A stretch of 34,732 nt of DNA from Flavobacteriaceae bacterium (lineage in GTDB: Bacteria > Bacteroidota > Bacteroidia > Flavobacteriales > Flavobacteriaceae). The notes under the pieces are model-generated. The model made no database searches, was not told the origin of the DNA, and saw only the letters and a program-made list of their open reading frames with translations. The DNA lies in the NCBI GenBank assembly GCA_027065775.1, contig JAMONN010000165.1:1-34732 (forward strand), written 5' to 3'. Shown piece after piece: positions 1-34,732 of the stretch. The position numbers and the translations under genes are program-made. Each line of letters starts with the position of its first letter. Within the stretch, counting starts at the first letter, position 1.

Positions 1-824
1 TAGAAAAAGTAGCGTTAGAAAGTAAACCAAAGTTAATAATTGCTGGAGCATCTGCTTATTGTAGAGATATGGATTTTATACGCTTTAGAAAAATTGCAGA
101 TAAATGTGGTGCATTATTAATGGGAGATATTTCGCATCCTGCAGGTTTAATTGCCAAAGGGATTATGAATGACCCATTGCCTTATTGTCATATAGTTACT
201 ACAACAACTCATAAAACACTACGTGGACCAAGAGGCGGTATGATTATGATGGGTAAAGATTTTGAAAATCCGTTTGGTCTTAAATTAAAAAATGGTAACC
301 TTAAAAAAATGTCTTCTATTTTAAATAGCGCTATTTTTCCAGGAATGCAAGGCGGACCATTAGAGCATATTATTGCTGCTAAAGCGATTGCTTTTGGCGA
401 AGCATTAACCGATGAATTTTTGCATTATCAAGTTCAAGTTAAGAAAAATGCAAAAGTAATGGCTGAAGCATTTGTAAAAAGAGATTATAAATTAATTTCA
501 GGAGGAACAGATAATCATATGATGTTGATTGATTTACGTAATAAAAATATTACAGGTAAACAAGCAGAAAATGCATTAGTTAAAGCAGATATTACGGTTA
601 ATAAAAATATGGTGCCTTTTGATGATAAATCTCCTTTTATAACATCTGGTATTCGTGTTGGTTCTGCCGCAGTTACTACTAGAGGTTTAAAAGAAAAAGA
701 TATGGAAACGATTGTTTCTTTAATAGATGAAGTAATTGTAGATTTTGAAAATGAATCTGTTTTAAAAAAAGTAGGGGGAAAAGTAAAAAAAATGATGAAA
801 GAATTGCCTTTGTTTAAAATGTGA
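1..824 (+). CDS. glyA: Serine hydroxymethyltransferase, 3' part (5' end outside window)
   Basis: PLP enzyme of one-carbon metabolism in the cytoplasm. It interconverts serine plus tetrahydrofolate with glycine plus methylene-tetrahydrofolate. The reading frame is open from base 3 and begins [19 protein letters not shown], so about the first 150 residues lie left of the window and 273 are visible. The SHMT signature [14 protein letters not shown] is present; the PLP-binding lysine codon is at 213-215. Further family blocks are [11 protein letters not shown], the substrate-region [11 protein letters not shown], and [14 protein letters not shown] near the C-terminus. The stop is TGA at 822-824. 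The first ATG in the visible frame (69) is internal, not a start. A hairpin lies about 30 bases downstream. The family assignment is certain from the motifs. Confidence 0.97.
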
Positions 825-854
825 TTTTTTTTTGAATAAAATAAGAATAGTTAA

Positions 855-887
855 AGTGATACGATGACTCAAAGTCATTGTGTCACT
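855..887. repeat. REP-like palindrome, copy 1
   Basis: A 15-bp stem (855-869 with 873-887) pairs throughout apart from two G-U wobbles, and has a 3-nt CAA loop. It is not followed by a T-run, so it is a poor classical terminator. A related palindrome at 1784-1815 shares the GTGATACGATG/CATTGTGTCAC type arms and lies on the other side of the V4R-like gene. This suggests a small interspersed repeat family rather than a gene-specific signal. Confidence 0.6.
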
Positions 888-1071
888 CAATAATAATAAT
901 AATAATATAATCCTTTCATTGTACCTATTTTTTTTTACGTAATTACAATAATCAAGAATGAGTATTTGGGTAAAAGAAAATGAAATTAGAGAAGTACAGT
1001 ATCGCTGTTTTTTTTGTATATTTGTTTTATGGGGAATTTTTTTAAAATATATATGTAGGTTTCAAGTCTTA

Positions 1072-1102
1072 GGAAAGGAGGAATTTTATTCCTTTTCTTT
1101 TT
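1072..1102 (+). terminator. Possible terminator or attenuator hairpin
   Basis: Bases 1072-1079 can pair with 1090-1097 (8 bp, one G-U) around a 10-base loop, and five T follow. It sits 87 bp before the start of the V4R-like gene, so it could end transcription from the left or act as a leader hairpin. The stem is weak and AT-rich, so this is tentative. Confidence 0.3.
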
Positions 1103-1188
1103 GAAAGAATAACACCAATTTTTAACCCTAGAGAAGTTACATTTATTACTTAAAAATTTAAATTTAATAAAAATATAATTTTATAAAT

Positions 1189-1680
1189 ATGGAAGATTTA
1201 ATAAACAAAGAAGAATTTAGTATGCGTGATAAATTAGGAAATTTTAGTAGTATAGTGTGTTTAAGAGCTATAGTTGTAGGTCTAGAAGACGTTTTAGGAG
1301 TTAATGGTGCTAGGGCAAATTTAATTCTTGCTGGTCGTATTCGTGGACGAAATCTTATTAAAGCATTTGATTTAGCTAATACCGATAAACCACTAAATGA
1401 ATGGTCTGCAATAGTAAAAGACGCATTAGGCCATAGAGGAACTCGCTTATGTACTATTTCTAAAGTAGAACAAATTAATGATAGTTTACTGCGTATGTAT
1501 CTTAATGAAACAGTTTGCTCTGCAGGAGAAGAACAAGGGTCTTCACGAGAACTTACATTTACTCTAGGTGTAATGTATGGTATTATTGAAGAAATTACAG
1601 GTAATAAACTTCAAGTAAAGCAAACAGGTTCTGTATTACGAGGGCAGGATTATGATATTATTGATTTTCAAAAAATATAA
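1189..1680 (+). CDS. Small V4R-like (hydrocarbon-binding-like) protein, 163 aa
   Basis: A soluble 163-residue protein without signal peptide or membrane segment. The C-terminal half (about 108-160) has the layout of V4R/4VR small-molecule-binding domains: a cysteine and small-residue motif (TVCSAGEE, 108-115), a helix TFTLGVMYGIIEEITG (about 124-139) and a final strand-glycine motif (VKQTGSVLRGQDYDIIDF). An N-terminal helical part carries GRIRGRNLIKAF (about 49-60). V4R domains occur in bacteriochlorophyll synthesis (BchJ), phenol-type regulators and cyanobacterial stand-alone proteins. I cannot name its ligand. The gene stands alone between glyA and the convergent GNAT-PrmC gene, with a related palindrome on each side. 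The family call is by pattern recognition and is moderate; that this is a real gene is much surer. Confidence 0.6.
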   Translation: MEDLINKEEFSMRDKLGNFSSIVCLRAIVVGLEDVLGVNGARANLILAGRIRGRNLIKAFDLANTDKPLNEWSAIVKDALGHRGTRLCTISKVEQINDSLLRMYLNETVCSAGEEQGSSRELTFTLGVMYGIIEEITGNKLQVKQTGSVLRGQDYDIIDFQKI

Positions 1681-1783
1681 GATTCTCGTACGTTTATAAA
1701 AAAAACAGACCACTTAATTACTTCTTTGTTTAACATATGATTTTAAAACAATAGTTTTAACCATTAAAAGGAATAATAATTAA

Positions 1784-1815
1784 AGCGATACAATGGTTTA
1801 GTACATCGTATTACT
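1784..1815. repeat. REP-like palindrome, copy 2
   Basis: Imperfect stem (1784-1795 with 1804-1815) between two convergent genes. Its arms resemble those of the 855-887 palindrome (GCGATACAATG and CATCGTATTACTC against GTGATACGATG and CATTGTGTCACTC). An AATAAGAATAGT flank lies just left of copy 1 (about 840-851) and just right of copy 2 (1820-1830). Position suggests a shared terminator for both genes, but no clean T-run is seen. Confidence 0.5.
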
Positions 1816-1836
1816 CAAAATAAGAATAGTCCAAAA

Positions 1837-3192
1837 TTAAATTTCACAAAAAATCATTCTATTATTTCCATACATATCTTTTTGAAGTATTATATTTTTA
1901 AACCCTTTTTTTATTAATAAAGCAACAGTTTCATCACCTAAATATTGATTGATTTCAAAATAGAGTTTTCCGTTTTTTTTTAGGTGTTTTAAAGCAAAAT
2001 CAGCAATTTTATCATAGAATAATAACGGATTATCATCTTTTACAAATAATGCTAAATGTGGTTCGTTATCTAAAACATTTTTAGCGATTTCTTGTTTTTC
2101 CAAATCTCTAACATATGGTGGATTACTTACAATAACGTCGAATTTTGAATTTTCTTCCAAAATTTTGGAGTTGAATTTTAAATTCAAAATATCGTTTAAG
2201 ATAAAATCTATGGTAACTTTATTATTGACAGCATTTTTTTTTGCGATTTGTAATGCTTTTTCAGAAATATCTAAAGCAGATATTTTTGCATTTTTTAGGT
2301 TTTTTGCCAATGAAATTGCAATACAACCAGAACCTGTGCCAATGTCTAAAAGAGTAATTTTTTTTGAATTTAATTTATAATCGTTTAGAATTTTTTGTAC
2401 CAATTCTTCTGTTTCAGGTCTTGGAATTAAGACGTTTTTATCCACCAAAAAAGGCAAACCAAAAAATTCGGTTTCTTCTATAATATATTGAATCGGTTTT
2501 TGGTTAATTAAATCTATTATTGCGTTTTCAAATTTAGTTTTGTCTACTAATAAATCAGGATTTAATATAATATCAACTCGTTTTAGATTAAAATAAAATT
2601 CCGTTAGAATAGCATAGAAACTATCTATTTCGGTTTGTGGATATAAACCTTCTAATTTAATTTTTAAAGTTGTTTTTAACTCTTTAACTGTCACTTTATT
2701 ATTAATTTTTAAATTTTTAAGAAACCATACGTTGCAAGCAGTGTGCGAAGTGTTTCCTAAAGATTTTGTGATTAGTTTAAAATCATTTTTTTTATATAAA
2801 TTAATTGCGGATTTCATTTGCGGAAAAGTTTCTAAATAGCATTTTTCAAAATATTTCGTAGCAAATACAAGACATTTTTTTAATAATGTTTCTCCGATTT
2901 TTAAACCTCTTGCTTCCGATAAAATGTACATTTTTTGCAACTCACAAATCGTGTTTTCGGCACCTTTTAATTGATGAATACCACAACCACCAACAATTTC
3001 ATTATTTATTAATGCTATATAATAAACCGATTTTTCAGTTTGATATGCCTCATACATTGCATCGGTTTCTTTGTCATAAAATGCAGTGCCTTTTTTGTTC
3101 GCATTTAATTCCGTTAAAACGGATTTAATAATTTTTGATATAGATTTATTATCTGATTTAATAATCTCTCTAAATTCTATATTTTCATTCAT
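1837..3192 (-). CDS. prmC: GNAT acetyltransferase - PrmC fusion (release factor glutamine N5-methyltransferase)
   Basis: Two enzymes in one 451-residue chain. Residues 1-160 form a GNAT N-acetyltransferase with the acetyl-CoA loop ARGLKIGETLLKK (94-106) and a typical NLYKKNDFK end (131-139). Residues 166-451 are a complete PrmC/HemK methyltransferase: an N-terminal substrate helix domain (ELKTTLKIKLEGLY onward, from 171), LIPRPETEELV (255-265), SAM motif DIGTGSGCIAISLA (283-296) and catalytic NPPY (357-360). PrmC methylates the glutamine of the GGQ motif of peptide release factors. PrmC alone is usually about 280 residues. There is no methionine at the domain border, so the fusion is not a missed start. 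The GNAT substrate is unknown. It is divergent from the lipoprotein gene, with only 36 bp between starts. Confidence 0.93.
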   Translation of the reverse strand: MNENIEFREIIKSDNKSISKIIKSVLTELNANKKGTAFYDKETDAMYEAYQTEKSVYYIALINNEIVGGCGIHQLKGAENTICELQKMYILSEARGLKIGETLLKKCLVFATKYFEKCYLETFPQMKSAINLYKKNDFKLITKSLGNTSHTACNVWFLKNLKINNKVTVKELKTTLKIKLEGLYPQTEIDSFYAILTEFYFNLKRVDIILNPDLLVDKTKFENAIIDLINQKPIQYIIEETEFFGLPFLVDKNVLIPRPETEELVQKILNDYKLNSKKITLLDIGTGSGCIAISLAKNLKNAKISALDISEKALQIAKKNAVNNKVTIDFILNDILNLKFNSKILEENSKFDVIVSNPPYVRDLEKQEIAKNVLDNEPHLALFVKDDNPLLFYDKIADFALKHLKKNGKLYFEINQYLGDETVALLIKKGFKNIILQKDMYGNNRMIFCEI

Positions 3193-3228
3193 TTGTTTTA
3201 GTACTTTTGCGATGTAAAATTACTAAGA

Positions 3229-3696
3229 ATGAAATTAAGAAGTTTAATAGTTGTCAGTTTATTTTTTATACTTTCTTGTAAAGTAACCGAAAAACCAGAG
3301 TTTATAAATATTAACGGTTTAAAAATAAAACATAGTACAGCAAAAGAAGTTGAAATACAGGCGAATGCACACTTTTTAAATAAAAATAGTGTAGGAGGAA
3401 AGTTGCAAATAAATAAGATAAAAGTTTTTGTGGATAGTATTTTTATTGCAACAATAGACTCCAAAATTTTTGACGTGCCTAAAGAGGAAGCATTTACAAT
3501 TCCGTTAACGGTTAATATACCGTATGATAAAGTTTTTAAAAACAATAAAAAAGATTTGCTTAATAATATTATGAATATGTTGCTTCGCAAGAAAATTTTA
3601 GTGCAATTTAAAGGTGGTATTCGTTATAAATTGGGTGATTTTTATTACGATTATGAGTTAGATTATACGGATAATATTTCCATTCAAATAAAATAA
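3229..3696 (+). CDS. Small lipoprotein, LEA type 2-like
   Basis: A 155-residue protein with a lipoprotein signal: a basic start (MKLR), a hydrophobic stretch and lipobox FILSC with the lipidated cysteine at residue 17. The mature part is a short beta-rich domain resembling late-embryogenesis-abundant type 2 (LEA14-like) domains. It has the repeated pattern of a hydrophobic strand, ANAHFLNKNSVGGKLQINKIKVFVD (about 46-70), and a middle IPLTVNIPYDKVF (about 90-102). No catalytic motif is seen. It starts the run lipoprotein-HAD-EamA-YigZ, whose genes are spaced by -4 to +1 bases, so they are probably co-transcribed. A TACTTTTG sequence (3202-3209) could be its -7 box, but no good -33 box is visible. 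Confidence 0.7.
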   Translation: MKLRSLIVVSLFFILSCKVTEKPEFININGLKIKHSTAKEVEIQANAHFLNKNSVGGKLQINKIKVFVDSIFIATIDSKIFDVPKEEAFTIPLTVNIPYDKVFKNNKKDLLNNIMNMLLRKKILVQFKGGIRYKLGDFYYDYELDYTDNISIQIK

Positions 3697-3697
3697 A

Positions 3698-4300
3698 ATG
3701 ATTAAAAATTATATTTTTGATTTTGGAGATGTTCTTATAAATTTAGATAAAAGTGCTACAGCAAAGGAATTACAAAAATTAGGAGCAGTTGATTTTACTA
3801 CTGAAATGTCAGAAAAAAACCAATTGTATGAAAAAGGATTAATTACTACGGAAGTATTTATTGATTTTTATCAAACAAAATTCACCAAAACTTCTAGAGA
3901 AGAATTAAAAAATGCTTGGAATAAAATATTGTTAGATTTCCCGTTATATCGTTTAGAGTTCATCGAAAAATTTTCTAAAAAAAACCGTTGCTTTCTATTA
4001 AGTAATATTAATGAAATGCATTTAGATTTTATTAAAAACCAATTAGGAAATTCTTTTTATAATCGCTTTTATAATTGTTTTGAAAAGGTATACTATACAC
4101 ATGAAATTAATCTTAGAAAACCAGATACTGAAATTTTCGAATTTGTTTTAAGAGATAAAAATTTAATAGCAAATGAATGTTTTTTTATAGATGACACTAA
4201 AGAAAATACAGATATTGCCAGTAAATTAGGTTTTAAATGTTGGAATATAAATCCAAATGCAGAAGATATTATTCATTTAAAAAACAATTTAATCAGATGA
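3698..4300 (+). CDS. HAD-IA family phosphatase, YihX-like
   Basis: A 200-residue haloacid dehalogenase hydrolase that begins one base after the previous stop. Motif I is IFDFGDVL with nucleophile Asp8. The usual second Asp (residue 10) is Gly, as in the YihX (alpha-glucose-1-phosphatase) branch, which reads FDLGNV. Motif II is LLSNIN (Ser102), motif III Lys is in LRKPDTEIF (Lys141), and motif IV is FFIDDTKENTDIA (Asp165/Asp166). The cap is the small helical C1 type between motifs I and II. A sugar-phosphate substrate is plausible from the resemblance to YihX but is not shown by the sequence. The stop codon overlaps the next ATG (ATGA at 4297-4300). Confidence 0.85.
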   Translation: MIKNYIFDFGDVLINLDKSATAKELQKLGAVDFTTEMSEKNQLYEKGLITTEVFIDFYQTKFTKTSREELKNAWNKILLDFPLYRLEFIEKFSKKNRCFLLSNINEMHLDFIKNQLGNSFYNRFYNCFEKVYYTHEINLRKPDTEIFEFVLRDKNLIANECFFIDDTKENTDIASKLGFKCWNINPNAEDIIHLKNNLIR

Positions 4301-5160
4301 TTTACATCGTTTTAAGTATATGTATTAATGCGTTAATATTTGTTATCTTTAAATTATTTTCTAAATATCGTGTAGATACATTTCAAGCAATAGTTTTTAA
4401 TTATATTTTTGCTTTTATAGTTGCATTATTTCAAAACACATCAGATTTTAGTATCACAGATGTGCCTAATAAACCTTGGTTTTTTGTAATTTTGATTTTA
4501 GGTTTTTTGTTTATTACTTTATTTAATGTAGTTGCTAAAACAATTCAAAAAATGGGATTTTCGGTAGTTGCCGTGTCTAGTAAAATGAGTGTAATTATAC
4601 CCATAATATTTGGTGTAATTATATATAATGAAAAAACTGGAACCCTAAAATTAATAGGTATTTTATTAGCTTTAATTGCCGTTTTTTTATCTTCGGTAAA
4701 GAAAAATAATAACTTTGATAAAAATTATATTTATTTACCGATACTTTTATTTTTTGGTTCAGGAATTTTAGATACTTTATTAAAATATTTTGAAACAAAC
4801 TATGTAGCAAAAAATGAACTTAGTTTGTATACAGGTTCTATTTTTTTAGTAGCAGGTATTATTGGATTTATAGTAATTATTTTTAAGTTAATTAAAAAAC
4901 AAACCAAGTTGGCAGTTAAAAATATAGTGGCAGGTATTGTTTTAGGTGTTCCAAACTATTTTTCTATTTATTTTTTACTAAAAGCTTTATCTATTAATGA
5001 AATGGATAGTTCAACAGTATTTACCATTAATAATGTTGGTATTGTATTGCTTTCCACATTAGTTGGATTGCTTTTATTCAAAGAAAAACTATCAAGACTA
5101 AATTATTTTGGAATAATAATTTCCATAATTGCAATTTTATTGATAACTTTATCTTCATAA
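4297..5160 (+). CDS. EamA/DMT-superfamily membrane transporter
   Basis: A 287-residue integral membrane protein with about ten hydrophobic helices arranged as two EamA halves. The second half starts around the FFGSGILDTLLKYF region and ends GIIISIIAILLITL. DMT transporters export small metabolites; the substrate cannot be read from sequence. I take ATG 4297 as start. It overlaps the upstream stop as ATGA and gives a protein beginning with the first membrane helix (MIYIVLSICINALIF). An in-frame ATG at 4237 would lie inside the HAD gene and add a polar 20-residue extension. The downstream gene starts on the base after its stop. Confidence 0.85.
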   Translation: MIYIVLSICINALIFVIFKLFSKYRVDTFQAIVFNYIFAFIVALFQNTSDFSITDVPNKPWFFVILILGFLFITLFNVVAKTIQKMGFSVVAVSSKMSVIIPIIFGVIIYNEKTGTLKLIGILLALIAVFLSSVKKNNNFDKNYIYLPILLFFGSGILDTLLKYFETNYVAKNELSLYTGSIFLVAGIIGFIVIIFKLIKKQTKLAVKNIVAGIVLGVPNYFSIYFLLKALSINEMDSSTVFTINNVGIVLLSTLVGLLLFKEKLSRLNYFGIIISIIAILLITLSS

Positions 5161-5775
5161 ATGGAAAAAGAAAAAAGTACCTATTTAACAATTTCAAAAC
5201 CTTCTGTTGGTGAAATTTACAAAGAGAAAAGCAGTAAATTTATTGGTTATGCGTTTCCTGTAATTTCAGGAAATGAAATTAAAGAGGCAATAAATAAAGT
5301 TAAAAAAGAGCATTCTAAAGCAAGGCATTGGTGTTACGCATGGCAATTGGGTATTGATAAAATTGCATACAGAGCAAACGATGATGGCGAACCAAATAAT
5401 AGTGCGGGAAAACCTATTTATGGACAAATATTATCTAAAGAGTTAACTAACATTCTAATTGTTGTAGTTAGATATTATGGTGGTACAAAATTAGGTGTTG
5501 GTGGTTTAATTTCGGCATATAAACTTGCAGCAAATTATTCCTTAGAGAAGGCAAAAATCATAGAAAAAATTGTTAAAATAGAATTAGACATTGTTTTTGA
5601 ATATAAAGATATAAATATTGTTATGCGATTAATTAATAAACATAATATTGAAATTATTGATAAACAAATGCATTTAAATTGTAATTATAAAATAGGGGTA
5701 GATAAATCAATTTATCAAGAGGTAATTAACCAAATTAATACCTTAAGGAGCATAAAAATTAATAAAAATGAGTAG
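5161..5775 (+). CDS. yigZ: YigZ/IMPACT (UPF0029) family protein
   Basis: A 204-residue member of the YigZ/IMPACT family. The N-terminal domain carries the family motifs ARHWCYAW (around residue 54-61), DDGEPNNSAGKPI (about 75-87) and VVVRYYGGTKLGVGGL (about 102-117). A DUF1949-type ferredoxin-like domain follows (about 140-200). Eukaryotic IMPACT regulates the Gcn2 kinase; the bacterial role is unclear. It is the last gene of the 3229-5775 run. Its last codons and the 20 or so bases after the stop are a diverged copy of the sequence just upstream of lytTR at 16024-16116. Confidence 0.93.
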   Translation: MEKEKSTYLTISKPSVGEIYKEKSSKFIGYAFPVISGNEIKEAINKVKKEHSKARHWCYAWQLGIDKIAYRANDDGEPNNSAGKPIYGQILSKELTNILIVVVRYYGGTKLGVGGLISAYKLAANYSLEKAKIIEKIVKIELDIVFEYKDINIVMRLINKHNIEIIDKQMHLNCNYKIGVDKSIYQEVINQINTLRSIKINKNE

Positions 5776-5792
5776 TTTTTAAGATTAAATTA
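5698..5792 (+). repeat. Left copy of duplicated yigZ/lytTR junction
   Basis: This covers the last yigZ codons (DKSIYQEVINQINTLR), an ATG at 5768 aligning with the lytTR start, and the block AAGATTAAATTA (5781-5792). The same block lies at codons 6-9 of lytTR (16105-16116). After it the sequence reads a stop in the lytTR frame and similarity fades, so this is a dead lytTR 5' end. It forms a direct repeat with 16024-16116. Confidence 0.7.
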
Positions 5793-5966
5793 TCATGATA
5801 TATAATAAGGAGTACTTTATTTTTTTATTAAACCTCTTTAGAATATAATATTGTTACGTAAAAAAAAACTATTTATATAACCGATATATAACCGATTCAC
5901 ATTTTAAAACTCGAAACTCAAAAAAAACTTTTGTATTTATTTTAGATAATTTAAAATAAAAGTAGG

Positions 5967-5996
5967 TTGTTTTTAAAGTATATTGTTATATCTTTG
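5967..5996 (+). promoter_or_regulatory. Bacteroidetes-type promoter of the T9SS protein gene
   Basis: TTG at 5967-5969, a 19-base spacer, then TATCTTTG at 5989-5996. This matches the Bacteroidetes primary sigma consensus TTG-N17-19-TAnnTTTG. The expected transcript start is near 6003, giving a leader of about 30 bases before ATG 6035. Confidence 0.7.
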
Positions 5997-6034
5997 TAAC
6001 TTAAACTATATATTAATTTTTAAATTTATTTATT

Positions 6035-6928
6035 ATGAAAAAAACTTTACTTTTATTAGTTGCTTTTGCAACAATTTCTTTAACAGCACAAGTTACTATT
6101 TTTGAAGATGATTTCGAATCGTACGATGACTTTATTATCGAAAACATTGGAGATTGGACTCAAATTGATGTTGATTTGTCAGCTACTTATGGTGCTAATG
6201 ATGTTGATTTTGCAAACGAAGAATATGTTGGTACAGGAATTATTTTTAACGCTTCTGCTGGTACACCAGATGTAAGTGATGGTGTTTGGGCTTCATATGG
6301 AGGAGCGAAAGGGTTATACTTTATTGCTGCAACAAGTTTGCTTAATGATGATTATTTTATTTCACCACAAATTGATTTAACAGGCGCAGCAGGTTCTTCT
6401 GTTTCTTTTTGGTCAAAATCACTTACTGATCAGTATGGATTAGAACGATTTGAAGTTTTAGTTTCTACTGCAGGCAATACAGATGTTGCTGACTTTACTT
6501 TGGTAAGTGCAGGAGAATTAATGTCTCCAATTGATTATACAGAAACAATAATTGATTTATCTGCTTACGATGGTCAACAAGTTTATATTGCATTAAGATA
6601 TAAAGCGCAAGATTCTTTTGTTTGGCAAGTTGATGATTTTAAAGTTGTAGCAGATAGTGTTGCTGCAGTAGATGATAACATTTTAGCTTCTTCAGTAAAT
6701 ATTTATCCAACTACTGCTGATGCTCAAATTACAATTAACAACAGAAGTGCTATTTCTTTAAATACTGCTTCAATTTATGATGTTAATGGTCGTTTAATTG
6801 CACAGTATGACTTAAACGGTTTAGTTGGTGAAAAATCAATTAACGTTTCTAACATTAGTTCTGGTTTATACTTTGTAGAATTAGCTTCTGACAATGGTAA
6901 AGCAGTTAAAAAAATGATTAAGAAATAA
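6035..6928 (+). CDS. Secreted T9SS protein with choice-of-anchor J-like domain
   Basis: A 297-residue exported protein. Residues 1-19 are a signal peptide (MKKTLLLLVAFATISLTAQ). Residues 21-206 form one beta-sandwich of the cleaved-adhesin/choice-of-anchor J type: FEDDFESYDDF at its start, DYFISPQIDL (106-115), SVSFWSKS (122-129), and VDDFKVV at the end. Residues 219-297 form a type A T9SS sorting domain (VNIYPTTADAQITI, IYDVNGRLI, ISSGLYFVEL, final KKMIKK). The protein is therefore expected to cross the outer membrane by T9SS and be anchored or released at the cell surface. It has its own promoter and a strong terminator. It is the first intact gene inside the segment flanked by the yigZ/lytTR repeats. 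Confidence 0.88.
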   Translation: MKKTLLLLVAFATISLTAQVTIFEDDFESYDDFIIENIGDWTQIDVDLSATYGANDVDFANEEYVGTGIIFNASAGTPDVSDGVWASYGGAKGLYFIAATSLLNDDYFISPQIDLTGAAGSSVSFWSKSLTDQYGLERFEVLVSTAGNTDVADFTLVSAGELMSPIDYTETIIDLSAYDGQQVYIALRYKAQDSFVWQVDDFKVVADSVAAVDDNILASSVNIYPTTADAQITINNRSAISLNTASIYDVNGRLIAQYDLNGLVGEKSINVSNISSGLYFVELASDNGKAVKKMIKK

Positions 6929-6950
6929 TTTAATATTCTTATAAATTTAA

Positions 6951-6983
6951 AATCCTTGAAGTTTTCTTCAAGGATTTTTTTTT
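6951..6983 (+). terminator. Rho-independent terminator
   Basis: A perfect 11-bp stem (6951-6961 with 6966-6976) with a TTTT loop is followed directly by seven T (6977-6983). It is placed 23 bases after the T9SS protein gene. Confidence 0.88.
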
Positions 6984-7115
6984 GTAATGTAAATCAAAAA
7001 AAACAAATTTTTAGTCATATTTAAAATATGACTAGTTTAATATTACGTTCTTATTTTCAGAACAATACTATTTTATTTAAAAGTTTATAATATTTGAACC
7101 TTTACTAAACAAAGA

Positions 7116-7421
7116 TTATAAAATTTCTTTTAACTCTGTAAAATCACTAATTACCATATCTGCATTTTTTAAACTTTGCATTTCAGAAAATTCACTTCTA
7201 AAACCAATACAGTAGATATTTGCTCTGTTTGCAGCTAAAATACCATTATCGGAATCTTCAATTACAATGCATTTATTTTTAGGAATGTTTGCTAATTTGG
7301 CAGCATTTTCAAAAATTTCAGGATGTGGTTTAGACTCTTTTAAATCTGCGCCACTTAATTTACCAATAAAGTATTTGTCTAAATTAAATCTATTAAAATG
7401 TTTATCGGTGAATATATGCAT
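7116..7421 (-). pseudogene. 5'-truncated HAD (beta-phosphoglucomutase-like) hydrolase
   Basis: The open frame of 101 residues matches only the C-terminal half of a HAD-IA sugar-phosphatase or beta-phosphoglucomutase-like enzyme. It has the motif III lysine in ESKPHPEIF and motif IV VIEDSDNGILAA, and then the usual GLxAANRANIYCIGF-type end. Motif I (DxDG), the cap and motif II, about 100 residues, are missing. In the same frame a TAG stop lies four codons upstream of the ATG, and the next 90 bp hold the promoter of the divergent hydrolase. Without the nucleophile it cannot be a working HAD enzyme. It is most simply read as a remnant left by a deletion or insertion. Confidence 0.8.
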
Positions 7422-7469
7422 GTTTTTACTTAACTAATGTTTTAATATCGATTTAATTAAATATTTGAC

Positions 7470-7499
7470 TTTGTTAGACTCAAAATTAGTTTATTTTTG
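7470..7499 (+). promoter_or_regulatory. Bacteroidetes-type promoter of the alpha/beta hydrolase
   Basis: TTTG at 7470-7473, an 18-base spacer and TATTTTTG at 7492-7499. The start codon follows at 7520, so the leader would be about 15 bases. Confidence 0.7.
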
Positions 7500-7519
7500 T
7501 TGAATCCATTTTAATTCTT

Positions 7520-8455
7520 ATGAAAAAAACAGTTAAATATTTTTTATTTTTCCTTTTAAGTTTACTTCTAATTTTTATAGGTATTGGAATATTAAATTCT
7601 TCCAAAATAAAAAAAGGAGCTTTAAATTTCACTAATGATTGGCAAGGAAAGATTATCAATATAAACGGAGAAAACATTAGATACATTCAAGAAGGAAAAG
7701 GTAAAGATGTTTTATTAATCCACGGAACTCCAGGTTCTATTGAAGATTGGAATCCGTTAATAAACAAATTAAAAAACAACTACAGAGTTACCGTTTTTGA
7801 TCGATTAGGAAACGGGTTTAGTACTGCAAACAATTATAAATACACACTTTCTGAAAACACAAATTTTGTTACTACTTTTATTAATAAATTAAATTTAAGC
7901 GATGTTGTTATAGTGGGACATTCGTATGGTGGCAGTATCGCAACAAAGTTAGCAACGCAAAAGAATGATAAAATAAAATCTTTTGTAGTTATTGCCTCAC
8001 CATTATATCAATTTAATAATAGTTTTGATCATAAATTATTGGCATCGCCACTTATTGGTAAAGGAATAGCAATATTAATTGCTAAATTTGCAGCAAAACC
8101 GATGATCGAAACAGGTTTGAAAAAAGCCTTTGGAGAAGAGATTTCTTCGGGTTTTTTAAAAACAAGAATACAACTTTGGTCGCAATCAAAAGTTCTATAT
8201 ACGACTTCTAATGAACGTAAGAATTATGAAGACGATTTATTAGAAAGCAGTAAGAATTATAAAAACATCACAAAAAAAATCACTTTTTTTGTAGGTTTAA
8301 AAGACAATAAAAATATTATTGAAGATTTTAATCAAACAAAAAAAGATATTAAACAAGCACAAAATATTTCCTTTAATGACGTTTCTCATTATATTCAATT
8401 TGAAAAAACAAATGAAATTTTGACAATCGTAGAGGAACACTTAAATCAAAATTAA
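7520..8455 (+). CDS. Membrane-anchored alpha/beta hydrolase
   Basis: A 311-residue alpha/beta-fold hydrolase. Residues 1-26 form a hydrophobic N-terminal anchor or signal (KYFLFFLLSLLLIFIGIGIL) with no clear cleavage site. Then come the oxyanion loop HGTPG (68-72), FDRLGNGFS (93-101), the nucleophile elbow GHSYGG (Ser135) and a C-terminal catalytic histidine in DVSHYIQFE. The acid is probably the aspartate in GLKDNKN. It is likely an esterase or peptidase-like hydrolase facing the periplasm; the substrate is unknown. Its stop and the next start share one base (TAATG at 8453-8457), so it is translationally coupled to the methyltransferase. Confidence 0.85.
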   Translation: MKKTVKYFLFFLLSLLLIFIGIGILNSSKIKKGALNFTNDWQGKIININGENIRYIQEGKGKDVLLIHGTPGSIEDWNPLINKLKNNYRVTVFDRLGNGFSTANNYKYTLSENTNFVTTFINKLNLSDVVIVGHSYGGSIATKLATQKNDKIKSFVVIASPLYQFNNSFDHKLLASPLIGKGIAILIAKFAAKPMIETGLKKAFGEEISSGFLKTRIQLWSQSKVLYTTSNERKNYEDDLLESSKNYKNITKKITFFVGLKDNKNIIEDFNQTKKDIKQAQNISFNDVSHYIQFEKTNEILTIVEEHLNQN

Positions 8456-9615
8456 TGAATAAATTTGAACCCTTTTTCGAAAAAATAGAACAAAGTTTAC
8501 AACAAGATGATTTTGTAAAACTCACATTAAGCAAACCTCTAAGTAAACAAAATGAGTTGCAAAATGTTTATTTAAGACTCATTTACTTAAAAGAAGAGCA
8601 ATTTTTTCAGTTTACTTATAGATATAAAACTAATGATCAGGTTAAAAACCATTCATTTGAAGAAGCCAAAGAAATTTTAGAAGATTTACTTTTAAACGCT
8701 TTTAGATTCGCTACTTTATTTGCCTTAAGTGAAGATACACAGTGTTTTATTTCTAAAAAGAAAGTGGTTACTATTAAAAAACAATATCCAAGTTTTAAAA
8801 ATAAATTGCCAGAACATCATGATAATATAAAAACTAAAAAAGTGGAGAAAAGTGATTATTTATTCCATTTAGGTATAAGTGATAAAGAAGGAAATATTAT
8901 CCATAAAATGGCCGATAAATATCGTCAGATTAATAAATATTTAGAAATCATAGATGATTTAATTAAAACTTCTGATTTACCAAATAAAATTAATATTGTA
9001 GATATGGGTTCAGGTAAAGGTTATTTAACTTTTGCATTATATGATTATCTAACAAATAAAAAAGGGCACGACGTAACAGTTACAGGTATTGAATTAAGAG
9101 AAAAATTAGTGAATTATTGTAACGAGATTGCTCAAAAATGTAAGTTTAATAACCTGCATTTTGTTTGCAAACCAATTGAAGAATATAAAGAAAAAAACAT
9201 CGATATCTTAATCGCCTTGCATGCTTGTGATACAGCAACAGATGATGCATTATATAAAGGTATTATTTCTAATGCCACTTTAATTGTAACAGCGCCATGT
9301 TGTCATAAACAAATTAGACAGCAGTTAAAAGGTAGTCAACAAGATAATCCGATTTTAAAATATGGTATTTTTAAAGAGCGTCAATACGAAATGTTAACAG
9401 ACACTATGCGAGCTTTACTTTTAGAGAAAGAAAATTATCAAACTAAAATATTTGAATTTATTTCAAACGAACATACTAGAAAAAACGTAATGTTAGTAGG
9501 TAAGAAGTCTTCCAGAAAAGTGGATACAACAGTGATTGATAAAAAAATAAATGATTTAAAGCAAGAATTTGGAGTTACAGAACATTATTTAGAAGAATTA
9601 ATGAATAGTAAATGA
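8455..9615 (+). CDS. SAM-dependent methyltransferase (Methyltransf_32-like)
   Basis: A 386-residue class I methyltransferase. An N-terminal helical and strand region (1-150) precedes the Rossmann core. SAM motif I is DMGSGKGYLTFALYDYL (183-199), the acidic residue ending strand 2 is in GIELREKL, and motif IV is ALHACDTATDDAL (254-266). APCCHKQIRQQL follows (280-291). This ALHACD plus PCCH pattern is typical of the family that also contains the METTL25 and GSTCD C-terminal domains. A tRNA or rRNA substrate would be in keeping, but I cannot assign one. It is coupled to the hydrolase upstream. Confidence 0.82.
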   Translation: MNKFEPFFEKIEQSLQQDDFVKLTLSKPLSKQNELQNVYLRLIYLKEEQFFQFTYRYKTNDQVKNHSFEEAKEILEDLLLNAFRFATLFALSEDTQCFISKKKVVTIKKQYPSFKNKLPEHHDNIKTKKVEKSDYLFHLGISDKEGNIIHKMADKYRQINKYLEIIDDLIKTSDLPNKINIVDMGSGKGYLTFALYDYLTNKKGHDVTVTGIELREKLVNYCNEIAQKCKFNNLHFVCKPIEEYKEKNIDILIALHACDTATDDALYKGIISNATLIVTAPCCHKQIRQQLKGSQQDNPILKYGIFKERQYEMLTDTMRALLLEKENYQTKIFEFISNEHTRKNVMLVGKKSSRKVDTTVIDKKINDLKQEFGVTEHYLEELMNSK

Positions 9616-9963
9616 AAATTTTAAAATAAGACTCTATGCTATTTATATTGGGTAATTTATTTTCTCGCAAAGGCGCTAAGTCGCAAAGTTAAGTCTGTCT
9701 AATGAGTAAGTCGCTATTATATTTGCTTTAATTAACCACTCAATTCGACATAGTACCAACTTATATGAACTTAAATGTCTTATATGGTTAAATAAAACTC
9801 ATTATATAAAATTATGAATACAACAAATCAAATAAACCCAAAAGCAATTAAGTTTTTAAAACGATTAGAAAAAACAGTGAGAAACAGCAAACATTATTTA
9901 TAGCCAACTTATATGAACTTAAATGCCTTATATGGTTAAATAAAACTCATATTATATAAAATT
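9616..9963 (+). other. 348-bp gap with repeat DNA and a duplicated gene start
   Basis: It contains a TTTGCG-family dispersed repeat (CGCAAAG ... TCGCAAAG, 9666-9688) and the first copy of the 120-bp direct duplication (9756-9876), described separately. Apart from the 29-codon truncated frame in that copy, I see no gene. Confidence 0.7.
9756..9876 (+). repeat. Direct duplication, copy 1: leader plus first codons of the DUF2461 gene
   Basis: Nearly identical to 9904-10027: one T/C change, a 2-bp gap in CTCAT(AT)TATA and one A fewer in the final A-run. It carries a false start ATG at 9814 and the same first 20 codons (MNTTNQINPKAIKFLKRLEK). The frame then changes and stops at TAG 9901-9903, right before copy 2. 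The result is a 29-codon open frame upstream of the real gene. Confidence 0.9.
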
Positions 9964-10027
9964 ATGAATACAACAAATCAAATAAACCCAAAAGCAATTA
10001 AGTTTTTAAAACGATTAGAAAAAAACA
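9904..10027 (+). repeat. Direct duplication, copy 2 (native 5' end of the DUF2461 gene)
   Basis: Second copy of the 9756-9876 repeat, offset 148-150 bp. It runs into the intact DUF2461 frame (ATG at 9964), so this is the functional copy. Confidence 0.9.
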
Positions 10028-10650
10028 ATGATCGCGAATGGTTTAAGGAACATAAAGAGGAATATAAAGATTTAGAAGATGAGATAAAACAATTTTATGC
10101 AGCACTAAATTCTAAATTACAAAAAGACGATAAAATTGATAAACTTAAAATGTTTAGAATCTATCGTGATGTTCGATTTTCTAAAGACAAAACACCATAT
10201 AATTTACATTTTTCAGGTTCGTTTATGCGTGCTACCGCGAAATTAAGAGGTACATATTATTTAAGAATTAAATCGGATGCAACATTAATTGGTTGTGGAT
10301 TTTGGGGACCAAGTAAAGAAGATTTATACAGAATTAGAAAAGAATTTGAATTAGATACTTCTGAAATTAGAGATATAATAAATAATAAAAAATTTAAAAC
10401 TATTTGGGGAGATTTTGTTGGTGAAGAACTTAAAACAGCACCAAGAGGTTTTGATAAAAATCATGAAGCAATAGATTTAATTAAAAAGAAACAATTTTTA
10501 TTTATAAAAGAATTTACAAATAAAGAAATGTTATCCGAAGATTTTCAAGAACAAGTATATAATTCTTTCAAAGCAATTAGACCTTTTTTTGATTATATGA
10601 GTGAAATATTAACAACCGATTTAAATGGTGTTTCTATTTTTGACAAATAA
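9964..10650 (+). CDS. DUF2461 (TIGR02453) family protein
   Basis: A 228-residue cytoplasmic protein of the DUF2461 family. It is recognised by the N-terminal FLKRLEKNNDREWFKEHKEEY (14-34), the middle KMFRIYRDVRFSKDKTPYNLHFSG (about 62-85) and GCGFWGPSKEDLYRIRKE (about 110-127). Full length for the family; function unknown. Its leader and first 20 codons are duplicated immediately upstream. It converges on the DUF937 gene with a bidirectional terminator between. Confidence 0.9.
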   Translation: MNTTNQINPKAIKFLKRLEKNNDREWFKEHKEEYKDLEDEIKQFYAALNSKLQKDDKIDKLKMFRIYRDVRFSKDKTPYNLHFSGSFMRATAKLRGTYYLRIKSDATLIGCGFWGPSKEDLYRIRKEFELDTSEIRDIINNKKFKTIWGDFVGEELKTAPRGFDKNHEAIDLIKKKQFLFIKEFTNKEMLSEDFQEQVYNSFKAIRPFFDYMSEILTTDLNGVSIFDK

Positions 10651-10664
10651 ATTAAATGCAAAAA

Positions 10665-10696
10665 AAAACGATTACTTAATTATAAGTAATCGTTTT
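10665..10696. terminator. Bidirectional Rho-independent terminator
   Basis: A perfect 13-bp stem (10665-10677 with 10684-10696) around a 6-base loop. It has an A-run before and T's at its end, so it can stop both convergent genes (DUF2461 and DUF937). Confidence 0.88.
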
Positions 10697-10715
10697 ATAT
10701 AACTTTAAAAGGAAT

Positions 10716-11351
10716 CTATTTACCAAATAAACCACCTAGTAATCCGCCAAGACCACCTTTTTTTCCGCCGCCCATAAGCATTCCTGCAACATCATCAATA
10801 ATACTTCCGTCGCCATCAGCGTCTAATAAACGATTTACTAAACTTTGTTGTTCTTTTTGACCGCCACCAAGCATACCGCCAAGTAAACCGCCTAAACCAT
10901 TTTGATCAGAAACTCCTTGTGATTTTGCTTGCTTACCTAAAGCACCCATTAAAAATGGTCCTGCAACTTTTAATATATTCATTGCACTGCCTAAATCAAT
11001 ACCACTTGATTTACTAACTGCTTGTGCAACATTTTCTTCTCTACCACCAAATACATGACCTAAAATCCCTGCACCATCTTTCATTACATCATCGTCAATT
11101 TTATCGCCACCTAAGATACCGCTTAATTTATCCATTATTCCACCATCATGCTTTCCGCCCATTAATGCACCTAATAAACCAGATGCACCGTCGCTTGTTG
11201 AAGCATTATTTTTCATTGCTCCTAATATTAAAGGCATTGCTGTACTTAATGCGCTTTGTGTTTTGTCTTGTCCTAAACCTAATTGTTTACTAGCACCGCT
11301 AATTAACATTTCTCCCATTGGTCCCTTTAATAAATCTAAAATTCCTGCCAT
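10716..11351 (-). CDS. DUF937 family Gly/Leu-rich protein with a Ca-loop-like motif
   Basis: A 211-residue protein rich in Gly, Leu and Met, of the DUF937 type. It begins MAGILDLLKGPMGEMLISGASKQLG and contains several LGGLLGGxLGG-like blocks (about 57-66, 152-164, 200-210). Residues 177-187 (DADGDGSIIDD) look like an EF-hand or dockerin calcium loop, with acidic residues at positions 1, 3, 5 and 10-11. There is no signal peptide or clear membrane helix. Function unknown; the repetitive hydrophobic-glycine blocks suggest self-association, which is inference. Confidence 0.82.
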   Translation of the reverse strand: MAGILDLLKGPMGEMLISGASKQLGLGQDKTQSALSTAMPLILGAMKNNASTSDGASGLLGALMGGKHDGGIMDKLSGILGGDKIDDDVMKDGAGILGHVFGGREENVAQAVSKSSGIDLGSAMNILKVAGPFLMGALGKQAKSQGVSDQNGLGGLLGGMLGGGQKEQQSLVNRLLDADGDGSIIDDVAGMLMGGGKKGGLGGLLGGLFGK

Positions 11352-11489
11352 TTTAATTTTTCTTTTTAATATGATTAATAATTATTTCTTGCAATTTACA
11401 AATAAATTACATTTCTTCAAAAGAAAATATCGTGCCAATATTAATTTTATTTTTATATATTGCTGTCTTAATAAATTATAATTTAATAT

Positions 11490-12818
11490 ATGAAGAATTT
11501 AGCATTACATTGGAAAATTTTAATAGGAATGATTTTCGGAATCATTTTCGGAATAGTAATGAATAAAACTTCTTTTGGAGATTGGTTTGTAAACGATTGG
11601 ATTAAACCTTTAGGTAAGATTTTTGTAAACATGCTAAAATTAATAGCAATACCTTTAATTATGGCATCGCTAATAAAAGGAATTTCGGATTTAAAAGATA
11701 TTTCAAAATTCAAAAAAATGGGTCTGCGAACTATTTCCATTTATATTATAACTACGATTATCGCAATAACTATTGGTCTTGGATTAGTAAATATTATTAA
11801 ACCAGGAGTAGGAATTGACCAAGAAACAGTTACAAAATTAAAAGAAAAATACGCAAACAATGCTAGTGTAAATAGTAAGATGGCAACTTTTAAAAACAAT
11901 AAAGAAAAAGGACCATTACAATTTATTGTGGATATGGTTCCTTCAAATGCTTTTAAAGCAATGAGTGAAAATAAAAATATGCTGCAAGTTATATTTTTTA
12001 CCATTTTATTAGGAATAAGTCTACTGCTAATACCTGAAGAAAAAGCAAAACCGTTAAAAGATTTTTTTGACTCCTTAAATGAAGTCGTCTTAAAAATAGT
12101 AGATTTAATAATGCTTTTTGCACCTTATGCGGTTTTTGCATTATTGGCAACGGTAATTGTAAATTCTGAAGATGCCACTATTTTATTAGCCTTATTAAAA
12201 TATGCTTTTGTGGTTATTTTAGGTTTGTTATTAATGATTGTGTTTTATTTAATAGTAGTTGCAACGTATACTAAAAAATCTCCATTATGGTTTTTAAAAC
12301 AAATATCACCTGCACAATTATTAGCATTTTCTACAAGTAGTAGTGCTGCAACTTTACCAGTAACTATGGAAAGAGTGGAAGAACATATTGGCGTAGATAA
12401 GGAAGTGAGTAGTTTTGTACTACCAGTTGGCGCAACTATTAATATGGATGGTACAAGTTTGTATCAAGCAGTAGCTGCTGTTTTTTGTATGCAAGTACTT
12501 TGGCCAGAAGGTTTAATGTTTAGCAACCAATTAATTATTGTTGTAACTGCATTATTAGCATCAATAGGTTCTGCCGCAGTACCAGGAGCAGGAATGGTAA
12601 TGTTAGTAATTGTATTAGATGCTATTGGTTTTCCGCCAGATATGTTGCCAATTGCTTTGGCACTTATTTTTGCAGTTGATAGACCTTTAGATATGTGTAG
12701 AACAACAATTAATGTAACAGGTGATGCTGCGGTTGCTATGGTAATTGCAAAATCATTTGGTAAATTAGGAGAACCCCATGTAAAAGACTGGAATGATGAT
12801 TATAAAGGTAAAGTTTAA
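11490..12818 (+). CDS. Acidic amino acid:cation symporter (DAACS/GltP family)
   Basis: A 442-residue transporter with the glutamate transporter fold: eight helices plus two re-entrant hairpins. HP1 carries SSSAATLPV (283-291), TM7 carries NMDGTSLYQ (318-326), HP2 carries ASIGSAAVPGAG (357-368), and TM8 carries DRPLDMCRTTINVTGD (397-412). Arg404 sits where GltPh has Arg397, the residue that pairs with the side-chain carboxylate of the substrate. Glutamate or aspartate uptake, probably with Na+, is therefore more likely than neutral amino acids. The gene is divergent from the DUF937 gene and followed by an octamer array. Confidence 0.92.
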   Translation: MKNLALHWKILIGMIFGIIFGIVMNKTSFGDWFVNDWIKPLGKIFVNMLKLIAIPLIMASLIKGISDLKDISKFKKMGLRTISIYIITTIIAITIGLGLVNIIKPGVGIDQETVTKLKEKYANNASVNSKMATFKNNKEKGPLQFIVDMVPSNAFKAMSENKNMLQVIFFTILLGISLLLIPEEKAKPLKDFFDSLNEVVLKIVDLIMLFAPYAVFALLATVIVNSEDATILLALLKYAFVVILGLLLMIVFYLIVVATYTKKSPLWFLKQISPAQLLAFSTSSSAATLPVTMERVEEHIGVDKEVSSFVLPVGATINMDGTSLYQAVAAVFCMQVLWPEGLMFSNQLIIVVTALLASIGSAAVPGAGMVMLVIVLDAIGFPPDMLPIALALIFAVDRPLDMCRTTINVTGDAAVAMVIAKSFGKLGEPHVKDWNDDYKGKV

Positions 12819-12826
12819 TTTTTTGC

Positions 12827-12890
12827 AATTAACCAATTAACCAATTAACCAATTAACCAATTAACCAATTAACCAATTAACCAATTAACC
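12827..12890 (+). repeat. Tandem array (AATTAACC)8
   Basis: Eight perfect 8-bp units fill nearly all of the space between the symporter stop (12818) and the ATP-grasp start (12898). They end 7 bases before that ATG and so occupy its ribosome-binding and leader region. Changes in unit number would change leader length in 8-bp steps without touching a reading frame. Confidence 0.97.
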
Positions 12891-12897
12891 AAAACCT

Positions 12898-13932
12898 ATG
12901 AATATTTGCTTTTTAATGTATCCTTGGGAAACTATTAAAGTTCCTGAAAATGATTCGAGTGTATGTTTAATACACGAATGTGTAAAACGTGGTCATGGTG
13001 TTGCTATTTGTACACCTGCAAATCTAACTATTAGGAATAGTGAAACAAGCGCTTTTTGTACCATTATTAATAAGATGGACAAAGTGCCGAGTAACTTAAA
13101 AACATTTCATAAAACGGCTAAAACTCGAGAAGAAATGTTACCGCTAGCAGGTTTCGACGTTATCTTTATGCGTGCAGAACCGCCATTAGATCCGTTAATG
13201 TTAAATTTTTTAGATTCTGTAAAAGAAGATGTTTTCATTATGAATTCGGTAAACGGAATGCGTGTAGCAAATAACAAATTATATACCGCAGTTTTTGATG
13301 ATCCAAATAATGAAATTATACCAGTAACACATGTTTCAAAAAATAAAGACTATTTAATTAAAACCATTGAAGAATCAACTTCTGAAAAAATGATTTTAAA
13401 ACCGTTAAATGGTTTTGGTGGTTCTGGAGTTATTTTAATTGAAAAATCAGCAATGGGAAACATTAATTCTTTATTAGATTTTTATCTTCAAAATGCCATT
13501 GGCGGAAGCGATTATGTAATTTTACAAGAATATATTGAAGGTGCCGAAAAAGGAGATGTTCGTATATTAATGCTTAATGGTCAGCCAATCGCTTCAATGA
13601 AAAGAATACCTGGCGAAAAAGATCATAGATCAAATGTTAGCGCTGGCGGATCTATAGAAAAACATACTTTAACAACAAAAGAGAAACAATTGTGTGCTAA
13701 AATTGGTCCAAAATTAATTGCAGATGGTCTTCATTTTGTTGGTATAGATGTAATTAGTGAAATGTTAGTAGAAGTAAATGTAATGAGTCCAGGCGGAATT
13801 ACCTATATGAATAAAGCATATAGAGCAAAAATACAAGAACCAATAATAGACTTTTTAGAGGCAAAAGTAATGGAATTAAATGCAGGTTTTAACCGTAGAG
13901 CAAAATTGAGAAAAACGGTTGATGATGCGTAA
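12898..13932 (+). CDS. GshB-like glutathione synthetase (ATP-grasp ligase)
   Basis: A 344-residue ATP-grasp ligase that aligns with bacterial glutathione synthetase GshB over its full length. It has the N-domain with DSSVCLIHECVKRGH (19-33), LAGFDVIFMRAEPPLDP (83-99), NSVNGMRVANNKLYT (116-130), ILKPLNGFGGSGV (166-178, ATP-binding loop), GDVRILMLNGQPI (219-231), RSNVSAGGSIEKH (244-256) and VGIDVISEMLVEVNVMSPGG (281-300, metal-binding Glu/Asn). The GshB reaction joins gamma-glutamylcysteine to glycine. No gamma-glutamylcysteine ligase is in the window, so another amino acid or peptide pair is possible. It is followed by an N-formylglutamate amidohydrolase-like gene and a DUF1704 gene on the same strand. 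Confidence 0.87.
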   Translation: MNICFLMYPWETIKVPENDSSVCLIHECVKRGHGVAICTPANLTIRNSETSAFCTIINKMDKVPSNLKTFHKTAKTREEMLPLAGFDVIFMRAEPPLDPLMLNFLDSVKEDVFIMNSVNGMRVANNKLYTAVFDDPNNEIIPVTHVSKNKDYLIKTIEESTSEKMILKPLNGFGGSGVILIEKSAMGNINSLLDFYLQNAIGGSDYVILQEYIEGAEKGDVRILMLNGQPIASMKRIPGEKDHRSNVSAGGSIEKHTLTTKEKQLCAKIGPKLIADGLHFVGIDVISEMLVEVNVMSPGGITYMNKAYRAKIQEPIIDFLEAKVMELNAGFNRRAKLRKTVDDA

Positions 13933-13988
13933 TCAGTCATCAGTTGGCAGTATTAAGTTATTAGTAAACGAATTATAACCTAAATAAA

Positions 13989-14028
13989 CTTTTGCGACCT
14001 TTGCGAAAAACTTAGCGACCTTTGCGGT
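13989..14028 (+). repeat. TTTGCG-family dispersed intergenic repeat
   Basis: Three copies of (T)TTGCGACC/TTTGCG-type units (CTTTTGCGACC, TTTGCG, AGCGACC, TTTGCGG) end 7 bases before ATG 14036. The same motif in opposite orientation (CGCAAAG...CGCAAAG) is at 9666-9688. A CAGTCATCAGTTGGCAGT stretch at 13936-13953 is a further short imperfect repeat in this gap. Confidence 0.7.
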
Positions 14029-14035
14029 TAAACCT

Positions 14036-14857
14036 ATGCAAAAACTATCCATAAATCAAATAATTAAAAAGATAAATAATCAAGAAACATTTCATGCTGT
14101 TTCTAATGATTACTCGTTTACTTTAAAAATTGATAGTTATGTACATTATGTTTGTGGTGCAGTACATAATGGTCATCAGTTTAGAAAATCACTTTGGAAA
14201 AATTGTTTGCATACCGAATATGATCGTTGGTTTGAAGAAGATCCAGAAACTAAAACAATGATTCAATCACATCCTATAGTTATTGCTGGTTGTGATTCAA
14301 GATTTGAATACGATTTAAATCGAGCGCCTGAATCTGCAATTTATATAGATGCTTGGGGAAAACAATTGTGGAAAAACCCGTTACAAGAAAGTGAAAAAAT
14401 ACAAAGTTTACAAAAACATGAGGATTTTTATAAAGTAGTTAATGCATTAATCTCTAAATTAGAAGAGATACACAATAAGGTAATTGTTTACGATATGCAT
14501 TCTTATAATTGGAAACGTTGGAGTAGAGAAGTGCCAACTTTTAATTTAGGCGCAGGTAAAATAGATATGAATAGATTTGGTGATTTTGTAGAATCTTGGC
14601 GAAAATCATTATCCGAGATTAAACTTCCAAATAAAATTAAAAGCACTTCTTTAATAAATGATGTTTTTAAAGGAAATGGTTATTTTTTAAATTACATAAC
14701 TTCAAATTTTAAGAATACATTAGTTTTAGCTACAGAAGTAAGTAAAATTTATTGTGATGAATTAGAACAGATTATGTATCCAGAAATTGTTAATGCAATA
14801 GAAAAAGAATTAATAGTAAGATTAAAAGCGCATGCAAAAAGGTTTTTAAATAATTAA
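14036..14857 (+). CDS. N-formylglutamate amidohydrolase-like protein
   Basis: A 273-residue protein of the N-formylglutamate amidohydrolase (FGase) family. The zinc-binding and active-site blocks are AVHNGH (42-47), HTEYDRW (59-65), CDSRFEYDLNRAPESAIY (86-103) and VYDMHSYN (151-158). The classical enzyme frees glutamate and formate in histidine breakdown. No hut gene is near, and this gene sits between a GshB-like ligase and a DUF1704 peptidase. An amidase or deformylase step in that unassigned pathway is therefore the more likely job (inference). No signal peptide. Only 20 bp separate it from the DUF1704 gene. Confidence 0.82.
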   Translation: MQKLSINQIIKKINNQETFHAVSNDYSFTLKIDSYVHYVCGAVHNGHQFRKSLWKNCLHTEYDRWFEEDPETKTMIQSHPIVIAGCDSRFEYDLNRAPESAIYIDAWGKQLWKNPLQESEKIQSLQKHEDFYKVVNALISKLEEIHNKVIVYDMHSYNWKRWSREVPTFNLGAGKIDMNRFGDFVESWRKSLSEIKLPNKIKSTSLINDVFKGNGYFLNYITSNFKNTLVLATEVSKIYCDELEQIMYPEIVNAIEKELIVRLKAHAKRFLNN

Positions 14858-14877
14858 TTCGTTTCTTTGTATTTAAT

Positions 14878-16023
14878 ATGACTACAACTGATAATATAGT
14901 ATTTGAAATTGATAATAAGTTAGATCAATTAGTAAAAAAAATTGAATTACTAAACTATATTAATCCAATAAATATAGAAGTAGAAAAAGAACGTTTTTTT
15001 CAATCTAAATTCACAAAAAACCCAAATTTTAAATATCCAAAAGTTGATTTTGATTCTTTTAAATTACAAAGAGAATTATTTGCTTTAAAAATTGAAGATA
15101 TTGAGGATGATATAATAAGAAAATTATACGAAGATATTATTTACGAATATTCAGGTTTAATAGAATGTATTACTACAATTGGTCAAGGAAAAAAGTTTTA
15201 TTATAATTCACTTAAATCTTTTGGTACACCAACAGAAAAAGATGTAGAAAATGCTAAATTTATTTTACATTTTGAAGATGAAATAGATATAGAGAAAAAC
15301 TTACCGCGTTTTGATGTACACGAAACTGAAAAATTATTTAGAGAATATTCTAAGCAATACGATTTTTCGTATGAGATAAAACATTCCGATAAAATGTCTG
15401 CTATTGCAATGGTTTTAAGTAATGACAAAACATTGGTGTTGAATACAAATCACACTTTTTCAGAAACAGATGTAAATATTTTAACAAATCATGAAATAGG
15501 TGTTCATATGGTTACAACTATGAATAGTTTGCGAAATGATTTAAAAATATTTTCACATGGTTTTCCTAACAATGTAGAAACACAAGAAGGTTTAGCGGTC
15601 TATAGCGAATATATGTCTAATAGTATTACGCTATCTCGATTAAAAAGACTGGCATTTAGAGTTATAGCTGTTAATTCTTTAGAAAAAGGGTATGAATTTA
15701 AGCAAACTTTTAAATTACTGTATAATAATTATAGTTTATGTAAAGAAAATGCATTTAATATAACTTTAAGAGTACATCGTGGTGGTGGTTTTACAAAAGA
15801 TTACTTGTATTTAACTGGTTTGTCAAAAGTGTACAGTTATTATAAGAATGAAAAAAATATTAATTTGCTTTTAACAGGAAAAACATCTATTGAATATGCA
15901 AAAAGCATTAAATATTTAATTAGTAATAACTACGCTAGAGAACCGAAATATATTACAGATTCTTACCAGAAAAATAAAAATTCAAAAAAAACTATTGCGT
16001 TTATTTTAGATAATTTAGCATAA
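14878..16023 (+). CDS. DUF1704 metallopeptidase-like protein (QEGLA motif, TIGR02421-type)
   Basis: A 381-residue protein with the defining motifs of the flavohemoglobin expression-modulating QEGLA family. These are HEIGVH (205-210, an HExxxH zinc site), QEGLA (236-240), whose glutamate is expected to complete the site, and the conserved C-terminal RVHRGGGFTKDYLYLTGL (298-315). The same domain in animals (MATCAP/KIAA0895L) is a tubulin tyrosine carboxypeptidase, so removal of a C-terminal residue is a fair hypothesis. The bacterial substrate is not known. It is cytoplasmic, with no signal. It is the last gene of the ATP-grasp/deformylase/DUF1704 set. Its stop codon coincides with the start of the yigZ remnant, so its final residues may come from the breakpoint. 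Confidence 0.88.
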   Translation: MTTTDNIVFEIDNKLDQLVKKIELLNYINPINIEVEKERFFQSKFTKNPNFKYPKVDFDSFKLQRELFALKIEDIEDDIIRKLYEDIIYEYSGLIECITTIGQGKKFYYNSLKSFGTPTEKDVENAKFILHFEDEIDIEKNLPRFDVHETEKLFREYSKQYDFSYEIKHSDKMSAIAMVLSNDKTLVLNTNHTFSETDVNILTNHEIGVHMVTTMNSLRNDLKIFSHGFPNNVETQEGLAVYSEYMSNSITLSRLKRLAFRVIAVNSLEKGYEFKQTFKLLYNNYSLCKENAFNITLRVHRGGGFTKDYLYLTGLSKVYSYYKNEKNINLLLTGKTSIEYAKSIKYLISNNYAREPKYITDSYQKNKNSKKTIAFILDNLA

Positions 16024-16086
16024 ATTGCGATTAACAAATCAATATTTCAAGAAGTTGAACAAATTAATAATTTAAGGTATCAATAA
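16024..16086 (+). pseudogene. yigZ 3'-end remnant (right copy of duplicated junction)
   Basis: Directly after the DUF1704 stop the same frame reads IAINKSIFQEVEQINNLRYQ and stop (TAA 16084-16086). This matches the C-terminus of YigZ in this window (IGVDKSIYQEVINQINTLRSI). No start or upstream part of yigZ remains. Three bases later comes ATG of lytTR, and the bases around that start also match those after intact yigZ (AAGATTAAATTA at 16105-16116 and 5781-5792). This shows an ancestral yigZ-lytTR arrangement that is now split. Confidence 0.85.
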
Positions 16087-16089
16087 AAA

Positions 16090-16980
16090 ATGTTAGACTT
16101 TTTTAAGATTAAATTACCATATCAAAATGCAATAAAGCACAAGTTTTTAATGGCACTATTTTATGGTTTTTTACCATATACTTTTTTATTGATTTTTAAA
16201 CCATTTGGGTTAAATGATTTTTTACAACATAATAAAATATTTGTTTTAGGGTATAGTTTTATTGCATTTGCTTACAATTTCTGTATCTATTTATTAATGG
16301 ATAAAATATCTTTTTTTGTTAAGAATTGGAATGTTATTAAGGTAATCTTATTATACTTTTTTATTGTTTTTTCTATTTCTGTTCTATATTATATATATCA
16401 TTGTTCAGGTGAAAACCTACCACTTTATAAAAGTATAAATTATGATGAAATTGTGTTTATGGTGATTGCCATCACTTTACTTCCCACTATATTAGTAGTT
16501 CTTACTTTAAAGTTAAACGATAATAAGAGGTATTTCTTGGAGTTAACTTCTAAAAAAAACAATAAAATTGAAGTTAATAAGGTTAAGAAACGAGTTTTTA
16601 AAATAAAAACAACATCATTAAAAGAGCAAGACTTAATAATTAATATTAATGATTTTTTATATGTAAATTCAGATAATAATTATTGTCATTTTCATTACCT
16701 AAATAAGGATAATATTGTTGTAAATAAAATGCTTAGAATTACCTTAAAACAAGTCGAAAGTCAGTTAAAAGATTTTAAATATTTTTTAAGATGTCATAAT
16801 TCTTACATTATTAATACCTCAAAAATTATTAAAATTGATGGAAATTCAACAAATAGAAAAATTAAATTGAAACATGTTAATTTTTCAATACCGACATCTA
16901 GAAGTCTAAAAATAAGCGCTTTAAGTGAATTATTGCAGGACAACCATTTACCACAAAATCCACTAAATACAACATTTTAG
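16090..16980 (+). CDS. Membrane-anchored LytTR-family transcription regulator
   Basis: A 296-residue one-component regulator. Residues 1-160 carry about four membrane helices (around 19-38, 50-69, 82-101, 122-142), with no receiver or kinase domain. Residues about 190-285 form a LytTR DNA-binding domain: FLYVNSDNNYCHFHYL, LRITLKQVESQL, FLRCHNSYIINTSKI and FSIPTSRS are its usual blocks. It should sense a membrane or external signal and bind DNA from the membrane. The closest downstream genes, two CZB zinc-binding proteins, are natural regulatory candidates. The ancestral neighbour upstream was yigZ. Confidence 0.87.
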   Translation: MLDFFKIKLPYQNAIKHKFLMALFYGFLPYTFLLIFKPFGLNDFLQHNKIFVLGYSFIAFAYNFCIYLLMDKISFFVKNWNVIKVILLYFFIVFSISVLYYIYHCSGENLPLYKSINYDEIVFMVIAITLLPTILVVLTLKLNDNKRYFLELTSKKNNKIEVNKVKKRVFKIKTTSLKEQDLIININDFLYVNSDNNYCHFHYLNKDNIVVNKMLRITLKQVESQLKDFKYFLRCHNSYIINTSKIIKIDGNSTNRKIKLKHVNFSIPTSRSLKISALSELLQDNHLPQNPLNTTF

Positions 16981-17011
16981 AATAAAAATATTAAAACTAA
17001 AAACTCTTTTG

Positions 17012-17019
17012 TATCTTTG
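17012..17019 (+). promoter_or_regulatory. Candidate -7 promoter element of the first CZB gene
   Basis: TATCTTTG fits the Bacteroidetes TAnnTTTG box and lies about 30 bases before ATG 17049. No good TTG box is seen 18-19 bases upstream, so it may need an activator, such as the LytTR protein next door (inference). Confidence 0.45.
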
Positions 17020-17048
17020 CTTTGCTAAAAAGAAAATTAACAATAAAA

Positions 17049-17660
17049 ATGAGTGATTTAGAAAACGAAATCGAACGATTGATTTCAGAAAAAAAACGCA
17101 TAAAAGAAAAACTCTCAGAAAATTTTAATGATAAGGATGATTCGCATGACGATAATCTAAAAATATCTATCGAAAAATCAACAGAATCTAATCCGATAGA
17201 AGTTGATATTATAAAATTTAAAAAAGAGACTCTAAAACAACTTGCAGATGCAAAAATAGGACATAAAAAATGGATGTCTTATGTGCAAATACTAATAGCA
17301 CTTGGTGATATTCAATCTGCAAATGCAGAAATACCTGTAAATTATACAATGTGTGATTTTGGAGTATGGTATTACGGTCATGGACAATTATTAAATGAAT
17401 ATGACAGATTTGATGAAATTGAAGAAATTCATCAAGAAGTTCATGATACATACCTTAAAATTTATAATTTATATAAAAATCCGCTAAAAGGATCTTTGCT
17501 TAAAAGCTTAAAAAAAGCAGAATTTAATAGACAAGAAAACGCAGAAAAATTAGCTATAGTATTAAAACAACATTCTAAAACTTTATTCGAAATATTGAAT
17601 GATATGTCTGACAGATTGAAAAAAATGTCTAATGAAAAGTTAACCGAGATGATTAGTTAA
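17049..17660 (+). CDS. Stand-alone CZB (chemoreceptor zinc-binding) domain protein
   Basis: A 203-residue soluble protein. Residues 1-60 form a charged helical region with coiled-coil character (MSDLENEIERLISEKKRIKEK). Residues about 65-145 form a CZB domain with all zinc ligands: His72 (GHKKWM), Cys102 in the CxFGxW motif (MCDFGVWYYG), and His128/His132 (HQEVH). A C-terminal helix follows. CZB domains normally end chemoreceptors or sit with diguanylate cyclases and sense zinc or hypochlorous acid; here there is no other signalling domain. ATG 17049 is preferred over an in-frame TTG at 17022, which lies in the promoter/leader region. It pairs with the next gene, which has the same domain. Confidence 0.85.
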   Translation: MSDLENEIERLISEKKRIKEKLSENFNDKDDSHDDNLKISIEKSTESNPIEVDIIKFKKETLKQLADAKIGHKKWMSYVQILIALGDIQSANAEIPVNYTMCDFGVWYYGHGQLLNEYDRFDEIEEIHQEVHDTYLKIYNLYKNPLKGSLLKSLKKAEFNRQENAEKLAIVLKQHSKTLFEILNDMSDRLKKMSNEKLTEMIS

Positions 17661-17729
17661 TTTAATATTTATAAATACCCCCAAATTTATTATTATATTG
17701 ACAAATCAATATCAACGAACAGTTAACAA

Positions 17730-18722
17730 ATGGACAAAATAAAGGAAAATAAAGAAGAGTCACCACTATTAGAGATGGACTCTACTCGAAAAATAAAGAA
17801 CCTCAACAATGCACTAGATATTAGTAATATGATATCTGTTGAAAATATGATTGCTTTAAAAGAGAAATCTGCTAGAATAGCTAAAGGTTTGATTAATGAT
17901 AAATCATCTGCGGATATGCCTTCTATTAAAGAAGATAAAATTCACAAAATAGATGTTAAAACTGTTGATAGTAAAATAAATGTTGAATTAACTCCAACTA
18001 AAGGATTAACTTCTACTGAAGAATTAACTCCTGTTAAAGAATTAACTTCTACTGAAGAACCAGTTCATGTTAAAGAATTAATTTCAGTTAAAGGATTAAC
18101 TTCTACTGAAGAACCAGTTCATGTTAAAGAATTAATTCCAACTAAAGAATTAACTCCTGCTAAAGGATTAACTTCTGCTAAAGAATTAACTTCGACTGAA
18201 AAAGTAATTATTAACCATACGATTGATAAAACAAATACAAACAAAGAAAATATTACTAAAGTCAGTAATATTGTTTCGAAAGAATCACTAATAGAAGAAT
18301 TAGAGACTGCTCAAACTGACCATTTAAATTACATGAAAAATATTTATGTATTTTTACAATTAGAAGGAAATGTAACTAATTCACAACTTACTAATCCTGA
18401 AAACTATACTATGTGTACTTTTGGGGAATGGTACTATGGTAAAGGGCAGTCATTTACTGAGTTTGATGAATTTAAACAAGTAGAATCTTTACATGTTGTT
18501 ATTCATAATTATTATTTAAAGATATACAAATTATATAGTATTACTTTAAAAAGTTCCTTTTTTAAAACGATAGCAAAGTTAGAAAAAGAGCGTTTGCTAA
18601 AAGTTGAAAAATTAGTTGTTATTTTAGAATCTAATTCTAATCAATTAATTGATTTATTAGATAAAATAGCAATAAAAATTAAAAGTATGAATCCAAAGGA
18701 ACTCGAATCTATAATGACTTAA
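17730..18722 (+). CDS. Second CZB domain protein with a hexapeptide-repeat region
   Basis: A 330-residue protein. Residues 1-85 are polar and helical. Residues 87-158 are twelve exact-length hexapeptide units of the type L-T-S-T-E-E / L-T-P-x-K-E / P-V-H-V-K-E. Residues about 190-275 are a CZB domain with His198 (DHLNYM), Cys229 (MCTFGEWYYG) and His255/His259 (HVVIH). A C-terminal helix follows. It is clearly a paralog of the gene 70 bp upstream and probably arose by duplication followed by gain of the repeat linker. No membrane helix and no signal peptide. Its stop codon overlaps the convergent guaD stop. Confidence 0.85.
   Translation: MDKIKENKEESPLLEMDSTRKIKNLNNALDISNMISVENMIALKEKSARIAKGLINDKSSADMPSIKEDKIHKIDVKTVDSKINVELTPTKGLTSTEELTPVKELTSTEEPVHVKELISVKGLTSTEEPVHVKELIPTKELTPAKGLTSAKELTSTEKVIINHTIDKTNTNKENITKVSNIVSKESLIEELETAQTDHLNYMKNIYVFLQLEGNVTNSQLTNPENYTMCTFGEWYYGKGQSFTEFDEFKQVESLHVVIHNYYLKIYKLYSITLKSSFFKTIAKLEKERLLKVEKLVVILESNSNQLIDLLDKIAIKIKSMNPKELESIMT
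17988..18203 (+). repeat. Intragenic 18-bp repeats (12 units) coding hexapeptides
   Basis: Twelve 18-bp units, 216 bp, kept in frame. Units 4-6 and 7-9 form a higher-order 54-bp repeat (LTSTEE, PVHVKE, LI...K). The units differ at many bases, so the array is old or under selection, but neighbouring units such as LTSTEE are identical at DNA level in places. Confidence 0.93.
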
Positions 18723-19195
18723 TATTCTGTTTTATCTTCTTTTTCTCGCCATTTATTAAATGGTATTAGCGCAATTTCGTGTTCGCACTGTTCAAAAGGT
18801 ATTTGTCTTTTATTGTATGGCAACGGAATTTCATCATAAATAAACTGATCATCAAATCCTATTGCTGCGGCATCTTCTTGGTTAGAACCATAATACACCA
18901 TTTTTGGTCTTGCCCAATAAATGGCACCTAAACACATAGGGCAAGGTTCACAACTTGTATAAATAATACAATCATCTAACTGAAAAGAGTTTAAATTTTT
19001 ACAAGCATCGCGTATTGCAGTAACTTCTGCATGTGCAGTTGGATCATTACTTGAAGTTACCTTGTTATTTCCACGACCAATAATTTCGCCATCTTTAACA
19101 ATAATACAACCAAATGGTCCACCTTCATTAGCATTCATTCCTTTTAAAGCCATATTTACAGCTTCGGTCATAAAATATTTGTGATCTTTTTTCAT
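18719..19195 (-). CDS. guaD: Guanine deaminase
   Basis: A 158-residue zinc-dependent deaminase very close to the short Bacillus-type guanine deaminase. It has GGPFGCIIVKDG (25-36), the motif TAHAEVTAIR (His55 zinc ligand, Glu57 proton shuttle), SCEPCPMCLGAIYWARP (81-97; Cys85 and Cys88 zinc ligands) and the GuaD-type tail GFDDQFIYDEI with FEQCEHE. It converts guanine to xanthine and ammonia in purine salvage. Its 3' end overlaps the convergent CZB gene by 4 bp. The region upstream of its start contains 17 TTCAACA units. Confidence 0.93.
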   Translation of the reverse strand: MKKDHKYFMTEAVNMALKGMNANEGGPFGCIIVKDGEIIGRGNNKVTSSNDPTAHAEVTAIRDACKNLNSFQLDDCIIYTSCEPCPMCLGAIYWARPKMVYYGSNQEDAAAIGFDDQFIYDEIPLPYNKRQIPFEQCEHEIALIPFNKWREKEDKTEY

Positions 19196-19242
19196 TTTTT
19201 TAAATTTAATTTTAGATGTTGAATTATTAATTTTAAATTATT

Positions 19243-19361
19243 TTCAACATTCAACATTCAACATTCAACATTCAACATTCAACATTCAACATTCAACATT
19301 CAACATTCAACATTCAACATTCAACATTCAACATTCAACATTCAACATTCAACATTCAACA
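19243..19361. repeat. Tandem array (TTCAACA)17
   Basis: Seventeen perfect 7-bp units (119 bp) start directly at the base next to the fumC stop codon (19362) and end 47 bp before the guaD start (on the minus strand the unit reads TGTTGAA). One inverted unit, TGTTGAA, lies at 19218-19224. A perfect array of this length is a prime candidate for strain-to-strain copy-number change. Confidence 0.97.
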
Positions 19362-20756
19362 TTACAAAGTTCCAGTCATATCTTGTGGTACAACCCATTC
19401 ATCATATTGTTCGGCAGTTACGTAACCTAAATTAATAGCTTCTTCTTTTAAAGTAGTGCCGTTTTTATGTGCTGTATTAGCAATTTCGGCAGCTTTGTAG
19501 TAACCTATTTTTGTATTTAAAGCAGTAACTAACATTAATGAATTGTTTAATAATTCTTCTATTTTTTTAGTATTTACTTCAATTCCTTCTGCACAATTAT
19601 CATTAAAAGACAAACATGCATCGCCTAATAATCTAGCGGATTGTAAAAAATTTGCCGCCATTAAAGGTTTAAAAACATTTAATTCAAAATGACCTTGCAT
19701 TCCACCAATGGTTATCGCAACATCATTACCCATAACTTGTGCGCAAACCATAGTCAAAGCTTCTGCTTGCGTAGGATTTACTTTACCTGGCATAATAGAA
19801 GATCCAGGTTCGTTTGCTGGTAATATTAATTCGCCAATACCACTTCGCGGACCAGATGCTAAAATTCTAATATCATGTGCAATTTTATTTAAAGAAACGG
19901 CTAACATTTTTAGTGCTGCATGACTTTCTACTATAGCATCATGTGCCGCTAAAGCTTCAAACTTATTTTTTGCAGTAATAAATGGTAAACCTGTAAACTC
20001 TGCAATGTATTTTGCAACTAAAACATCGTAACCTTTTGGAGTATTTAGACCAGTACCAACTGCTGTTCCTCCTAAAGCTAATTCGGATAAATGACTTAAA
20101 GAATTATTAAGAGATTTTAGACCGTGATCTAATTGCGAAACATAACCAGAAAATTCTTGGCCAACTGTTAATGGCGTAGCATCCATTAAATGGGTTCTAC
20201 CAATTTTAACTACATTAATAAAGTCATTAGACTTATCATCTAAAGTATTTCTTAATTTTTTTATATTTGGTATCGTATTCTCTAGCAGTATTTTATATGC
20301 CGCAATATGCATTCCTGTAGGGAAAGTATCGTTAGAAGATTGCGATTTATTTACATCATCGTTAGGTTGAATTATTTTTTCACCTTCGCCAATTATTCTA
20401 CCTGCAATTTCTTGCGCTCTGTTAGCAATTACTTCATTAACATTCATGTTACTTTGTGTGCCAGAACCAGTTTGCCAAATAACTAACGGAAACTGATTAT
20501 CATGTTTTCCAGCAATAATTTCATCACAAACTTGCCCAATTAAATCTCTTTTACTAGCATCTAAAATACCAAGTTCGCAATTTGTGTAAGCTGCCGCTTT
20601 TTTTAAGTAAGCAAAACCATAAACTAATTCTAATGGCATGGATGCACTTGCGCCAATTTTGAAATTATTTCTAGACCTTTCCGTTTGTGCACCCCAATAT
20701 TTATCACTTGGTACTTCCACATTTCCCATCGTATCCTTCTCAATTCTGAAACTCAT
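19362..20756 (-). CDS. fumC: Class II fumarate hydratase
   Basis: A 464-residue, full-length class II fumarase (fumarate + water to L-malate, TCA cycle, cytoplasm). Family motifs are [19 protein letters not shown] (96-114), [12 protein letters not shown] (136-147), [12 protein letters not shown] (186-197) and the SS-loop signature [13 protein letters not shown] (318-330), which carries the catalytic serine. A TAACTTTG sequence on the minus strand in the 95-bp divergent region (20777-20784) could be its -7 box. The start [11 protein letters not shown] is typical. It is followed by guaD across the TTCAACA array. Confidence 0.96.
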
Positions 20757-20851
20757 AATATGCTATTTTAATTTGATTACAAAGTTACTAAAATAAGTAC
20801 AGTTGCATTGCAATTTTTTTAGAAGTTAATTTGTATTTTTGAAAAAAACAA

Positions 20852-21286
20852 ATGTCAAAGAAATCTTTATTTTTAGTGATTATTCAATTTTCTTGTTTTG
20901 CTTTTTTTGCATTTGATGGTGTTTTTAAAACGAATCATTGGTTATTTTATATACAAATTATAGGTTTCTTACTGGCTGTTTGGGGCGTTTTAGTTATGAA
21001 AATGGGTAACTTTAACGTACAACCTGAAGTTAAGAATAATGCAAATATCGTAAAAAAAGGACCTTATAAAATTATACGAAACCCTATGTATTCAGGTATT
21101 ATTCTTTTCATTGGTGTCGCAATAATAACCGACTTTACTTATCTACGGCTTTCTATATTTATGTTATTAACCTTAGTACTATTACTTAAAATATTTATGG
21201 AAGAAACGTTTATGGAAGAACGATTCGGAAAAGAATATTTAGATTATAAACAAAGTACATATCGACTGCTGCCATTTGTTTATTAA
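20852..21286 (+). CDS. Small membrane methyltransferase (ICMT/PEMT type)
   Basis: A 144-residue protein with four membrane helices and the isoprenylcysteine carboxyl methyltransferase / phospholipid methyltransferase C-terminal pattern: KKGPYKIIRNPMYSGIILF (about 69-87), then EETFMEERFGKEYLDYKQSTYRLLPF (about 116-141). These enzymes take SAM into a membrane-embedded site and methylate lipid-linked or hydrophobic substrates; which one cannot be told. A TATTTTTG at 20834-20841 is a probable -7 element just before the start. Confidence 0.82.
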   Translation: MSKKSLFLVIIQFSCFAFFAFDGVFKTNHWLFYIQIIGFLLAVWGVLVMKMGNFNVQPEVKNNANIVKKGPYKIIRNPMYSGIILFIGVAIITDFTYLRLSIFMLLTLVLLLKIFMEETFMEERFGKEYLDYKQSTYRLLPFVY

Positions 21287-21289
21287 GAA

Positions 21290-21321
21290 TTGTTTAATTG
21301 TTTAATCGTTTAATTTTTAAA
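21290..21321 (+). repeat. Four-unit octamer array (TTGTTTAA type) overlapping a promoter
   Basis: Units TTGTTTAA, TTGTTTAA, TCGTTTAA and TTTTTAAA sit just before TATTTTTG (21327-21334), a good -7 element for the gene at 21357. The third unit places TCG exactly 18 bases before the -7 box, where a TTG -33 element would be expected. Confidence 0.6.
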
Positions 21322-21356
21322 TTGCTTATTTTTGTAAATAAGAAAAACAAACTAAA

Positions 21357-23129
21357 ATGCTAAAAAGAATCTGGAATAAAGGAAGTAAGCAAAAAATATT
21401 TTTAAGTTTATTATTATTAATAATTGTATTCACTTTATTCATACTACGCGATGATTACCAACCGTATTTACTATTTGTACGTAAGTATATTTTTATACTA
21501 TTAATATCATTATTTGTAATAATATTGACATTAAGAAGAATTCGAAGAGTAGATAGTAACATAAAAAGAATTTTCACTTTTATAATGTTATTGGTGTTTT
21601 TCGGAATTTTATATTTTGTAGGAGCAAAAACTGGTATGTATGCATTTATGCAAAAGTATAATATCTATAAAAATTTAGATTTAACCGAAATTAAGGAATT
21701 ACCAACTACAAGAAACGAAAGAATACAACCATATAATAATATTGTTACCATGGCATATGAATCTATTGGTGAAACCGAAGAAATTTCGCCGCCACAACTA
21801 GTAAGAATAGATTCTACAAATCGTTGGACAATGGCAATTCAACCAGCAAAGGAGTATGCTTGGCAACGTTTAAATGATAATACCGAAGAAATATTTTCTG
21901 TGCCAAGTTCAACTGCTTTCCCTAGATTTGCAGGAGAAAATAGACATAATGTTACTTTTTCCATAGGCGAATCTTTATCTTTTAGTAGAAATACTTATAA
22001 TGCTGTTGTTCAGAAATTAAATCCTTGGCAATATTTTAATTTAGAACCCGAAGAAGTTTTTTATATGAAAAATGATTCAGGAGATTGGGTACAAGTAGTA
22101 AGTCTAATTAAGTGGAAAGGTTTCTTTTTTCCATATCCAACTTTTGGTGGTGTTATGGTAATTGAAAATGGCGCACATTCTGCATCAGATTATTTTGAGC
22201 GTTTACTTTTCGGAAAAGGAACTTATATTTCTGCTACTGAAATGCAAAATCATCCTTATTTGAAAAGACAAAATACCTTATCGGAAAAAGTTTCGCGTTT
22301 ACAGGCAGAATCGTTAAAATTTTTAGGTGGTTTTAGTGATCCATTACCTTGGAATATGAAAACTTCGGTTAAAATACCAGACTTAAAAGACGATCAAAAT
22401 CAACAACCATTTGTAACCGATTTTAATTTTGATGGTGTAGATAATACTGCTTATAATGGTTTGTATCATTGGTTTGGTTTAGAACCAATAGGCGAGGAGC
22501 GAACAAGTTTATCTTATTCTGTTTTTATTCCATCAGACGGAAATAAACACATGATGTATTACGATCATGCAAAGAGAAAAGAAGGTTTTGCAGGTGTATC
22601 GGCAATGCCATTAAAAGTAATGGAATCGAGAAAAGAATTTGATTGGTCGGTAAATAAACCAGTGGAATTTAGACCGTATATTAAGGATATTGCTGGTAAG
22701 CGAAGAATGTTTGTACTATCAACTATAGCTGCAAAAAGAGAAGATTCTAAAAAGTTTGATGGTTCAGCAACACCAGATGTAGCGTTGATTGATATGGATT
22801 ATAGAGATGTTATTTGGGTTGACGTAAAAACACCAGAAAAATGGAATAACACCATTATAAAGCAATTAGGAACTGTTTGGAAAGAAGGTGAAACGGACAA
22901 TGATTTTTTTAAGAATAATATGAATTTTATGGAAGAATTAAAAGATATAAATATTGAAAATGTATTAATAGCAAACGATTCAAGTTTTGTGAAATCTACG
23001 GATTCAATTACTTTAAAGTCTAAATCTACCCAAGATAAAATTAAAGAATTAGAAGCACAAAGAGATTCTTTAAAAGTAATTAAACTTCAAAAAGAAATAG
23101 AAAATATTAAAACGAATATTAATGAATAA
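21357..23129 (+). CDS. Unrecognised 590-aa membrane-anchored protein
   Basis: I do not recognise this family. Residues 14-30, 42-58 and 68-90 are three N-terminal membrane helices. A large non-membrane domain follows (about 110-540). It has several Trp/Tyr-rich strands (NPWQYFNLEPEEVFYMKND, WKGFFFPYPTFGGVMVIENG), a GGFSDPLPWN loop, DFNFDGVDNTAYNGLYHWFG and DMDYRDVIWVDVKTPEKW. The C-terminus (about 545-590) is a charged coiled coil. There are no known catalytic motifs. With three helices the large domain should face the periplasm if the N-terminus is inside, but orientation is inference. The context (membrane methyltransferase upstream, ALDH8-like enzyme downstream) does not assign a role. Confidence 0.75.
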   Translation: MLKRIWNKGSKQKIFLSLLLLIIVFTLFILRDDYQPYLLFVRKYIFILLISLFVIILTLRRIRRVDSNIKRIFTFIMLLVFFGILYFVGAKTGMYAFMQKYNIYKNLDLTEIKELPTTRNERIQPYNNIVTMAYESIGETEEISPPQLVRIDSTNRWTMAIQPAKEYAWQRLNDNTEEIFSVPSSTAFPRFAGENRHNVTFSIGESLSFSRNTYNAVVQKLNPWQYFNLEPEEVFYMKNDSGDWVQVVSLIKWKGFFFPYPTFGGVMVIENGAHSASDYFERLLFGKGTYISATEMQNHPYLKRQNTLSEKVSRLQAESLKFLGGFSDPLPWNMKTSVKIPDLKDDQNQQPFVTDFNFDGVDNTAYNGLYHWFGLEPIGEERTSLSYSVFIPSDGNKHMMYYDHAKRKEGFAGVSAMPLKVMESRKEFDWSVNKPVEFRPYIKDIAGKRRMFVLSTIAAKREDSKKFDGSATPDVALIDMDYRDVIWVDVKTPEKWNNTIIKQLGTVWKEGETDNDFFKNNMNFMEELKDINIENVLIANDSSFVKSTDSITLKSKSTQDKIKELEAQRDSLKVIKLQKEIENIKTNINE

Positions 23130-23141
23130 CGTTTAATCACA

Positions 23142-23200
23142 AAAGGCACAAAAGTAATAATCCGTGCTAATCTGTGAAATCTGTGTCTAAAAAAAAACAA
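23142..23200 (+). repeat. Short imperfect repeats (CACAAAAG, AATCTGTG) before the ALDH gene
   Basis: The gap contains CACAAAAGGCACAAAAGT and then AATCCGTGC, AATCTGTGA, AATCTGTGTC in a row, about 9-10 bases per unit. Then comes GTGTCTAAAA, repeated at 23180 and at the GTG start itself (23205). Arrays of this AATCTGTG type are a familiar intergenic element in Bacteroidetes genomes. Confidence 0.6.
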
Positions 23201-23204
23201 ATCG

Positions 23205-24647
23205 GTGTCTAAAATAAAAAACTACATAAACGGTCAAAATATATATCCATTAAACGATAAATGGTTAGATAATTATAATCCATCTAATGGTGAAGTTTAT
23301 GGTCAAATACCTAATTCTTGTAAAAAAGATGTAGAATTAGCAGTAGAATCCGCTAAAAAAGCATTTGAATCTTGGTCTAAAACTAGTATAGACGAAAGAA
23401 GTAAAATTCTTTCAAAAATAGCAGATTTATTAGAAGAAAATTTAGAAAAATTCGCCAAAGCAGAATCTAAAGATAATGGTAAACCTTTAAGTCTAGCAAA
23501 ACTGATTGACATACCAAGAGCAGCAGATAATTTTCGATTTTTTGCACATGCAATCACCCAATTTGGGTCGGAATCTTATGAAACTTTAGGTAAAGAAGCG
23601 ATAAATTATACATTACGTCACCCAATTGGTGTGGTTGGTTGTATTTCGCCATGGAATTTACCTTTATATCTATTCACTTGGAAAATCGCTCCAGCGTTAG
23701 CAACAGGTAATTGTGTAATTGCAAAACCAAGCGAAGTCACACCAATGACAGCATATCTATTAGGAGATATTTGCACCAAAGCAGGTTTGCCAAAAGGTGT
23801 TTTAAATATAGTGCATGGTTTAGGGCAACATGTTGGTAGCGAAATAGTTTCGCATAAAGAAATAAAAGCAATTTCATTTACTGGTGGCACACAAACAGGA
23901 GCAGCAATTGCCAAAATTGCAGCGCCAATGTTTAAAAAAATGTCTTTAGAATTAGGTGGTAAAAATCCTAATATCATTTTTGCGGATTGTGATTATGATC
24001 AAATGCTAAAAACAACTTTGTTATCATCGTTTTCTAACCAAGGACAAATTTGTCTTTGTGGCTCTAGAATATTTGTGGAGAAATCGATTTATAATAAATT
24101 TAAAACCGATTTTGTAAAAGCAGTTAAAAATCTAAAAGTAGCACATCCAAGTGATAAAGATGCGAAAATTGGAGCGCTAGTTTCCAAACCACATATAGAA
24201 AAAGTACTAAGTTATGTAAAAATAGCAAAAAAAGAAGGTGCAAATTTACTTTGTGGTGGCGAAAAAGTTTCCATAAAAGGATACGAAAATGGTTATTACA
24301 TGCAACCAACGGTTTTAGAAATACAAAATGATAGTTGTAAAGTAAATCAAGAAGAAATATTCGGACCAATTGTAACCATAATGCCTTTTGAAACCGAAGA
24401 AGAAGTTATACAAATGGCAAATTCTGTTAGATATGGTTTGTCTGCAAGTATTTGGACAAACAATTTAAAACGCACAATGAAATTAACCAGAGAAATAGAA
24501 GCAGGAATCATTTGGGTTAACACTTGGATGTTAAGAGATTTAAGAACACCATTTGGTGGTGTGAAAGATTCTGGAGTTGGTCGTGAAGGTGGTTTTGAAG
24601 CATTACGATTTTTTACAGAACCGAAGAATGTGTGTATTAAATATTAA
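23205..24647 (+). CDS. ALDH8-like aldehyde dehydrogenase (probable 2-aminomuconate semialdehyde dehydrogenase)
   Basis: A 480-residue NAD-dependent aldehyde dehydrogenase. It has SPWNLPLYLFTWK (148-160), FTGGTQTG (225-232), LELGGKNP (Glu249) and the catalytic Cys283 in SNQGQICLCGSRIF. It resembles ALDH8A1/2-hydroxymuconate-type dehydrogenases along its whole length (for example AESKDNGKPLSLAKLIDIPR, 86-105), including the ICLC motif. ALDH8 enzymes oxidise 2-aminomuconate semialdehyde in tryptophan/kynurenine breakdown or analogous semialdehydes. The only usable start is GTG 23205, inside a repeated GTGTCTAAA; upstream in frame there is no ATG before a TGA stop. It is probably co-expressed with the following SDR gene across a 155-bp inverted-repeat element. 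Confidence 0.9.
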   Translation: MSKIKNYINGQNIYPLNDKWLDNYNPSNGEVYGQIPNSCKKDVELAVESAKKAFESWSKTSIDERSKILSKIADLLEENLEKFAKAESKDNGKPLSLAKLIDIPRAADNFRFFAHAITQFGSESYETLGKEAINYTLRHPIGVVGCISPWNLPLYLFTWKIAPALATGNCVIAKPSEVTPMTAYLLGDICTKAGLPKGVLNIVHGLGQHVGSEIVSHKEIKAISFTGGTQTGAAIAKIAAPMFKKMSLELGGKNPNIIFADCDYDQMLKTTLLSSFSNQGQICLCGSRIFVEKSIYNKFKTDFVKAVKNLKVAHPSDKDAKIGALVSKPHIEKVLSYVKIAKKEGANLLCGGEKVSIKGYENGYYMQPTVLEIQNDSCKVNQEEIFGPIVTIMPFETEEEVIQMANSVRYGLSASIWTNNLKRTMKLTREIEAGIIWVNTWMLRDLRTPFGGVKDSGVGREGGFEALRFFTEPKNVCIKY

Positions 24648-24648
24648 T

Positions 24649-24803
24649 CCCATCTTCCGTCTTCCCTAAGGGAAGAAACTATATGTTGCATTAAACAAAA
24701 TAGTATTAATAAGAAAATGAGAATAATAAAAGTATAGAAAATTATAAATTTAATATTAACTAAAATTTAAAAGTCCTTCCTTTTGGGAAGGATTTAGGAT
24801 GGG
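24649..24803. repeat. 155-bp inverted-repeat (MITE/REP-pair-like) element
   Basis: Ends 24649-24680 and 24772-24803 are imperfect 32-bp inverted repeats. Both start CCCATC when read inward. Each end is itself a hairpin (TCTTCCC-TAA-GGGAAGA and TCCTTCC-TTTTG-GGAAGGA). The middle is AT-rich and non-coding. The element fills the whole gap from 2 bases after the ALDH stop to the base before the SDR start codon. No transposase gene or clear target duplication is seen. Confidence 0.75.
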
Positions 24804-25592
24804 ATGAACATAAACCTAAACAACAAAAACGCCCTAGTTTGCGGAAGCACACAAGGCATCGGAAAAGCATCAGCAATCGCATTAGCACAATTAGGAGCAA
24901 ACATTACATTAATTGCTCGTAATGAAGATAAATTAAAAGATGTAATTACAGAATTACCAAATAACGGAAATCAATCACACCATTATTTAGTAGCAGATTT
25001 TAGAAATCCTGTGAAATTAGGTAAAATAGTTACCAAACATCTAGAAAATATAAATACCATTCATATTTTAATAAATAATACTGGCGGACCTGCAGGCGGA
25101 CCAATTTTTTCTGCTGATTTATCTGAATTTGATGCTGCTTTTACACAGCATTTAAAATCTAATCATGCTTTAGCACAAGCAGTTGTGCCAAGTATGAAAA
25201 AAGCAGGTTACGGTAGAATTATTAACATGATTTCTACAAGCGTAAAACAACCTTTAGATGGTTTAGGAGTTTCAAATACTATTAGAGGAGCAGTTGCAAG
25301 TTGGTCAAAAACATTAGCAAATGAATTAGGACAATTTGGTATAACGGTAAACAACGTACTTCCTGGAGCAACAGGAACAGTTAGATTGAAACAAATTATT
25401 GAAAATAAAGCAAGTAAATCGGGTAAAACTATTGCAGAAGTGGAGCAAATAATGCAAAATCAAGTACCAATGAAACGATTTGCAAAACCTGAAGAAATTG
25501 CAAATGCTGTTGCTTTTTTAGCAAGTGAAGCTGCAAGTTATATTAATGGTGTTAATTTACCTGTGGATGGTGGAAGAACGAAGTCGTTATAA
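24804..25592 (+). CDS. SDR family oxidoreductase with an atypical active site
   Basis: A 262-residue Rossmann protein of the short-chain dehydrogenase family. It has the nucleotide-binding GSTQGIGKA (14-22), NNTGGPAGGP (91-100, the NNAG position), Ser144 in MISTSVKQP, and the C-terminal PEEIANAVAFLASEAASYINGVNLPVDGG. The YxxxK pair is replaced: the region reads GLGVSNTIRGAV, with Ser157 and Arg161 at the Tyr and Lys positions. This SNTxR form defines a subgroup of FabG-like SDRs. It may use another chemistry or be an auxiliary enzyme of the ALDH8 pathway. It begins directly at the edge of the inverted-repeat element. Confidence 0.88.
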   Translation: MNINLNNKNALVCGSTQGIGKASAIALAQLGANITLIARNEDKLKDVITELPNNGNQSHHYLVADFRNPVKLGKIVTKHLENINTIHILINNTGGPAGGPIFSADLSEFDAAFTQHLKSNHALAQAVVPSMKKAGYGRIINMISTSVKQPLDGLGVSNTIRGAVASWSKTLANELGQFGITVNNVLPGATGTVRLKQIIENKASKSGKTIAEVEQIMQNQVPMKRFAKPEEIANAVAFLASEAASYINGVNLPVDGGRTKSL

Positions 25593-25603
25593 ATTATTTT
25601 TAA

Positions 25604-26902
25604 ATGAAATATAAATTAATTATCCTATTATCGTTATTATGTCCCGTTGTTTTCGGACAAAATTACACCTCTTATTTTACAGGAAATACTACAAATATAG
25701 AAACCAATCCAATAGGCGGAATTTGCATGATGGGTGGCGCATCAGAACACAATGAAGCAATGCGTTGGTTTTTAGAAAGAGCAAATGGTGGCGATATTTT
25801 AGTGCTTAGAACAAGTGGTTCTAACGGTTATAATGATTATATGTTTTCCGAATTAGGTATTACGGTAAATTCAGTAGAAACTATTGTATTTAACAATGCA
25901 ACGGCTTCTAATGAAAGTTATATTCATCAAAAAATACAGCAAGCAGAAGCAATTTGGTTTGCAGGAGGAAATCAATGGAATTATATTAATTATTGGCGAA
26001 ATACGCAAATTCAGACTTTAATAAATGAAGCAATTCAAGATAGAAATATTACAATTGGTGGCACAAGTGCAGGCATGGCAATTTTAGGTGGTTATTATTT
26101 TTCTGCTCAAAACGGAACAGTTACTTCTGCGACAGCGTTAGCAAATCCATATAATTCTAGCGTAACGGTTGATAATAGTCCTTTTTTAGAAAATGATATT
26201 TTATCCGATGTAATTACAGATACGCACTACGATGACCCAAATAGAAAAGGAAGACATGTAGTATTTTTAGCAAGAGTTTTAGTAGATACAGATGTTACCA
26301 TAAAAGGAATTGCTTGTAACGAATATACCGCAGTTTGTATTGATGAAAATAATATAGCTAGCGTTTATGGCGATTATCCTGCTTATGAGGAAAGTGCTTT
26401 TTTTTTGCAAACCAATTGTGAATTAACCGATTTTAATCCGGAAAATTGCACGGAAAATAATCCATTAGTTTGGAATTTAAACGGAACAGCAATACGTGTT
26501 TGTAAAGTTAACGGTACAAATAATGGCGAAAATACATTTGATTTAAATGATTGGAAAACTACTTCTGGCGGAATTTGGCAAAATTGGTATGTTGATGATG
26601 GAATATTAATTGAAAATAAAGGTGCTGAAATTAACTGTAGTAGTCTTTTAATTAATGATGATGAATTAAAAAATCTGGTTGCTGTTTTTCCAAACCCATT
26701 TATCAATGAGGTTACAATTAAATCCGAAGAAAAAATATTAGAATTAACACTTTTTGATTTAAATGGTAATTTAGTAGGAGTAAAATCGAATTTAAATGAA
26801 TTTTCAAATTCAATAAATACAAATTTATTAATTTCAGGTATTTATTTTATTAAAATTCAGACAATTAATAATGTTCTTTTTGTAAAAATATTAAAAAAAT
26901 AA
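25604..26902 (+). CDS. Secreted cyanophycinase-like peptidase S51 with T9SS sorting domain
   Basis: A 432-residue exported protein. Residues 1-19 are a signal peptide (KLIILLSLLCPVVFGQ). Residues 38-270 form a cyanophycinase/peptidase S51 domain: GGICMMGGASEHNEAM (38-53), IWFAGGNQWNY (117-127), the nucleophile GGTSAGMAILGG (152-163, Ser155) and TDTHYDDPNRKGR further on. A middle beta-rich insert follows, and residues about 350-432 form a T9SS type A sorting domain (VAVFPNPFINEVTI, LFDLNGNLVG, ISGIYFIKI). Cyanophycinases are usually cytoplasmic or exported enzymes that cleave beta-aspartyl-arginine polymer. Here surface display suggests use of external isoaspartyl peptides (inference). Confidence 0.9.
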   Translation: MKYKLIILLSLLCPVVFGQNYTSYFTGNTTNIETNPIGGICMMGGASEHNEAMRWFLERANGGDILVLRTSGSNGYNDYMFSELGITVNSVETIVFNNATASNESYIHQKIQQAEAIWFAGGNQWNYINYWRNTQIQTLINEAIQDRNITIGGTSAGMAILGGYYFSAQNGTVTSATALANPYNSSVTVDNSPFLENDILSDVITDTHYDDPNRKGRHVVFLARVLVDTDVTIKGIACNEYTAVCIDENNIASVYGDYPAYEESAFFLQTNCELTDFNPENCTENNPLVWNLNGTAIRVCKVNGTNNGENTFDLNDWKTTSGGIWQNWYVDDGILIENKGAEINCSSLLINDDELKNLVAVFPNPFINEVTIKSEEKILELTLFDLNGNLVGVKSNLNEFSNSINTNLLISGIYFIKIQTINNVLFVKILKK

Positions 26903-26905
26903 AGA

Positions 26906-27721
26906 ATGAGTAAAACAAAAAAAGACATGTCTTTTTTACAGCATTTAGAAGAACTACGTTGGTTGTTAGTTCGTTCGTTTGGTGTAGTACTTTTTTTTGG
27001 AATAGTAGCGTTTATCTTTAAAGGTTTTATTTTTGATAAAATCATTTTTGTTTTTCAGGATGCAGATTTTATTACCTATAAAGTGCTTTGTTCTATTTCT
27101 AAAATATTTGGTTCTGAAGGTTTATGTATAGAAGAAACTACGTTTAATATACAAAGTTTAAAAATGGCAGAACAATTCTCTGCGCATATTTGGATGTCTT
27201 TAACATTCGGATTTATTTTAGCATTTCCTTATGTTGTTTATGAAATTTGGAAATTTTTAAAACCAGCATTACATAAAGAAGAACAAAAACATGCTAAAAG
27301 TTTTATTTTATTTTCTTCATTTTTATTCTTTTTAGGAATTCTTTTTGGGTATTATATTTTAGCACCATTAACTATTAATTTTTTCGGAAATTATTCTGTA
27401 AGCGATACTATTCAACGGAATTTTAAATTAGGTTCATACATCACAATTGTAAAAACAGCAGTGCTTTCCGCTGGTTTTTTATTCGAATTACCAATTGTTA
27501 TATACTTTTTAACCAAATTAGGTTTAGTAACACCCGAATTTTTAAGAAAAAACAGAAAATATTCCTTAGTAATTATCTTAATTTTAGCGGCAATATTAAC
27601 TCCTGCAGATATTTTAAGTCAGATAGTTGTAGCAATACCAATGCTGTTTTTGTATGAATTAGGAATAATAATATCTAAAAGAATCGTTAAAAAACAAAAA
27701 GCAGCACTTGCAAAAGGGTAA
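26906..27721 (+). CDS. tatC: Sec-independent protein translocase TatC
   Basis: A 271-residue inner-membrane protein with six helices and the TatC signatures MSFLQHLEELRWLLVRSF near the N-terminus and FGFILAFPYVVYEIWKFLKPALHKEE in the middle. It is the receptor for twin-arginine signal peptides. It has a roughly 30-residue extended first periplasmic loop (DADFITYKV ... EETTFNIQ), usual for flavobacterial TatC. The start MSKTKKDMSF lies 3 bases after the cyanophycinase stop, so the two are probably co-transcribed. The sequence ends with a basic cytoplasmic tail. Confidence 0.95.
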   Translation: MSKTKKDMSFLQHLEELRWLLVRSFGVVLFFGIVAFIFKGFIFDKIIFVFQDADFITYKVLCSISKIFGSEGLCIEETTFNIQSLKMAEQFSAHIWMSLTFGFILAFPYVVYEIWKFLKPALHKEEQKHAKSFILFSSFLFFLGILFGYYILAPLTINFFGNYSVSDTIQRNFKLGSYITIVKTAVLSAGFLFELPIVIYFLTKLGLVTPEFLRKNRKYSLVIILILAAILTPADILSQIVVAIPMLFLYELGIIISKRIVKKQKAALAKG

Positions 27722-27797
27722 ATTGTAGTATTTTTAGCACTTATTAAATAATTCCATTATATCGAATTAAATGATAAATACAAGAATTGTTGGAAAA

Positions 27798-27839
27798 TTC
27801 AACATTTAAAATTTAAAATTTAAAATTCAACATTCAAAA
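27798..27839 (+). repeat. Six-unit mixed heptamer array before lptB
   Basis: Units in order: TTCAACA, TTTAAAA three times, TTCAACA, TTCAAAA, all 7 bp and in register, ending 2 bases before ATG 27842. The TTCAACA unit is the same as in the 17-unit array at 19243-19361. The two loci therefore use one heptamer family, here degenerated. Confidence 0.85.
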
Positions 27840-27841
27840 AA

Positions 27842-28579
27842 ATGAAACTAAGAGCAGAAAATATAGTAAAAATATACGGAAGTAGAAAAGTGGTTAAAGG
27901 TATTTCGGTAGAAGTGAACCAAGGTGAAATTATTGGTTTGTTAGGACCAAATGGTGCAGGAAAAACCACATCATTTTATATGATTGTCGGAATGGTTAAA
28001 CCAAACGAAGGCAAAATATTTTTAGATGATAAAGAGATAACTAATGATTCGATGTATAAAAGAGCACAACAAGGCATTGGTTATTTAGCGCAAGAAGCAT
28101 CTATATTTAGAAAATTATCGGTAGAAGATAATATTATGTCTATTTTAGAATTTACAGATTTATCTAAAAAAGAGCAAAAAGCAAAACTAGAATCGCTAAT
28201 TGAAGAATTTAGTTTAGGTCATGTAAGAAAAAATCGTGGTGATTTACTTTCTGGTGGCGAACGTAGAAGAACAGAAATTGCTCGTTGTTTAGCATCCGAT
28301 CCAAAATTTATATTGTTAGACGAACCTTTTGCAGGTGTCGACCCGATTGCGGTAAATGATATTCAATTTATTGTAGCACATCTTAAAAATAGAAATATTG
28401 GTATTCTAATAACCGATCATGATGTACAAGCAACTTTAGCAATTACAGATAAAACCTATTTAATGTTTGAAGGTGGGATTTTAAAAGAAGGAACGCCAAA
28501 AGAATTAGCAGCAGATGAAATGGTGCGTAAAGTATACTTAGGTAATGATTTTGAGTTGAAAGAAAAGAAGTTTGATTAA
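27842..28579 (+). CDS. lptB: LPS export ABC transporter ATP-binding protein LptB
   Basis: A 245-residue ATPase of the LptB2FGC lipopolysaccharide exporter on the inner side of the cytoplasmic membrane. Walker A is GPNGAGKTT (35-43), the Q-loop is in [18 protein letters not shown] (81-98, the LptB hallmark with ASIFRKL), the signature is LSGGERRR (136-143), Walker B is [13 protein letters not shown] (156-168), and the H-loop is His193 in ITDHDV. Full length. It is the most secure ABC subfamily call here because of the LptB-type Q-loop and the tail YLGNDFEL. Confidence 0.95.
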
Positions 28580-28733
28580 GCTAATTTCTTAACAAGTTTT
28601 CATACCAATTTAAAATCTATATTCTATTTAGGTAAATATAAATTGGGTTATGTTTCTATATTTAATAAATACGCCAAATTAATATGGAATTGCAGAATTA
28701 TTAGAACTCAAACATTAAAAAAGGCACTAATTA

Positions 28734-30185
28734 CTAAAACCAACTTTTAATCAAGTCATCTTCAAAATTTAATTCATTTTTATGTTTAAATTCATTAGAT
28801 TTATCATTATAATTATAATCTTTTTGCCAATCTTGAAAATTTTGTGAAAGTTCCATAATGCTATTGCAAACAAATTCGACTTCATAATTAGTCATTGTTG
28901 GATGAATAGACATACGAATCCAACCTGGTTTGTCAATAAGGCAACCTTCTTCAATTTTAGTAATTAAATCATTAGAAGATTGTTGATCTACATGCAGTAA
29001 AAAATGACCATAAGTACCCGCACAAGAACAACCGCCACGTGTTTGAATACCAAATCTATCGTTTAAAATTTTAACACCTAAATTAAAGTGTAAGTCATCA
29101 ATATAAAAAGAGAATACACCTAATCTTTCGGTTTGATTTTTTGCTAAAATATGTAGATTGCTAATATTATTCAGTTTACTGAAAACAATAGCATTAATTT
29201 CGTGCTCTCTTTTTAGAATGTTCTTTACACCAATCTCTTCTTTTAACTGAATTGCTAATGCTATTTTTATAGTTTGTAAAAATGCAGGAGTTCCACCATC
29301 TTCACGCACTTCAATATCATTTATGTAAGAATGTTCGCCCCAAGGATTAGTCCAATTTACAGTTCCGCCACCAGGATTATCTGGTGTGGTATTTTTATAT
29401 AATTCCTTATTAAATATTAGCACTCCAGAAGTTGCTGGACCGCCAAGAAATTTGTGAGGTGAAAAGAAAATAGCATCAAAATAACAATTTTCATCTTTAT
29501 GCATGTTAATATCTACGTAAGGTGCAGAGCAGGCATAGTCGACAAAACAGAGGCCATTGTATTTATGAATTAATTTGGAAATCTCGTATACTTCAGGTTG
29601 AATACCTGTGACATTTGAACATGCAGTTACCGAGGCTATTTTAATTTTTCGGTCTTTGTATTTTTCCAAAAGCGTTTTGAAATTACTTAGACATACTAAT
29701 CCTTTAGAATTATGATGAATAATTTCAACATCTGCAATACTTTCTAACCAAGTAGTTTGATTAGAATGATGTTCCATATGCGTAATAAATACAATAGGTT
29801 TTAATTCTTCTGGAACTTTGGTATATTGTTTTAAAGTATCACAAATTCTAAGACCTAAAATTCTTTGTAATTTATTGATAACGCCTGTCATTCCGCTACC
29901 TTCAGTTATTAAAATATCATTTTCATTTGCATTAACATGATTTTTAATAATTTCTCTAGCTTTGTGATATGCTTTGGTCATTACAGAACCTGTTACCGAA
30001 GTTTCGGTATGTGTGTTTGCTACAAATGGCCCAAATTCATTTAATATTTTTTCTTCAATAGGTCTGTATAAGCGACCACTTGCGGTCCAATCGGTATAAA
30101 TTATTTTTTTTTCGCCATAAGGAGTTGTGAAAGTTTGGTTTATTCCAACAATATTATCACGATACTTTTTAAAATATTTTTCCAA
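28734..30185 (-). CDS. NifS/SufS-like aminotransferase class V PLP enzyme
   Basis: A 483-residue fold-type I PLP enzyme of aminotransferase class V. Cofactor motifs are the histidine stacking block HMEHHSN (136-142), Asp216 in FVDYACSAPY (214-223), and the Schiff-base Lys245 in SPHKFLGGP (242-250). A TRGGCSCAG segment (382-390) gives Cys386 and Cys388 at the region that holds the persulfide cysteine of cysteine desulfurases. The protein is longer than SufS (about 405), with an acidic/amide-rich tail. Cysteine desulfuration or selenocysteine lyase-like chemistry is plausible, but no suf gene is adjacent. It lies 14 bases after the TPR protein gene and is likely co-transcribed. Confidence 0.85.
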   Translation of the reverse strand: MEKYFKKYRDNIVGINQTFTTPYGEKKIIYTDWTASGRLYRPIEEKILNEFGPFVANTHTETSVTGSVMTKAYHKAREIIKNHVNANENDILITEGSGMTGVINKLQRILGLRICDTLKQYTKVPEELKPIVFITHMEHHSNQTTWLESIADVEIIHHNSKGLVCLSNFKTLLEKYKDRKIKIASVTACSNVTGIQPEVYEISKLIHKYNGLCFVDYACSAPYVDINMHKDENCYFDAIFFSPHKFLGGPATSGVLIFNKELYKNTTPDNPGGGTVNWTNPWGEHSYINDIEVREDGGTPAFLQTIKIALAIQLKEEIGVKNILKREHEINAIVFSKLNNISNLHILAKNQTERLGVFSFYIDDLHFNLGVKILNDRFGIQTRGGCSCAGTYGHFLLHVDQQSSNDLITKIEEGCLIDKPGWIRMSIHPTMTNYEVEFVCNSIMELSQNFQDWQKDYNYNDKSNEFKHKNELNFEDDLIKSWF

Positions 30186-30199
30186 TATCTTTAGTTTTA

Positions 30200-31117
30200 T
30201 TATTCTTTAACTAATTTTAAAATTTCTTTGTAAAAAAAAGAATTTTCTATATTTTTTTTGATAGTATTTTCAATTTCAGCATCTTCTATGTTTTTAAACC
30301 ATGAAAACGGCAACTCTATTTTTTCGTCTAATATTTCTATACTATAAATGGTCATAACCCCAAAAGAGTCTTTTTTATATTTTAATATGGCATTGTCGAC
30401 ATTCAATAAAAAGGCATCAACATTTAAATCAAATTTAACAATATTTATTGCTTTGTCAATCATCTCATTAGATTCATTGGCATGATTGGCATGAAAAATA
30501 TTACCAAACAAATGTGTAATTGCAGTTTGTGGTTTTTTTAATTTCAAATAAATATTAGATTCTAATATTCGTGTTTTACTTCTTAGGTATTCTTCTTTGT
30601 CAAACAATTGTGAATAAGCACCTGAATACCAGTCTTTTGAATTTTTAATATGAGAATTTGCTTTTTTATATGCTTCTTTTTGATAATATATCTTTGCTAA
30701 GATATAATGAGCTTTTCCTTTATGGGTTTCTCTAAATGTTTTGAATTCCTGATGTTTCTTAATTAAATTTTGTTCTAAAAATTGTTCTAAAAAAGAAATA
30801 GCATCATCCTGTTTTTTTAATTTTGCTGCTAAAACGCCACTATAAAAAAATGCTTCGGAGTCACATAATGTATTAGGCTTTTGTTTTATAGTTTTTTTTA
30901 AATAGCTAAGTGCAAAATTAACAGCATCCGATTCAATTTTAGTAACTACTTCAAGTTCGTTTTTATTTTGGAATTTATTTTTTTGAAAGGAGAAATCTAT
31001 ACCGTCTTCAATTAATTGATATAGTGTTGCTCCTTTTTGAAGGTTCTTACATTTTTCTTGGGAAAATAAGTTAATAGTAATCACAAAAAAAATGATAAAG
31101 GGAATTATTTTTTTCAT
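30200..31117 (-). CDS. Exported TPR-repeat protein, 305 aa
   Basis: Residues 1-20 from the chosen start form a signal peptide (MKKIIPFIIFFVITINLFSQ). An in-frame ATG 42 bases upstream would add a non-signal-like extension, so I start at 31117. The rest is helical with TPR-like pairs: FFYSGVLAAKLKKQDDAISFLEQFL, KAHYILAKIYYQKEAYKKANSHI, and LESNIYLKLKKPQTAITHLFG. Periplasmic, function unknown. It is co-linear with the outer-membrane protein upstream and the PLP enzyme downstream. Confidence 0.8.
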   Translation of the reverse strand: MKKIIPFIIFFVITINLFSQEKCKNLQKGATLYQLIEDGIDFSFQKNKFQNKNELEVVTKIESDAVNFALSYLKKTIKQKPNTLCDSEAFFYSGVLAAKLKKQDDAISFLEQFLEQNLIKKHQEFKTFRETHKGKAHYILAKIYYQKEAYKKANSHIKNSKDWYSGAYSQLFDKEEYLRSKTRILESNIYLKLKKPQTAITHLFGNIFHANHANESNEMIDKAINIVKFDLNVDAFLLNVDNAILKYKKDSFGVMTIYSIEILDEKIELPFSWFKNIEDAEIENTIKKNIENSFFYKEILKLVKE

Positions 31118-31206
31118 TGCAAGATTTTTTAATCTAAATACATAACAATAATAACCCAAATTTTTTAATAATTTCCAAAAAGTATATAAAACTTTTATAA
31201 ATGTTA

Positions 31207-32091
31207 TTAAAATAATCTAAAACGATAACCAAATGTATATGAGGTTTCTGCAAAAGTAAAATGTTGGTTTGCTTTTTCACTGGAATCATTGGTTATTCTA
31301 ATGTCATTCATATTAATATAACCATATTTAAAGTCGGTTTTGATAAAAAACCGTTTAAAGAAAGTTAAACTTAAACCGCCACTTATAGACATACCAAAAC
31401 CTGAAATATGAAACTGATCATAGCGTTCGTTTCCTAAAATGGTAGTATTTGTTTTTGGCATTAATACGCCAATATCGATTCCTTCTTCTAAATTAACTTC
31501 AAAATTATCAGTATTAATATGTAATAATTTATTTAGATTATCAAATCTATTGGCACCTATAAAAATATAATTTAAACCATCGGTATGTTCAAATAATATA
31601 AAATTTTGAGATAAATTTATACTATCATGGTTATAATTCCCATCAAAATTCACATTTTCTGAAATAAGTTCTCCTCCATTATTGATAAAATTATAATCAC
31701 CAACTGAAATATTTCCATTTATTGTAACTTCATAATCATTTCTCATTACATATTTCATATGATCATAACCAGCAACAATATTATAATTATTTTTTATAAA
31801 ATAACCTATTTCTAAATTTGTTTGTGGTAATGTTAGTCCGCCAGGATCTAAAAAACGAATACCAAAAGATTTAGGTTTATCATCTGCTTTTACATTGGTT
31901 AATTCAAAATCAAAATCATTTCCTTTAAAGGAAATATCGGATGTAGAATAAGAACTTCTGTTCCAACCCCAAGAAGCAAAAAATTGCCCTTTTCTAGCAT
32001 TAACATCATATGTTTTTGGTTTTTTATCTTCTTGTGAAAAAGAGAATTGTGCGGTTAATAACAAACTTAATATTATTAATATATTTTTCAT
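31207..32091 (-). CDS. Outer-membrane beta-barrel protein
   Basis: A 294-residue protein with signal peptide MKNILIILSLLLTAQFSFSQ. It has many alternating-hydrophobicity strands that begin and end in aromatic residues (KGQFFASWGWNRSSY, NYNIVAGYDHMKYVM, FFIKTDFKYGYINM) and a C-terminus SYTFGYRFRLF typical of an outer-membrane barrel with a terminal aromatic. ATG 32091 is chosen over 32169 because it begins the signal peptide. No known enzyme or receptor motif. It sits between glmM and the TPR gene on the same strand. Confidence 0.8.
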   Translation of the reverse strand: MKNILIILSLLLTAQFSFSQEDKKPKTYDVNARKGQFFASWGWNRSSYSTSDISFKGNDFDFELTNVKADDKPKSFGIRFLDPGGLTLPQTNLEIGYFIKNNYNIVAGYDHMKYVMRNDYEVTINGNISVGDYNFINNGGELISENVNFDGNYNHDSINLSQNFILFEHTDGLNYIFIGANRFDNLNKLLHINTDNFEVNLEEGIDIGVLMPKTNTTILGNERYDQFHISGFGMSISGGLSLTFFKRFFIKTDFKYGYINMNDIRITNDSSEKANQHFTFAETSYTFGYRFRLF

Positions 32092-32179
32092 TTTAAAATG
32101 TTTTCTGCAAAAATAATTGTTTAAAAAATTTATTTTATGATATTTATCATTTTCAATAAAAATTAACATACCATTTTTA

Positions 32180-33568
32180 TTAAATATTCGCTATTTTACT
32201 AATTTGATCTATCATTTTTTGTGCCAAATCATCTGCATTTTTTTGGGAATCACTTTCTGTATAAATTCTAATAATTGGTTCAGTATTAGACTTTCTTAAA
32301 TGTACCCATTCGGTTGCAAAATCAATTTTCACACCATCTATAGTCGAAATATTTTCGTTTTGATACAATTCTTGTACTTTTTCTAGAATTTCTTCTACAT
32401 TAATTTGTGGTGTTAATTGAATCTTATTCTTACTCATAAAATAAGACGGATAAGAATCTCTTAATTCCTTACAAGATAGTTTGGTTTGTGCTAAATGACT
32501 TAAAAATAAAGCAACACCAACTAGAGAATCACGGCCATAATGTGATGCGGGATAAATGATACCACCATTTCCTTCGCCACCAATAATTGCATTAGAATCT
32601 TTCATTAATTGTACCACATTAACTTCGCCAACGGCACTTGCTTGATATTTGCCATTATGTTTATTGGTAACATCCCGTAAAGCACGTGATGATGAAAGGT
32701 TAGAAACTGTATTGCCAGAAGTTTTGGATAATACATAATCTGCACAAGCGACTAAAGTATATTCTTCACCAAACATAGAACCATCTTCATTAACTAAAGC
32801 TAATCTGTCTACATCTGGATCGACAACAATACCTAAATCTGCTTTTTCTTTAACTACTAGTTTGCTTATTTCGGTTAAATTTTCTGCTAAAGGTTCTGGA
32901 TTGTGTGGAAATTGTCCGTTTGGTTCACAATATAGTTTTACACATTCTACATTTAATGCCTCTAATAATAACGGAATTGCAATGCCACCAGTAGAATTAA
33001 CAGCATCTAATACTACTTTAAAATTCGCGTTTTTAATAGTATTTACATCTACTAAATCTAATTTTAATACTTCTTCTACATGTTTTTGCATGTAGTTTTT
33101 CTTTTTAGAATACGTTCCTAAATCATCAACTTCCGCAAAAATATAGCTATCATTTTCTGCAATGTTTAAAATTTCCTTGCCTTGTTTATCATTTAAAAAT
33201 TCACCTTTTTGGTTTAATAATTTTAAGGCATTCCATTGTTTTGGGTTATGCGAAGCGGTTAATATAATTCCGCCATCTGCTTTTTCTAAAGGTACAGCAA
33301 TTTCTACTGTTGGTGTTGTTGAAAGACCTAAATCTATTATATCTATACCTAAACCTACCAAAGTATTTGCGACTAAACTACTTGTCATTTTACCTGAAAT
33401 TCGAGCATCTCTACCAATAACTACAGTCAGTTTTTTATGATTATTTTCCTTTAGAAGAAAATAACCATAAGCCGAAGCAAATTTTACAATATCTATTGGT
33501 GTTAAGTTACCGCCTACTTTTCCGCCAATTGTTCCTCTAATTCCTGAAATTGATTTTATTAATGACAT
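32180..33568 (-). CDS. glmM: Phosphoglucosamine mutase
   Basis: A 462-residue alpha-D-phosphohexomutase. The phosphoserine loop is TASHNPKQWNALK (Ser106), the metal loop VVDPDVDRLAL (Asp250, 252 and 254), the sugar-binding loop GEGNGG (331-336) and the phosphate-binding loop RKSNTEPIIRIYTES (425-439). It begins MSLIKSISGIRGT, as flavobacterial GlmM proteins do. It converts glucosamine-6-phosphate to glucosamine-1-phosphate for UDP-GlcNAc, peptidoglycan and LPS. The phosphate loop NTEP rather than GTEP makes a broader phosphomannomutase role possible, but GlmM is the best call. Confidence 0.92.
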   Translation of the reverse strand: MSLIKSISGIRGTIGGKVGGNLTPIDIVKFASAYGYFLLKENNHKKLTVVIGRDARISGKMTSSLVANTLVGLGIDIIDLGLSTTPTVEIAVPLEKADGGIILTASHNPKQWNALKLLNQKGEFLNDKQGKEILNIAENDSYIFAEVDDLGTYSKKKNYMQKHVEEVLKLDLVDVNTIKNANFKVVLDAVNSTGGIAIPLLLEALNVECVKLYCEPNGQFPHNPEPLAENLTEISKLVVKEKADLGIVVDPDVDRLALVNEDGSMFGEEYTLVACADYVLSKTSGNTVSNLSSSRALRDVTNKHNGKYQASAVGEVNVVQLMKDSNAIIGGEGNGGIIYPASHYGRDSLVGVALFLSHLAQTKLSCKELRDSYPSYFMSKNKIQLTPQINVEEILEKVQELYQNENISTIDGVKIDFATEWVHLRKSNTEPIIRIYTESDSQKNADDLAQKMIDQISKIANI

Positions 33569-33888
33569 TTTTTTTGTTTATTTTCTGAAGTACAAATTTA
33601 ACCTTAATTTAAAGATGACAAATTAAATTTCAATTTTATTAATTACTATTTTGCAATTTATCTTGCGTCTTATGCTTTAAAGCGAAGCGGTCTTATGTCT
33701 ATCATCAGACAACATTATTTTTCCACTTTGGATATAAGTAATAACATCTACGAAATTTTAAGTCTTCGAGTAGTAATTTTAAATCTTTCATTAAAATTTT
33801 GTTTTTCCCGGAAACATTTATTCCTCTTAAAAGTGCGATGTAGGTTTTCATATTGAAAATATAAGTATATTTACTGAAAAGTAAAATT
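33569..33888. other. 320-bp intergenic region with gene debris
   Basis: This divergent gap between glmM and the CotH gene holds a GTCTTATG-type imperfect repeat (33666-33702: GCGTCTTATG ... GGTCTTATGTCT) and the dead DUF1697 start (33705-33851). No convincing -33/-7 pair was found for the CotH gene; TATATTTAC at 33866-33874 is only a weak -7 match. Confidence 0.6.
33705..33851 (-). pseudogene. DUF1697 N-terminal remnant with a frameshift
   Basis: From ATG 33851 the minus strand reads MKTYIALLRGINVSGKNKI ... LLLEDLKF, the conserved start of DUF1697 proteins. After the Phe codon (33753-33755) one extra base shifts the frame. Skipping base 33752 gives VDVITYIQSGK, which is the next DUF1697 block (usually nVxTYIQSGN). 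The unshifted frame ends at TGA 33705. The remaining 130 or so residues are missing, and the sequence runs into a GTCTTATG-type repeat. This is a dead gene fragment. Confidence 0.85.
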
Positions 33889-34732
33889 ATGAAATATTTT
33901 TTAATATTCTTTTTAATATTACAGATATCTGTTGCTCAAACACTAAGTATTAGTATTAATGAAAATACATATGGTATTGACCAGACGAACTTAATAATAG
34001 TAAGTCAATTTAAAAATATTGCTGATTATAATGACTTGTCAAATTATTCTGATATTACTATTGTTTTTAATGGTGAAAATTATCAATTTCTACAAATTCC
34101 AAAGTCACTACGGTTTGGAACAAAATATATACTTACTAAAAACTCAAATGAATATAATTTATTTTTTACAAGTTTGCCAATAATTAGTATTAATACTTCC
34201 AATAATATTGAAGATGAACCAAAAGTTTCAGCAAATTATACTTATTCGGATAATGAACAAATTGTTAATTCGATAATAGGTATTGAATTGCGAGGTGGAG
34301 TTTCACAAAGTTTTCCGAAAAAAACATATGATCTTGAATTTTGGACGGATGAAACTGGAGATAATTCTCAAAATTTTCAGTTTGGTAACCTGAGGAATGA
34401 TGATGATTGGGTTTTAGACGCATTATATAATGAACCACTTAGAATTAGATCATATATAGCACATAAATTATGGTTGTCGATTCATCAACCTTATTATTTA
34501 GAAGATGAAGAAAATGCAAAATCTGGCGCAGATGTTTTATTTACAGAACTTTTTTTAAATAATATTTATACGGGTATTTATTTACTTTCAGAGCAAATTG
34601 ATAAAAAATTATTGCAATTAAAAAGTTTTAACGGAAACATACGAGGTGAACTTTATAAAGGTTTCACTTGGGGAAATTCAACATATTCCGAATTGCCAAA
34701 TTTTGACAATAATGATAGAATTTGGGGAGGTT
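33889..34732 (+). CDS. CotH kinase family secreted protein, 5' part (3' end outside window)
   Basis: An open frame of 281 codons from ATG 33889 to the right edge. Residues 1-16 form a signal peptide (MKYFLIFFLILQISVAQ). After a beta-rich N-domain the CotH block is clear: IGIELRGGVSQSFPKKTYDLEFW, then GNLRNDDDWVLDALYNEPLRIRSYIAHKLW, then the strand TELFLNNIYTGIYLLSEQIDKKLLQL. CotH proteins are atypical protein kinases known from spore coats and widespread as secreted proteins in Bacteroidetes, where a T9SS tail is usual; the C-terminus is not visible here. The signal peptide suggests a surface or extracellular role. Confidence 0.87.
   Translation, partial: MKYFLIFFLILQISVAQTLSISINENTYGIDQTNLIIVSQFKNIADYNDLSNYSDITIVFNGENYQFLQIPKSLRFGTKYILTKNSNEYNLFFTSLPIISINTSNNIEDEPKVSANYTYSDNEQIVNSIIGIELRGGVSQSFPKKTYDLEFWTDETGDNSQNFQFGNLRNDDDWVLDALYNEPLRIRSYIAHKLWLSIHQPYYLEDEENAKSGADVLFTELFLNNIYTGIYLLSEQIDKKLLQLKSFNGNIRGELYKGFTWGNSTYSELPNFDNNDRIWGG

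Follow-up and report, generated by a model that had tools for sequence, protein, structure and literature searches.

Integrative elements with attachment sites in the 3′ ends of genes often leave such an end duplicated at the far side of the insert, while tandem duplication followed by random loss yields a permuted gene order with gene remnants. A further type of event, insertion with long target duplication, was reportedly described in Helicobacter pylori by Nobusato et al. in 2000. Passages citing it occur in PMC1643837, PMC3031569, PMC4978471 and PMC3874152, the last of which speaks of a duplication “in the order of 100 bp” and of movement unlinked to a known mobile element. According to a passage in PMC8963470, a 2011 study concerned DNA duplication associated with inversion, in which the breakpoint sequence is duplicated during the rearrangement.

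In the window, the whole stretch of 34,732 nucleotides of Flavobacteriaceae DNA that was analyzed, a block of genes lies between yigZ and lytTR. As in insertion with long target duplication, at least as the cited passages present it, a direct target duplication in the order of 100 bp surrounds the inserted genes, and no transposase, integrase or recombinase is encoded by the 10 main ORFs of the insert. The locus differs from the Helicobacter restriction-modification (R-M) genes in that its cargo consists of 10 kb of conserved non-R-M genes of the same genome, R-M cargo being frequent but not defining in that class, and in that the donor end is duplicated too. It shares a duplicated breakpoint sequence with DNA duplication associated with inversion, as outlined in the passage cited, but here the copies are direct, the block is oriented as in relatives and there is no inversion. 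Permuted order and gene remnants are shared with tandem duplication and random loss, of which a single round gives another order when worked out by hand, whereas two rounds could give this one. Finally, a gene 3′ end is duplicated at the far side of the insert, as with integrative elements; unlike these, the locus has neither integrase nor mobile-type cargo, and its donor end is duplicated. The features are as follows:

5161–5775, + strand: yigZ (UPF0029), left-hand target gene (Y); intact ORF, Pfam PF01205
5704–5796, + strand: left copy of the target duplication, live yigZ tail and dead lytTR start (ATG 5768); alignment, BLAST
5858–5959, + strand: D′, dead copy of the last 33 codons and stop of D; protein match, translation, DNA repeat
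5960–6034, + strand: D-to-X intergenic stretch, order as in genus relatives, with TATCTTTG at 5989–5996, presumably a Bacteroidota-type promoter motif
6035–6928, + strand: X, secreted protein with Por_Secre_tail and Cleaved_Adhesin; Pfam, synteny (X-like gene after D in genus relatives)
7122–7466, − strand: HAD hydrolase remnant, amino acids 99–214 of 215, one in-frame TAG; synteny
7520–10650, + strand: alpha/beta hydrolase, Methyltransf_32 protein and DUF2461 gene; Pfam, synteny
10651–10715, no strand: third new joint, DUF2461/DUF937, no visible duplication
10716–16023, no single strand given: DUF937 (− strand), dicarboxylate symporter, glutathione synthetase-like gene, N-formylglutamate amidohydrolase and D (MATCAP/DUF1704); Pfam, block in family order
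16024–16089, + strand: Y′, dead yigZ tail, starting at most about 12 bp from the D stop codon
16090–16980, + strand: lytTR, right-hand target gene (L); intact ORF, Pfam PF04397
17022–17660, + strand: CZB-domain gene, adjoining yigZ in two genus relatives; Pfam, synteny

Duplications at both ends of the insert

The preliminary description had identified an intact yigZ followed by a dead lytTR start, and an intact lytTR preceded by a dead yigZ end. Both ORFs were confirmed, and the dead start (ATG 5768, block to 5796) and dead end (within 16024–16089) lie where they had been placed. By BLAST, 5704–5796 aligns with 16036–16120, the latter made up of Y′ and the lytTR start, over 93 bp at 73% identity (E 1e-6), in agreement with the diverged, collinear direct repeats of roughly 95 bp proposed earlier; two copies were found in the window and 81 sampled stretches of the genome. 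The comparison with shuffled sequence suggested there gave a local alignment score of 65 for 5690–5830 against 16015–16130, whereas dinucleotide shuffles averaged 22 and reached at most 40 (0/2000 as good). The target duplication is built from target sequence, as direct repeats in the order of 100 bp on both sides of the insert.

Beside the yigZ/lytTR duplication lies a second one, overlooked in the preliminary description. D is the last gene of the segment (14878–16023), and a protein search matched its amino acids 348–380 to 5858–5953, where D′ translates in frame to the stop over 33 codons. The corresponding DNA repeat, 5879–5960/15941–16024, spans 84 bp at 77% identity (E 5e-11; 0/2000 shuffles as good). 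The left edge of D′ can be placed only to within about 60 bp, and the first inserted base lies somewhere from about 5797 to 5858 rather than at 5793, as had been thought. The overall order is yigZ – lytTR′ – D′ – X ... D – yigZ′ – lytTR, and both exchange partners, target and donor, carry duplications. Since a second copy of the D tail exists too, the junctions that took part in the exchange were unrelated, with the lytTR start joined to the D tail and the D end to the yigZ tail; a Campbell crossover by homologous recombination, as suggested before, is therefore not supported.

Spurious matches do arise here from AT-rich DNA, such as a yigZ-like stretch on contig C255 (E 1.8e-5) that we rejected as intergenic chance similarity, and the MAG to which the window belongs, as a single contig, is incomplete. 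Chance is nevertheless refuted as the source of the repeats, given that neither was equaled in 2000 shuffles and that the D′ protein match is in frame; misassembly, for its part, tends to join identical repeats, and these are 73–77% alike. That chance or an assembly error produced this arrangement is extremely improbable.

A diverged relative could also have supplied DNA bearing its own copy of the junction, which recombined in a Campbell-type or one-sided manner, the second copy then being a foreign homologue. Such homology-facilitated import would be consistent with the mild enrichment of copy differences at third codon positions (27/53). Differences between live and dead copies fall 14/12/27 by codon position, against 91/46/219 in live–live comparisons (p 0.18, some of the local alignments being very short, as in L089 and L064); the difference is not significant, so neither decay after duplication nor import of a diverged copy is proven by it. 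Against import, D′ is closer to the D tail of its own genome (77% identity) than are those of 14 relatives out of the 80 that were fetched (58–71% identical to either copy); its distance to the relatives is about that of the live tail. At another locus discussed below, the obgE tail copy is 94–96% identical to its own gene, compared with 80–89% for the obgE of relatives. Moreover, the joints connect unrelated genes, and the assembly contains no second full copy of D, which means that the block was relocated, not added. We therefore consider import quite unlikely. Among six genomes of the genus D′ is present only in this one, none having been found in the five relatives.

Gene content and order of the insert

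The segment has a GC content of 0.278, compared with 0.280 in the flanks, without a GC shift. Pfam searches of its 10 main ORFs, with overlapping antisense ORFs outside the scan, revealed no integrase, transposase, recombinase or relaxase domain, in line with the earlier remark that no integrase is present; they named no R-M genes in the segment, and no tRNA gene was found. An integrative element using the yigZ 3′ end as attachment site would agree with the duplicated gene 3′ ends, but given the lack of an integrase, transposase or relaxase domain in these ORFs and of a tRNA, a cargo of conserved chromosomal genes in family order, and a duplicated D tail that it leaves unexplained, this reading is largely refuted and very improbable.

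The gene order is best read against that of relatives. An X-like gene follows D in four of five genus relatives, weakly in G001, the contig of the fifth ending there; the arrangement was seen only within the genus (2/80 family loci at >60 bits, both genus members). An HAD gene on the minus strand comes after D in 18/80 family loci, and DUF2461 lies further downstream in 4/80. In this genome X, then the HAD remnant, come after D′. The HAD-type ORF at 7116–7421, also overlooked previously, is a piece of a broken gene. The D–X–HAD order was not seen in any single relative, and in four genus relatives neither the hydrolase nor DUF2461 adjoins the methyltransferase locus. Set against the cluster as reconstructed from relatives, the gene order of the segment is cyclically permuted, as though a chromosomal cluster had been opened between D and X; an insert excised from a circle or a tandem array would behave in this way. 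The joint between DUF2461 and DUF937 would then be the closure of that circle or array. The circular molecule proposed in the preliminary description is thus retained in its circle-like (or tandem-array) cyclic gene order, but not in a crossover at a junction borne by the circle. No circle, tandem array or donor site was seen.

A search for remnants of lost genes, which compared 14 gaps in the window with 1684 ORFs from relatives, found the D tail alone. In relatives an FtsX-type gene comes after HAD; its matches within this genome reach at most 47% identity and are judged to be paralogues. Relatives also carry a gene between the glutathione synthetase-like and N-formylglutamate amidohydrolase genes, for which this genome has a 48% match at another place. 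A duplication of the DUF2461 start (9756–10024) was considered as a second scar in the window and rejected as a partly dispersed intergenic repeat.

At the target site, the CZB gene comes immediately after yigZ in two of the three genus relatives with downstream sequence, and another gene does so in the third (G003); lytTR is absent between yigZ and its neighbor in genus relatives. The adjacent yigZ–lytTR pair, which the preliminary description had proposed to look for in relatives, was not found in them. Among GTDB contigs, 57 stretches match the lytTR pattern and none encodes a relative; among 299 family genomes, 12 including this one have a match at E ≤ 1e-20, the best other identity being 32%. 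The empty site in the window rests on the yigZ–CZB adjacency and the dead lytTR start. The earlier idea of an older yigZ–lytTR pair split by an insertion, here of about 10.2 kb, is supported, and we conclude that a relocated chromosomal cluster was very probably inserted between the two genes.

Similar scars elsewhere in the genome

We surveyed 81 stretches of this MAG (633,177 of 2,766,511 bases, window excluded) and obtained seven scar candidates, six with two copies only: three clear (L219, L221 and L200:5322), two weaker (L203 and L232), and one, L200:9379, which was set apart as it looks like the dead start of a paralogue of what we take to be gldN. Of the clear scars, one encloses an AAA_14 gene between copies of an obgE tail (165 bp, 96%), another a DUF1016 nuclease gene between copies of a gpmI/hydrolase junction (149 bp, 81%), and the third an OMP-like gene between copies of a tex tail (88 bp, 95%). 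The gpmI scar, the best of these, matches the window in its anatomy, with a live tail and dead start, the insert, and a dead tail and live start, and its empty site is present in genus relatives G001 and G003. In L203 the end of the inserted gene lies within the repeat; L232 is mostly intergenic and contains a TTTGCG motif, which as a spaced pair is present 11 times in window and sample together, although BLAST gives two copies only. Other repeats were rejected as dispersed by copy counts (L191, L200:8297, L204:4818, L207 and L224), as paralogues (L201 and L204:1055) or as an internal repeat (L230).

As controls, 23 stretches of G004 (356,102 bases) gave one candidate, none with two copies only; other genomes of the genus, with 10 stretches (137,250 bases), gave none; and the 80 family loci around D (1,519,373 bases) gave four, three with two copies, these control sets overlapping in that four of the 80 loci are contigs of G001, G003, G004 and G005. 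One-sided binomial tests gave p = 0.008 for 6/9 and 0.023 for 5/8 scars in this MAG, under criteria drawn up after seeing examples and with stretch lengths and loci unmatched across sets. Because the three clear scars alone give 3 versus 3 (p about 0.15, by hand), we claim no enrichment. These few similar scars suggest that gene movement of this kind is not confined to this locus, and they favor insertion by a non-homologous process that duplicates roughly 50–165 bp.

Candidate mechanism and implications

As the likeliest mechanism of the relocation we propose that breaks with long staggers were filled in and joined illegitimately, or that a template switch took place, and we give this mechanism as a whole about even odds. 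The cluster DUF937 – symporter – glutathione synthetase-like – N-formylglutamate amidohydrolase – D – X – HAD – ... – DUF2461 would have been excised or tandemly duplicated, which would have brought its far ends together (DUF2461/DUF937). The circle or array would then have been opened at the D/X boundary and placed between yigZ and lytTR, two genes that overlap, with about 93–120 bp of the yigZ tail/lytTR start duplicated in the target and about 84–100 bp of the D tail in the opened donor. Each partner may have suffered a break staggered by about 100 nt, which was filled in before the two were illegitimately joined; alternatively, a replication template switch returning upstream of its departure point would give the same scar. 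These duplications would have left Y, L, D and X all intact, so that the product survived selection. Decay of the redundant halves would have come later, along with loss of most of the HAD gene and of those genes that lie after it in relatives. Of this scenario, the existence of a circle or array, the staggering of the breaks, the later decay and the order of the steps are what we infer from the arrangement.

Tandem duplication with differential loss offers another route, in which the cluster was duplicated (D′ – X ... D), a second duplication occurred at yigZ–lytTR, and loss left the block between the junction halves. Duplication of the cluster alone gives D′ – X ... D without a circle, and that genes were lost is evident from remnants like the broken HAD gene. 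However, one duplication of any four-block order tried by hand fails and two are needed; the target and cluster must once have been neighbors, an arrangement seen in none of the loci read; and at each of the other clear scars just one gene is inserted, for which loss of this kind is not required. We regard this route as unlikely.

Relocation by joining of two opened partners, if extended to the Flavobacteriaceae, would amount to a recurrent transposase-free exchange in which donor and target are opened with staggers of roughly 50–165 nt, arbitrary genes move, from single toxin-antitoxin or nuclease genes to 10-kb chromosomal blocks, and the duplicated ends keep all four flanking genes alive; we put this forward tentatively, as a possible but doubtful generalization. 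Gene movement without transposase or integrase, within and between bacterial genomes, is poorly explained, and this locus preserves both sides of such an event, in its target and donor duplications. The signature of the scar, a live tail and dead start on one side and a dead tail and live start on the other, is computable, and therefore a genome-wide survey across the Flavobacteriaceae could establish how many events there were, how old they are as judged from divergence, and what stagger lengths and cargo they had. Such a survey would make the idea of long target duplication testable outside Helicobacter.

The duplicated yigZ/lytTR junction and its surroundings

The window is the entire contig of a MAG (87% complete, 2.77 Mb), which we assign to Flavobacteriaceae because the GTDB contigs with the closest matches to its gene D bear that label. 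It carries, on and around the segment of about 10 kb between yigZ and lytTR, the following features (primes denote dead scraps of genes):

5161-5775, yigZ (Y), intact ORF, UPF0029 by Pfam
5858-5959, D', dead copy of the D tail (33 in-frame codons plus stop), by protein match and translation
6035-6928, X, secreted-protein gene
14878-16023, D, last gene of the segment, MATCAP by Pfam (formerly DUF1704)
16090-16980, lytTR (L), intact ORF, LytTR by Pfam

The left junction joins a live yigZ tail to a dead lytTR start (L'), and the right junction a dead yigZ tail (Y') to the live lytTR start. The two copies align at a score of 65, whereas the best of 2000 dinucleotide shuffles scores 40, in agreement with the junction duplication proposed in the preliminary description, and ORF calling together with Pfam bears out that yigZ and lytTR are intact. 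Since yigZ (stop at 5775) and lytTR (ATG of the dead start at 5768) overlapped by 8 bp, a simple insertion would have disrupted one of these genes; both are whole owing to the duplication, and D and X are likewise whole, with the upstream region of X retained. The absence of an integrase also held, as Pfam detects no integrase, transposase or relaxase domain in the 10 main segment ORFs. No tRNA gene was found, and the proposed check of composition revealed no shift (GC 0.278 within the segment vs 0.280 outside).

No relative with yigZ directly before this LytTR gene was found: among the five genus relatives (G001-G005), a CZB gene, which in the window comes after lytTR, directly follows yigZ in G001 and G004, and a different gene does so in G003. 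Matches to lytTR in the genus are weak or domain-only (best 30% over full length), and none among 299 family genomes lies above 32% at E ≤ 1e-20. As these searches gave no good match to lytTR, we infer the earlier yigZ-lytTR neighbourhood from the dead lytTR start and dead yigZ tail themselves.

In the flanks, 1837-3192 encodes a GNAT acetyltransferase fused to a methyltransferase (Pfam) that is presumably PrmC-like, the halves of which match as separate stretches in G004. In a second CZB-domain protein (17730-18722), the N-terminal half contains a region of 18-bp (6-residue) repeats at about 17985-18236. Intergenic short tandem arrays lie at about 19243-19363 and 12826-12890, with units of 7 (TTCAACA) and 8 bases (CAATTAAC).

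Origin of the segment and of D'

The order across the locus is Y - L' - D' - X ... D - Y' - L. The repeat shared by D' and the D tail spans 84 bp at 77% identity, and its alignment score is reached by 0 of 2000 shuffles. Comparison with the D tails of 14 of the 80 relatives retrieved gives lower identities, 58-71% to either copy. At E ≤ 0.001, D' occurs in only one of the six genus genomes, the window's own. This greater closeness to its own D tail, combined with its confinement to one genome, indicates that the duplication most likely arose in the window's lineage. Codon-position data are compatible both with decay after duplication and with import of a diverged copy.

Among 80 GTDB contigs around D (many of them short, and 4 from these same genus genomes), the genes upstream of D are FGase (80/80), GSH synthetase-like (74/80), symporter (68/80) and DUF937(-) (25/80). 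Downstream of D come a HAD gene on the opposite strand (18/80), farther on DUF2461 (4/80), and X at >60 bits in two contigs, both from genus members. Within the genus, an X-like secreted protein clearly follows D in G002 (53%) and G003 (48%), whereas G004 shows two partial matches there (27% and 50%) and G001 a weak one; the G005 contig stops about 300 bp past D. The window reads X - HAD remnant - ... - DUF2461 - DUF937 - symporter - GSS - FGase - D. Judging by gene order, the segment is a cyclic permutation of the same cluster as in relatives, with the opening at D|X. This reference order was assembled from several relatives, D-X-HAD having been seen in no single one, and it agrees with G004, where the genes past X are those found after HAD elsewhere in the family. 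Of the window's HAD gene a remnant is left, covering aa 99-214 of 215 and interrupted by an in-frame stop. The genome as assembled contains no second full copy of D, which argues that the block moved rather than being added.

Also within the segment, 9756-9874 and 9904-10024 form a direct duplication (121 bp, 98%) around 29 bp. The duplication takes in a dead second DUF2461 start, and its first part is a member of an AT-rich intergenic repeat family that is dispersed in this genome.

The new joints connect the lytTR start to the D tail and the D end to the yigZ tail, and both partners retain their own junction sequence on either side, as expected from staggered cuts or a template switch. The scar, that is, the duplication around the inserted genes, is probably explained by either process. 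In the first, long-staggered cuts in both partners would be filled in and the ends joined crosswise; in the second, replication would switch templates and return upstream. The cluster would be needed as a circle or tandem array, with its closing joint DUF2461|DUF937 at 10651-10715. The final order would be identical if the yigZ-ending stretch had moved instead, and the data are compatible with more than one order of steps.

Similar duplications in the MAG and beyond

A search of the MAG outside the window, covering 633 kb or about 23% of it, identified three clear additional scars, along with two weaker cases.

Additional scars in the MAG (repeat length and identity; gene surrounded)
obgE tail (stretch L219), 165 bp, 96%; AAA_14 gene
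gpmI/hydrolase junction, 149 bp, 81%; DUF1016 (YhcG) nuclease gene
tex tail, 88 bp, 95%; outer-membrane-type gene (Pfam match 26.7 bits, just below the cut-off of 27)
Weaker case, 74 bp, mostly intergenic; HI0933-like gene
Weaker case, 48 bp; gene without Pfam match, its own end inside the repeat

The gpmI scar has the same anatomy as the window. In G001 and G003, gpmI lies next to the hydrolase gene, and in G004 the two are about 550 bp apart (the G005 contig ends too early), and the live gpmI tail is 72-85% identical to those of relatives vs 64-71% for the dead one, being closer in 4/4 comparisons. With matches judged to be G-domain and S1 paralogues set aside, no second obgE, gpmI or tex tail is listed in the five other genus genomes, four of which have gpmI itself. 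The obgE scar also holds a fragment of a second gene, a glmS scrap (L219:7363-7441; 79 bp, 82%) abutting the second, dead obgE tail, and a further 19-bp exact obgE-tail scrap lies at L219:7759-7777. At L200:9329-9541, a short ORF resembles the start of the adjacent gene, presumably GldN-like, and is probably a decayed tandem paralogue.

Scars thus recur in this MAG. Candidates with exactly two copies across the whole set numbered 0 in the genus-relative controls (493 kb) and 3 in the family-locus controls (1519 kb); as these sets are unmatched and partly overlapping, we claim no enrichment.

Insertion with long target duplication was reportedly described by Nobusato in 2000 for Helicobacter R-M genes, and DDAI by Furuta in 2011. 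The former is cited in PMC1643837, PMC3031569, PMC4978471 and PMC3874152, the last giving a duplication length on the order of 100 bp; DDAI (DNA duplication associated with inversion), its inversion counterpart, is covered in PMC8963470. Among the matches listed from the open-licence literature, no title points to such a duplication in Flavobacteriaceae. The window event fits insertion with long target duplication, apart from two differences, in that its cargo is a relocated 10 kb chromosomal block and the donor end is duplicated as well.

In Kordia jejudonensis, the D tail and the next gene's start (270 bp, 95%; L138:10975-11244 and 13366-13635) occur again after a further 2.1 kb, where the contig ends; this may be another scar or an assembly edge. 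In Hyunsoonleella pacifica (L113:20027-21102), two 83 bp copies touching a gene end surround a toxin-antitoxin-like cargo, made up of a ParE-type toxin gene with a small gene upstream of it, suggesting that the scar pattern may extend beyond the window's MAG.
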